Assembly: GCA_026874595.1 (NCBI GenBank)
Contig: CM049320.1
Span: 42,170,714-42,234,713, forward strand
DNA length: 64,000 bases
Direction of reading: 5' to 3'
DNA from: Sipunculus nudus
Taxonomy: Eukaryota > Annelida > Sipuncula > Golfingiida > Sipunculidae
The notes beneath the pieces were generated by a model. The model made no database searches. It saw nothing but the letters and a program-made list of their open reading frames with translations, and was not told where the DNA came from. Made by a program: the position numbers and the translations under genes. Numbering within the stretch: the first letter of the stretch is position 1; every line of letters starts with the position of its first letter. Shown piece after piece: positions 1 through 64,000 of this stretch.

Positions 1-129
1 GAAAAGAATAGTAATGTTATATGAATAGGTAAATTTTAAAAATCATCGAAATGTATAATATAATATTTCTCAACAGTTAATCTTATGGCCATGACAGCTA
101 AAAATTAAGTCACATGAATTTTGCCCAAT

Positions 130-680
130 ATTCCTGATTGAGTGTTCCAGTGTCATAGTATGCATGGTCTAGCCAACACTGGTGGCCCCACTGATGGCAT
201 GATATGGGGGATTTACCATCGAAATGCATTATGGTCATGTGTTGTTAAAACCAGATCTGAAATTGTTTATTAAAGACATATAGAAATTTCTATTTGTCTT
301 ACTTAATCTTTGTTGATTATTCTTTTTTTATTTTTAATTGCAAAAGAAGTATAATAGTAGTTGGTTTAAAAACCGATCTCTGCCAATTGATCACAATGGC
401 AGCCATGTTTTATCTCGCCAAAGGATCAGGAAGCATTAAAATATGGAAAAAACACAAATAATTTCTCTTTGAGGGATTAAATATTTTATCTGAATTCTAC
501 AACACAAAAATTACACCCTGCACATTAACACATCATTAGATATGAACACTGGCGCAGCATAGCTGCCCTTTAAAGGAAATAGTCAAGAAAGATGGAAATA
601 AGAAATAATCATAAACTATATACATTTATATGTAAGGGATCTAATTGGTCAAAAATTTTACATCTGAAATATTATCAATT
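130..680 (+). repeat. Dispersed ~550-bp repeat, copy 1 (in USP5 intron 13)
   Basis: Shares order and sequence with 32700-33260. Common blocks include an 'atgcat..tggtcatg..ttgtta' stretch, 'gaaatttctat..gtctta', 'ggcagccat.ttt', 'caaataatttctctt' and 'tggtcaaaa.tttta'. The two copies are clearly diverged, so this is an old interspersed element of unknown class. Confidence 0.6.
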
Positions 681-696
681 GGTCATACTGACTCAC

Positions 697-754
697 AGTT
701 TTTCTCCCTTTGCTTCAGCTTGTTTCTTCTTTGCTTCATAAGCAGCAACTTCCT
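697..754 (-). CDS. USP5: USP5 coding exon 13 (last in window)
   Basis: With the carried G it reads [19 protein letters not shown] plus two bases, like EELLEYEEKKRQAEEEK in human. Acceptor TTAACAG|AG, donor CT|GTGAGT, phase 2 out. The rest of the gene (insert, UBA1/UBA2, His box) must lie outside the window to the left. Confidence 0.92.
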
Positions 755-3700
755 CTGTTAAAAGTAACATTTAGATGTGTATGACAACTATAAGAGTGGA
801 AAATTTAGAGAGTTATAGAAACAAAATCACTGGTATCCTATTTTCTTTAACAACTGAGCAGTCATTCATACAGTAACCTGTAACATTTAATCACAAAGGT
901 ACCTGAAATATCTGGTATATTCTTATCACAATTGACTACTTACTATCCTCAGCAACTTATTAAACTTTTCAATCATTTCCTCATACAGCTATCTGCAGCC
1001 ATCTGGTATCTGCTATATAATAGTTACAAATGTTCCTGCCAAATTTACCCAGTCCTTTGTTGGCAAAGCAGAACTCCATCATATGCTAAGCCGACAAAAT
1101 AATAAAATTAGTCATTTATGCACTGCCAAAAATAATTTTCTTGAAAAAATAAAATTTATTATCCAAAGAAATTTTTCTGAACATTCCTTATCCAAAGAAA
1201 TGTTTCTGTTGACAAGCAATCCTCAAGTTATTTTTTCTTGATTTATAGGCAGCATGCTTAAAGTCAAGAAAAAACGTCTAGATTTTCTTAAGACATCTTA
1301 TCACATAAAAATTCCATCATAATATCTGCAGATATTTCTTGCCCTATTGTTTTCTGAGAGCAAGAAATATTTTCTATTCAGAATAAAAAAATTCTAATCA
1401 AAAGAAAAACTTTCCTTAACAATTACAAGAAAAAGATTTTTTTTTTATATTAAGAAATTATAGGGAGTGGGGCAAGAAAATTTATCTTTTCATGAAAATT
1501 ATTTTTGGCAGTGTGAAAAATATGGCTGCAACTGATAAAAAATTGACATGTACTGGATGTACATGTTGTTATAAGGGTGTACCTTTGTTAACGGCTGCCT
1601 CAACAGGGATTGGGACACTGAGTAGAAAGCTGTCTTGTGTGGTATACTTGACTTTCTTGGACTGTGTACACTGTACTCTCTCCTCCACCTGGAATTTGAG
1701 GCTGTCTGTTGGGTTTTCAGATCCTCTGCTGTTCCTCTGGAAAAAATATGGAGAAGCTACAGATGTTGGGGAAGGTTGAAAACCTCTGAATGATGCAAAA
1801 ATCATGACTTTTCAAGGAGTAAACATAGATTAAGGCTCATGTCTGAGCTGACAACTCACTTAATTTTGAGTAGAAAATTAATGTTAACACAGTGACTGTG
1901 TAATTCATATGTACAATTATAATATATATGTATAATGTGCAAGCAATTAAAATCTTCTTCCATGATGCAATGAGGTGTTGATAACTTTTTTACAATACCT
2001 CTGCCTATTTAAATCTTAGTTTCAAAGGCACATAATTTGTATTTTTAAGGGTTTTTATGGCTGTAGAAGGCAAGTGACTACAACTGTAAATCATTTAGGT
2101 GGTAATCATTCTGTAAAATGAATGAGTGAAACATTCCATAAGGTTGGAAGAGATGTTCTTTGAGCTATAAAAATATCAGCCACATGTTATAAAAGATTAT
2201 ACAAACATCTACAATACTTAATGTTGGGTGAGCTGAAAATATAAAGGCCCAAACATGTGGTATGTAAAGAAATTAGCTCTATTAATTCACTCCAGTCAAT
2301 GTACTCACTAAAAAACAACAGTATTTAATACTGAAGTCCCAATCTACCTACCCATCCTCTTCATGCCCATAAGTCCCAATGTTCTACCTATATGTAAGAG
2401 GTAACTTACTACATATTGCCTTGGTCAAATCCCAAATGTTTTAAGGCTATCTGCGTGAACAAACCTTATTCATCCATGGTATATAACAATCAAGAATTCA
2501 AGATGTGCCTAGTGGTACATGAAAGTATACTGGCAATATCTGTCCTGACTTACCTTTCCTCATATATTTACAATCACTTACCTGGAACATCCATCTCACA
2601 CTGATACTTTATGCGGTCAGGTTGTGGCAAAAAACAGTTTGTACTTTAGTCTGTTTAAATGAGGACACAACTAGTGCCAGATCAGCCCTCTTACATTATA
2701 CGGCCAGATCACTGGCCTGCCAGAGTGCCTGAACATCTATGTCTGAGGAACGCATTATAAGGCCCCATGAGGATGCAAATATTTTCGTCATTTTTGACAA
2801 CGCCTCATTGCTTACAAGTATTATGTCACTTAAAATAAACCTGCTAGACCTTTTAATAAGTTTCTTATCTCTCAAATGACACCTACCATGTGTGTGAAAT
2901 ATTCCGTAATAACTCAATATATTTGTATATTTTTCTGCATTTATTGGAGATTTCTGCCTGCTGCCCAATCACAAGTAAGTATGTCTGCTAAGGCATCTCT
3001 GATTGGCTGATTATGAGGGTAGCCGAAACACTTCAGATTAGTTTTCAGCTTTGCCACTAGAGGGCCTCGCTGTTTATAAGCAAAAACATGCTTGCCCTTC
3101 GCTCAGTTCATGCTAAAATTGGCGAAGTCTTGCACATGTCAGCGGAGAAGCAGTTCTTGTTGTATTTGACAGTTCCACTGTGTGAACAGTCAATGATGCT
3201 CATCCAGGTGTATGACAAAAACAATTGTGTGTGTACTATACGCATCACTCCCAGTGGAAAATCAGCGAGAGCACTGGAGAAATCACGGAGATTTTTTTGA
3301 GATTTTTTAAAGGATTTTTTATGCAATAATTATAAAAAATAAACTTAATACTACATGGATAATTCTACCATATTACTATTCACGTTTGTTTCAACTGTTA
3401 TAATACTGATTTTATCAATAATCCCAGCATAATTATTTTTGAGCTATCAGTGTAAACTCTGTGAATTCTCAAAACGGATATCAAGATGATATTGATAACT
3501 GAAAAATCAAATTCACAGTACGTGTATTTTTAAAACAATATTTATGGATTTTATAAAAACTGAATTTAAATTATCATTATAGCTGTCACTGTGCAAACAG
3601 CCCTATAACAATATGATTGTAAGTTGATTATTTTGCAAATACAGATACTAATAATAACAACCTTAGATAAAATATATGATTATAATACATAAATCAATAC

Positions 3701-6700
3701 TACCAATAAAGAAAAAAAAGAGAGAAAAAAGTTAACAGTGCAGGCCATGTTAATCTAATATTATTTTTAAATAATTGAAAATAAATTTACAATTATGTTT
3801 AACATTCAATGATATGATGGTAAAGATAAAAATAAAAATTAATATTATTCTTATTCTCCTTCTTATTGTTATAATTATGACTATAAACATCAGCTTGGAA
3901 AGAAGACTGTAATCACTGGATTAATATTTGGTCTAATCAGCAAGGGCACGTTTTAAAATTAGCTCTAAATACACAAGATTCAATTCTTTTTCCAGTGGAA
4001 ATAAAAATATAAGAGTAACATGGTAAAGGTTTTCTGTCGATTTCAATGCTTATGTTCAGCTATAAGTGCATACATAGCCATGACGTTCTCACAAAAATAT
4101 CTCCTGGTCCTCCGACTTTTAGACTCTAACTTAGTCAGTCTCTCATACCCATATCTCATTCAGTTTGCACTTAGAGGCTGCTAGCCGCCCATACCTCATA
4201 AGAGCACATGTTATACTGTCATTAAGTGGTCACACAACATGTAAATGGGGACCTAATGGACCAGGTTGGTGTATGCAGAGATATGGTTATAAAGCGTGGC
4301 CTGGTCCTGTGGGACGGTCCTCAATTTGGCTTGTGTCTCGACTCAGCTGGAGGGTTCGAACTGAGTCGTGTTTGTCACAGCTAGGACACAACCTACTAGT
4401 TACATTTGACACAACCCTGATGAATAACACCTCATTCCACCACCCTGTGTCCACCTGTTTTTTTTTTTTAGATAATTTTCTTAGTTGACTTTTTTTCAAT
4501 TATTTCCCAAATGCTGCAAGTATGGGAGTAACAACATAATATCTCAACAAAGAATTGTAGAATAAATCTCCAGTTTATGTTTCACAATTTTTTTTACTCT
4601 TTAAATGATCCGACAGATTACCGGTAGATGTCTCCCTGACGTTTATCAATAATTATGTTTCTAAAATGATGTGTATGGTAGGTATTTATTTACCTTGTTG
4701 AAAATTAGGCTCTTTAATATTTTGCCTTACATTACCATTTTACCCTTGAAATATAACTACAGTAGTAAAATATTCTATAGGAAAAGACAGATGGACCTGA
4801 GTGGATGAAACAGACTACAGTTAGATGACAGACAAGTCAGTTACCTCGATCATATTAATTAAATGAAGGAGGAACTCCTGAGCATCCTGCTGTCTCTTGG
4901 TGGAGAACTCTGGGTGACCGCGGCCGACCAGCATCTTGAACATCTGTGGTCGTATCCCCTCCTGATACTGGAAATAATTACATTTTTATTCCACTCAATA
5001 TAATATAATTAAATAATTATATAAAGTAGATAATATTATAGTTCATATTCAGTGTTTCCTCCAGAGATCTTTAAAAAATGTACACTGTAAATGTTTAGGG
5101 TATGAAAGTAGGAACTTCCAAATCTTTGCTACATTTATTTTTCTCACTGTTAACAATAATGTTACTAACCTTCAATTAAATGCTGCAATGATACATTCAG
5201 ATATGTATTACTCTCAATAAAGTACAAACATATACAGTTAAATTTAGTTGACATTTAAAACAACATAATTTACCAAAGATAACAAGAAAAGATTTTACTA
5301 AATATTTGCCATTCAGCTGGTTTACAACATACGCTTAATATTTTTACTTGTGTTTAAAAATAACTTATATAAACAATTTGGTAAAATAAGGCCAGCCATT
5401 CATCTACCTTGCCTATAGAATTTATGTGATTTCTGGCTAGTCTGCAAAATTATTAAAGAACTTTAGGTAATTCCTGTTAATTAAGGAATTCACATCCTCT
5501 GTGATGGATGTATGAGCTTGTTTATCTGCAGGATGTTTGTAAACAAAGCAATGTTCACAAACAGAAAGAAACATGTCAGCTAATTTGGTTGGCTGAATAC
5601 CCAATGAAGCTGAAAGGATACTAGCTGCAAAACAACCTTTGCAAAACTCTGGTTTATCAGATTAACTACAAGATATCACTTGAATGCATTTAGATTATTT
5701 AGGCAGGCCCCCAAAAGGTTATAAACACTGGTTTTAAAAAAAAAAAAAACAGCCTGTGTTTGATGAGATCTGCATTTTTGGGCTAATGTTTATTCAAAGT
5801 TCAAGGGATTATCTTTAGTTAATATCAATAATCAGAATAGTCCCCGTTAAGCATTTATAATTATTTATGAATTTCCTTCACATTCTACGGACAATACCTT
5901 TATAACAGGCTCTCCTCCGGCTGCTGCTTGACTGGGTGGAGGTTTAGAGTATTCTCCAGACAGAAGACCGTATCCTAACTTGGCCCTGTAAACACAATAA
6001 ACTAAAAACTGATAAAGGCTGTGTTTCTTTGGATGTCCATGTAAAAAAAAAATCCTGTTCAACAAAATGGTTCCAGTTGGTGCATCTTAAAATGCTTGTT
6101 TCTATTATGTTTTCAAAATGTTTTACTGTTTGTCATCAATTTAATTAGTAAGTCACAAAGCAGTATGTCAACCTTTTTTGTGTAATTAAATATAAATTTT
6201 TTAGGTTAACTGCCATGTAGTGATGAAAAACATCATTTTTTTTTTAATCCTGGAAATCCAAGAAATATCATCAAATGTTACAAATCATCTTCTTTCATTC
6301 TTCTTAATGAGTGTTTATACCACTTTTACAAGTATTAAAGTTTCTTATATGAATAAGTATGTGAATGTGTATGTCTTGAACAAAGAGGATAAGCTACAAT
6401 ACGGCTAGTCAACAAGCCACTACATTTATCTGCTGAAATCAGAGTGGGACAGGTGAAATGAGGCATGTATTGAGTGGCAAGGGGTAATAGACTGAGGTGT
6501 TGTGCATATTAGCATGGATGTCTGCAGCCGAAATTTGTATGTAGGTGGCGCCACCTGCCATAAAATCCTGAAAGCTGTCCAAGTTGCATACATGTGCAAA
6601 ATTTTAGGCAGATAAGTCAAACCACTACTTGTATATGAGTGATTTTATCCCAAGGCAGACAAACAGAAAGAGGCTGTGCGAAAATGGTTGCAGGTGGCGC

Positions 6701-9700
6701 CACCAATTTTGTGTATGATTAAGAGCTATGTGAGATCTATACACATGCAAAATTTCAGGGGGATATATCCAACCAGTCCTGAGATATAAGCCTGAATATG
6801 TGCAGCGTTAACATAAATGTAGGTGGCACCACCTGCCAAAAAAATTGAGAAAGCTGTCCAAGATGTTTATACATGCAAAATTTTAGGCAGACGAGTCAAA
6901 TCACTGCCGATATATGAGTGATTTCATCCTAAGGCAGAAAAACAGACGGATGCTGTTAACAAGGCCTACAGGCCTAATGCAAACCTGTGCAAAGTTTGGG
7001 AGTATGAATGGAGGTTAATTTTTAAAATTTAATATTGATCCTCTTACGTCCTACATATCTATCTTAGTCATTATGATTTCAGCAAAATGGACGTTTCGGA
7101 CCTGCACGTTTCAGACTAGGACATTTTAAAACTAGAATATGGGTAGTCGACAAGCGACTATTTGTATCCGCAGAAATCAGAGTGGGACTGGTGAAGTGAG
7201 GCATTAATTAAGTAGCAAGGGGAATAGAGTGAGGTGTGTTGCATATTAGCATGGATGTCTGCAGTGTAATGTGAATGTAGGTGGCGCCAACTGTCATAAA
7301 ATCGAGAAAACTGTCCAGGATGTAACAAGGGACCCATGGGTCACGGTGCTCAGCTGAAGTTTGAAATTTTTGCAAATTCAAAATATGCAAAATATTCTAT
7401 TGTAATGTTTTTCATTTATATAAGCATATGAGAAGCTATGAGGAAAGGGGCCCTCCTACTTGGTTATAGTAAAGTTCTAAATATATGATTGCAAACTAAT
7501 ACTCTGACAAGACTGTCATGAAGAAAAACAGTAACAGTTTTGAGACACTGTGATGCATATGAAAAATTTACAGATGGACAGGCAAGTGGACAGAATGGGC
7601 TAATACCTTTATTTCACTTTCAAGAGAATAATGCATTTAAGTTTATATATAAGCCTATTTTTTAGCATATCCACTTTTTCCATTAATAGTTTTTATCTGA
7701 TTCGGTATTTTTATTTACAAGTTTTATAAATCTGCAATACGAAAACTGAAAATATAAGTTAAAATATTATAAGTTTTATAAATTTGCAATACGAAAACTG
7801 AAAATATAAGTTAAAATATTAGAATTCTAAGTTGCAATCATTATATATCCAGAGTGTAGCTCATATTGGGTCATATTATGCATACACATATATTTTATTA
7901 TTTTTATATCACAAATGTTTAAACTGAATTTAAAAGAAAATAATGCCACAACATGGCATCTACAAGATTATTCCTTGAATAAATGGAATTAATTTTCCAT
8001 TAATAGTTTTTATCTGATTCGTTATTTTTATTTACGAGTTTTATAAATTTGCAATACAAAAACTGAAAATATAAGTTAAAATATTAGAATTCTACGTTGC
8101 AATCATTATATATCCAGAGTGTAGCTCATATTGGGTCATATTATGCATACACATATATTTTATTATTTTTAAATCACCAATGTTTAAACTGAATTTAAAA
8201 GAAAATAATGCCACAACATGGCATCTACAAGATTATTCCTTGAATCACTAATAAAATGTTTTGCAAATTTTGCTTAATTTTATTCACTGAAATGAAATAA
8301 AAGATTCATTAAATTTGATAAAAAAAAACATCTTTTTAAATAAAGTATACACACTGTTGGTTGAATGAGGGACAAACAATATCATTGTGCTAATTACTAT
8401 CTCAGCTATAATTTATTACTGGAATTAATAGTCAATTTCACACCTGGTGAAGTTTTTACTCTTCTAAAGTAAGGAATTACTTATCTGATGAACATCCACA
8501 CTTTCATACCAATACATCACTTTGTGGACACAATTCAATGTGCACTTTAATCATGGTAACCCTGGTGGCACAATACAAAATCTAAAATGTAGCATAGCCA
8601 AGAATAAAATAAAATACAGAAAATTATAACATTCATCTAGTTAAGGCACCATCTTGGGGGGGGGAGAGGGCAGAGAAGAAGCCTGCTAGTAGTGGCCAAG
8701 CTGTGCCAAGGCAAGCTGCCTGGGGTCAGTTACATAATGCGAGTGAAGGCTGTACTACCAGGTGGGCTAGATGTAAACAACACTTGACATGGTGTATGGA
8801 AACTTGAATAAAAGCTACTCTTTTCAATCAATTCCTTAAATTTCAGATTTTAAAAGATTAAATCCTAATGTATATATTTTGTGAAAATTAAATCAACAGT
8901 GCTTGCAGGGAAAAAATGTGCCATTGCCAAAGTTGGACAAAATTTAAGGTATTGATTTTTTATTTATGCTAATAACTTGACAAATTTGCAAAATTCAGAT
9001 CTAATTTTGGGTAAACAATTGAATCTTGATTAAATAAAGTAATATTCCTGAAAAAAAGTCTCCAGCTTCAGCAATTCTCATGTTAGATGAGTAAATATAT
9101 TTCCTGATTCTTTAAAAATTGCGTTATATTTTGGCCAATAACTTCAAAATAATACCTAATACTGACCTAAATTTTGGTATGTTCATAGAAAATGTATGGA
9201 AGAAAATGAATACTAAATATGATCAAAAACAGATCAGTGGTTTTGATATAAGCAGGCCTGAAGTGTAACAATGGCTTTTTAATGGAAAACGGAGGTTTTT
9301 CCTTAATATCTCAAAGGAAAAAAGTCTTAATGACCCAATTTTCGGTATGGTAGGAGATTTTGGGGACATCTAATGGTATGCAAAGTTTTGGATCCGTAGG
9401 TCCAACGGTTTTAAAACGTGCCCTGTTAACAGACAGACGGCCAGATGGCTGGACGACGGACAAAGGACCACGACTATAGCTCAGGTGATTTATAGTCAGC
9501 TGAGCTAAAAACCTGCATAGTTCAGGTGGATATGTCAAACCACTGCTGAGATATGAGTGATTTTATCCAAAGGCAAATGACCAGATGGATGCAGTGCATA
9601 AGTGGTTGCAGGTGGCGCCACCAGTTTTCCCTATGATAAAGAGCTATGTGAGATCTATACATATGCAAAATTTTGGCCCAATCTGTCAAACGGTTCTCAA

Positions 9701-12700
9701 GATAAAAGCTTGGATGTCTGCTGAGTAAACTTGAATGTAGGTGGCGCCACCTGTCATAAAATCAAGACACCTGTCATATAATCAAGAAAGCTGTCCAGAA
9801 TGTATAAACCTGCAAAATTTCAGGTGGATAAGTCGAACAAATGCTGAGATATGAGTGATTTTATCCAAAGGCAGATGAACAGATGGACATTGTGCATAAA
9901 TGGTTGCAGGTGGCACCACCAAATTTGCCTATGATGAAGAGCTATGTGAATACACATGCAAAATTTTGGCTCAATCAGTCAAACAGTTCCTGAGACATGA
10001 GCTTGGATGTCTGCAGCCTAAACATGATTGTACTATTTGTAGGTGGCGCCACCTGCTATAAAATCGGGAAAGCTGTCCAGGATGTATAAACCTGCAAATT
10101 TTCAGGTAGATAAGTCAAACCACTGCCGAGATATCAGTGATATTATCCCGAGGCAGATGAACAGATGGACGCTGTGCAAAAATGGTTGCAGGTGGAGCCA
10201 CCATTTTAGTATATGCTATAAAGCTATCAAAGGGCTACAGTTGTGCAAATTTTTTAGCCTGATCAGTCAAACGGTTCCCGAGAGATTTGGGTTTACGTGT
10301 AGAAACAGACGCACAAATGGACACTGGGCTGCGAGGAAAGGTCAGAGGTCAACCAAAAATGAGGGCGCAGCAGTTCACATGTGACCTGATGATAAACCCG
10401 ATTCACTTAAAATGCAAACCAAGTTTTTTCAACTAGATATTTCTTGGCACCGCAGGTGCCATAGTATCGCCAGACAATTAATCCCCCCCCCCTTTAAGAA
10501 TAGGCCCCCAATCTTCAGCAACAATTAATATCAGACCACACTCATAGAAAAGGTCATTCTCATAGAAAAGGTCATGATCCAAATTTCAATATACATCATT
10601 CCCTAACCCATGTCTATGTATATGCAAGAAATCTGTCCATTAGTTTTTGACTTATAATGCTCACAGTAATGATAAATGGCAATGATGGGGTATTAAACGG
10701 CACAAAACAAGTTAAAGAATAACAGGTGGCGCCACCTGTTTCCGGTACATGACAATACTTTCCAAGATCTTCGAACATGTTGATTTTTGGACCAATGCAT
10801 GCATCCCTTATTGAGATATTAATGATTTTGTGTAATTTTCACCATATATGGCAATATTCAAGGTCAAGGCCACTCTAATAGGAAAGGTCATGACCCCAAT
10901 TTATATATACATTATCCCATAACCCATGTCTATGTATATGCATAATATGAAAGAAATCTGTCCATTAGTTTTTGACTTATAATGCTCACAGGTTATAAAT
11001 GTACTGTTAAGTGGCAATGATGGGGTATTAAACGGCATGAAAAGAAGTAAAAGAATAACAGGTGGCACCACCTGTTTCCCATACATGACATCACTATCCA
11101 AGATCTTCGTTCAAGTTGATTTTTGGACCAATCAATCCATCCCTTATTGAGAAATTAATGATTTTGTGTGATTTTCACCATATATGGCAATATTCAAGGT
11201 CAAGGCCACTCATTGGAAAGGTCATGACCCCTATTCAAATAAACATTATCCTATAACCCATATCCATGTATATGCATAATATGAAAGAAATTTGTCCATT
11301 AGTTTTTGACTTATAATGCTCACAGTACTGATAAATGGCAATGATGGGGTATTAAACGGCACAAAACAAGTAAAAGAATAACAGGTGGCGCCACCTGTTT
11401 CCGGTACATGACAATACTTTCCAAGATATTCGAACATGTTGATTTTTGGACCAATGCATGCATCCCTTATTAAGATATTAATGATTTGTGTAATTTTTCA
11501 CCATATATGGCAATATTCAAGGTCAAGGCCACTCTAATAGGAAAGGTCATGACCCCAATTTAAATATACATCATCCCATAACCCATGTCTATGTAAATGC
11601 ATAATATGAAAGAAATCTGTCCATTAGTTTTTGACTTATAATGCTTACAGGTTATAAATGTACTGTTAAGTGGCAATGATGGGATATTAAACGGCACAAA
11701 ACAAGTAAAAGAATAACAGGTGGCGCCACCTGTTTCCGGTACATGACATTACTATCCAAGATCTTTGGTCAAGTTGATTTTTGGACCAATGCATGCATCC
11801 CTTATTGAGAAATTAATGATTTTGTGTGATTTTCACCATATATGGCAATATTCAAGGTCAAGGCCACTCTAATAGGAAAGGTCATGACCCCAATTTAAAT
11901 AAACATCATCCCATAACCCATATCTATGTACTTGCATAATATGAAAGAAATCTGTCCATTAGTTTTTGACTTATAATGCTCACAGTACTGTCAAGTAGCA
12001 ATTTTGGGGATATTAAACGGCATGAAAACAAGTAAAGAATAATAGGTGGCGCCACCAGTTTCTGGAACATGACAACCCTATCCATGATCTTCGATCAACT
12101 TGATTTTGGGATCAATCCATGCAAGTTTTCTTGATATTTAAGAATTTGTGTGATTTTCCCCAAAATTGAACCTATTCAAGGTCAAGGTCACTCTCCTAGT
12201 TGAGGTCATGACCTCATTTTAAATAGGAGCGTCCTCTCACCCATATCTATACATATACCAAGTTTGGTAAAGATCCGTGAAATATTTTTTGAGTTATTGT
12301 GTCCAAAAGAAATCTCTGCGGCGGCGGCGGCGGCGCGACCGTGCCTAAACCATAGTATCTCCAGACTATGTCTGGCGATACAATTAGTTGAAAGATATAG
12401 TTCCAATAATTTGGGAATTCTGCATCTAGACATTGTGTCTAGAAGTCTACGTCTAGACACATTGTCTAGAAACCAGACAGAGCCTGGTCAGTTGCCTTGG
12501 AGATGTCTGGACCCCACCTGGTTGTATTGAGTGACCTCTTGAATTGGCTGCTGAAACTCAGCATGTTGTCAAATCTGTTTTCAAACACAGAAAGCCTTTT
12601 TCAATTGGCTACACTGCTTTTTTAAAGCTGCATTTACCCAATCTATTCTTATAAAAATGACAGAACCCTACCATAGAATTAATTCTTGTAAAGTTTAAAC

Positions 12701-15700
12701 CAATTAGCTTAACCGTTTCATCATAAAACAGTGTATAAGCTAGAAACATCTAAAATTACATTTTCACTTGTTAAAAAATCAATGTAGGTGGCGCCACCAA
12801 TACCTCCATTTCAGATATGACATATGTGACAAACATTGGCATAAATTTTGCTGACGATAGTTCTAGCCGTTTCTGAGATTTTAATTTTAGTGTGCTTTTT
12901 TGGACAGATGACTAAGTTCAACCTCCTGTAACTTGGCCAAAAGTATCCGAATTAGAACCATTCAAACAAACTTGAGAAAGATTGTTCCAGGGATCATTTC
13001 TGTGAAATATTGGACAATTTGGCTGGACAGTTTCAGGAAGAAGATTTTTAAAGCTTTTTTAGCTTTTTCCCTTTAAAAACTCAGAAAATGCAGTTAGAAA
13101 AAAATTATCAAAATCTGATAGAATTTTTCAGATGACTGTTTATTTGCAAAAAATTTGGTGATTCTAGCTTCTGCTGTTTTTGAGATAGTTATGGTTAACG
13201 TACAGACGACGCACGCAGACAATGCTGCACCATAGCATAAGCTCACAGATTCACTAAAAATGGTTGCAGGTGGAGCCACCAGTTTTACATATGATAAAGA
13301 ACTATGTGAAATATATACACATGCAAAATTACAGGAGGATCCATCAAACCAGTCCTGAGATATAAGCCTGGATGTCTGAAGCCTGAACATGAATGTAGGT
13401 GGTGCCACCTGTCATAAAATCAAAAAAGCTTTCCAGGATGCATACACATGCAAAATTTTAGGTGGATAAGTCAAACCACTGCAGAGATATAAGTGATATT
13501 ATCCCAAGGCAGATGAACAGATGGACGCTGTGCAAAATTGGTTGCATGTGGCACCACCATTTTTTATGTATGTAATAAAGCTATCCAAGGGCTACATTTA
13601 TGCAAAATTTTTAGCCTGATTGGTCAAACGAGTCGGAAGATATGTGGGTTAATATGTCAAAACATACACACAGATGGACACACTGGAGAGAGGAAAGGTC
13701 AGAGGTCTAAAAATTATTTTGGCACCAGTTCACATGTGACCTGATAATCATGTAAAGTTTCAGAAAAATCTGTCCTATGGTCTCAGAGTTCTATTCAGGA
13801 AACTTGGTTTTGGCGGATACAAATATGAAATAAATATAAATGAACAAACAACCAAAGCCAGTTTTAAAAGAAGTGACAGTTCAAGAAAAATATATTCACA
13901 TTTGGATGTTAAAATCTGTTGTAGGATCAGTAGGTGCAGCTCTGAACATCTCTTCTGCTCTGTTGGCATATCTGAAAAATTACCAAAACAAACAAAACTT
14001 ACAGATACATGCATATATATGCTTAACATAGAGTACAATGCAGGTTTTTGACTGCAGGCACCCTCTAACCACTTTACCACATGAGAAATCCCTTACTCAG
14101 AACAAAGCATATTTTCTTGACAATTTGAACAGAACTGCTATTATACCAGTTCCCTCAGGTTACTAGATAAAGAATATTTTATAATATAATAAAGATATTT
14201 TAAAAAAGAACTTATAAAAAAAATGAAACCAATGAGACAATGCCATTTCTCTGATTAAATTCATCTGTTCAGACTAAATCAAATTCCCATATGACAGTGA
14301 ATGAAGGAAACAATCCCGTGAAAACAGAGCGAGTTGAGCTCAGGTCTAGGTTCATCATCCTGTCTTTACATCTGTATGAGGAATATCTGAGTAGTGGGCA
14401 TAATACTTTCTGAGACAAGAAAAGGTAATGCTCATGTCTAAATAACATCTTGAATTGAAACTGTTATTCTTTAGAAAAAAAAACATTAAAAGATGACACC
14501 AACATGATTGTCTTAAGGCTTAAATGGACAAAATGTGAAACCTAGAAAATATCAGAGCTACAGTTAACACAGAATTGTCAGAATCAAATGTTGAACAAAT
14601 AATTTTTTCAGAGGAAATAAGTAAGAATCAAAATATCATAGGGACTATTCAACTTTCATGTTGACAACTTGCATTAACTGCTTGTTAGTAATTTCCCACA
14701 AACCTTTGCTGAAAGTCTGGTACAGTGAATAAAACCTGCATCACAGAGTTCATGTAGCAGCTGTTGCCTAGGTTACGCATCCCTGTGCATCCTGGTCCAT
14801 ACACGGGTTCAAGTTTACTGCCTGCTTCCTGGATGACGTCCCACTCCCCGATCTTCTGGTTCAGATCAATCTCCAGCTCAGCCATACTCTTGTCTGTCTG
14901 AAGCAGATAATGTTAACACTTGAGGTCTCAGGACTGTATCAGGAGTCGTCCTACCGGTACACAGTTTCGTTTTTTTTTAAATATTACTATGCTAAATATA
15001 TTCTCTACAATATGCTTGTAAACTGAGTGATTTCTCAATACTGGCTGAAAGTTTGAAAATTAACAAAATTTTACTAGCTTTGTATATTGGTATTTTATCT
15101 TTTAATCAATATTTCTTGGGGAATTTATGAGTTGTTGACATGTATTATGCAGAGGTTTTCTTTTATTTTTTCACTTGACAGCTGTAGACATGTTGAGAGC
15201 CCTCCTGCATTTATTCATTATGGGCCATAAATAAAGACAGTAAGTGGTGTCAGACCAACTTGGGTGTAAGTGTAGAAGTGATCTGCAGAAAAATTACCTT
15301 TTCTAAGTCCAAGATGTTAATACCAAAGTGAGCAAGATGTTTAGCCAGGAAAGGATCTTCAACCATGTCATCTTCATCATAGGAGTAAACATCTACAATG
15401 GACATGATGAGAAGGTAAAAATCAGGACAACGCACATAATAGCTAGTCGTGTATGAATACATCGATAAATATGGAGATACTGCAAACAACAGGACACTGC
15501 ATACATTAATTCTGCAAGAAATCATAGCTAAATAATTTTAAGGGGACACTGCATGCAACTGGCATCTTCTTGCAGGAAAATGTGGCTATAAAGGGATAAT
15601 GCATACAGTAAATTTCCTATAAACCACATCAAACTGCAAGAAAACATGAAAAACTAGAATGAGGTTGGATGTGCAATGCAAAATCATATTTCTTTGGACC

Positions 15701-18700
15701 TTCACTATGGGCCTCCCATGCCCAAATGAGAGGAAAAAAATATACACTACTTCAAAAGTCATAGCATTCACAAAACAAGGGACCCATGGGTCACTGTGCT
15801 CAGCTGAAGTTGACCTTGAAGGTAAAAATCTAAAATAATAGAGGTAATATAGGCCATTGATTGTTTTATATGATTGGTTTATATTGATGTGCAAGAAATT
15901 GTTGCAAATATAATATTTTGTGACCTGACCATGTGTTTCCTAATGTTTAAACTGAAGCATGTAAGCAGTATGTGAACAAATAACCTGTAATATTACCATG
16001 ATCATTAGTTGGCTTTTTGATTAACTGTTGACATTTCAGTAGTTTACACATTTTTTCAATTGAATCTATTTTTTTTATAATATATATTATTAAGTATATG
16101 TATTTTTTTTATTTTATGAAATGTCTACAGTTGAAATATAACTAATGTCCACAGTCCACAGATGAAAGGACTTTGTGGTGGTGTGGGGGGGTAGAATGGT
16201 GGGAGTTACAATATATCTGTATTGTTATAGTGTATATACATAGGATTTTCACTTAATTCAACAATGCTTACAGGATAAAAGAGTTCATTCAAAATACGTA
16301 ATACCTAAAATAGGACAGGCTGGTAGACAAACAAAGCTGATAATATATGAAGTTTCAATTATTTCCTAATTTTTTACACATTTGCAAAAAAAACTAATGT
16401 CCCAGTGCACAGGAATCAATGGCAGCAGAGGGGAAGAGGGAGATGGTGGGATTAACAACACTTCTGCATACACATACAGGGCAAACAAAGCCTGATCTCC
16501 AATTCTGCTGAGGCAGGAAAAAAATTAACAAATGTTTGTATTAGATCCTCATTTTTGATCACATCAATTTTTTATCATAAGTTTGTATTTCCAATATGAC
16601 ATATATATCTAATATAAAAGTTGATTAATAATTCTAAATTGCATCATCATAAGTCTCAATCTTTTCAGACAACACTACATCAAGCATACAAATGTTTATT
16701 TATTTTTTATCACAAAAATAAATTTGCAAAACAATAAATATCTAAATACAATACTTGATTCAGATTTCACAATTTTAAATTGTGCCTTTATTTATCCATA
16801 ATTTGCCTCATATTTTAAAAACTTAAGCTTACTAATGGGTTTAATTATATTTGTTAAAATCATTTAAAAGAAAATGGATTTCTTTAAAAATGCTACATTA
16901 ACACAACATGGCATCTTCTGGATTACACCTCAAATTATGTTTTCAAGGAAAGTTTATGTATATTGGAGTGGAAACAGTATCAATTACTGCATAACATTTG
17001 GTTAGTTGGGTTTGCATGGGGGGGGGGGGGGGTGGGGGGGAGTGGATTTCCAGTGACCTGGAGTGGGACCCTGCATCTGGATAAAGCAACTGACTACAAT
17101 AGAGCCCCAAGAAAAAAAATCAATAACTTGCCAAATTTTTAAGCTTTGTTTTTCAAATTTCAGATTTAAACAAATAAAATACTTATGTTTACATGCTGTG
17201 AAAAATAAATCAATAGTACTTACAGGAAAATAACGTGCCATGGTCAAAGTTGGGCAAAAAGCTCAGTTGACCTATAGTCAGCTGAGCTAAAAATTCTATT
17301 CAGGCCAATTCATCCTTGAAGATAAAGGTCACCTGTTTCCATACACTTCTGTGATTTGTCTTAAAACATTTCAAGTAACAAATTTCATGGAAAAAATGTT
17401 GAGTGGTTCAAAAGTGATAATGTAAACCAAATATTTTTATTTCTGCTGCTTTGACATTAAAATGACTTTATGGAGGTCAAAGTCACCAGTTTTCAAATAC
17501 TTCTAGATAATAGATTTTTGTAGAAATCTTTTATGAAATTACGAGGCAAATTTCATGAAATTATACCGAGTATTTCAAAAGATATAATGTTCACAAATAA
17601 TTTCTTTTTCCAGCTGATTTGACCTTTAAGATCTAGGTCAAAGAAACCAGTTTTCAAACCCACGATTAACCTGGTTGAAACAATAAGCGTTTCAAATTTG
17701 AGGGGAAATATGTGATACTTCAAAGGCTTTGCGGTTCACAAACTGTTTCTATTACGGCCAATTTGACCTTGATGTGGATTTAAATTTCAAATTTTATATA
17801 ACAATGAAGGGCCATTCATAAGTTATCATATTCACAAGAAATGACACAGATGACATACAAACAGTATATGTCTCCCCTCATGGGAAGCGGCACATAATAC
17901 CATTCCAGCAAATTATTAAGGATGGAGGAGTTACCAACCTCTGCTGGCACAAATTACTCTTTAGTAAACTTGATGTTGTTGCTCTGCATACATCTAACTA
18001 GAAGGTATTAAACAGAGAGCAAGCTTTCTCATCCAAACATCAAAGTAGCTCACCTGCACCATCAGCTGTGATAGTTCCTAGCTTTACTGCTAGGGGGTAC
18101 TTTGTCTCAGCATAAGAATCCACTGCGTGATTGTTGCCTCCCGATCCGTCCCAGAACCGCCTGCCACACAGGATGCTGCCATCTGTCAGGTTCAGCCACA
18201 AGTTCTCCTTCAGGTCACAGCGTTCACACTTCCAGCCACGAGGAGGGATTTTCTTCCCATTGTCCAGCTGCAGCAGGTTCTCAGCGTGTCTGTCAAATAC
18301 AGTACCAACTAGAATAGCTTTGTTTTTGTAGGCACAAAACAGATATGTCTCCACCATGGGCCATTCCCATATTGAGGGGAGGAAATATGCGAATCTCAAA
18401 TATTATGGCCATATAAACAAATTTGCAGATTCAACCATGAAGACCAAGGTCACCAAATCTTGAACTACAAACGGACCATGGCAGAGAGAACTGGTGTTCT
18501 AATCTATGGAAAAATTCTTCAGTATTTCAAAACTTATGAGGGTCACAATAATGCCAGAATTGCACAGATCACCAGTACCTGAAATCTTCTGAGAACTTTG
18601 GTAAAAAAAAATTGTGTGGCAAATTTGAGGGAAAATATGCAAATTTTCATAAGTTATCACATTCACAAGAAATCCTAAAGGTGATGAACCATAAACTGGT

Positions 18701-21700
18701 TTCTTTTATCTTTAAGATCATGGTCAAAATCACAAATTTTCAGATTTGTTTGAAACAAGTTGTTGTCAGATTATGCTGTGTTAAAAACAGTAGCCTTTAT
18801 GAGGAGGTCCTATCAAACTGGGCATAGGAATGAGGTCCTGTCAAAAAGCAGATCTACTGTCATCTTGTATTTGTGATCTATCACATCCATGCTGCTTGAC
18901 TGTGTTGTTACTTATTTATTATGTAAAGTAAAATCATTCAATGGTCTGTCATTGTCTCAATTTTGAATTATAAAATCTGTTTCTTTTTTATTTACTATAC
19001 ACATAAATGTGACAGGACATGGCTTACTATTATAATGAGATGAAGAGGGCATTTCTTACTTTGAGATGGTCCTCTTCTCCCCATCCCAGGTACCAGCCAT
19101 CGCAGCCAGCTCCTCAGCCTTAGCAGCTGAGTCTGCAGCAATAATGGCTGCTGTAGAGATCTGGATCTGCAGGATAATTAATGAATTGTAATACATGCAG
19201 AATTTCATCAAGAAGATTACCACACTGTTAAACATAGAATATCATTCAAAGAAAAAGGACAATTTCCATTACTGATGTTATATATTTGTTTAAATTGACG
19301 CATAAGTCTATGTAGCATTTCTGCGGGAGAAACTGTCATCTTTTAAATGCCCAGGTGGTATCGTTTCCCAATCCCCCAGTAGATGGTGACACAATGGAAC
19401 TTAAAAAACTGAGACAACTAGAATACGGGTAAATGACAAGTGCCTATGTTTATCTGCCAAAATCAGAGTAGGTCGGGTGAAGTGAGGCATCAATTGAGTG
19501 GCAAGGGGAAATAGAGTGAGATGTGTTACATATTAGCATGGATGTTTGCCACATAAACATAATTGTACCTGCCACAACTTGTTATTCGAAAGATAAACTA
19601 TCCAAGATATATACATATGCCAAATTTCAGGTGGATAAGTCATTCCACTGCTGAGATATGAGTGATTTTATCCCACAGCAGAAAACAGATGAACACTGTG
19701 CAAAAATGGTTGCAGGTGGCACCACCAGTTTCTTGCATTATAAAGAGCTATATGAGATCTGAACACATGCAAAATTTCTGGATGATAAGTCAAACCAGTC
19801 TGAAGATATTAGCATGGTTGTCTGCAGAATGAACATGAATGAAGGTGGCACCATCTGTCATAAAACCAAGAAAGCAATCCAGGATGTTTATGCATGCTAA
19901 ATTTCAGGTGAATAAGTCAAAACTACTGCTGAGACATGATTGATTTCAACCCAAGGCAGACTAAAAGATTCAAGCTGTGCAAAAATGATTGCAGATGGCG
20001 CCACCATTTTCCTGTATGATAAAGAGATATGTGAGATCTAAACAAATGCAAAATTTGAGGAAGATATGTAAAACCAGTCCTGAGATATAAGCATTGATGT
20101 CTGCAACGTGAATGTGAATGCTGGTGGCACCACCTGTCAAAAAATCAAGAAAGCTATCCATGATGTATAAGCATGCCAAATTTCAGGTGAATTAGTCAAA
20201 CCACTGCAGAGATGAGTGATTTTAACCCAAGTCAGATGAACAGATGGACACTGTGCAAAATGGTTGCAGTTTGCACCACCAGTTAATTGTATGATATTAA
20301 ACTACCTAAAAGCTATACTGGTGCAAAATTTTAGCCTGATCGGTCAAACCAGTCCAAAGATATGAGGTTTAATGTGGAAACACAGACCCACAGATGGACA
20401 CACTGCATAGAGGAAACGTCACAGGTCAACGCAAAATGGTTAGGCACAAGTTCAAATGTGACCCAATAATTGGGTAAAGTTTAAGAAAATTGGTCAAATG
20501 GTCTCAGAGGAGTACTCCGGAAATGAATACAGTGACGGTGGCACGGACCCCGTCAAAAACAGTATCCACAAAATTTTTTTTGGTGGATACAATTAATGAG
20601 ACAAGAGATTTAACCAGGGGATGACAATTATATGAGCTATATAATAAAGATTATGGTCATATTATACTTTGGAATAAGATAACAAAATATTTGTAATCCC
20701 AACACAATGATATCATATTTCCAGGTAAACACTTAACTAAAGCTATGTTCAATGGCCTCTCTGTTTCTCTTTCTCTCTGCCAATTTTTCGATTCTAAGAA
20801 AACCCCAGACCTTGCTTCTGTAGTAAATACTGCTCTGATAGCATATAAAACTGTTCCTTTTGTTCTTTCACTTCTTTGAACATGTTTTTGTCACATATTT
20901 TACCTCATGCTCTTACCTCATGTACTTACCACATCAGGCAGTTCAGCATTTGGCAGGGGTATTTCTGTCCAGTCCGGGAGAACAACCACGGAATTATGTT
21001 CCTCTATCTCAAATTTCTTCTCATTAAGATCAAAACCACCTTCTATGCCTGTTGCATCACAGTACAGAAAAAATACAGATTTTACAATTTTAATGGTAAA
21101 ATATTCTATTAAACATTAAACACAAATAAATATGCAAGGCATTTTATCTTCTGAAAGTCAAGTAATCATCTATGTATACTCCTCCGCATGCTGTACATGA
21201 CAAAAACTATTCAGTAATATAAACTGTGCTTTGATACTTAATCCATTCCTTGAAACAGAAAGATAGAAAGGATATCAGACTTAGAAAAAAATAAATTATG
21301 GTAGGTCTGACTTGCCTAACACTGACTTGTTTAACACCATGTGTGTGCATCAAAATACATTCATGCATGTATGAAAATGATAAACAGAAGATTGATACAA
21401 AGCCTTACCTATTGCCAGCTTGGTGGGTTTCTTTTTGGGTGGATCATCTTCTGAAGGAGGGATCTTTGTAAAAGAAGGAAATGTTTGTTAAGGGCATCAT
21501 CTTTTGTAAATCACATAGTACGAATCAAAGAAACCATAACAAACTGACACCTACAAAATAGATCTTATGTGCTTGCAAACATCTAGTTCTAGAAGGGATC
21601 TATTCTGATATCTGATGCATATATAACATGGGCACTGCAAATCAGAGCATCCCTTTGCAAGGGAGCCTAAAAATTATATGTGGTGTAGATGAGGAGGGCA

Positions 21701-24249
21701 GCTCTCTGACCATGACCTTTGACTCTGTGATCTCAAAATCCAGAGGTTTCTTTATCTGTGGATGAGTGAGCCATATGTGCAAGATGAAAGGTTTTGGTCA
21801 AATGGTTTAGCTTAAAATTGATCCGCAAGCTTTTGTCAAGAAGTGGGTCCTGTGGCCTTGACCTATGGCCCCTTGACCTCAATATCGAAAAAGTTCTTCT
21901 CTGTGGGTGGGTAAGCCATAGGCACAAGATTAAAGGTTTTGGTCAAATGGTTTGACTTATGGGACAACAAGCCAAGCCTGGTCAGACAAGACAGACGCAC
22001 GCATGAAAAGAGGCTTTACTTTATCCCCTTGAAGTTCCACGGGATAATAATGATGACCCCTTTGGGAAAGTTATGTCCAAAAGCACCACTCCCACGGTGC
22101 ATAGGCTGTCAGTTTTTCATATCCACATGTTTATGTTGTTCTGTTTGTCAACATTGGCATGTGGACCATGTTTTATAACATCTGATGCACTGATCAGTAG
22201 GGCATTATAAAAACTTTTCTTTGCTGGATATAATAATATAATGTTCTTTAATATATACCAAAAGTAAGCCACAAATCAGGTCAATTCTGCAAATAAGGCA
22301 AGTGAATAGTTGGCTTTAATACTTTATATAAATCTAAGCAAATATAAATTGAAAATTTGTTTTGCCTGAATCTAATACTTTTCAAATTAAGCTATATTCA
22401 ATAACAATTCATGAGGGATGTTCTTGCTAGTTCTTACCTTTTGTTAAATAACATGTATTTTTTTCCTTTTTTTAAGAACACACTACTTAAATGCTGAGTT
22501 ACTGTTTTGCACTGACCTCCCTCTTGATCCTCCTCATGTGCAGGAACACAGCATTCCCAGTCTTCTGGTAGTGCTGCTCCACATACTTCTTGCCAAACCC
22601 CAGGAAGCTGTTCATGCAGATGTATAAACCTGTCTCACATTCCTGCAAGCACAAGCAATCACCACTGTATTCAAATTCATACAAAAGGAGTATCAGCATG
22701 TATTGAAGAGTAATATGATTGCCAAAAGCTCTGAGAGGATTCAATAATGAAACTCTAAAACAAGCACAATCTTCATAAATAGAAAAAATGCAATCTTCAC
22801 ATTTATTTTAATATGTATTGACCCAAAAGATAGAGAAATTACCAACACTACAAATGTGATACATATTACTTTACTTTATGTTGGTAATGCCACCGGAACT
22901 TCCTGTTTACAGCCTGGAGGTGGACCAGCTTGCCAGCCCAGATAGCCCACTCTACTTCAAAGGCTACAGGGATAAAAGATTTGTAATTACAGCTGCCTAG
23001 GCTAGGTAACCTCCTTGACAGGGGTGAAAGCTTTGTACATGTAATTAATCAAAGCCTGAAGGTAATTTCCAGTATTGCACAAGCCTGGAATACCTAAATA
23101 TAACAGATACATTAACTTAAGTTCCATGTACAGATACCATGTACCTCCTACTCAAGAAAGCCAGGTACAAGTACTGGTACTCTGAATTGTGTACCTAGGT
23201 ACAGTTAAAGGTACCTGGCCAAAACCCTGGTTTAAAGTGTTTTTCTGTTCTTGAATTATCATGTTATGAACTGATACCTAATAATGTTTGCTCACTCATT
23301 TCTTTTTCTCATGGTTGCCAAATTATTGGACAAATAGCCACTCTGATAAATCAAAAATAAATTTAATATTTTTGACTGCCAAAATTTCATTATTTTTTTA
23401 AATATTAAAAAATGACTAAACACACAGCACTTTGGAACAATCTTGTAAATTATGCAAACATTTAAAAAGTCTTCAGAATGTATGACTGTAACACTAAATA
23501 ACGTACAAAATCCAATTTGATTTTTCTATCCATTGTTAACTTTTGTATAATATTTGTTCAACTGATTAAACACATAATGTACAGTATGAATACACAAAAC
23601 AGAAACACTTTTTCCAGATGTTATTACTTTCATATTAATAATAAATAATTAAACATTAACATATAAATCATTCTAAATAATATAATCATCATATCTGCAT
23701 TTCAACAATATTGATGGTATTTTCAAAATATACTTGTATTTATTCTTTCCAAACTATTTTAACAAGCAAATTTCAGTGTCATTTTGATGTTCTTCGATAC
23801 TGAATCTTGGCAAATTTGGGGATTTTATTTTGTTCAAGATCACTATCACTGAGTCAGTGAGTCTGATGAATCAATATAGTAGAAAATATTTTGGTAATGC
23901 TGTGTTGATATTTTAAGTTACGTCTACTTTTTAAAGTACCTGTCTGTTAATTTTTCTGTATTAAATTTTCAGCCTTCATCCGTTTTATATTTTAAACATT
24001 ATTTTTTATTAATTTGATAAAAATAAAATTTTGATTTTTGACAGATGATGACCGATCTCTTTTCTGAACCTTATTAGGAAACATTATCTTGGCTCTAAGA
24101 AAGAATCGTGAACACAGATGACCAGAGCCCAAGTACGAATAACTCACAGGGGTGTCGAAGCAGAAACAGCATTCATCCTTGTACACTTTTTCTCCTCCAA
24201 ACGGGGAGCGGATTTTACGCAGATGAGGTTGCAGTTTGCCGGCTGCCAT
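697..24249 (-). CDS. USP5: USP5 / isopeptidase T deubiquitinase, N-terminal 509 residues in 13 exons (3' part outside window)
   Basis: Coding segments in order are 24148-24249, 22517-22642, 21409-21463, 20930-21048, 19060-19166, 18054-18289, 15298-15392, 14704-14897, 13900-13971, 5898-5985, 4845-4967, 1583-1736 and 697-754. They join in frame with GT-AG introns to 1529 nt. The protein has a variant N-terminal zinc-finger region (about residues 20-160), a ZnF-UBP domain with C191, C194, C211 and H224, the Cys box [11 protein letters not shown] with catalytic C327, and the QQDAQEF box. USP5 disassembles unanchored polyubiquitin: its ZnF-UBP binds the free C-terminal GG of ubiquitin. Human USP5 is about 835-858 aa, so the UBA domains and His box lie left of position 1. 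USP13 is the vertebrate paralogue; USP5 is chosen because of the adjacent CDCA3 gene and because the zinc ligands are intact. Confidence 0.96.
1583..1736 (-). CDS. USP5: USP5 coding exon 12
   Basis: Reads [20 protein letters not shown], then [20 protein letters not shown] and [11 protein letters not shown]. This matches RNCRSSENPNEVFRFLVEEK and LPVPMDAALNK of human USP5. Acceptor TTTCCAG|AGG, donor AAAG|GTACAC, ends phase 1. Confidence 0.95.
4845..4967 (-). CDS. USP5: USP5 coding exon 11 (QQDAQEF box)
   Basis: Forty-one residues, [20 protein letters not shown] then [20 protein letters not shown]. This is the conserved QQDAQEF box of the USP fold. Acceptor TTTCCAG|T, donor GAG|GTAACT, phase 0 at both ends. 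Confidence 0.97.
5898..5985 (-). CDS. USP5: USP5 coding exon 10
   Basis: Reads (M)[17 protein letters not shown] followed by [12 protein letters not shown], matching [16 protein letters not shown]. Acceptor TTTACAG|G, donor AAG|GTATTG; phase 2 in, phase 0 out. Confidence 0.95.
6420..7390 (+). repeat. GGTGGCGCCACC-type interspersed repeat cluster (USP5 intron 9, part 1)
   Basis: Repeated modules alternate a 'gtaggtggcgccacctg' block, an 'atgcaaaattttaggcagataagtcaaaccactg' -like block, and an 'aggcagac..acagac' block followed by 'gaaaatggttgcaggtggcgccacc'. Exact 12-bp palindromes occur at 6544-6555 and 6693-6704. The same modules recur at 9540-10400, 13250-13745 and 19430-20540. No coding capacity is visible. 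Confidence 0.8.
7675..8247 (+). repeat. Recent ~318-bp direct duplication with an internal ~52-bp duplication
   Basis: The block beginning 'ttttccattaatag' at 7676 recurs at 7993 almost unchanged through 'aagattattccttgaat'. The first copy contains an extra tandem duplication of about 52 bp (7720-7821, 'aagttttataaat.tgcaatacg'). The near identity implies a recent event. A diverged relative ('acaacatggcatct') is present near 16890-16930. Confidence 0.85.
8640..9535 (+). repeat. Dispersed repeat ending in 'tatagtcagctgagctaaaaa'-type motif
   Basis: The region shares 'ttaaatcaacagtgcttgcagg' -like and 'gtgccattg.ccaaagttgg' blocks with 17200-17300, and both copies reach a 'tagtcagctgagctaaaaa' motif (about 9493-9511 and 17277-17293). 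No ORF of note. It lies in USP5 intron 9; the second copy is in intron 6. Confidence 0.65.
9540..10400 (+). repeat. GGTGGCGCCACC-type repeat cluster (USP5 intron 9, part 2)
   Basis: At least four modules of the same family as 6420-7390, with exact palindromes at 9611-9622, 9740-9751 and 10042-10053 and one-base variants near 9910 and 10190. The open frame at 10043-10384 is built from this repeat and is not considered a gene. Confidence 0.8.
10540..12230 (+). repeat. Tandem array of five ~330-bp units with alternating A/B structure
   Basis: The landmark GTCATGA recurs at 10571, 10887, 11221, 11546, 11881 and 12205, giving spacings of 316, 334, 325, 335 and 324. Each unit also carries 'cattagtttttgacttataatg', 'ttaaacggca', the palindrome CAGGTGGCGCCACCTG or a variant, and 'ttcaaggtcaaggccactc'. 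Units 2 and 4 contain an extra 'gttataaatgtactgttaag' segment missing from units 1 and 3, so the array is a dimeric higher-order repeat of about 660 bp. Confidence 0.9.
12318..12335 (+). repeat. (GCG)6 trinucleotide run
   Basis: Six GCG units in AT-rich intron 9 of USP5. It is intronic, so it does not encode an alanine tract in the host protein. Confidence 0.9.
12425..12472 (+). repeat. Two adjacent short inverted repeats (TCTAGACA / TGTCTAGA)
   Basis: TCTAGACA-TTG-TGTCTAGA and TCTAGACA-CAT-TGTCTAGA lie side by side. The 8-bp palindrome GTCTAGAC at 12451-12458 is identical to the classical Smad-binding element; whether it acts as one here is unknown. Confidence 0.75.
13250..13745 (+). repeat. 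GGTGGCGCCACC-type repeat cluster (USP5 intron 9, part 3)
   Basis: Modules with variant palindromes (GGTGGAGCCACC near 13269, GGTGGTGCCACC near 13398) plus the 'gatgaacagatggacgctgtgcaaaa' -like block shared with 9540-10400 and 19430-20540. It ends about 150 bp upstream (plus-strand sense) of USP5 exon 9. Confidence 0.75.
13900..13971 (-). CDS. USP5: USP5 coding exon 9
   Basis: A 72-nt exon reading (R)[20 protein letters not shown] then NIQ(M), matching the IFQNAPTDPTQDF segment of human USP5. Acceptor TTTTTCAG|A, donor AAAT|GTGAAT, phase 2 at both ends. It flanks the very large, repeat-filled intron 9 (5986-13899). Confidence 0.94.
14704..14897 (-). CDS. USP5: USP5 coding exon 8 (catalytic Cys box)
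   Basis: Reads [20 protein letters not shown] onward and includes [19 protein letters not shown]. The Cys of GNSC is residue 327 here and corresponds to C335 of human USP5. The donor is the less usual AAAG|GTTTGT, chosen because it joins in frame to the next exon ([10 protein letters not shown]). Confidence 0.96.
15298..15392 (-). CDS. USP5: USP5 coding exon 7
   Basis: Reads [20 protein letters not shown] then [12 protein letters not shown]. It matches the [14 protein letters not shown] segment that closes the ZnF-UBP domain. Acceptor TTGTAG|AT, donor AAG|GTAATT; phase 1 in, phase 0 out. Confidence 0.96.
16990..18000 (+). repeat. USP5 intron 6: G-run, dispersed repeat and 'gacctt'-type repeat
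   Basis: A G-rich run at about 17020-17040 is followed by a copy of the 8.6-9.5 kb repeat. A diffuse series of 'gacctt.a..taaaggtcac..gttt' blocks then spans 17300-17900 and resumes at 18400-18760. This repeat type is common in bivalve introns. No coding signal apart from exon 6 to its right. Confidence 0.55.
18054..18289 (-). CDS. USP5: USP5 coding exon 6 (ZnF-UBP domain)
   Basis: Encodes nearly the whole ubiquitin C-terminus-binding ZnF-UBP domain. Visible ligands are C191 and C194 ([17 protein letters not shown]), C211 (GSILCGRR) and H224 (GGNNHAV), with R213 following C211 as in human USP5. Acceptor TTTGACAG|A, donor GCAG|GTGAGC; phase 2 in, phase 1 out. Confidence 0.97.
19060..19166 (-). 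CDS. USP5: USP5 coding exon 5
   Basis: Encodes [20 protein letters not shown], then [15 protein letters not shown] and two bases of a Lys codon. The WDGE...IS-K-H motif aligns with WDGEVRQVSKH of human USP5. Two in-frame acceptors lie 6 nt apart (CTGCAG, then ATCCAG); the first is chosen because it follows the better pyrimidine tract. Donor AA|GTAAGA. Confidence 0.88.
19430..20540 (+). repeat. GGTGGCGCCACC-type repeat cluster in USP5 intron 4
   Basis: Same modular family as in intron 9, but the palindrome is degraded in every module (GGTGGCACCACC near 19717 and 20123, GATGGCGCCACC near 19995). This suggests an older copy set than the one in intron 9. Confidence 0.75.
20930..21048 (-). CDS. 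USP5: USP5 coding exon 4
   Basis: With the carried G it reads [17 protein letters not shown] and later [13 protein letters not shown], matching the family's GVEGGFDL...KIVILPDYLEI block. Acceptor AACAG|GC, donor GTG|GTAAGT, phase 1 in and phase 0 out. Confidence 0.93.
21409..21463 (-). CDS. USP5: USP5 coding exon 3 (55 nt)
   Basis: A short exon encoding [18 protein letters not shown] plus one base of the next codon. Acceptor AAAG|ATC, donor G|GTAAGG. The [11 protein letters not shown] stretch corresponds to PPRKKPTRLAI in vertebrate USP5, and the basic run sits between the two zinc-finger regions. Confidence 0.92.
21650..21960 (+). repeat. 'tgaccttgacc'-type dispersed repeat, copy in USP5 intron 2
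   Basis: Contains 'gtgggtcctgtggccttgacc' -like and 'gaaaggttttggtcaaatggttt' blocks that recur within the copy (21788 and 21936) and again at 38590-39070. Overlapping short open frames here are explained by the repeat. Confidence 0.65.
22517..22642 (-). CDS. USP5: USP5 coding exon 2
   Basis: Forty-two residues, [20 protein letters not shown] onward, preceded by a TTGCAG acceptor and followed by a GAG|GTCAGT donor; both ends are phase 0. Matches the GGLYICMNTFLGFGKQYVE block of USP5 family proteins, part of the N-terminal variant UBP zinc finger. Confidence 0.94.
23100..23235 (+). mobile_element. Degenerate end of a 'gtacctgtacctgg' element
   Basis: Series of 'ggtacctgg', 'gtacctaggtac' and 'aggtacaagtac' motifs ending 'ggtacctggccaaaaccctgg'. 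This resembles the right terminus of the intact element at 30100-30792 ('gtacctggccccaaccctg'). No matching left end was found, so it is a fragment. Confidence 0.5.
24148..24249 (-). CDS. USP5: USP5 coding exon 1
   Basis: Encodes 34 residues from [10 protein letters not shown] to [11 protein letters not shown] and ends phase 0 at a CCT|GTGAGT donor. Two in-frame ATGs occur. The upstream one (24255-24253) has C at -3 and A at +4. The one at 24249-24247 has A at -3 and G at +4, so it is preferred; the choice changes only two residues. It aligns with the human HKDECAFSFDTP segment of the first zinc-finger region. Confidence 0.93.
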
Positions 24250-24483
24250 GATCATAAGAGGCGGAAGTAGAAACTAAGTATTTACGGTAGTGACGGAACC
24301 TGCTGTCTCATGCAGTTCTTACGGCAGTTAGATTATCCAATAAGATCCATTCTACAAAACAGATGGTGGCTTCGAGATGCATCCTGAAATATGATTGGTC
24401 GAGGCGCGAAATTTAACTTTGAAAACAACTCGGTGGGTCAAAGGGACACGAGAAAGAAAAGTGAAGAGACCACGAAGTAACTT
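24250..24483. promoter_or_regulatory. Putative bidirectional promoter between USP5 and CDCA3
   Basis: Immediately upstream of the USP5 start. Visible motifs are an ETS-type GCGGAAGT (24261-24268), a CCAAT box (24337-24341), an inverted CCAAT box ATTGG (24394-24398), an exact E2F-type GCGCGAAA (24404-24411) and a CHR-type TTTGAA (24418-24423). E2F, CHR and CCAAT sites are the known signature of G2/M cell-cycle genes, which suits CDCA3 better than a housekeeping deubiquitinase. Promoter activity is inferred, not seen. Confidence 0.6.
24440..24483 (+). other. CDCA3: Candidate non-coding first exon of CDCA3
   Basis: A purine-rich stretch just right of the CHR/E2F cluster ends at a good donor, CTT|GTAAGAAG (GT at 24484-24485). 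CDCA3's start-codon exon opens with a splice acceptor (AG at 32121-32122), so at least one upstream untranslated exon must exist. This one would give a 7.6-kb first intron. The exon's left end is a guess, and the competing candidate is the cluster at 31.0-31.25 kb. Confidence 0.3.
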
Positions 24484-24829
24484 GTAAGAAGACTACTGGT
24501 GGGTTTCATCATAATGTACATGTTCATTTTATCACCACTACGATGAGATACAGATCTGTTGTCAATGCAATATTTGGGAAACATTGTATTTTTATGCATA
24601 ACGGGATAGCAGTCCTAATTGAGCATGCAACAAAACAAATTTTGTCGCAGTGCCAGTGGGAATGTGGGATTTCGTAAAAATTTGGGTTCACCAATTAAGT
24701 GTTTATAATGCATTGAACCCACATATCTCGGGGGAAAAGCATTATACGGGAATGAACTTCATGGGGCTAAAACACCTAATGAACCCATATTTTCGGTTTT
24801 TAAAAATGGAGGTTGAATGCCCTTTAGTA

Positions 24830-27800
24830 CTATAGTCCGGGTGTGACTATTTTAGTATTTACCGTCCGGGACCCACTGAATACCGTCTGGAACATAGCTG
24901 TACTGCCCGGGTCACTAAGACACCGTCCCAGACACCATAATAAGCTTAAAAGTATTACTTAAATGCATACAGGCCTTCTGGGGCCGACCAGGCCTCCAGT
25001 ATGCCGTCCGGGTCAACGAAATATACTACATTTCAAAACACTCAAAGATCATGTGATTATATTCCACAGCTAGTGATTATTATATTTTAATATGAATATT
25101 TTAGTTTAACTCCATGTTAATTATTATTATTATTCTTAATCTATTATTAATATTATTATTATTATTCATGCATTCTGAATATACTTCTTCCGCCCAGAAT
25201 ACCGTATGGGCGGTTCGACTTTTTACCGAAACCGACCTCTTTTACCGGAACTGACTTTAAAATATATTAAATTGCATTTAGTTACATTTTCTATTTCCAT
25301 ATTCTCAGACAGTGTGAAACATATTGTAATACAGTAACAACACAACATAATAAACACGATAAAATACAAGGTTTTGTGAAATGATCATAACATAAAAGTA
25401 CCTCATTTTCCATTTATGTTCACTTGTAAATATTTGTTCAGTTTAATAACATAATTCAATTTTTATGTAAAGAGGACAATTTCATGTAATTTTCAATTTA
25501 ATTTACATTTGGACAAGTAAAATTTCCTCAGTAAAATTATAATATTTTCAGCATCTTTTCCAAAACAATTTTGAATATTCTGAACAAAAGCAGAATGACA
25601 GAATTTTAGAATGAAAGAAACAATTCTGATTAGTCCATCATACTCTGATTTTTTCTCTCATTTTTGTTCTCATTGAGCAACTGCAGGGTGTGATGAACTG
25701 ATTAGGGGTGCTAATGACTGGCTGGCTGCCCTCACCCCTAAGCTTGTCACTCTAAGCTGTTGAGGCAGCTCTATACAAGGAAATCCCCACTATACTGTGC
25801 AAAACTTTGAGTGGATCATTTAATTTAATATTTGAGAAAGCAGTTTATTTTGACATTTTGACTTAATTATCATAAATTTGATAAAATACATAAGCAGCTG
25901 AAAGTCATCATCCAGCGTTGTCAATTTATGAAGAAACGTGTAGAAAGTTGCAAAGTATACATTAATAAGTTTATCTAATATGTTCTGCCATTTTAACATC
26001 ATGTCCTAAATATTGCCAAAAAACAATGGGCGCCCCTTGGTGGGACAAATTTTATCGACTGGGAGGGCCTAAATATATAGCAGCATCCCCACAGGACTAA
26101 TTTTTAGTATTTGTAGATTCCTGATGGCCCAGGTATGAAAATTAATGCAAAAAAAAGATGTTAAAAAGAAAACTTCTCCTTTGCGTTCATATAATTATTT
26201 CTGAATTCATATTTCAAATATGGTACATGTACAACACTAAGAGATAAATAAATCTAACAATCCAAGGTGATAAGGACAGAAATGTTCAAGGCATTCCATG
26301 CATTTGTCATGAATAAATAAGCTGTTTGAATGAATTCTTACTCAAACTGATCATGATTGACTGTATAGTGGAATTTCACATTTGTTTTTCAAATGATACA
26401 AGTTGTAATCATAAAACCCATTAACTTGATGCTTAACATCGATAGGTCCAGATGAAATAGATTTTAAAACAGGAGTCATGAGCTGTTGGTCACTGTCTTT
26501 GTAATAATCTGGATACTGTATAACTGCAAATATTGTAGTTGGTGTAGGCTATGTATCTGTTTCCATGGATATCTCCAGAGGGGAGAGAGCACAAGAGCTA
26601 GGGGTAGATACTGTAGATCAGTAAATTGTCATGGTCCATATCTTAAGTTTACTTGCCATATGAGGTATTTGTTGTTGACAAAGACATGTAATTTATAATA
26701 ACATAATACATGGATTTATAGAATATAAGTCCTGAATTATTATGAAAGTGTTCGGCTTTTGCTTTTTTTAATTATTTTGATACTGGAATATCCATGCTGA
26801 CTGATCTGCTGTTTTGCAATTTCACTATAAGAAACAATTGGGGTGAAGTAAAGTAAGATGATATGTGTGTTCTTCAAGTCAGTTCCAGTACCATTTTAAG
26901 CAGATCCATGTAAGATATTGGTAGTCACACTTGGTTGAAACTCATCAAGTTATGTGATTATAAAATATGTTTTAAAATAACTTAAACAAGTGCTTTATTT
27001 TCTTTTGAGTTCTGATAAAATGCAGTCAGTTTTGGTCAGTTCCAGTAATATGAACTCAGTTTCGGTCAGTTCCGATAGGTTCTGGTCAGTTCCTGTAAAA
27101 GTCAAGCCCCTGTATGGGGCAACAAAACCCAGCCCCGAAAAGGCTCGAGATCAACCATGTGCAATAGCCAAATTGAATATACTATGTAATATTTACACTC
27201 AAAAGATATTACGATTATATTTTTAATAAGAATTAAATTGTTTGGTAGGCCTATACTGCCATGGTAATGATCATGATATAATTATTATAATTAGTAATCA
27301 TGTATTCAGAATGTTATTATACCTGCCAATAAACCGTCCGGGGCAATAGAACTAGCCCTGAAAAATTCTCACCTAGTCAAGGACGACAGTCGGGGGGAAA
27401 ACTGACCCTTTGATCATCAACCGCCTGTCACTGATTGCTCCATCGAAACCATGCACGTCTGTCGTTGTGACATAATTAATTAGCCAAGTGGTGTGATTAG
27501 TAGTTGTTATACAATGCGTTGAACCATTACCATCTTCCCGGTTTGACGGCTGTGGTCTATGGTGCTGTCACAGATACATGCCGTGTGCTTATCCGTACGT
27601 TTTGTTGTAATTATATAGCGTCATAAATTATATTTGCAATACATAATGCTTTCAACAATACACATATCAATAAAGGCCTAATCTGGACAGTAAAATCATG
27701 TACTTGACATCAATAAGTGTCTGTATGCATTTAAGTAAAACTTTTTTTATCTAGTTCTGGTGTCCAGGTACAGCTCGGTCCCGGACGATATTCAGGGTGT

Positions 27801-27851
27801 CCCGGATGTTTACAGACGTCCCGGACGGTAAATGGTCACACCGCTATAGTC
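24830..27851. mobile_element. ~3.0-kb non-autonomous DNA transposon with 8-bp TSD CTATAGTC
   Basis: The element spans 24838-27843 and is flanked by CTATAGTC at 24830-24837 and 27844-27851. The left end CGGGTGTGACTATTT and the right end (read inverted) CGGTGTGACCATTT lead into subterminal blocks rich in ACCGTCCGGGAC on both sides. An inner inverted-repeat pair ('ggaactgac', 'cgaaac.ga') lies at 25220-25260 and 27010-27110. No transposase frame was found. The TSD length suits hAT, or a 9-bp MULE-type duplication if the next C is counted. Confidence 0.7.
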
Positions 27852-28440
27852 CATCCCAATACCCGTGTCCGCATGTTTTTTTGCGATAATTATTTTAAGG
27901 AGATTCTTTAAAAATGGTCTGGCCTGAAGTAGATAAACAGGTATTCCACCGATTTTGTGTAAAGTAGTTATATATCATTTAAAACGTATTTACTTTGCAA
28001 CTCTTTGGCGTTATTTATGGTGAAATACCGTGGATGGCACCTTGCCGGCACTGCTGGACCGTACATTCCTCTATTGTACACTTTCCATGTCTAAGGCTGC
28101 GTTTGGCATTTGTTAGACAACAGTGACATCACAAAGACGTCACAGTGATTGGTCGGGCGTCACCTTCAATTAACTGATGTCAGAAGTTTGACTGGCTTGT
28201 TTATTATCAGTTTTCAGGCAAGGAATAAGTCGTAAACGCTGTAACCTGTTTTGTCATATTTTGAATTACTTGTATCATACAAATTCTCAAAGCAAGGTAA
28301 GGCATTACTTTTTATGCAGGTAGTCGGCGGAATAGCTCCTACAACCTTTGAACAAGAAAGATTTACACTGCTTTCCTTGTATGAAACATAATCCCAGAAA
28401 AACATGTGGACACAGGTACTGGAACGGACTATACAAAGTA
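27852..28440 (+). repeat. Dispersed ~600-bp repeat, copy 1
   Basis: Co-linear with 63487-64000. Shared blocks are 'attattttaag', 'gtggatggc', 'tacactttccatgtct', 'tcacaaagacgt', 'aaggtaaggc', 'gcaggtagtcggcgga' and 'gtggacac'. It contains CRE-like ACGTCAC around 28137-28143. It sits directly against the right TSD of the 3-kb transposon. Class unknown. Confidence 0.75.
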
Positions 28441-28456
28441 CAATATTAGGCTTCTC

Positions 28457-29834
28457 TTATACCTCAGGGTTGGCAATTTCTTCCAAGAGGCGGTTCCTTC
28501 CATGGAAACTTCCGGCTCGGAAGAATTAGTTTCCTCCATTTCTTCCAGAAGAAATTTTCAAATTTCATGTGAGAATATATAAAACTAATAAATTTTTAGC
28601 TTTATTTCTGCCATAAACATAATCTGTTCCATCTTATTTGCAAATATGAAGGTTTATATTAATGTATAGTGTTATCTTAGAATGTATCATTCTTTGTTTA
28701 ATTCAGTTGGACAATATGCCTCCTGTAGTTTTGAGTTAGTTTAGGTGTCATAATTCAAAATCAATGGACACAGGTTTCTGTCCGGTGAACCATGCAATGA
28801 TAAACAGGTGATTACCTACAAAAGTGTAGTCTAGTTATTCCTGACTGCACAGAGAGGCAGGGTATGGGGAAGCCATGTCATAATTAACAGGTTTTCATCT
28901 ACTATACTAATCAAACGGTCAAACTGCTCCTTGTTTTAACAGATTATTACCCAGCAGATACACATGCACAGAGATAGGGTTACCTATCTCCAGCAGGCAT
29001 ACAGAACATGGTTTCTTTGGCACAAATATATAAGATAAGGGAGCATATGTTCCATGCAGTAGGCCTATACTGTGTACCTACTATTCAGACAACACATACA
29101 ATAACAGATACAAAATGTTTTGAGGAGGATGCCCAAAAGATGCGGTTTGGGAACTCTTTGTAAGAGTAGAAGTAGGTGGCAAATAAGCAAGCTATCAATT
29201 TTTGTTATATTTTGTAAGAAATGCACTTGGCATACTATTTAGATTCTACATTAGTGAGTTGGTATGTAGCACTGCATGCACCTTGGCAGCTATGCATTTG
29301 ACTCTTAAGATATAGATGGGAATATGTAGTATATCAATCAGTAATTCTTTGTCATACAAAAGTAACTTTGCTGAGTGAAACAAATTAAGTAAGAACTAGT
29401 TAGTAAGTTACAGTAAACTTCCTCTAACCTTCATGTGAATACAGGTAGACATTTAAACATGAATCTTTTGTTAATTAACATGTTAACACATACTGTGCAA
29501 CACTACATATTTAAATAGTTGAAATACACATCCATCATGCAGCTGCAATTTTGGCAATACTATATGAATAAAACTAACAGAATCATATTTAGAATAATTG
29601 GAGCTTTATTCCTGTACACTGAATAAAAGTCATATTGTTTTATTTTATTCAGAAGAAAGAAAAATAGTTCAAATATCTGTTTTTATTTCCACGTATCACT
29701 CTTACTGTCCACAAAATTCCACTTTCATCCATTACTTCCGGAAGTAAGTGGAGAAAACCCCATTTCCTCCAATTTCTTCCAATGTCTCGGAAGAAATACA
29801 TTTCTTCTGGAAGAAAACCAACCCAGTTATACCT
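28457..29834. mobile_element. 1.36-kb non-autonomous hAT-like element, TSD TTATACCT
   Basis: The element spans 28465-29826 between perfect 8-bp duplications TTATACCT (28457-28464 and 29827-29834). The left terminus is CAGGGTTGGCAATTTCTTCC and the right terminus ends GGAAGAAAACCAACCCAG, inverted to the left with a few mismatches. Subterminal TTCTTCC/GGAAGAA motifs are dense at both ends. An 8-bp TSD and CAGGG terminus are hAT features. There is no transposase, so it depends on an autonomous partner elsewhere. Confidence 0.88.
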
Positions 29835-30091
29835 TACTATAAATAATATATTAATTATTTGTCAGTTGCTTGGTTATACTTTTGCGGGATTGTGCATTTG
29901 GCAGGTTTTTGTTAAAGACCTATTTTACATTTTTTTGACACATTATTTCCAAATTTTGATTATTCTAAAATAAGGAGAAATGTTAACTAGTATAAGAATA
30001 AGGCTTACAGTGTTTGCTAACCAATATATGTTAGATATAATGAGCAAAAAATGCTCAAATATAGCTTGTTTTCTTGGCAATGTCTAGCCCG

Positions 30092-30800
30092 CCACGTACC
30101 AGGGTTGGGGCCAGGTACTTGTACCTGTACCTAGGTACACATTTCAGAGTACCTGTACCTGCACCTACCGGTCATGAGTAGGAAGTACCTTGTACCTGTA
30201 CCTGAAACTATAGTACCTGTACCGGGAACAAGGTACTCCAGATACATTTTCATATTTTCAGTTTTTTAAGTTTTTTTCTCTTTTAGTTTTAAATTTTTAT
30301 ACCTTTAGTGTAAAATAATCAGCAAGCTATCAGTGTGATAAACTGCTCATGAACTGAATTGTTATCACACCTCCAGAATGGTCACATGTGTGAAATCAGC
30401 TGTAACCACTTATTAAGCAAATCATTCGATTATACTGTATTTGGTGCTGTTAATGAACTTTTAAGTACACAAATATCATGTTTGTGAATGTATGGTGTCA
30501 TACTCTACTTGGTGCACTTTATGGACTTTTAATACACTTGCAATTTGCATATCATGTTTGTGAATGTATGGTGCCATACAGATAATAAGTTCTAACAAAA
30601 TATACCTGAGCAAATGACTTCAATATTGTTTGATAGAAAAAAGGCATGTTAACTTGCATATACATGAATTTATGCCGTTATTATTAACCGTAAAATGTCT
30701 TTGAAGTAATCCTAAAATAAATGTACCTGTACCTGGCCAATTCACAAGTACCTGTACCTAGGTACTTTCACTTGTACCTGGCCCCAACCCTGCCACGTAC
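30092..30800. mobile_element. 693-bp hAT-like MITE, TSD CCACGTAC
   Basis: The element spans 30100-30792, flanked by CCACGTAC on both sides (30092-30099 and 30793-30800). Termini are CAGGGTTGGGGCCAGGTAC and its inverse GTACCTGGCCCCAACCCTG, a perfect 19-bp terminal inverted repeat. Both ends continue with repeated GTACCTGTACCTAGGTAC motifs. No coding capacity. A fragment of the same family lies at 23100-23235. Confidence 0.92.
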
Positions 30801-31002
30801 AGACTCCATTTATGTGATATGGAGTCCGACCATCTGGCGGTGAGAGTTCACCCTGCGGTACATGGAGGGACCTTTAACATGAAATACCACTGCTTGTTGT
30901 GTGATAGAGAAGCAAACTTGTATTTATATATAAAAATAAACTTAATATGTTTCAGATTAAATCGATATCACCTTAATGTGCACCTGTAAATGTTTTTTAT
31001 CC

Positions 31003-31254
31003 TTTGAACTGTCGGGGTTCAGTTGTTGCATGCGCAACAGAACAATGCCCGAAAAGGAATCCCATGCAAATTAGGTGGGCTTTACATGCAAATGAGGAAT
31101 TCAGGGGGGCTTTTCCAAGGAATGCCAGTGCCGTGCACTGGGATAGACCATATTTTCATAAGCATCCTTCCCATCATACATTTCTTGTTGTCAGTGATGC
31201 TAATTTCCTATTGGCTGTTCCAACTTGAAGGCTTCAGCAGCCTGACGGAGACAA
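31003..31254 (+). promoter_or_regulatory. Promoter-like cluster 0.9 kb upstream of CDCA3 coding exon 1
   Basis: Within 250 bp: CHR-type TTTGAA (31003-31008), NRF1-like TGCATGCGCA (31027-31036), two octamers ATGCAAAT (31064-31071 and 31086-31093, 22 bp apart), a Staf/ZNF143-like TTCCCATCATAC (31168-31179) and an inverted CCAAT box ATTGG (31210-31214). A GTAATA donor follows 'gacaaa' at about 31254. It could be CDCA3's own promoter with a short 5' exon. The two overlapping open frames here (31004-31228 and 31023-31259) are not believed. Confidence 0.45.
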
Positions 31255-32122
31255 AGTAATATCTGACTTCATTCAGAGTAAGTGCCCATACTTGAATATA
31301 AACTGATCATTCAACAAAAGTTTCAGTCCCAACGGGGTCCAAGCATCTGTAACAATAATAATATGTGGGGATGGACTAGTGTCCTCTTGTTACACTAGGC
31401 ATATACATGTCTTAGGGTTCCAAGGATCCGTACAACCTTGGATAGTATAGACTCTCCCCGCCAGAGGCTGCAGCGCTTGATCATTGTTTACTAATATATG
31501 TCAGTGCAGCAAGACTCCAGCAAGGCAATGTCATGCATTACATTATGGCGGACAATGAATATATGAGCCAATGAATTCAACTTTAGAGGCATTTTGTCTC
31601 TCAAACAACACCACCTTTCATTATATGACCCTTATTTTTCTAAAAAAAATTATTCATCTCTTGTATATAACAAAATATTACCTTAGATTATAATTTGCAT
31701 TAAAGATTGTAAGAAATAATCCTCTAAAAAAACGCTAAAATTCACAATTTCCCCTTGCTATAAATAATATATTGATATTTTGTCAGTTGCTTAGTTATTC
31801 AGTGTCATTTCTTTACTTATTTTTCTTGGTATGACATATACTTGAGGTCATTGACCAGTATACCAAATGTGGGTTCTTTATTAACAGACATTAATCAGTT
31901 AAAATACCAAGTTGAGATCAGGCAGACCCACTCTGCAATGAAAGAATAGGAGCATAAATAACAAACCAACTTACTGGGGGGGGGGGGAATTTACATTTTA
32001 AATATATTTGATAGGCCCTTGACAAAGTATGTGTATGAACACGCACATTGATTTTAAGCTTAAAGCTGCCCCGCACTAATTATCCTGCATTGCGTAGTAA
32101 CTTGATTTTTATTCCTCTGCAG

Positions 32123-32399
32123 AATCACCAGGACCTTGTGAATTGTACTGTACATGTTGTCACCATGGGAGCACTACAGACCAAGGAGTTCACCGAGATG
32201 TTAGAGGAGGAGTGTGCTGCCACACCTGAACCCAAACTCCGTTCCCTCTCAGCGCAGTTCGACCCTCGCTCACCCACAGCAGACATCACACGCACACCTA
32301 TCATGGTGGAGAAAACCCCCGACAATATACTAGACCCCAGGTCACCTTCAAATACCATCACAAGGACACCAATATACTCTTACATGGAGCAAAAGCAAG
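32123..32399 (+). CDS. CDCA3: CDCA3 first coding exon (5'UTR 32123-32164, CDS 32165-32399)
   Basis: Starts after acceptor CCTCTGCAG (AG at 32121-32122). The ATG at 32165 begins MGALQTKEFTEMLEEE, then two DPRSP repeats, ending YMEQKQ plus one base at donor CAAG|GTGAAA. The upstream in-frame extension to 32048 lies mostly before the acceptor, so it is intronic. Confidence 0.92.
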
Positions 32400-35300
32400 G
32401 TGAAATTTTTCTTCATTTAGACATTTAAACCTTCCATATAAACTGATGAAAATTCTCCCATTAGGCCAAAAAATTTTAGAAAATGTTTCTCAGGCACATA
32501 TTTCAGAAAGTGATGCTGGCGGATAGCTTTTATTTATTTAATTTTTCCACCATGAAAATATCTTAAAATATCATTATTTCTCATGCATGGGCAATAGAAA
32601 TGACAACCAATGGTTAACATGAGATTATAAACGATGTATACAATTACATGGAATTAGTCAAAAGGATCCTTGAAATATGTGACATTTCTTTTGCATGGAA
32701 TATTAACATGCAAACCAGATTATGTAGGACTATGGGTGTCAAAATCTTTGCCGTCAACCCAGAATACATGGGCGCCGCCAATGGTCATGACATTGGGATT
32801 CCCCCATTGAAATGCATGATTGTCATGCATTGTTAAAGCAAGATCCAAGATTGTTAAATAAAGAGATGCATTTGAAATTTCTATAAGTCTTATATTATCT
32901 TAATTGATATTTCTTATTTAAATTTTAATTCCAAATAAATAAATTGGAAGTTTGGCAGCCATCTTTATTCTCATCGAATGGTCACGAAGCATGAGAATAT
33001 TAAAAATATGCAAATAATTTCTCTTATACATTTGAATTCTATCACACATAAATTAGACCAATTCCAAGTGTTTATTTAAAGGTTAGTATAGTTTATTTTT
33101 ACAGAAACAAGCATGTTATCACTTCATTAGCTATGAACAGTACTGGCACGTAGGGACCAATACAGAAAATAGTTCACAAAGACAGAATTATTAGATATAT
33201 TAATCATAGTACCAGTAAACAATGTTAAAGTCCAACTGGTCAAAAGTTTTACAGGAATTATCAATGTATTGAAGTATATTCAAGGATAAAAATGGTTCAT
33301 TTATCACTAGGAGAGAAACTGGCAGATGCTGCAGTCACAGATTTTTTTATTAGCAACCAAGCATGTTACTAGATTACCACATGACATTTGGACAACTAAA
33401 AGGTTTGACATGGGGGGTTGGTTAAAGTGACGCCAGCAGTTCCTGATTTGCAGATTTACACAACATGGTGTAACTTGCATCTTGGAAAACAAGGAAAAAA
33501 TTTTGAATTTACATTTTTTTTTTCCCCAGACACTGAATTTTAGGAAGGTTCCTGAAATGAGGGAAGAGTCAGATACTGGTACTTTGTTGCCAAAAAAAAA
33601 GAGAAAATGATCAGTCTGATTTATTTTATCATATGCCCCAACAGCATATCTGATTGAAGATCTGTGGTTGTTTTTTTGTGTGATTTTAATTCTGTATATA
33701 TTTTAGGAAAGAAGGATGCACAGTCAGACACAGCACTGCAGAAGGCAGTGAGTGAGGACAGTCTTATTCACCCAGCAGACTCCTCACTATCAGATTCCCT
33801 CATGGGGCTAGCTCCTCTTGACCTTGATGCAGCGACTGACCTTGAAACCAAACTCATCACAGAAGTGAAACCAAATCCAGCGCCTGTCCCTGGTATGTCA
33901 CCTTTTTAATATTGTACTGCCATCTCGAGACGCAATAGATCAGCGTTCAGCTTGAAAGTGACACACCCTGTCCTGCTTGCGGTTAGATCAGACTGGAAGA
34001 TTAATCCCATCTTAACGCTCAAGTCTCAGCCCCACTAACTGGTAGACTTACAGATCATTAAATGTAGCATGCTTTATCTTTTGGCAGCAATATCATATGT
34101 TTGTCCCTCAACAAAATATCAAATACTCTTCATAATTGTGCATGAAATACACCACCACTCAGCTTACAAATTTTACTGGTGTGCTGTTCATGTACAATTC
34201 TGGGGATAATTAGAAATTTAGTTGAAGGACAAGCATGACATTACTTCCGAAAGAAAATGCATGCTACATTTTATGAAACTAGAGTAAAATTTACTGTTAG
34301 TCAGGCTGTGATTAGAGCCATTAGCTTAGACAAGCCTACTGGCCTGACCTTACATCCCGTAGAACATTTTCTCACTTTCCTGCTTGACACTTGATGGGCT
34401 TGGCATGAGAGTGGACTTAATTATATAACCTCGAGAGTTTTCAAAGGTCCTTTAAAACCAGAAAGACATGGAACATAGGATTCAAAGCACTGAAATCTTT
34501 GAGGTTTTGATGTTTACTGCAGGGCCTTTACACCAATTACACTCAAAGAATGGTAATCAAACAAATTAGATTTGGGTTATCACAGTTTTAAAACAGGAGC
34601 TGGATGCTCAGTGTGATACCTTTCTCTCAATGGTCCACTTGGCCTTGTATCAGTGCCTAATGGTGAATTCAGGCAAGTCCTGCTTAACAAAGGAGTGACC
34701 AAAGCAAAGTATCTGTAGAAAAATAGAAAGCTGTCTTCTAAGCAATGCAGGTCACTATACTGGGATGCACCCAAAATTGTGTAAACTTGCATTAACTAAT
34801 TCAGCCCCTGTTCCCAGGTTCATTGAACTGTACCTCCATGGATTTAACTTTATGATGTTCCTGAATCCAGATCATGTGCTGGATCCACCAAAAGTTAATC
34901 AATTCTTTATTGGCAAATTCTGGAAATGCCTTGAAAATTTTGTCAGATTATATTGTTAACAAACATACAAACAGGGATGGACACATACCCTCATGGCAGA
35001 GGCAATTAATTGATATCTGCATGAAGGTTAAACAGATGGTACAGTTCATAGATAATTAGAATGGACATATGTAAACTCACAAACAAGGGTGAATGCATAC
35101 CCTCCTGACAGAGACAATGACTGCAGTGTATAACTTCATAAGGAGTGTTCAGGTCCTTCTTCAAAGTTTAACTGGCCTTCAGTACCATCATGTCATGCTG
35201 CCATCCTAGTAATAAATTTTATTATTGAATGGGGTCCAAAAGATTAATGGATTATAAGCAATTTTTTTTTTTCAGTTACTGGTAGTCTGTCATTTGGTCA

Positions 35301-37224
35301 AGCTCAAAAGTTCAAATATGCAGTTTGGGTCATAGAAAATTTTAGTAAGATCCTAAAACCTCTACACTTCTGTAAATATCCTAGATAAAGTGTGGCCTGG
35401 AGGTGCAGAATTCCTGAATATGACCTATTGTTTGTTCCATCCCCTCATGTCCATTGGTCTACTGTTTGCTAGGAAATTTTATATTACCAGTAGTTACATT
35501 TTGAGGGCGAAAATGGAAACAATTTTCAACAAAGTAAAACTACACTCGTAGTAGTATTGATTGTATTCATAAATCATATTTGATGATTGAAAGATAAAAA
35601 GATTACCAACAGTCAATTAGGAAGTGTTCACACCATGTTTGGTCCAGACAAGTTCTTTGAAGTTAGTTTCCTCGTTCACGCCTTGTTCATAAGGTTGTGT
35701 TCTCTTCACAACGTCTACAGGACACTTGTCATGGACAAGTTATGTATGACAGCCTCTAAAACTGGCCATAAGATGTCGCCAACTGTCGAGCCATTTCACA
35801 GAAACTTATTCAAAACTTTCAATTCCCTCCAATATAAACAAAAAAGACCAACCCTGCTATTTTTTTATTTATTAAATTTCTCCTATCGCCCACATGCTAT
35901 AAATATTATATGCACCCTCAAATATTTTGTTTCCTGAAATTTTCTGCTGTCCTGCAATATTTAATGCCTGTTCACTGTTGATGCCAAACAATGGGCTGAC
36001 CTTAACTGGACCCTGAAACAGGTCACTCTAATCTTTATTTATCTGCATAGTGCATGTACCTTGTTAACTTACATCCAATACATCCATCACAGAACCCTCT
36101 TAAGAACTTTTCTTGACATAAATTACATGCATTTCATTAATATGTGCGCAGAGTAAGCCAGAAATCATATAAATTCTACTGATAGGCTAGGTGAATAGCT
36201 GGCTTTAAGCTGAGCAAGGCCTTGAGAAGTGACTGTCCAAAAAGCCATTGACCAATATCAGATGAGCAGACAGTCTGTGATGTCAGTGTGAACTTTTTTA
36301 GGATGATAGGATTGTATTAAGTAAAATCGTATAGTCAATATAAGCCACTGTCCTAAGTGTTTTGAATGGTGAATGTTGTTTGGTTTGAAATATAGTTGAT
36401 AGGTGTCAGCACATCTTTGATATTGTGTTTTGAGTTGTCTCCTTTGCCTTTCCTGATATCTTATTCCTGGTTGTTGTCCATACAAAACTAATACATTGAT
36501 ATAAAAATGAACCAGATATATTGCCTCTGGTGCTAGTTCCTTATTGAATTTTTCAATCACAAAGTATTAAGTAACTTGTCAGTACACAGTTGTTTATACT
36601 TTTTTTAAACTTATTAAACAGTTTTGTTTTCAATGACCTCCTAATCATCTTTTAATTCATCAGCTTCTTGCTTTTGACATGGCAGTTTACGTAACTAACT
36701 TTTCAGAATACACTGCAGATGTAACATTTTAAATTTTCAGATAAATTTTGCATTTTCTACACATTAAAACATGTCTTTATTTAAAATACATTTACTCAGT
36801 AACATTTGAAGATATGTTTGTGAAATTTTCAGCATTAACTGACAGACAAATGAATAAATATGTTATCCAGTAATGGAAGATGCCCTTGTTATTTTATTCA
36901 GCAGTTGGACCTCCAAGTGTGAAGAAAGGAAAAGACAAAGAAAAGACAGTGGTGAAAAAGGTCAAGGTCAAAGAAGCACAGAAGTCACAGCCCAAGGTCA
37001 GAGATAATACTCCAAGGTCACCGCTCAAGATCATGGGAGGAGTTCAGCATTCTCCTCGTGGACTGTGTCATGTTGATTCCAACTCTCCACGGTCTATCGT
37101 GCAGCGTAAACAAGCCAGTCGCCTTGGAATGGTCCAGAAAAGTCCCAGTCGGAAACAGTTAAACCTTAGCTCCACAAAATATAGCCAACTCATGGCACAG
37201 GACAAGGAAAACATGCACTGCTGA
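32165..37224 (+). CDS. CDCA3: CDCA3 (Tome-1, trigger of mitotic entry 1), complete in 3 coding exons, 247 aa
   Basis: Coding segments 32165-32399, 33707-33892 and 36902-37224 join in phase 1 with GT-AG introns to 744 nt including TGA. The start CACCATGG is an optimal Kozak context. The protein carries two DPRSPxxxITRTPI repeats (residues 33-46 and 57-70), as human CDCA3 does (268 aa). A Lys-rich region with several SP sites follows, then the C-terminal KEN box QDKENMHC (KEN 242-244). In vertebrates CDCA3 is an F-box-like SCF cofactor that promotes Wee1 destruction at mitotic entry and is itself degraded in G1 by APC/C-Cdh1 via the KEN box. It diverges from USP5, as in human. Confidence 0.93.
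32700..33260 (+). repeat. Dispersed ~550-bp repeat, copy 2 (in CDCA3 intron 1 of the coding region)
   Basis: Diverged direct copy of 130-680: same order of 'aaatgcatgattgtcatgcattgttaa' -like, 'gaaatttctataagtctta', 'ggcagccatcttt', 'caaataatttctctta' and 'tggtcaaaagttttaca' blocks. The 62-codon open frame at 32648-32836 lies in it and is not a gene. Confidence 0.6.
33707..33892 (+). CDS. CDCA3: CDCA3 second coding exon
   Basis: With the carried G it reads GKKDAQSDTALQKAVSEDSL, then an acidic, Ser/Asp-rich stretch to KPNPAPVP. Acceptor TATTTTAG|GA, donor CTG|GTATGT, phase 1 at both ends. This middle region is poorly conserved across the family. Confidence 0.88.
33893..36901 (+). other. CDCA3 second coding-region intron; no further features
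   Basis: AT-rich intron without recognisable coding or RNA content. A short stretch at about 36125-36210 ('agtaagcca.aaatca', 'gtgaatag.tggcttta') is shared with 22260-22325 in USP5 intron 2, so a small dispersed repeat is present in both genes. Confidence 0.6.
36902..37224 (+). CDS. CDCA3: CDCA3 third coding exon and stop
   Basis: Reads AVGPPSVKKGKDKEKTVVKK, later DNTPRSPLKIMGG and NSPRSIVQRKQ, and ends KYSQLMAQDKENMHC then TGA. The acceptor is a tandem NAGNAG (TTCAGCAG), so an isoform lacking one Ala is possible. The KEN box and SPR/SP sites fit an APC/C- and CDK-regulated protein. Confidence 0.92.
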
Positions 37225-38090
37225 GGTGCTTTATATGACAGTGGTTTACTCAGCCTGTTAAACCTGCAGTCATGTGTCAAGTCAACTGTTTCTTAACATC
37301 GCAAGTCATTGGATACCACACATAGGGAACTAAACTTTTGTAATCATGGACAAGACTTTCATGTACACATGCAACATAACTTTAATTCATATGACCTTGA
37401 ACAGACAAGGAAGTATACTCCTTTGACAGTGGTTATACTTGTCAGTTGTCCCAGATCTCCATTTACACTGCTGCTTTCTATAACAAGATTCTCAGAGCAA
37501 AAACCAATAATTAGACCTGTGGGATTGTGGTATCATCTTGTGCATCAAGCTTCAAACTTTAAACATGTGACATGGTCTGATTCATGGCCCTTGCCAGAAC
37601 CGGTGCAAACAGATATTGTCTTTCTATATTTAAAATTTGGAGCTGATGCACAATGCAAAACCATTGGTCGGATTACAATTGTGTACTCTGAGCCAGCCCT
37701 GGTGGTGGAAACCAGAGAATCTTGCTATACAAAACAGCGGTTAAAGCGAAGGAGATCAGATGACTGCTGTATATAATCGCTGCATGGGGAGTGTGCAGGA
37801 GTGGCTTAGTGCTCCTATCAGGGGGTGTAATTATATTATCATGTGGTCCCCTGGCTGTCTGTTAACCAATGATCAAGTTACTCACTTTCAGTATGACAGT
37901 CTGCATTTGTAGATATATAATATTCATTTCTTTCATAGGCTGATTTTAATATGCTGGCTTTCACTGCAGCCTTTTAAGGCATTATCTATAAGGGGCAAGA
38001 TATGTTTCAGTTGGGATTAAGACAAGAATCATGCATCCTGTGATCACACTAGGTTTTATTTTAATAAAATAAAATTTTTTATGAGTATTT
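37225..38090 (+). other. CDCA3: CDCA3 3'UTR with candidate poly(A) signal AATAAA at 38063-38068
   Basis: No poly(A) hexamer was noticed between the stop and this AATAAA, which is followed by a second overlapping ATAAAA and a T-rich stretch. The UTR would be about 850 nt. It contains a 155-codon open frame (37309-37776) that resembles no family I know. Confidence 0.5.
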
Positions 38091-38589
38091 TCTGCAGGTT
38101 AATCAGTGTATAGGAATAAGCAATCAGTCACATATCATTTATAGCTGTTTGTGACATGTCTCTGAAAACAAGCAATACATGCTATACTATAATGTATTGT
38201 ATTTTTATAGTAATTGAAAGGAAATGTAAGTTTTAGGACTTCTTAGTGTTCAAGGTTACTGAGCAAATATATAGTTTTCATGCCTTTGTATTATATCTGT
38301 ATGTGTAACATCACTGGTATGTATTGATATTTTATAATTATAATATATTTTGAAACAATTTTTATTCACTTTCATTATAAACATTGTTCTTTCATAATCA
38401 AAAGTAAAATGATCCCCTGCATTTCAGCCAAATCATCTTTTTTAAAACGTTGCTTTAATATTTAGAAGATTTTTTAACTGATGCTTGGAACTTCTTTCAC
38501 TCATTTTACCCTTTTCCAACACAAGTTGGAAGATATTAACACTTCAGCTTTAGTGCATACATAGTTTAGGCCTTCCCTCAGTGGATATT

Positions 38590-39070
38590 TCAAAATTTGG
38601 GTTATGTCATCAAGTTTGGAGCCAATCCGTCTACTCAAACTGGAGTTATTGGACGATAAACTAATTTGTGAATGGATGGACCCTGTGGCCTTGACCTTGT
38701 GAAAACAAAATCATAAAGAATATTCCCCTTTAGCAGGCGAGTTACAGGCGAGTTGGGATGAAATGTTTGTCTCAAAATGCATCTGCAATCTTTTTTAAAG
38801 AAGTGGGTCCTGTGACCTTGACCTTTGATCTCGTGACCCAAAATTCCGTAGTCCTTACTTTGGTGGTGGATCATATATAAGTCAAGCTTGAAATCAATAT
38901 TTCCATCCAATCTAGAGTTATCATCCAGAAACAAATTTCAAGACAGAAGGCCCCTTGAACTTTGACCTTGCAACCCTAAATTCAATCCTGATTCCCCCCT
39001 ATTGGCAGATAGCTATTTGTGCAAGATGGAAGGTCTGGGATGAAAAGTGTGGCTTAAAATACATCCACAA
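38590..39070 (+). repeat. 'gtgaccttgacctttga'-type dispersed repeat, copies downstream of CDCA3
   Basis: Three tandem-like modules, each with 'gggtcctgtgaccttgacc' or a variant, a 'ctcaaaatgcatc..caatctttt' block and a 'tgcaagatg' or 'tcaagcttg' block. Related to 21650-21960. This repeat type is typical of bivalve intergenic DNA. Confidence 0.7.
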
Positions 39071-39314
39071 TCTTTTTAAATAAGTGCAAATAATTAAAAC
39101 TATAGCATATATAAACGTACGTTAATCTGATCAAATTTGAATATTTTTTTTTACCCGAGGTACTTTAATCTGTCTATAACAAGAGAAATAATACATGTAT
39201 TGATTATATACATAATTCCACAAATTTATTCAGGTATACAAATTGATGCAAATGATCTCATTAAATATATAAACTACAACAATTAATCCATAAACAGTCC
39301 CTCTCCACGCCCCA

Positions 39315-39690
39315 GCCCGACAGCGGACGGCTTCACAAACAACCCAACGCTCCAGCCCGTCACCTGACCCCCTAACAAACAGCCCCTCTCCAGGCCCGTC
39401 AGATGAAGACCTCGCAAGCAACCCTTTCTACAAGTCCCGGCCCGATTGATGCCCCCCTCCCCCACAAACCACCCCTTCCACGCCCTGGCCCGTAAGCTGA
39501 TGGCCTCACAACTAACCCTTCTCCACGCCCTGGCCCGTCACCTGACCCCTTAACAAACAATCCATCTTAATGCCCCGGCCGGTCAGCTGACGCCCTCATA
39601 AGCAACCTTTTCAGTGTCTGCAAGCCCCGGCCCGTCAGCTGACCCCCCTACAAACAACCCCTCCCCCCCCCCCCCCCCCGGCCCGTCATC
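39315..39690 (+). repeat. GC-rich degenerate minisatellite, about nine ~46-bp units
   Basis: The motif GGCCCGTCA.CTGA or variants recurs at 39315, 39355, 39394, 39440, 39488, 39533, 39578, 39630 and 39681, separated by 39-52 bp. Between them are 'cctaacaaacaacccctc' -like spacers. Base composition is sharply unlike the AT-rich surroundings. It ends in a C-run (about 39664-39679) and a short (TA)n. Minus-strand open frames here are by-products. Confidence 0.85.
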
Positions 39691-40139
39691 TGATATGATA
39701 TTAAACCAATAATATATATATATATATATATTTATTGTTAAATATGTTAAAAATTACTTTCTAGTTTTTCTCTACTTTAATCCTTGATATAGCGAGCCAG
39801 GTCTATTACATTAATAATGAGCGGGACATTGAACCAATCAAATGACTTGTGCAAACTTATTTCAGAGGAGGGATCCAGGAAATAGTAAAAGGAGGGATCT
39901 AGCCCGGGAGGACTAGTGGCTCATCCTAAAAAAAGGTGCCCCTGTCCGGAAAAGAGGGGGTCCAGGCCGCAAAAAAAAAAATGGTCTGAACCCCCCCCCC
40001 CCCCCAAAAAAAAAAAAAAAATTGCGGCGGCTGAAAAAAGTGGGAGTCCGGGCCTCGTGGAACCCCCCTCTGGATCCGCTTCAAATCCTTATTTTCTGCG
40101 GCTGCCGGAGCACGTCTCTTGTGCTTGTCATGACCAACA

Positions 40140-40995
40140 CCTATGACTAGGTCTCTACTTTTGATGATTGCCTCATAGTAAAATTTGCAGATGACGTAAC
40201 AGTTTCTAGGCTCATCCGGGGAAATAATGAAAGTGTTTACCGCAATGAAATTAAAACTCTAACTTCGTGCTACTCTGAAAACAATCTGGAGTTAAATGTA
40301 AAGAAAACCATTTAGACGAAAGAAAACTGAAATATTACCCTTAGTAATTGAAGGCTCTGAGGTTGAAATCGTTGACCGTTTTAAATTTTTAGGAATTTTT
40401 TTCTTCTTATTTGAAGTGGGTCGAAAATGTTAATGACTGCTTAAAGAAGGCACAACAACGTTTATTCTTTCTAAGGAACCTAAAAGATTTCGGGCTCAGT
40501 CAACCGATTTTATTAAAGTTTTACCGGGCGGTAATTCAGGGAGTCCTGACGTTTTCAGTCACTTGGGGGGGGGGGGGGGCAGTATCACGGTCGAGGAAAG
40601 GAACCATCTTTCGAGGGTAGTTAGAACAGCTGAGAGGATCATTGGGGTTCCTTTACCCACAGTTCACACATATTTCAAACACGATTGATGAAGAAAGCAA
40701 ACGACATTATAGAAGATTATAGTCATCCAGCGCACTATTTTTTTAATGAAATCGGGGTTCGCGACAGGTCGCTATCAGGCAATTCCAAAAGAACTCAAAC
40801 TAGCACTTACGCGTCAGTCGTTCGGGAATTAAATATATCACTTGCAGCTCAATAATCTAGTCAAATAATCTTAGTCATACGTCTTTTTTTCTATACACAA
40901 TTTTATTTTATTACTTTTTGTTTAATGTGTTTGTTTCAGCAAGCCAGTCAAGCCAAATACTATTGTATGTGATGATTTTATTACATATATATAGC
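40140..40995 (+). mobile_element. 5'-truncated, broken LINE (CR1/jockey-type reverse transcriptase C-terminus)
   Basis: Frames pieced across frameshifts show KFADDVTVSRL with the FADD catalytic box (40184-40195), then ENNLELNVKKT, VDRFKFLGI, LKKAQQRLFFLRNLKDFGLS, FYRAVIQGVLTFSVT, VVRTAERIIGVPLP and KKANDIIEDYSHPAHYFF. This order matches the end of the reverse-transcriptase and C-terminal region of CR1/jockey-group non-LTR elements. A long G-run at 40565-40579 interrupts the coding sequence, and there are stops. The 3' end has a 'tatcttatcttaac' type tail. Confidence 0.85.
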
Positions 40996-40999
40996 AATA

Positions 41000-43790
41000 A
41001 ACTATCTTATCTTAACTTATGGGACCTGACGTTGAATTAGTACATTAACTTGAGTAATGGTCCAGACTACTCTGGTGCTATTTTTAGACCGAACGTTTAG
41101 CATTGCTGGGAGTGCATTAGAGATTTGACAACTCAAATAAAGCAATGTTAACCTGGCCCGTTTCTGTTGCACAAGTGTTCCTGTTCAGACAGTATATTGT
41201 TCACATTTTGTTCTTTGGGTTCAGACTTATTCAGTATTCATTAAATCGACGCCAGTCTGGCGTCTCGCTGAATCCAAGTTTGTGAAAACGTGGCTACTAC
41301 AGACTCGATAGTATAGGAAGATGTTATCATCAGTCTCCAGTCCCAGGTTTTACTAGCCAAAGATTAAACGTTTATGCGTTTCCATGCAGTGGGCTGGGCA
41401 AGTGTCATTTTGCATGCGTGGTGATTGAGGTCACTCTCATTTTCCGTAAATTTAATCAAAGTCCGATCTGGGTTGGTTTGTCTGCAGCTAATGGAGGACC
41501 GGAGTAAATAGCTGAAATTTTACATACCTGTCCACCATGTTCTTTTCTCGGAAGCAGCAGATCATGCGGGATTTAAATCAGTCTGCGAAGGTTTATGTCA
41601 CAAGTGATACCTGTACGGTCAGACTCATCCCGTCCAGTCTACTTAGTTTCTCGAACCCGATAGCTCAATTACATAGGCGTCAGTTTGTGGTTTTGGTGAT
41701 AGTTTCTGATAGTAATAAAAATGGGATGCCTTAATACGTCCGATGTACACCTCTGTTTTAAAGCTCTGCTGACTGTATGTCATCTGATCTATATAAGCAG
41801 TGGCGGATCCAGGATTTTGCTAAACGGACCGGGGGGGGGGGGGGGGGCACAAGGGTCAAACAAAACTTTAAACCTTGCTTCAGTCAGCATCTCTACAATT
41901 AGGAACACCAAATGTCTCAAGCAACTGTAACAAGGCCATGTGTCCAGTTGCCCATGTCCTAAATAATGCCACTTGTTAAGCCGCGGGCTTATAAGGCCGA
42001 TTTGACGTACGAAACAAATGGGTTTTGTCGGCCCAAGTTAGGACAAAAAATAACATATAAAATTACCAATTGAACGTGTAATATAAAATGTAAAAAAAAA
42101 ACTTGTTGTGAAAAAGATGTGATTGGCGTCTAACAGTTCATTAAACAAGAGGTAACTCTACGTTCCCAACCACTAGGGTTGCTCTGAGTTCTCATAAAAG
42201 AGAGTGAAACTGGGGGGCATATCGGAAGAAATAGTTAGGAAGAGGATAAACATGATACAAAAAATTTACTCTTTTATGTCATTTACAGATGTAATACTAT
42301 TTGATTGAAAGGGACATGCGAGGCATGCAAGGCGGCAAAAAAATGAAAGCTAAGGGGGGAGGGGAGTACGTGCCCCCTGTGCATATTCCTCTGGGTTAGG
42401 GACAGGCCCGTTGTCCATCATCTGGACGATGACCCGTCCTTCATTCCGGTGACAACCAGGGCACGTTGTAATCGTTAGGCCCAGGAAGATGTAGCTCCAC
42501 AGGCTCACAACTCCCGTATTTCTTCCGGAGAAATAAAAAAAAATAGGTTACTGTGACCAACACTCCGTGAAAAGGACTGCAAACGCGCTATATTTAGCAC
42601 CTTTGAAGGCAAGATTCCTGTTTGTAATAATTCATACAAATATAGACCGATGTCACAGGAAAAACTGGATAGATTGTCCTTAACTTTGGTATATTAACCA
42701 ATCATCACTGTTGCAGAATTTTTTTACAGTTACACGTTTTTCTTATTTTTTTGAGAATGAAAATTCATAGCCATTGCTCTAACCAGCAAAGCAGAAGCCG
42801 TAAAGTAAACACAGGAAGTTCAAACATTTTGTGCTTACAGGCCTTGGTAAGTTATCATTGAAAATTCAGGACGTTGTCTCTGTTATATTTCCCCGAGCTG
42901 AAGACAAAACATATTCATCATCTCTTAAGTAGAGAATCTTCATACTGAAAATACATACAAAAGGCCCGATTTCTCAGGAACAGCTGAAGTTGTAATAAAA
43001 TTTGTGGTGACGGGGTTCTTACATTCTTAAAAAGTCATGATTTTTGAGATTTTAAATATCAGTACTTAAAAAGTCATGATTGTTTTTTGAAAATTCTCAA
43101 AAGTCATGAAAAAGTCATAAAAATGTTTTGTATCAACTTAATATTCATCAAAGATTGAACGTACATAATACATGAAAACAACCAAAACCAGACTACACCT
43201 GGGCCTTTCTCCCATCCGCTCTTAATTCCCCTTCTGGGCGGTCAACTCTCCATTGCCGTCATGCTATTCATACGAATTTCCTCATTCAGCTAAACAGCTG
43301 TGTCCAAGATACCCAATTTCAATAATTGAGAGTTGTTCGTAGGATACCAAGCGAACCAAATTCTTAGCTTGTCTCTAGTGGAGTATAATCATGGCAATTG
43401 CGAGTTTTGTGCTAATGCAGTTTGACGTCATATAGACGTGCGGTAGAGAGGGGTTTCATGGGGTCGAACCCCAACCCAAGGTATAACAAAATACAACCTA
43501 TTTGTCAGTAATGAATACGTATACTTCCAGAAAAAAGGTCGTGGTCTCAAGAAAGTGTTTTGACCTACATTTACAGCCATGTTTTCATGGTAACCAATGT
43601 AATTTACAAGGTCATAATAATTTTTAAATAAATAGCCATAACTCTTTTACTTTTACACATAGAAAAATGAAACGAGCACCAAAATGCGGGAAATAACATG
43701 GCGATTATTATATTGTACATGTATTTTGTATTCCTTATTTGTTTAACTTATGGAAATATATGTAAATAAATGTATATTTATAATTTAAAA
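41000..43790 (+). other. Intergenic, no supported gene
   Basis: Contains a 'gcagtggcggatccagg' element end with a G-run (about 41801-41850), an open frame at 41537-41734 with a good start context (CACCATG) but no family resemblance, and 'aaaagtcatga' short repeats at 43028-43115. I see no splice-supported coding exon. Confidence 0.5.
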
Positions 43791-43812
43791 AGTGCATTTT
43801 TAGCCATCACAG

Positions 43813-45651
43813 CACTGAAAACCAAAAATGTGTTTGGGAACACATTCAAATGTGTACGAGACTTGTATCTGAGATGAGGCATTAAAATGTGTACAGAAAC
43901 ACATTAATGTGTATGATAAATTTAATGTGTTTTGTAACACATCATAAATGTGTTTGGGAACACATATAAATGTGTTTCGGAACACACATAGGCGTGTTTC
44001 GGAACACACACGTGTGTTTGGAAACACATAGAGATGTGTTAGAGAGTTGTATCTGGGACGAGGCATTAAATGTGTACGGAAACACAGTAAATGTGTATGA
44101 TAATATAAATGTGTTCTGAAACGCATTCTGAATGTGCTAAAATGTGTTCTGCAAAAGTTCCAAATACATGTAGCTTGCCTGGTCTTGAGACTGGAATAAG
44201 TAAGGAATAAAAGTATCTAATCCATATAATTCAGCTGTATATTCACCTGTAACACAGAAAACAAATAACAAAAGCAGTTACACAAATTTGAACCATTTAT
44301 CATAATATTTTCACCGTATATTTATTCAGTTTATGAAAAAAAATATATTATAGTCCTTGTCCTAATTGAATACAGAGACACAGGTCTCTAATGATGTTTT
44401 TCTGTAGTATGCAGGCCAAGAATCTGAGTAAAACACCCCAGATTATAACTAAACCAAGTGATGCACATACTATAATATACAGAAATGGGGTATATATGTA
44501 GAGTGCAAGTTGCCGAAATGTCATAATATATGGTAAATATAAGTTCAATGAGTCTGGAGTAATTGTGCATTCATCTATCATGTAGCTCTCTTAATTGGAT
44601 CACCAGCAGTCTTGAGACAGCCTCATTTCGCTCCTCTTCTTGAAGAGCATAAAGACTTGGGTGGGCTTAAGTCCTATAAAATAAGAAAACGAACGTATAA
44701 GAAATTAAAAAAAACAAACAGGCATGAAACAAATTGCAGTTGTATATTAGCATTTACTACTCGGGTTGGGAGGGGGCGGGGCATATATGTAGCTAAGTCA
44801 CCAACATAACAAGAGTGTGGCTGTATAAAAGCACGCTGCGACTGTGACAACCTTATAGGGTTACAAACCTGACCCTGTTCTACAACAAGCTGCCTGCTGT
44901 CTTATCAGCAGTTGTTACATGTGCCCTGTACTGAGCGAAGCTTCATGAACTTTGTGCATGGCCCTGCATGCATACACATGCATATACAGTGAACAGTTGG
45001 AATTATATAATAATAACGTCTTTGGTAATGTTAAGTTGTTAAGTACGACAAAAATATGTTATATACATGTATAATATAAATCTCCTTGCACATTCCTTGT
45101 TAACTGCATGACTGTATACATATTATTTTAGGGGCAATGTCGCAGTCAGGCAGGCATGCAATGCAGGCATCATCATCTAAATCTGGATAATTAACACTCA
45201 GTGCTCTTACTCACTGTACATATAGTTAAGACATTCCACATATAGCCGATTTTGAAAAAAACAATACATTCTTAACTTACCTCAGACCTTGCAGCATGTA
45301 CTCTGCCAGTTATGTCTGCTGAGATGATGGGCCACCCGAACAAAGACCAGACTGTTTTTGAATTTGGCGGTTATGTATCACGTGACAACCAACTCCCTCT
45401 CGTGGAAAGGCGCATACACATTACATGTGTTTTGAAACACATACTCAAACACAGTAGATGTGTTCCCAAACACATTTCCAAACACATTTTGGAAAACAGA
45501 TGTGTTTGAGCGGAATAATGCGTTTGGTAACACAGTGAGTGTGTTCTGACTAAACGAAACACATTTAATGCCTCATACACAGCAAAATTTGATGTGTTTG
45601 AGTTCCGGAACACGCTAAATGTGTTCCCGTACACATTTTTGATTTTCAGTG
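43813..45651. mobile_element. ~1.84-kb inverted-repeat element with subterminal TGTGTT..GGAACACA palindrome arrays
   Basis: The left end CACTGAAAACCAAAAATGTG and the right end (read inverted) CACTGAAAATCAAAAATGTG match at 19 of 20 positions, and similarity continues into 'gggaacacatt'. Both ends carry arrays of imperfect palindromes such as AATGTGTTTCGGAACACA: about ten on the left (43828-44160) and about six on the right (45418-45640). The left array contains an internal tandem duplication of about 185 bp. The middle (44160-45410) has no convincing ORF. Target-site duplication is unclear, at most AG. Confidence 0.75.
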
Positions 45652-46429
45652 AGGTAAAAATGTTTTAAAAATCTTATTCATTCTTTGCTTAAATTTCCCT
45701 TTAGGACAGGGAACATAAATTCCTCATTATTTATAACTTTGGTTCAGTTATATGGCCTGTTTATGCATGCAAAAGTTTATGCGAAGAAAGTTACCATAAT
45801 ATAAATTTTGTATATATAGCCATCACTGGTACTGTTCTTGCAGTTATATAACCTGCAACTGTATCTGTTACGAGTAGAGTGCATAAATAATATTCATCGG
45901 GAAAGCTATTTTATGCGTAAATAATTTGCAATATATTGGATAAATAATGTTATTTATATTCTGAAGCTTATGGGGGAAAGAAGTTTTCATGAAGATTGCG
46001 ATTACTGGGGGTAACATGTGTAAAACCATGTCGTTCATTACTGTTGTCGGATTCCAGATCCAACCTATTGTTTGCACACTTATGTCGAATAGTGTGTAGC
46101 TTGTGTCATTCTCTGGAATTTTCATATAGATTTTTGCAAAAATACTTTTTTCATAACCTTAGATCCATATTAAAACCAGGTCAAGATGGCTACTGAGTTT
46201 CGGAATTTAGACTGAATAACGGCGTCGGTCATCGTATAAGGAAGTGTGTACGGACATATGGTTATTTATACGTCAGTCGGAATCTCTAAACAGGCCACAA
46301 GAACGGACGGGTAAAGCATAAACTGTAAAGTTAATAACTTTTTTAGCAAATGACCGCCAACTCTCGCTGTCCATGTTTGACACACACCTGACTAGAGGAC
46401 AGCAGCCCGTCTCACCTGAGTGAGTTCTT

Positions 46430-46890
46430 CCATTGAATTGTCTGACAATAGGCCTGAAACGTCGGAAAACCCCTCTCTCTATTATAACCATGTCAACTTC
46501 AAGTCAAATAACGGCCACGCCACTCTCCACGGGGATTTCAGATAGACGGCTGTTAGAAATAATCTGGCAAAAGGTTAATTCGCTGGATCGACTCAAGGTC
46601 AGTGTTCCAAAGCTTGATGTGCGAGTGAGTAAAGTAGAAACTTCAATTAAGTCCATTGAAAATCAGGTTAAAGACCTGCTTGTGGCACGAGCTTTTTTGA
46701 GAAACAGGTAAAAATTCAGAAAAACACTTTTGAAAATGTTAAGTGCAATTCTATTAATAAATCAGATATTGACATCATGAAAAGGGAAACTGTTGATATT
46801 AGCAATCGAATTACATGGATATATTAATTAAAAGAAGATACTAAAGCTCCATGGAAAGTAATCTTTGAAATAATTATGAAGGATATTGGT
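46430..46890 (+). pseudogene. Possible LINE ORF1 remnant (coiled coil)
   Basis: An open frame 46433-46711 contains a heptad-like segment (EIIWQKVNSLDRLKVSVPKL, then RVSKVETSIKSIENQVKDLL) resembling the coiled coil of L1/Tx1 ORF1 proteins. It decays into stops after 46711. It lies upstream, in the same orientation, of the LINE tail at 47400-48521 and may belong to the same internally deleted copy. Confidence 0.4.
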
Positions 46891-47399
46891 GGTTTTGGAC
46901 AAATGTGATATAATTTTGATAAAGGTCGTATACCTTAAAGGTGCATGCCCATTCACCTTCTTTTCGAAAAAGAACTTGTGTGTTTCTGGCTTCCTCTGTG
47001 TATATATAAATGATCTAATGGTGATTTCGGTTGATAAAATTTCTTATAAAGCCTTCATGATGTATGAAATTGTTTATCAACAACATGTTTGTAAACACAG
47101 CTATGTTGACAAACGGGAAAAACGTAACCTAAGGTGGTAGGTTGCATATATGCGGAGATAGAAAGGTCAATTGTGTCAAAACACCATTTGTAAAGCTCTG
47201 GCTTACCTGACTTGCTGCCAGATGCCCTTGTCGAATTTGTTTTATTTTGCTGGGCCCCCACCTGTTGTTATCAAATTGATATAAACAAAAGCAGCAGCCT
47301 GTGTGCGGTCATATTCACGTTTCCTGGTCTATTTCTGTAAAAGCTCCAAGGGATTACCTTTAGTTTATAAAGGTCAGATAGGTGATTAGGCCCCTTTAA

Positions 47400-48521
47400 A
47401 ATTGCCTCCCTTTTACAAAAAAAAAATGTTTATTGTACTGGGCAGATTATTCAACCGATAAACTCGAAGATTTAGACAGGATTTTGCAAGACAGGATCTT
47501 TGGAACAATAAATATATACAAAAATATAATTATTGGCTATACATTAACATTATGGGCAGACAGGGTTTCAATACTATCGTGGATCTTATTGATAGTACAG
47601 GTTCATTGAAAAAATGGGATGACACGAGCTTGCCATTTCGCTGTTTTATGTCTGGGCATGCTATATGGAGGACCATTCCTATTGAAAGGCGCTCAATACT
47701 AAGAGCTCAGTGGTCGAGGGATTATGGCGGAAATCGAAGCATTACAAAATAGTACTCAGTACAAATGCAAGCAGGATTTACGCTAGTCTATTAAATATGA
47801 AAGCTGAGGAACCGACCAGTCGAACAATGTTTGAATCGGTGCTTTCAGATGCTGTATTAAATTGGAAAAACATATATACATTTATGTACAGGATAACATT
47901 AGGTACAAAACTAACTGTTTTCCAGCACAAAATCTTGCACAATATTCTACCAACATCTTTTATATCGTTGGTCGATTCGGGAATCTCCTAGGTGTAGATA
48001 CTGTTTTGAAGAAACCGAAACACTGCACCATTTATAAGTTTCCCGTTTCGAGACGAAAAATTGTTATATGTTATTCAGGGATAAACTCAGCTGTCATGTA
48101 GAATTACCGAATGTTTCTAAAGAAAATAATTTTTTTTGGAATGACACCAATAAAAACTGAAAATTTGCTTATGAATCATGTAATCTTATTATATAAATAT
48201 TATGTTTTTATTAATAGAGAGGAACGTACGGTTCTTAATCATGCAGGATTTTTTAATTTACTGAAAGACACGAAAAGAATCGGATATTATGTAGCAAGAA
48301 GGAACGGAGCAATCTCAGTGTATAATAAAAAGTGGAAAATTTTGGTAGAATTATTTTGAATATTTTGAATATTCAAACAAACATGTATTTGTGTGTATTT
48401 TTTAATATGACTATGTTTTATGTTCATGTATGTATGTCTGTTATCATCATTTTTATGTTTTACGTACATGTTTGTTTGTCTGATATGTAATTTGATGTGA
48501 ATAATATGTTAAAAAAAAAAA
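47400..48521 (+). mobile_element. L1/Tx1-like LINE, 3' end with poly(A) tail (degenerate)
   Basis: Fragments across frames read ASLLNMKAEEPTSRTMFESV, NWKNIYTFMYRITLGTKLTV, FQHKILHNILPTSFI, then a degraded cysteine/histidine motif (RYCFEETETLHHL) and LLYKYYVFINREERTVLNHA with NKKWKILVE. This is the C-terminal zinc-knuckle and tail layout of L1/Tx1-clade ORF2 proteins. The copy ends in an A-run at 48511-48521. Several frameshifts; not functional. Confidence 0.75.
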
Positions 48522-51285
48522 CGGGTCATATATCACTCAAAAACCGACATTTTAGACAGGGTAAGGCAAGTACATTTTCATAAGCCTTAATAGAAAACTC
48601 TTCTTGATTGATTCTAGGGTAGTTTTTCCTTTAGAATCAAGTTCTGTATATTAAAAGTGTTGTACTTTACTTATTAAATTAGATAATTTGCATATTTGAA
48701 TGAATTGGTGGAATTAATCATACAATAAATATAGATGTATAGATTATTTGGCTTTTTATGGGAAAAAAAATAAAGTATTTCGGGTACAAAACATTCAAAT
48801 ATGATAAGATATAACGTATTTCTGTATAAAATCTTATATTATTTTAAAAATTAAATGGAGATAAATCATGCAAATTGGAAAAATTATTGAGATTTAGGAG
48901 GTTGGCCCCTAGTCTAACAGAGGAGAAGTTTAAAATGATACGTATATGAGACGAATAAAAATGGTATAGGTATTTCACTGTCGTTTGAGCACTATAAAAA
49001 ATAATAACTTAAGCCTCTCAGTAAGAGATGTTAAATCATAAAAAAATGCTTTTTTAGATATTTTTCAGTGATGAAAGACTGTCGTGTATTGAAAATTGCA
49101 ATTTAAAAAATAAGTTTAATGCCATATCCCTTGCCTCCCGGACCTGCTATTGCATCGCGAATTTATCTTGCCCATACTCCAAGCACTTGTGTATCTCTTA
49201 TAAAGTTCATAACTAGACAACAACTGATTAATATTATATTATTTGTAAGAAAGCCTTATTCAAAAGGCCAATGAGGCCTCATGTATGTACGTGTAACATT
49301 CCTTAGCGCATTCCATATGGTTTGGCGGGAAACCGTTGCCGCCTACATCTGTATTCACTGATTCGGCCCGTACTCCTGTTTGTAGAACTTACTGGACGTT
49401 ATGAAAACACACTCCGGTCTAATGAATGAATCGCTTAAACCAAGAGTTAAAATATTTAAGGTTAAAAAATTTAAAAAAAAAAAAAAAAACGGAGGATTGG
49501 CGAAAGACATATTCCTGACAGATGTAGTAGAAAAAGAGGCAGGGTATACTTAAATGGAATGAGTAAACAACACCAAGGGCGCAACAGTTTTCCCGCTCTT
49601 TCACTCCCCGGTAACTTCGACGGTGTTTTCCGGTGCAAGAAATTGTTGCATACTTCCAAATGATATGTATTATAAAACTATCTGAAAGTTGTGCGGTGTT
49701 TAAAATAAACTGTAATATCACTTTTTTTTTTTAATAAATCTTCCTACAACTCGCCTTATTTTAACTCCATGTCCTGTTCACAGATTGTAAATTTGCGCAT
49801 GGCTGATGGCAAGGAATTTTATGACAGGACTTAAACGATTAGGAATCGGCTAAACACATATAGGGGTAGTTTTACTGTATGAAAGAACAAATGAGAACAT
49901 ATTATATTCCATTATTATGTAGATAGGGACATCATAATTTTAAATAATATATTGGTAAACAAAAGCGTTATGTGAACGATAACAGGGGAATTAAATGCCG
50001 ACATGAACTCAGTTTAAAGTAATAGGTTCACAATCATCCTATTAGTATCTTTTGTTACTGGATATCTTTAAGGAAGTTAAAATTAATAACTTTTGTGTGA
50101 AACGGAAACATAATAAGTAAATTAGTATTAATTAAGAAACTGAAATAATCTTTATTTCTTACACTTCTGTAGTATTCAAATAAAGTAGTTTAATGTGCGC
50201 CTGTATGAAACGATAACATTTATCGAAGTGGTGAAACATTTATGTAAATGTTGGAGTTCTTGCTAACCTCAGTTAAACAGTGTTTGTCTTCTGATACCAT
50301 ATACCACCCTGATTGTACTCTCGGGTTGTTTCATCTCTGTGTTTGAAAGTAATGTAATTGACAGTTTTGAAAGCTTGTCATGTGTTATTTTTCACTCTCA
50401 AGATTAAAAAGTTTTCATTAAAACATAGAAACTTTAAAAAAAACCACTTTGCAAGACTGAACGGTTCAACCGGATTGTTTTTCTCAATCATTCCATGTGT
50501 TCATTTTAATAGTTTATTATCCTAAACATGAAGCCTATGAAAATATTCTTTTTTTTTATGGATGAGAGGAAAATAAAAAAAATACACATTTTATAAATAA
50601 TGACTCTTAAATATATTTAACTATATATGTATTCTATAAGCTATATTCTTCATATATAAATGATCAAGGATCATCTGCACTGACAGTTTGCCAAGTAACA
50701 TTTAGATGTCATAGTGACGAGGAAAGGTCATGATGTTTTTGTCGCAGGTCCGGAAAAAGTCCGGAAAAAATCATGAAATTTTGATTTGCTCGAAGTGTTT
50801 GAACCCAGGGTGATAACTGGGCCTGAAAAAAAAATTAATAGCTGGCGCCATCTATAATTTCTCAATTTATGTACTTTTCTTTTGTGCCATTGGTCCGTTT
50901 GTCACGGGGAGCGTACGGTATTGGTTGCACCCAGGGAGTCTAAACTCGACGTGAAAAAAAGACGTATTTAATTGATTGTTTGTTTCCCTCTATGAGGCGC
51001 TGTTGTACTTCTTTTAAAGCATCGATTCACCAGTACCTATTCAATCAAAAGACAAGGGTAAGGCTCATTGGTACCAATTCGCCTCAGTTAAAATAGGTAC
51101 TTGATTTAAAAGAAAGACACTGAAATAAAAAGAATACAATAAACGGATAAAGTTTATGTTTAAGGAGGGATATATATAATACATATTTCGTGGCTTTTAA
51201 ACATGTTCTATACTGTTCATGGAAAAGAACTAGAGGCGCCGGAAATTTGAGTGAAGACAGCCCAATTTTGATATAATCGACTAAC
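48522..51285 (+). other. Intergenic, no supported gene
   Basis: AT-rich sequence with homopolymer runs (A-run near 49474-49490, T-run near 49721). Short repeats 'gtccggaaaaa' and 'atcatgaaatttt' at 50745-50815 end in 'gaacccaggg', like a DNA-transposon terminus, but no partner end was identified. Confidence 0.5.
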
Positions 51286-51796
51286 AGCAGAGTTAGGTCC
51301 GAGTGCAATGAAAATACTTGAGTACAAGTACGATTATTTTAGTTATTTGTATGAAAGTACTCGTGTACGAGTAAAGAGTACTCCAAATGTACTCATTAGT
51401 ACTGTAATGAGTACTTTAAGCAGTTAAACCTTAGATGTAGAGTGAAAATAAATCAATGCCTTCTGTTTGATGTCATAAAAAAAATTATAATTTGTGAAGC
51501 TTATGAAATGTCTACTCAAGTTGTTTATTTTACATGTAACTAAAAAAAATCAAGAGCGATAAGAGCTGCTTCACGTTTAAATCAGAATAATTGTTTTGAA
51601 CAATCTGATAATATTCTATAACGCAAGCCAACATGTAAGAAGCTGATACACTCGGTGCGAATGGCGTTAATGTTCCCTAAATTCATGAGTCCCCTATCCA
51701 AATACATTCCTTTGAGTTTAGCTATGCCAATTTTAATTAGAAATTTCTATGTTTAAATTTAGAGTTATATAAACATACATCTTCTTGGTATTCCTG

Positions 51797-51860
<64 letters not shown>

Positions 51861-52543
51861 CAGAGAGAGAGAGAGAGAAAGAGAGATGCTGTGATAGAGT
51901 ACATGATAGCTAGGGTCACTTACTTTGAGTGTGACTGAGTGTACCAGGAGAAAGTCTCACACATTTTTAACAAGTAACAAGAGTGAGAGGGGCAGAGGCA
52001 TAGAACACAAGCAGGAAAACCCAAAGTCTTTTAATTGGCATAAGCCTGATGAAATCTATTATAACTGGCCTGCCAGCAGTGATAAGGGCTTCATGTTTAT
52101 GTTAGCAATCTCTCTGCCACCAACATCCCAACAATCATACTTAACACCTATGAATGGGTGTGCAACACTAATTGGGATGTGGGTTTCATCTTATACAGCA
52201 GGCCAGTGCCCTAATACACACATACAACTGGATGATCTGCTGCTCTTTGCCAATCTTGTGTCAATGATATGTGTATGAAATTAGTGTTTGGTTCCCCCCC
52301 CCCACAAACAATATTAATATGGATATATGTATGTATGTATGTGTATCACTTGTGTATAAAAATATATAATTTTATACTCGTTTTTAGGAGTACTTACATA
52401 GTACTCGGGTACAAGTGTGATTACTTAGGTCATTTTGAAGGAAGTACTCGATAACGAGTACTGAGTACTCTAAATAGTACCCATAAGTACAAGTACTTCG
52501 AGTACAACAACTTTTGGAGAATATGAATATGTAAGCCTAACAG
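51281..52543. mobile_element. Probable ~1.25-kb hAT-like element with 'agtactcgagtac' subterminal repeats
   Basis: Both ends are dense in AGTAC/GTACT motifs (51311-51420 and 52386-52506). CTAACAG occurs at 51281-51287 and 52537-52543 as a possible 7- or 8-bp target duplication, and the left end begins CAGAGTTAGG. The terminal inverted repeats are weak. The interior holds a (TA)n/(GA)n microsatellite (51799-51888) and an open frame of 117 codons (51925-52278) that I do not recognise. Confidence 0.45.
51799..51888 (+). repeat. (TA)~29 followed by (GA)n microsatellite
   Basis: Pure TA run from 51799 to about 51857, then GA repeats 51863-51888. The Tyr-Ile open frame on the minus strand is a product of this repeat. 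Confidence 0.95.
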
Positions 52544-53974
52544 GGATCGTAATTCTTTGAAATGTTGACCCAATTTGAAATGTCGAAAGTTTTAATCAAT
52601 CACTTTCGTTTTGACATTTCTGAGGAACTATTAAACATGTGTTATTATGGTACAGCGTCCTTATGGATACAACCGGTAGTATTTTTTTGTACGCTGTGAT
52701 TGAATGTAGACCTGTTTAACATAACAAACTATCCATTTCCTTACGAAGTAAGAATGGGGCTGGGTTTTAGACTGATCGGCTCTGTTATTGGCTTTGCTGC
52801 TCTGAAAATCACGGAGCTCTACGATTTCATCAGCTCTGCGAAACCATTATAAGGCGAGGTACCAGGGTAGCAGGGGATCTACAAGTTACCATTATGCGAA
52901 TATTTCGTTTTTGTGTATTTTCATTATTTTTAATGTGGGGAAACATCTAGGATTTCTTCCTTCTCAACCGATTGGTACACAAGGAAAAATGCCTTTCCGT
53001 GCATGTGTGTTTCCTGTCTTAGTAAAGCGGAAAGGAATTATTAATATATTAAACGACCCCTGCCGAGAGGACAGGATGTATATTTTGGACGAATGCTGGA
53101 TTATGCTAATGAATGATATGACTCTAGTGCGCTTTTGTACATCAGAGGCTGCTTTCAGTTGGACACTATTTCGGCCATGCAGAGCTAGAGGATTATCTGG
53201 ACCACATTTTTTACCGTCGTGAGATAGGGCAATCGAGACCTTTTACACGCACTATTCTAGGGCAGAGTTTAAGTACGTGTAAATTCCCTAACGAGTCAAT
53301 GTGCACAAATGTCATCTAGTTGAAGCTACCTTTATTCTACAGGACGGAGCTGACTTGGGATGCAATTCCTATCTGGTGATCCAGAATGTTTGCGGAGGAA
53401 AATTTGCGGTCTCGGAGTGCTTTCTAGTTTTGTCTATATGTCTACTTCAATAAATTCAAAGGAATTATGTTGGTAAATTTATATTGGTGTCGTGTCTCGA
53501 TCTCTACATTTCTTGCTACCAGGCACTTCGTCTTCATGAGGTCTGAGAATATTCAAACAACCTTCAATTTAGCTTTGAAATATGTTAAATAAATCCCCTA
53601 TGATTTACTTTGGTTGCATGCCTTTATTTCAGTTTGTATTTCTGGGAATTTCTGGGGGGGGGGGGGGTTCAGTTCCAAGGGGTTCCTTTTTCCTGATAAA
53701 TCATTTGTAAATAATTTTATATAAAAAATATATCAATGACTCCATTAATTGAAAAAAATATGTAATCCATTGGCTTACACTCACTTTCCATCACATTAGT
53801 ATACATGATTGGAATGCTGAAAATAACCTTAATTAGATTTCCTATATAAAATCAAAGTTTTGTTGTTGGTATGAAGACTTTAAAATTTCAAGAACAATTT
53901 TTATTTCTAAAAAAGCCATATATCGCATATCTGGCAAGAGGTATGCATTTAACAATAACATCATCATCATCCAT
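52544..53974 (+). other. Intergenic, no supported gene
   Basis: An open frame of 103 codons (52911-53222) has no family resemblance. A G-run lies at about 53656-53668. No splice-supported exons. Confidence 0.5.
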
Positions 53975-54440
53975 ACAAATTGTTTTGATACCGGCTTCTG
54001 TGGCTCAGGGGTAGAGCGCAGGACTCAAAGCCGGGAGATCGTGGGTTCGAATCTCAGCCGAGGCGGTCGGCCCCTACCCAGGGTGAGCGCTCTGCAGGCT
54101 TAATGGGAAGGCTGTGCCCTACAGCCGTGTATCACTCACATACGAGTGCGTCTTTGGGGGGTTCCTCGGTGTTATGACCCAGCAATGGGGATGATTATAC
54201 ACCCAGGACCCGCAGGTGCGGTAGACACCGGGCCTGGGTGACACCAGGATATAAAAATGATAGGAAGCGAGTGCTACCGCCCTGTCAAGTAGTCCCAAAC
54301 CGAAATGGAATCTCTGCAGATGTACATACTTAGTTAAGACTTAGTTAAGTCAGCATTAAAAAAATGGAGGCGGTTACCTCCACCAAAAAAAAAATTATTA
54401 AAAAAAAAAAAAAAACAAAAAAAAACAAATTGTTTTGATA
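53975..54440 (+). mobile_element. tRNA-derived SINE, intact, with 16-bp TSD
   Basis: The element 53991-54424 starts with a tRNA-like head: A box around 54001-54011 (TGGCTCAGGGG) and B box GGTTCGAATC at 54044-54053. A body of about 290 bp follows, then an A-rich tail. It is flanked by ACAAATTGTTTTGATA at 53975-53990 and 54425-54440, a perfect 16-bp target-site duplication typical of LINE-driven insertion. It is not a functional tRNA gene. Confidence 0.95.
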
Positions 54441-55100
54441 AAGTAGCCAAAAACTGTTTGAGAAGAATCATTTTGTTCTATTTGGCTAGTTGAATTGTGA
54501 ATACAAGTAACTTTAATAAACATGAATTTATATCATGATCTGTTCCTTCTTCGAACTATTCTTAACCATTTATCATGTATAGTAGTGATTTTAATTGGAA
54601 TGGGTTCAGTTAGTGTCATACTGGAGCTTACTGGTGCCTGGTGCAAGGGCAGGCATGGCATGTCCGGTGGTAATTTTAGGTCACCCTGCTATCTTGGTAG
54701 CATCACAGATATTTCATCAAGACAAGCAGTACTCAAACTCAAAAGAGTGCTACTGCCAGTCACAATCCCAGATGCCATTCAAGTCTTAACCAAATTAACT
54801 TAATTAGAAATTTTTAATTTGATTTCTTTTAATTAACTTTAATTTGAAAAATGTGAAGTCTACGGGCGGTATTTTATGACATGCGTTCTTTGAAACATAA
54901 TTGTGTGATGTAGCGCTATATATCTCGATAACAACTTGTGAGTTACTTTTATGCTGTTCATATGCCCTTTACTTTTGTCTCATATAATTACGTATATACT
55001 ACTTTTAAGAGGAATGTAATTTGCACCACTTTCATCACTTTGATCGAAATTGGAATAATATACAAACATTCAATGACACACCACAATGCGCACTATATAC

Positions 55101-55101
<1 letters not shown>

Positions 55102-55147
<46 letters not shown>
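55102..55147 (+). repeat. (TA)n microsatellite
   Basis: Pure TA run of about 46 bp in intergenic DNA. Confidence 0.95.
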
Positions 55148-55153
<6 letters not shown>

Positions 55154-56481
55154 AAGGATTCAGTGAGGCAGTTAATGCACTATATCTTGAATTCAATTTC
55201 AGAAGTATTATTGCAAGACTTTAGAATAAGGATATGAAGAAACTACAACCTGTCTGAATGATAAAATTATCTCGCAATATCAATTACAATAAATTATGTC
55301 ACTTGTTCATCTGAAGTATAAGATAGAAAAAAGTACTTGCACCCCCTCCTCCAAAAAAAAGACTTTGCAACATGCCCTCCTCCTAAAGAGTGAGTTTTAC
55401 ATGACCACCTGTACCCCTTGAAGCAAGGCCCATGGTGTCACTTATATACTGTTGGTGGGATAATATCAGTCCCTGCAGGGTTATGGTAGCGTGTGTATAT
55501 GATCCAGACAGAGCGGCAAGGTTTCTTTATCTGCAAAAAAATTATACGACTTCTCCATGTCGGCTGCGTTAATTAATAATTCCTCATTTAATTCAAATAA
55601 GGTTTCGTGTTATTCTTGGAAGACATTAATGTTTGGTCTGTGCGATTTTGTTTGTGAACATGATCTATCTGAACGTGATAATTATCCTAAAATTTCTTCT
55701 CGAAAACTTAGGTAGAGTTAGTGAACCAGTCACCTTGACCTTTACCATCAAGATTAAATAAGATAACTTCAAATTAGAAATTTTAGAAACTTCAAAATAG
55801 TCCCCATAATGTTTGCAGAAAGGATATATATCTAAGATTGGGACGGTTTACGATTGAGACATTTATGCACCATGTAATCAATAATCAATTTTCATGCAAA
55901 ATAACCTCTTTTTTATTTCCTTATGATTTAAAAGAAATAATCCGGTCAAGAAAACAAGTCCTTCATTCATTCCTGGTTAGAGGGAGCTATTAACATACCA
56001 GGTATATTATACATGAAATATAGTAGATTCACTCTAAAATACTGGTATTACGAAACCTGTCAATATTTTTCATAACTGTTTGCTAACACCTGTACAAGTG
56101 GAAAAAAGCATGCATCGGGGGCGCATAGCCTAAACATTAGCGCGCTTGTGTCCTTTTTTTCGAGATTTTTTTAACATTCCAATCGGTGTTTGTTCTGTGT
56201 TTCTTCTTTCTTGATTCTTGATTTGGAATTGTCACCCATGGTCACAGGACCGGGCCTCTAGTCACGTAGTCTTGTTATGGCGAACAGACGCACGTAGACT
56301 ATATTCATTCACACACAGAACCAGAGCAACAAAACCGGTGATCTGGAGATATTAAGCACGTGTGTCGAGGTCAGTGCGCACGAAACCTGCGGTAGTGACA
56401 ATGCATTGATACATCTTTATGAAGCTCTACTTTATGTATCGAGCATTTTGATCCTGGAAAAGCAATCAAACCCTTTCAGAA

Positions 56482-56483
<2 letters not shown>

Positions 56484-56551
<68 letters not shown>

Positions 56552-56555
56552 ATAA
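56484..56555 (+). repeat. (TA)n microsatellite with one interruption
   Basis: About 72 bp of TA repeats with an 'atta' break near 56540. Confidence 0.95.
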
Positions 56556-58242
56556 TGTTACGCCAACCTAAACGACATTGGACACATACAATACGATGTA
56601 TTTTACTTTTGTCTCTTCCATGTTTTCAAAAGCACAGTTTCATACTTTACTTAATGATTAATTCAACATCAGGCAAAAATCATGGTTGATGAACAATTAC
56701 TAATACTTCGAGGCATATCGTCATTCAGTTTATCATCACCCCACTTAAAGCGGCTTTCTTCGTGACTAGGATCATTTTGTTCTATTTAAAAACAATTTTC
56801 TAATTTTTATCTCTGCCAGGTTTTATTTTATCGCCGTCGTGTGGTTATTAATTAGCTTAGAATATTTTTTTCTGTAATCGAATTCCAGCTGTGTATTCCC
56901 TCCATGGACCTGGTGGACCGTAACACATATTTGTCTTTATAGCACACATTAAAATTTGTTATGATCCTTGCGGAGGTTTATATGTGGTCTCAGGCTACTT
57001 TCTAGTTTCAGGATACAGCAAAATAGATAGACCATCGATTAATATCCGAGTAGACAGATTACTGTAAGGTTAAAAATATTATACGAGGTAAAATATTCTA
57101 TTGGGTGTCCTTCGAATTAAAAAAAAATAATTTAGTGATTTTAAATTTAAGGAATTTTGACAGGGATATTTCCTTAAGTGTTTTTTTTTTAATATTTGTG
57201 TATGTGTCGGGAGAAGTGGTTAGGAGAACAATTACAGTTGAAAGAAATTCTTAGAATTTCAACTCCAACAAGTCCTTGCGGAGGTCCCTGATCAGTTTTG
57301 TCCCGCCATAGTCGTGTGTCCGTTATCACCAGTGCCCTTTGATTTTCTACGTCTCTATTTTTAAACAACCAATCAGAGCTAAGGCGTGACCGTCTCTTAC
57401 CGTGACCCAAATCAAGACAAATTCAATATATTTTTCCCGTCGAAAAGAGCTTTCTAAAATGAAATTGCAAATGTTCCTAAAGTGAATACGTGATGAATTT
57501 ATATAGGTAGGATACATAATGCATCTTTGAATGGTTACATCCACTGGCCATCAAGGAACCATGGAAACAGTCTGAAAGTTGTCTCGGTAAAAGGTCCAAG
57601 GTCGGTCTATGGAAAGAAGGAGTACTTCCTGAGTGCGTGACCCTCGCACCTCCAAGGGTTATTCAATATCAGAGACATATTTATGTCCCAGAACATTCTC
57701 AGGAATGTATGTAAACATTGTTTCATTTTCCCCCATTTAAATTAGCCAGTCCACTTTTCTAACGCAACTTAACGTGTCTATTCTGAAAGAAAAAAAAATT
57801 CTTTACAGAGTTATGTGTGAAAATTCGAAATCTGGTCGAATTATATAAGAATAAACAAAACTAAATTTTCAAAATATAAACTTTAAAACTCTGGAATTTT
57901 GGGAAATTTTGTAAACATTTATAAAAAAACCTTCCAAGTGAAAGCCTGAAATGGCAAATAACTTGAGGAATAAGACATGATCAGGGGCGGATTAAGAAAA
58001 TCCTGTAAAATCTTGGAAATAAAAACATTTGCGCTTTATTGCCTTATTACCGAAAAGAAGCCGTTTTATTTCCTACATCTGCACTGTTAGGAATAAAAGG
58101 TATTTTGTTAGAAAAAAATGGCGGAACCTTATAATGGCAGATTACATAATCGTGACGAGCACCAATTTTGTTACGGAGATAAAAAAATCAGATACCGCAA
58201 CACTAGGCAGCGTGAAATGTCTAGGGGAATGAATAAAGACGT

Positions 58243-58890
58243 CGGTGTTTTTTTTGTGAACAAATAATTACAATTTATTCTGAGAACAATCCTTACATTA
58301 CAATACAATAAATCAATACAATTACACAGTATAACAAATGTACATCACCAGAGTTTCCGGATCCTAGGCTTTGATTTCAGGATACCACCACTGTCACAGC
58401 TCAACAAATGTCCTTTATTACAAATAATCCAGATGGACAGTTCATGTAAATCTTCTCAGAGAATAGTCCGATTTAATCTCTAAATCAGTCTGTTGAAATC
58501 CAAAAGTGAAGTTCTGGAAATAATCCCAAAATCAAACTGAAGACAATCCATATTTCGTCTGTAAAAGTCCGTAGAATAACTGTTAGTTCTGCAATTATCG
58601 GAAAGGTCCCAAAACTGACGGGAGAGTCACACTCTACCGTGTCCGCTGGTATTTTTCTCTGTGCCGGCTCTAAACACAACCCCTATTTATTGCTTTTTCA
58701 CCCGAAGTTCAGAAACTTTCATTTTCACGAATATTCCAAACACAACAATACACACGCGCCCATAGTGCATGAACACACAATTCTAGACTACAACGAGGGC
58801 TGTGTCTCCACACGCCACGGTTCCACCAGTACGGTTCCCATAGCAACGATCAGGGCTTGAGCCTAACACCAATCAGAACGCCATAATAAA
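58243..58890 (-). mobile_element. Possible solo LTR or retroposed non-coding unit (minus strand)
   Basis: Read on the minus strand, a GC-richer upstream part with CCAAT-like ATTGG (about 58868-58873) is followed by a TATA-like AATAAATAG (about 58683-58691). About 410 bp later comes a poly(A) signal AATAAA (58274-58279), then an A-run (58248-58255). This promoter-to-poly(A) layout resembles a solo LTR, but no clear TG...CA ends or duplication were found. Low certainty. Confidence 0.3.
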
Positions 58891-58906
58891 CAGATACACG
58901 TAACAT

Positions 58907-59028
58907 GGTATTTTATAAAATACCTTATTAAAGGTATCTCTGAAATACCTTGAATAAGATATTTTATAAAGGGCATTTCAAAATACCATTAAAGGGTTTT
59001 TTGTATTTGGACACTTAAAAACCCTTTT
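58907..59028 (+). repeat. Three consecutive hairpin-forming palindromes
   Basis: GGTATTTTATAAAATACC (58907-58924) is a perfect 18-bp palindrome. AAGGTAT...ATACCTT (58931-58951) and AAAGGGTTTTT...AAAAACCCTTTT (58991-59028) follow. They may mark the end of a fold-back element just upstream of the mariner remnant. Confidence 0.75.
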
Positions 59029-59189
59029 CATACCTATTAAAATACACTTTTTCTAACAGTGTTTGAGAGTTATGTATAAAGTCGTGACCTGTGCCATGGT
59101 GTTGAGCCATCCTTTTCTGCGAATTCGTATCCGTCCTGATATAGGCCTAGGTTGAGGAAGCATTATGTTCCAAGGAGGATTATACTGGT

Positions 59190-60052
59190 AATAACAAACA
59201 CGAAAAAAAGATAGCAAAAGATGTCATTGTGTCACGTATACATCTATTCGGACATCTAGGAAAGACACAAATGTGCGACAAAAATGGAAAATTCGATGAA
59301 AAAGGTTGGATGATAAGCATTCTAAGGAAGTCGTGGAAAAATCTGTTCAGTGAAGAAAGGGATTTCATTCTCGATACATTGCGAGAACCAGGGAGAATGA
59401 TCGCGTGTACACACGGCACAAAAGAATCATTCCTGTGATATACTGTATCACGAAACATCTAGATTTAAAGAAGAAAATAGTGTCTGCGGGGGCTTATGGA
59501 GGGGAAAAACAAGTATTCACTATATAGGAGCCGACAAAATAGAAGTTAACAGTGAAGCATAAATAGGAAACGTTTAGAAAGGGGACTTCCATTAGGCTGT
59601 AAGAAACTGTACCCTGAAAGTGATTACATCTTTCAGCAGGATGGTGCAACTTCACATACAGGTCATAGAACTCTAGGACACAACAACATTTGCAACATAT
59701 TGCCCCCGAATTCATTAGGGACGAGCTTCCCAAACAAAGCCCAGACTGCATGCTATCTAATCGATTATGCAATTTGGATTCTGAAAAAGCTGTCCCGCAC
59801 ATAATATGATTGTTGTATGACTGTGACTTGTGTAAGGAAAGATAACGCATGCATGGCAACGACAGCGTGAAAATGTGTGTGCCGGACGAACTGAAAAGTT
59901 TAATAAAAGAAAAAGACCTCAATGAGAAAATCAAGCAAAATTGGCAGAAAATAGCCCTGGAAGAGATTAGCGACCATATTAACTCATGGAACAAACGTTT
60001 GAGAGCAGTTTGTAGAGAAGACGGAGGGCCTATTGACCACCTATTCAACTGA
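59190..60052 (+). pseudogene. Tc1/mariner-superfamily transposase, frameshifted
   Basis: Three reading frames together show a mariner-type DDE transposase. They include an N-terminal part (59229-59438), GDxxxxL-like sequence, DYIFQQDGATSHTGHRTLG with the catalytic Asp (about 59622-59680), PEFIRDELPKQSPDC and DYAIW (the NPLDYSIW block), and the C-terminal WKKRL-like NSWNKRLRAVCREDGGPIDH. At least two frameshifts and internal stops inactivate it. The long minus-strand frame 59494-60048 is its shadow. Confidence 0.8.
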
Positions 60053-60105
60053 GCGAAGAATTGTCGGGTTTGATACCAAATGCCGGAATTGCAAATTTGG
60101 ACATC

Positions 60106-60108
<3 letters not shown>

Positions 60109-60151
<43 letters not shown>
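60109..60151 (+). repeat. (TA)n microsatellite next to mariner remnant
   Basis: About 42 bp of TA repeats beginning about 57 bp after the transposase-like reading frame. Tc1/mariner elements insert at TA, so the position may not be accidental. Confidence 0.9.
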
Positions 60152-60157
<6 letters not shown>

Positions 60158-61042
60158 GTTTTTGTGACCATAAAGGATATGTACATTACCATTTCTTAGC
60201 AAGTCGACGGTAGTAAGCATGTGGACAAAAGATTTTTGCTATCTGCTGTAAAAGCTTTGTCAAACTAAACATGCTGATTTCATACATCTTTCCGTGCACG
60301 AGATAAGACAGGAGCCTATGGTCCAAGCAGTATCACGAAATAAGAATGTTTTCATGCCCTCGAATGAAATTTCCATGAATAATCCTTGCGGATGACGTTA
60401 TTTCAGATGGGGATCCCCCAGCGTTCGTTGCAACAGAGTGCCAAAGGAAGCTACCGTACTTGTTAATTTCAGTTTCTCTGCTCCTACCCTCAGGTAAGCA
60501 TGGTATTGAACCAATTTACTTATTAAAGGCACCAAGCTTTTTCCTCATTTCCATCATATCATAGTCCAAAACCTGCGTTGACACCTTTATTGTATGATTA
60601 CAAGCATACTGCGTTCCTTTTATCTCATCTTTGAAGAAGACTCGGTCAGTTTCGCGCGGTTTCCGCCTACATGGAAGATTGAAATGATTTACACTGGTGT
60701 TCACTGAAAAAAAATTTAGCATCGCCGGATGTTCATTTCATAAATTTGTCATTATTAGAGAAACATAATCAGGTACAAAAGACACGTTTATTTATTATGC
60801 CATGTTTTACCAAACACGTTTCAATATTCTGTGGTTTGATTCTTAATCTTAAAGTTTAAATTTTGCGTTATTTGACTTCAGGAATAAGACCTATAGGCAG
60901 GTGATTTGTCATTTAGACTGAAACCTTATTGGTTGGCAAAGTGGAGAAGCAAAATATTGATATTACAAATAATAACATATATAGTTTAAGACATATGTAT
61001 AATATTAGATATGCTAATAATGAAAAAGTATTTCCACTCGTA
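60152..61042 (+). other. Intergenic, no supported gene
   Basis: AT-rich sequence without recognisable coding, RNA or repeat content beyond scattered short A/T runs. Confidence 0.5.
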
Positions 61043-61280
61043 CTGACCTCTGAGGTCTAGGGGTAGAGCACAGGGCTTAAAGCAGAGAGGTCTGCAGGAA
61101 TAATGGGAAGGTTCTGCCCCTCAGCCGTCCATCACTCACAAACGAGCACTCACAAACGAAACGCCAGGATACAAAGATAGGATAATAGGACGCGAGCTTT
61201 ACCATCCTGCCACAGTCTCAAACCGAAATGAAACACTACAGCATAAAACAAACGGATGCGGTTTCTTTCACACAAAAAAG
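61043..61280 (+). mobile_element. tRNA-derived SINE, second copy, internally deleted
   Basis: Same family as 53991-54424. The A-box region 'ggtctaggggtagagca' is present, and the body blocks 'taatgggaagg.t.tgcc', 'agccgt..atcactcaca', 'gccaggatacaaa' and 'ctcaaaccgaaatg' follow in order. About 55 bp covering the B box are missing, as is the 'tcggtgttatgacc' part of the body. It ends in a short A-run. It cannot be transcribed by Pol III as it stands. Confidence 0.88.
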
Positions 61281-61831
61281 TATTCAAACTCGTTAGATGT
61301 TGCTTTGGATTCTCATCTTATTGATAAGACTCTGTTTTCCGCATATTAAATATACAATGATTAATGGAACCTTCACAGAACATCTCGAAAATTGACCCCC
61401 TCAAATATGAAGTCTCGTAGTATCATTGCCTTTGAGTGGAGCTGATAGACAGTTTAACCGTTTATCCTATTGTTTCGTTTGAGTTTAACATATTGTATCA
61501 CTTATATCAAGTTATTTATTAAATGTACCATATTTTAATCTTTATTCAGATGTCATTTTATTGAACTATATATATGCTGTGCACGTTTTCCATCTTTAAC
61601 TATTTTTTTCTGTACAAACGATAATAAACACGTACAAAGTTCGGTGCTTCCTTCCTAACAAGGTACTTTTTGTTACAAAAACCTGACCTAGTTTACCGGT
61701 GAAGGAATTTGATAATATTAAGACAAGTGGCCGGGCCTTCAGCGACCGGTGGTACTTTTTTTGTAGGAAATCCACATAGACACCCGGCATTGGCTGGTGT
61801 GTTTCAGGGATCCTACTTTTTCAAGTGTTAT

Positions 61832-62074
61832 ATAATCAGAAGCGGATCCAGAGTTAGGTAGGTGTGTTGGGGGGGGGGGGGGGGGAACTGCTCTGGACCC
61901 CACCAAAACCTTTCACAGCTGCCACAGCCTTTTTAAAGGGTTTCAAACAAATATTTTCGGTCTAGATCTTCGGTCCCTTTTCCGGTCCCTTTTTCGACAT
62001 TTTTTATGTTTTTCTCATTAGGCTCTCTAGGTTTGACTTCCCTTTTCCAATATCCTTGATCCGCCCCCGATAAT
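61832..62074. mobile_element. 233-bp MITE, TSD ATAAT
   Basis: The element 61837-62069 starts CAGAAGCGGATCCAGAG and ends CTTGATCCGCCCCCG, inverted with a few mismatches. It is flanked by ATAAT at 61832-61836 and 62070-62074. A G-run (about 61869-61885) lies inside. Similar 'gcggatccagg' and 'ggggcggatta' ends occur near 41805 and 57983. Confidence 0.7.
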
Positions 62075-63486
62075 GCAAAATATAAGAAGGTTGCAAAAAG
62101 CGTCCCAAGGTGCAGCACCAGGTGACATTCTCATTAGAGTAAGTTTGATAATGATTTAGAAGAGAAAAACGGCAGGAAGCAAGTGGTCCCTTGTGTTAAT
62201 GAAAATTGCGTCATCATCAGACAAAATGCTATGGTTTTAATGGTTCTGACGAATCCTCAAATGAACACCACATGAATAGAATGGTTGGGGATGGGGTGTC
62301 GCTGTTAACACACGCACGCAAACACACCCACTTTTATAGATCGCTTGAAGATGCCGACCTCAGATCTGTCCCTGTTTACTGTACGTGTCCTGCGTGCGTG
62401 GTCTGCTTCAGCCCATCACTGAGTAACACAGACAGAGCTATTCTCTATCAAAGAAATCAAAAATCTTGTTTGATGTGGAGACTAGTCCAGCATAAACAAA
62501 ATTTACGGAGTCAAACACGAAATCTTTCTATGGCATGTCTGTTCGTTAGAAACCATGGACGTAGACGGTGCAGTCACTTGTTTGCACTTGATACTTTTAT
62601 CAAAGTAATATACTTTTCCAGGAAAGACTACTTTTTATACTTGTTTTCTTACTTTTTTATGTTAATATGTTTGGTATACTTTTCAGTTCGGTTCTTTACC
62701 CAAGACTTTGATTTACTTTAGACTGTTTACACACTTATTTAAATTTTCGTAGGGGTGGTCAAGGTTTCAGAATAGTGTTATTTTATTGAGTTGACATGTG
62801 CTGTGCCATTGAATTTTGCATTATACATAAATTACTAGAAATATTTTAACTACTGATGAATCATGCGCACGCAACTACTAGCTTGCACTTGTTCAGAAGC
62901 ATCATATACGAAAAACAAATGACAGTTTCGCATTGATTTATACTCATGTTTTGCTTTTTTACATTTTTTCCAGACTATTTTATTTGATACTTTTCAACCA
63001 AGTTCAAAGCAAGGGTTATTTTCTTCACGGGAGTCTGTGCGTTTGCGTGTCCGCAAGATAACTGATAATATAGATCGATCTGGTAAAATTTGGTGTAAAT
63101 CTGATCGTAAATAACCTAGGAATTATTGTTTTATGGGGATTCATTGTATATTTGTTTACACTAGGAATTTTAACATGTGACCATATGGCTATCTTTGGAG
63201 TGAAGAGAGAACAATGAAGTAATTCGATATGCCGTTTCTCTGAAAGGTGTCGGTACTCAATGTTGTTGGGGATCAAGGTTGTTGTTCGTTATTTTTATAG
63301 TCAAAGACAGCAAAATCACAAATATTTTCAATGAAAAAAAATTCTCCGGAATATATATTAACATTATAACCATGTCATTGTCTTCCGCGATATGTTTCAG
63401 TCGACATATCGGATGCTTGTTTCATTCATGTATGATTTTCTCATGACACCTTGATTAACAGCAAACATACAATCAATGTAATCAAC
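62075..63486 (+). other. Intergenic; one unexplained 171-codon open frame
   Basis: The open frame 62206-62721 is the longest plus-strand frame of the window without a repeat explanation. It has several Cys/His residues and a hydrophobic C-terminus. I recognise no family, and codon content looks unremarkable. Otherwise nothing is seen here. Confidence 0.4.
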
Positions 63487-64000
63487 TATAAAGTCCGTCC
63501 CAAAACCCTTGTCCCCTAATTGTTTTCGCTGTGATTATTTTAAGAATATTTGATTAATAAAGTCCTTTGGCCTAAACTGGATATGCAGATATTCCGCCAA
63601 TTAAAAAAAAGTATTTACTATTTTGCGACTCTTTTTGCGTTCTTTATGCTGATGGACAGTGGATGGCGCATTCCTCCATGGTACACTTTCCATGTCTATG
63701 CATGGTTGTGTGTGGTGTTTTTTAGACGTCACAAAGACGTAAAAATGGTCGTACGCGTATGACCTTCAATTGACTTACGTCTTCATCTTGCCTGGTTTGT
63801 TCCTGATCGGTACCCCGGCGATGAAAAAGTCATTAACGTTGGAGTATGTGTTTCTTTCAAAGTCAATGAAAGGTAAGGCGTAATTTTAACGCAGGCAGTC
63901 GGCGGAACAGCTCTGCAACCTTTGGACCAGGACTGTTTATACTGCTTCACTTGTAAGCTGTAGTTGTATGAAAGTTTGTCCTGGAAAAAAACGTGGACAC
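63487..64000 (+). repeat. Dispersed ~600-bp repeat, copy 2 (cut by window end)
   Basis: Co-linear, diverged copy of 27852-28440 in the same orientation, sharing 'tacactttccatgtct', 'gacgtcacaaagacgt', 'aaggtaaggcgt', 'caggcagtcggcgga' and 'acgtggacac'. Its left edge 'actataaagtccgtccc' parallels 'ctatagtccatccc' at 27844. Confidence 0.75.

Follow-up and report, generated by a model that had tools for sequence, protein, structure and literature searches.

A head-to-head USP5-CDCA3 gene pair in Sipunculus nudus, with a candidate shared promoter beside USP5

DREAM/MuvB target promoters are marked by E2F sites, CHR elements and CCAAT boxes. The locus considered here, from the sipunculan Sipunculus nudus, likewise carries perfect E2F and CHR elements together with CCAAT boxes, near a start that is itself only proposed. 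In the known CDE/CHR and E2F/CLE tandems the two sites are separated by a 4-nt spacer (PMC5716687), unlike the 6-7 nt seen here. Human CDCA3 is one of 210 listed DREAM-CHR targets (PMC4705690), and E2F4 reporter deletions point to a GCGCGAGAATG site within positions 1863-1875 of a 2,000-bp upstream construct (PMC8317516). CDT2-INTS7 resembles it in being a conserved head-to-head pair with E2F and NF-Y sites on its cell-cycle side, where E2F acts only towards CDT2 (PMC2194621); the CDT2-INTS7 case was shown by reporters on human sequence, whereas the present one is known from sequence alone and has a spacer filled with transposons. Old adjacency amid scrambling is also a property of the ancient microsynteny attributed to cis-regulation, with its regulatory blocks and bystander genes (PMC8851819), but there the enhancer lies inside bystander introns, while the glue proposed here is a shared promoter.

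In human, CDCA3 and USP5 (12p13.31, the CD4 locus) are immediately adjacent and divergent, separated by a spacer of under about 100 bp, with TPI beside USP5. Mammal-fish synteny names GNB3, CDCA3 and USP5 (PMC4470515), and in great apes the order GNB3, CDCA3, TPI1 has been given by a study that left out USP5 among other loci (PMC12077880). Among the papers listed by the literature searches, none was seen to treat CDCA3-USP5 as a bidirectional pair, and neither gene is named in the main texts of PMC3815023 and PMC2871058.

The same two genes stand head to head in the 64,000-nucleotide stretch analysed here (the window; GCA_026874595.1, CM049320.1, positions 42,170,714 to 42,234,713), USP5 running leftward from an ATG at 24249 and CDCA3 rightward from an ATG at 32165. 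The initial annotation had described this orientation and had placed no gene between the two, and both points are borne out: no gene was recognised in the spacer, where 10 of the 80 frames of at least 40 aa, taken from among the longest, were searched in Pfam and none gave a match over cut-off.

Coding exon 1 of USP5 (24148..24249, minus strand) ends at a GTGAGT donor at 24147. A tblastn search with a human USP5 query places minus-strand exons from 24222 down to 1584, with further aligned stretches at 22642-22520, 21469-21407, 21055-20927, 18291-18055, 15396-15295, 14900-14697, 13973-13899, 5984-5904, 4970-4845 and 1745-1584. The joined translation, which also takes in an extra minus-strand exon near 19.1 kb, matches human USP5 (PDB 3ihp) with an E value of 1.1e-160. 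The Pfam domains over cut-off are zf-UBP_var, zf-UBP and the start of UCH, whose catalytic Cys box reads GNSCYMNS. Beyond the left edge of the window, tblastn follows the exons as far as coordinate -8,680 or so, and the two UBA regions (human residues 633-699 and 700-748) are placed there by the same method rather than by profile. The sole USP13 chain listed, a 116-aa domain, scores E 9.8e-51 and ranks below the USP5 chains of that domain, in a comparison of chain scores that covers this gene alone among the UCH places of the genome; the gene may be USP5 as opposed to USP13, or a single pre-duplication USP5/13 gene.

The CDCA3 model, one pick among several splice combinations, has three coding exons on the plus strand and encodes 247 aa. 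Its first coding exon (32123..32399) opens at a strong acceptor (...TTCCTCTGCAG) and has its ATG in the context CACCATGG, with coding sequence at 32165-32399; it is followed by an exon at 33707..33892 and by the last coding exon at 36902..37224, which holds a KEN box (DKENMH) and the stop. No Pfam model caught this protein. Against the human CDCA3 sequence it gives a global score of 130.5, compared with a mean of -2.6 (sd 14.0) and a maximum of 53.5 in 500 shuffles, and the two proteins have in common two DPRSP..I.RTP repeats, an RSPLxI motif and the C-terminal KEN box. At the level of sequence, the two genes are orthologues of USP5 (or USP5/13) and CDCA3, and their orientation is clear: they lie on opposite strands with facing 5' ends and no gene recognised between them, as in human.

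Could such a pair have come about by chance? Assuming some 1,300 genes on this chromosome, we estimate at about 4e-4 the probability that a given gene has one particular syntenic partner as its divergent neighbour; over the 924 short divergent human gene pairs that have been described (PMC2871058), our estimate is that about 0.4 such cases would be expected by chance per genome. It had further been suggested that the arrangement gives a concrete functional link between USP5 and CDCA3. This does not follow, for adjacency alone gives no link between the proteins, and regulation can be asymmetric where just one gene of a divergent pair is a cell-cycle gene, as in CDT2-INTS7 (PMC2194621).

The spacer measures 7,915 bp from ATG to ATG, or 7.9 kb against the much shorter human distance given above, and 6,789 bp of it (~86%) consists of TIR elements or dispersed repeats. 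These are a TIR element of 3,006 bp (24839..27844) with an 8-bp target-site duplication, TATAGTCC; a 590-bp MITE of a dispersed family (27845..28434); two hAT-like TIR elements, of 1,362 bp (28465..29826) and 693 bp (30100..30792), with 8-bp duplications TTATACCT and CCACGTAC, respectively; and two further dispersed repeats at 30793..31524 and 31526..31753. Partial copies of the 693-bp element occur near 23.1 kb and -5.4 kb. CpG observed/expected (o/e) ratios reach 1.11 and 0.99 at the ends of the 3-kb element and 0.80 in the MITE, high values not being peculiar to the stretch beside USP5 described next. A tRNA scan found none.

Immediately beside the USP5 ATG lies a 411-bp stretch (24250..24660), proposed here as a shared divergent promoter, which matched only itself in the genome: all 43 matches elsewhere begin at query position 412 or later, in a copy search that skips common words and scored 40 of 50 candidates, so that the lack of another copy is not absolute. 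Its CpG o/e is 0.86, compared with 0.50 across the window. It contains a CCAAT box on the plus strand (24337..24341), a second on the minus strand in an NF-Y-type context (24394..24398), a perfect E2F site, TTTCGCGC, on the minus strand (24404..24411; one of two within the 64-kb window), and the CHR TTTGAA on the plus strand (24418..24423), 6 nt past the E2F octamer. A canonical CDE/CHR or E2F/CLE tandem is ruled out, the spacing being 6 nt from the octamer or 7 nt from the heptamer instead of 4 nt. The set of CCAAT, E2F and CHR is what would be expected of a cell-cycle gene such as CDCA3. Of 20,000 Markov sequences (240 bp, local composition), 12 had TTTSGCGC no more than 20 bp from TTTGAA and 1 had two CCAAT boxes as well, for motifs that were noticed first and counted afterwards; in real DNA E2F-CHR pairs are more frequent than the Markov figure, at 3 per 264 kb or ~0.3% per 240 bp, and the remaining two (60650 and 93614) have no known promoter role. 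The shared promoter suggested in the initial annotation gains indirect support: within the parts of the spacer that are rarely or never repeated elsewhere in the genome, these 411 bp alone carry CCAAT, E2F and CHR features. The start sites are predicted only.

If the promoter lies beside USP5, how would CDCA3, some 7.9 kb away, be reached? Since the first coding exon of CDCA3 opens at a strong acceptor, an upstream non-coding exon is expected. A leader exon is predicted at 24430..24498 on the plus strand, with a donor (CTG/GTGGGT) at 24499 that scores second among the 467 GT sites of the spacer by a donor matrix not trained on this animal. The top-scoring GT site lies inside the MITE (AAG/GTAAGG at 28297, score 11.4), which also has CCAAT and CRE-like sequences and, in its CpG o/e, another property favouring a transposon-derived start. 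However, of 1,242 candidate places for copies of the MITE interior, the 40 that were scored gave 44 matches elsewhere, 40 being almost complete, and with so many copies the promoter-like features are probably the element's own; a CDCA3 start at 28.1-28.3 kb was rejected as part of the MITE. A rival site near 31.2 kb, with CCAAT, CTTGAA and a GTAAGT donor, was rejected in the same way because it lies inside the dispersed repeat at 30793..31524, for which 39 of the 40 scored places are other copies (1,244 candidates). A CDCA3 start supplied by a transposon-derived promoter or exon, whether from the MITE or from the 31.2-kb repeat, would need recent capture and appears quite improbable. Perhaps CDCA3 instead has a promoter of its own just 5' of the ATG exon, the adjacency reflecting slow rearrangement or some other constraint. 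The segment 31754-32122, little of which recurs elsewhere (beyond the repeat, a single 70% piece at query 229-362), could hold a start site, and its TTTAAA at 31997 is a listed CHR form (PMC5716687). Yet its CpG o/e is 0.27, it is without an E2F or CCAAT motif, the strong acceptor counts against a promoter directly adjacent to the exon, and the more promoter-like site nearby is the repeat-borne one at 31.2 kb; we regard this alternative as unlikely.

The likeliest model places a compact divergent promoter beside USP5 and gives CDCA3 a leader exon followed by a first intron that transposons have enlarged; an ancient divergent pair held together by a compact control region at USP5 seems probable. 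We infer that 24250-24660 serves both genes. Leftward, the 411-bp region would drive steady USP5 transcription; rightward, NF-Y, E2F and, via the CHR, MuvB/DREAM would give cell-cycle-timed transcription of CDCA3 from about 24430-24470, and the short non-coding exon of the transcript would be spliced to 32123. The CDCA3 first intron would then have received four elements of TIR type and two further dispersed repeats, so that a spacer once about 1 kb long now measures 7.9 kb, with promoter and gene still joined. If both genes start within one short stretch of a few hundred bases, a break between USP5 and CDCA3 would deprive one of them of its promoter, which would explain the survival of the pair while TPI, another human neighbour, is far off. 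A stronger version, which we advance only tentatively, is that the pair is pre-bilaterian and promoter-locked, one cell-cycle-type divergent promoter having held the genes together while chromosomes were scrambled over hundreds of millions of years, with transposons tolerated only in the first intron of CDCA3. The pairing may likewise predate the protostome-deuterostome split, as the initial annotation had it.

The wider neighbourhood bears on whether USP5 and CDCA3 could have become neighbours independently here and in vertebrates. TPI is on the same chromosome as the pair, 36 Mb away, and no TPI or GNB match was found in the 264 kb examined around it, which together show local scrambling; over those 264 kb, wider human 12p13 synteny around the pair was rejected. 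The recognised neighbours differ from the human order on both sides. Independent origin would fit this changed gene order and the comparison of the pair in just two lineages, but the estimated per-pair chance with divergent orientation, and the presence of the pair and TPI on one chromosome, as in human, make coincidence very doubtful. Should the pair hold in other phyla, it would serve as a clean natural experiment on why neighbouring genes stay together, since the wider neighbourhood has been lost and the spacer has grown far above the ~1 kb left without repeats, yet the pair and its motif-bearing stretch persist. Adjacency to USP5 would also provide a positional handle for locating invertebrate CDCA3 orthologues. 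In a Pfam search of 10 of the 157 flanking frames of at least 90 aa, chosen by eye and some searched in part, the neighbours recognised were TMEM26 to the left and frames with TSP1 and EGF domains to the right.

USP5 and CDCA3 are divergent neighbours in Sipunculus nudus (C15:42170714-42234713, on the chromosome C15 of the 1.43 Gb assembly), just as the initial annotation had placed them, with coordinates exact to the base. USP5 exon 1 runs on the minus strand from the ATG at 24249 to 24148, with a GTGAGT donor. Human USP5 (3ihp) matches the joined exon translations at E 1.1e-160, and Pfam recognizes the two zinc fingers along with the beginning of the catalytic domain. The gene extends beyond the window (negative positions lie to its left), with left-flank exons to about -8,680 that carry the match to near the human C-terminus, for a total length of ~33 kb. 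CDCA3 is encoded on the plus strand by exons at 32165-32399, 33707-33892 and 36902-37224, a choice among splice combinations in which the last-exon acceptor was picked from several options; its ATG at 32165 has the context CACCATGG. The protein had no match in a Pfam search. Its global alignment to human CDCA3 scored 130.5, compared with a mean of -2.6 (sd 14.0, maximum 53.5) for 500 shuffles, and both proteins contain the two DPRSP..I.RTP motifs, RSPLxI and a terminal KEN box. Identity is weak for CDCA3 and moderate for USP5, in keeping with a non-vertebrate animal.

As also claimed, no gene was recognized in the spacer, where ten long frames among the 80 of at least 40 aa were searched against Pfam and none scored above the cut-off. 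In human the two genes are also adjacent and divergent, with a spacer of less than about 100 bp. The vertebrate record covers fish and mammals (PMC4470515), and the estimate of the pair's age is based on two points, Sipunculus nudus and vertebrates. The suggested functional link does not follow, since adjacency by itself is uninformative about whether the two proteins cooperate; in the comparable divergent pair CDT2-INTS7, E2F has its effect on one side only (PMC2194621).

The two ATGs are 7,915 bp apart, and repeats occupy 6,789 bp (86%) of that spacer. Three TIR elements, each with well-defined inverted ends and an intact 8-bp target-site duplication without mismatch, lie at 24839-27844 (TATAGTCC), 28465-29826 (TTATACCT) and 30100-30792 (CCACGTAC), the first two being assigned as elements from their ends and duplications; the last two both begin CAGGGTTGG, a hAT-type end. 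A fourth element, a MITE at 27845-28434, has ends that are 83% complementary; for its interior there were 1,242 candidates, and the 40 that were scored gave 44 matches elsewhere, of which 40 were nearly complete and 88-90% identical. Separate repeat families make up 30793-31524 (39 of 40 scored places elsewhere, among 1,244 candidates, at 87-90% identity) and 31526-31753 (41 matches elsewhere, 40 scored of 628 candidates), and short pieces from 24661 onward also match elsewhere. The remainder consists of 24250-24660, 31754-32122 and a few short segments, among them 29827-30099, of which partial copies exist elsewhere; with 40 of 50 candidates scored, 24250-24660 matched only itself in the genome. 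USP5 intron 1 holds, at 23120-23229, a fragment that shares 82% identity with the beginning of the 693-bp hAT-like element (30100-30792), and a further piece lies at -5392.

Where, then, does CDCA3 transcription start? The acceptor before its ATG exon (...TTCCTCTGCAG) is strong, and a non-coding first exon is therefore expected upstream. The most likely reading is a divergent pair of ancient origin in which a compact promoter next to USP5 would serve both genes, and the first intron of CDCA3 has probably been inflated by transposons. The 411 bp beside USP5 (24250-24660) contain CCAAT at 24337 and 24394, the E2F octamer TTTCGCGC at 24404 and TTTGAA at 24418. The octamer occurs twice in the window; across 264 kb there are nine instances of TTTSGCGC, and TTTGAA lies within 20 bp of three. 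For these motifs, which were selected only after being noticed, 240-bp Markov sequences of local composition gave the E2F-CHR pair in 12 of 20,000 cases; requiring two CCAAT boxes as well left 1 of 20,000. The real density, 3 in 264 kb, corresponds to roughly 0.3% for a stretch of 240 bp, and the E2F-CHR pair alone is therefore suggestive but no proof. Its spacing is 6-7 nt, whereas known CDE/CHR and E2F/CLE tandems have 4 nt (PMC5716687). Because human CDCA3 is among the DREAM-CHR targets (PMC4705690) and has a proposed E2F4 site (PMC8317516), the motifs are taken as pointing to CDCA3, not USP5.

The donor at 24499, which would end the predicted CDCA3 leader exon, scores 9.4 bits, second in the spacer to one inside the MITE (11.4). 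CpG o/e is 0.86 in 24250-24660 and 0.27 in 31754-32122; it reaches 1.11 and 0.99 at the ends of the 3-kb element, and so does not set 24250-24660 apart. Starts elsewhere in the spacer were considered. One at 31.2 kb (CCAAT, CTTGAA, near-consensus donor) and one at 28.1-28.3 kb (CCAAT, a CRE-like sequence, the best donor) were rejected as belonging to dispersed families. The CDCA3-side remainder, 31754-32122, has few copies, low CpG and a TTTAAA form of the CHR; E2F and CCAAT motifs are absent from it.

Pfam searches of the flanks covered ten of their 157 frames, so genes nearer the pair may have escaped notice. In this sample TMEM26 is the closest recognized gene on the left; it is encoded on the plus strand and lies tail to tail with USP5. 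TSP1 and EGF domains appear to the right in frames at 111-122 kb, ~74 kb beyond CDCA3. In human, TPI lies beside USP5. Here TPI is on the same chromosome as the pair, at 6.0 Mb; chromosome-level company has thus been kept for one marker, with local order lost and the pair retained. A second TPI-like exon set (G000:C15:6119238-6126698, G000 being the assembly), possibly a tandem duplicate, is separated from this gene by ~100 kb. Eleven intronless TPI frames (261 aa, 278-283 bits; listed loci L037-L039) occur on ten high-numbered contigs, C61, C62, C66-C69, C72, C75, C89 and C90, which look like bacterial scaffolds (symbiont or contaminant); the one frame inspected, at L037, is preceded by what looks by eye like a bacterial pgk gene. 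To the right of CDCA3, reverse-transcriptase-like and mariner-like transposase-like fragments were seen by eye at 40151-41000, 46424-47991 and 59151-60108 (frame 59151-59438 in the last had no Pfam match), and four long AT-repeat tracts fall within 8.5 kb, at 51800-51860, 55094-55151, 56484-56540 and 60090-60151.
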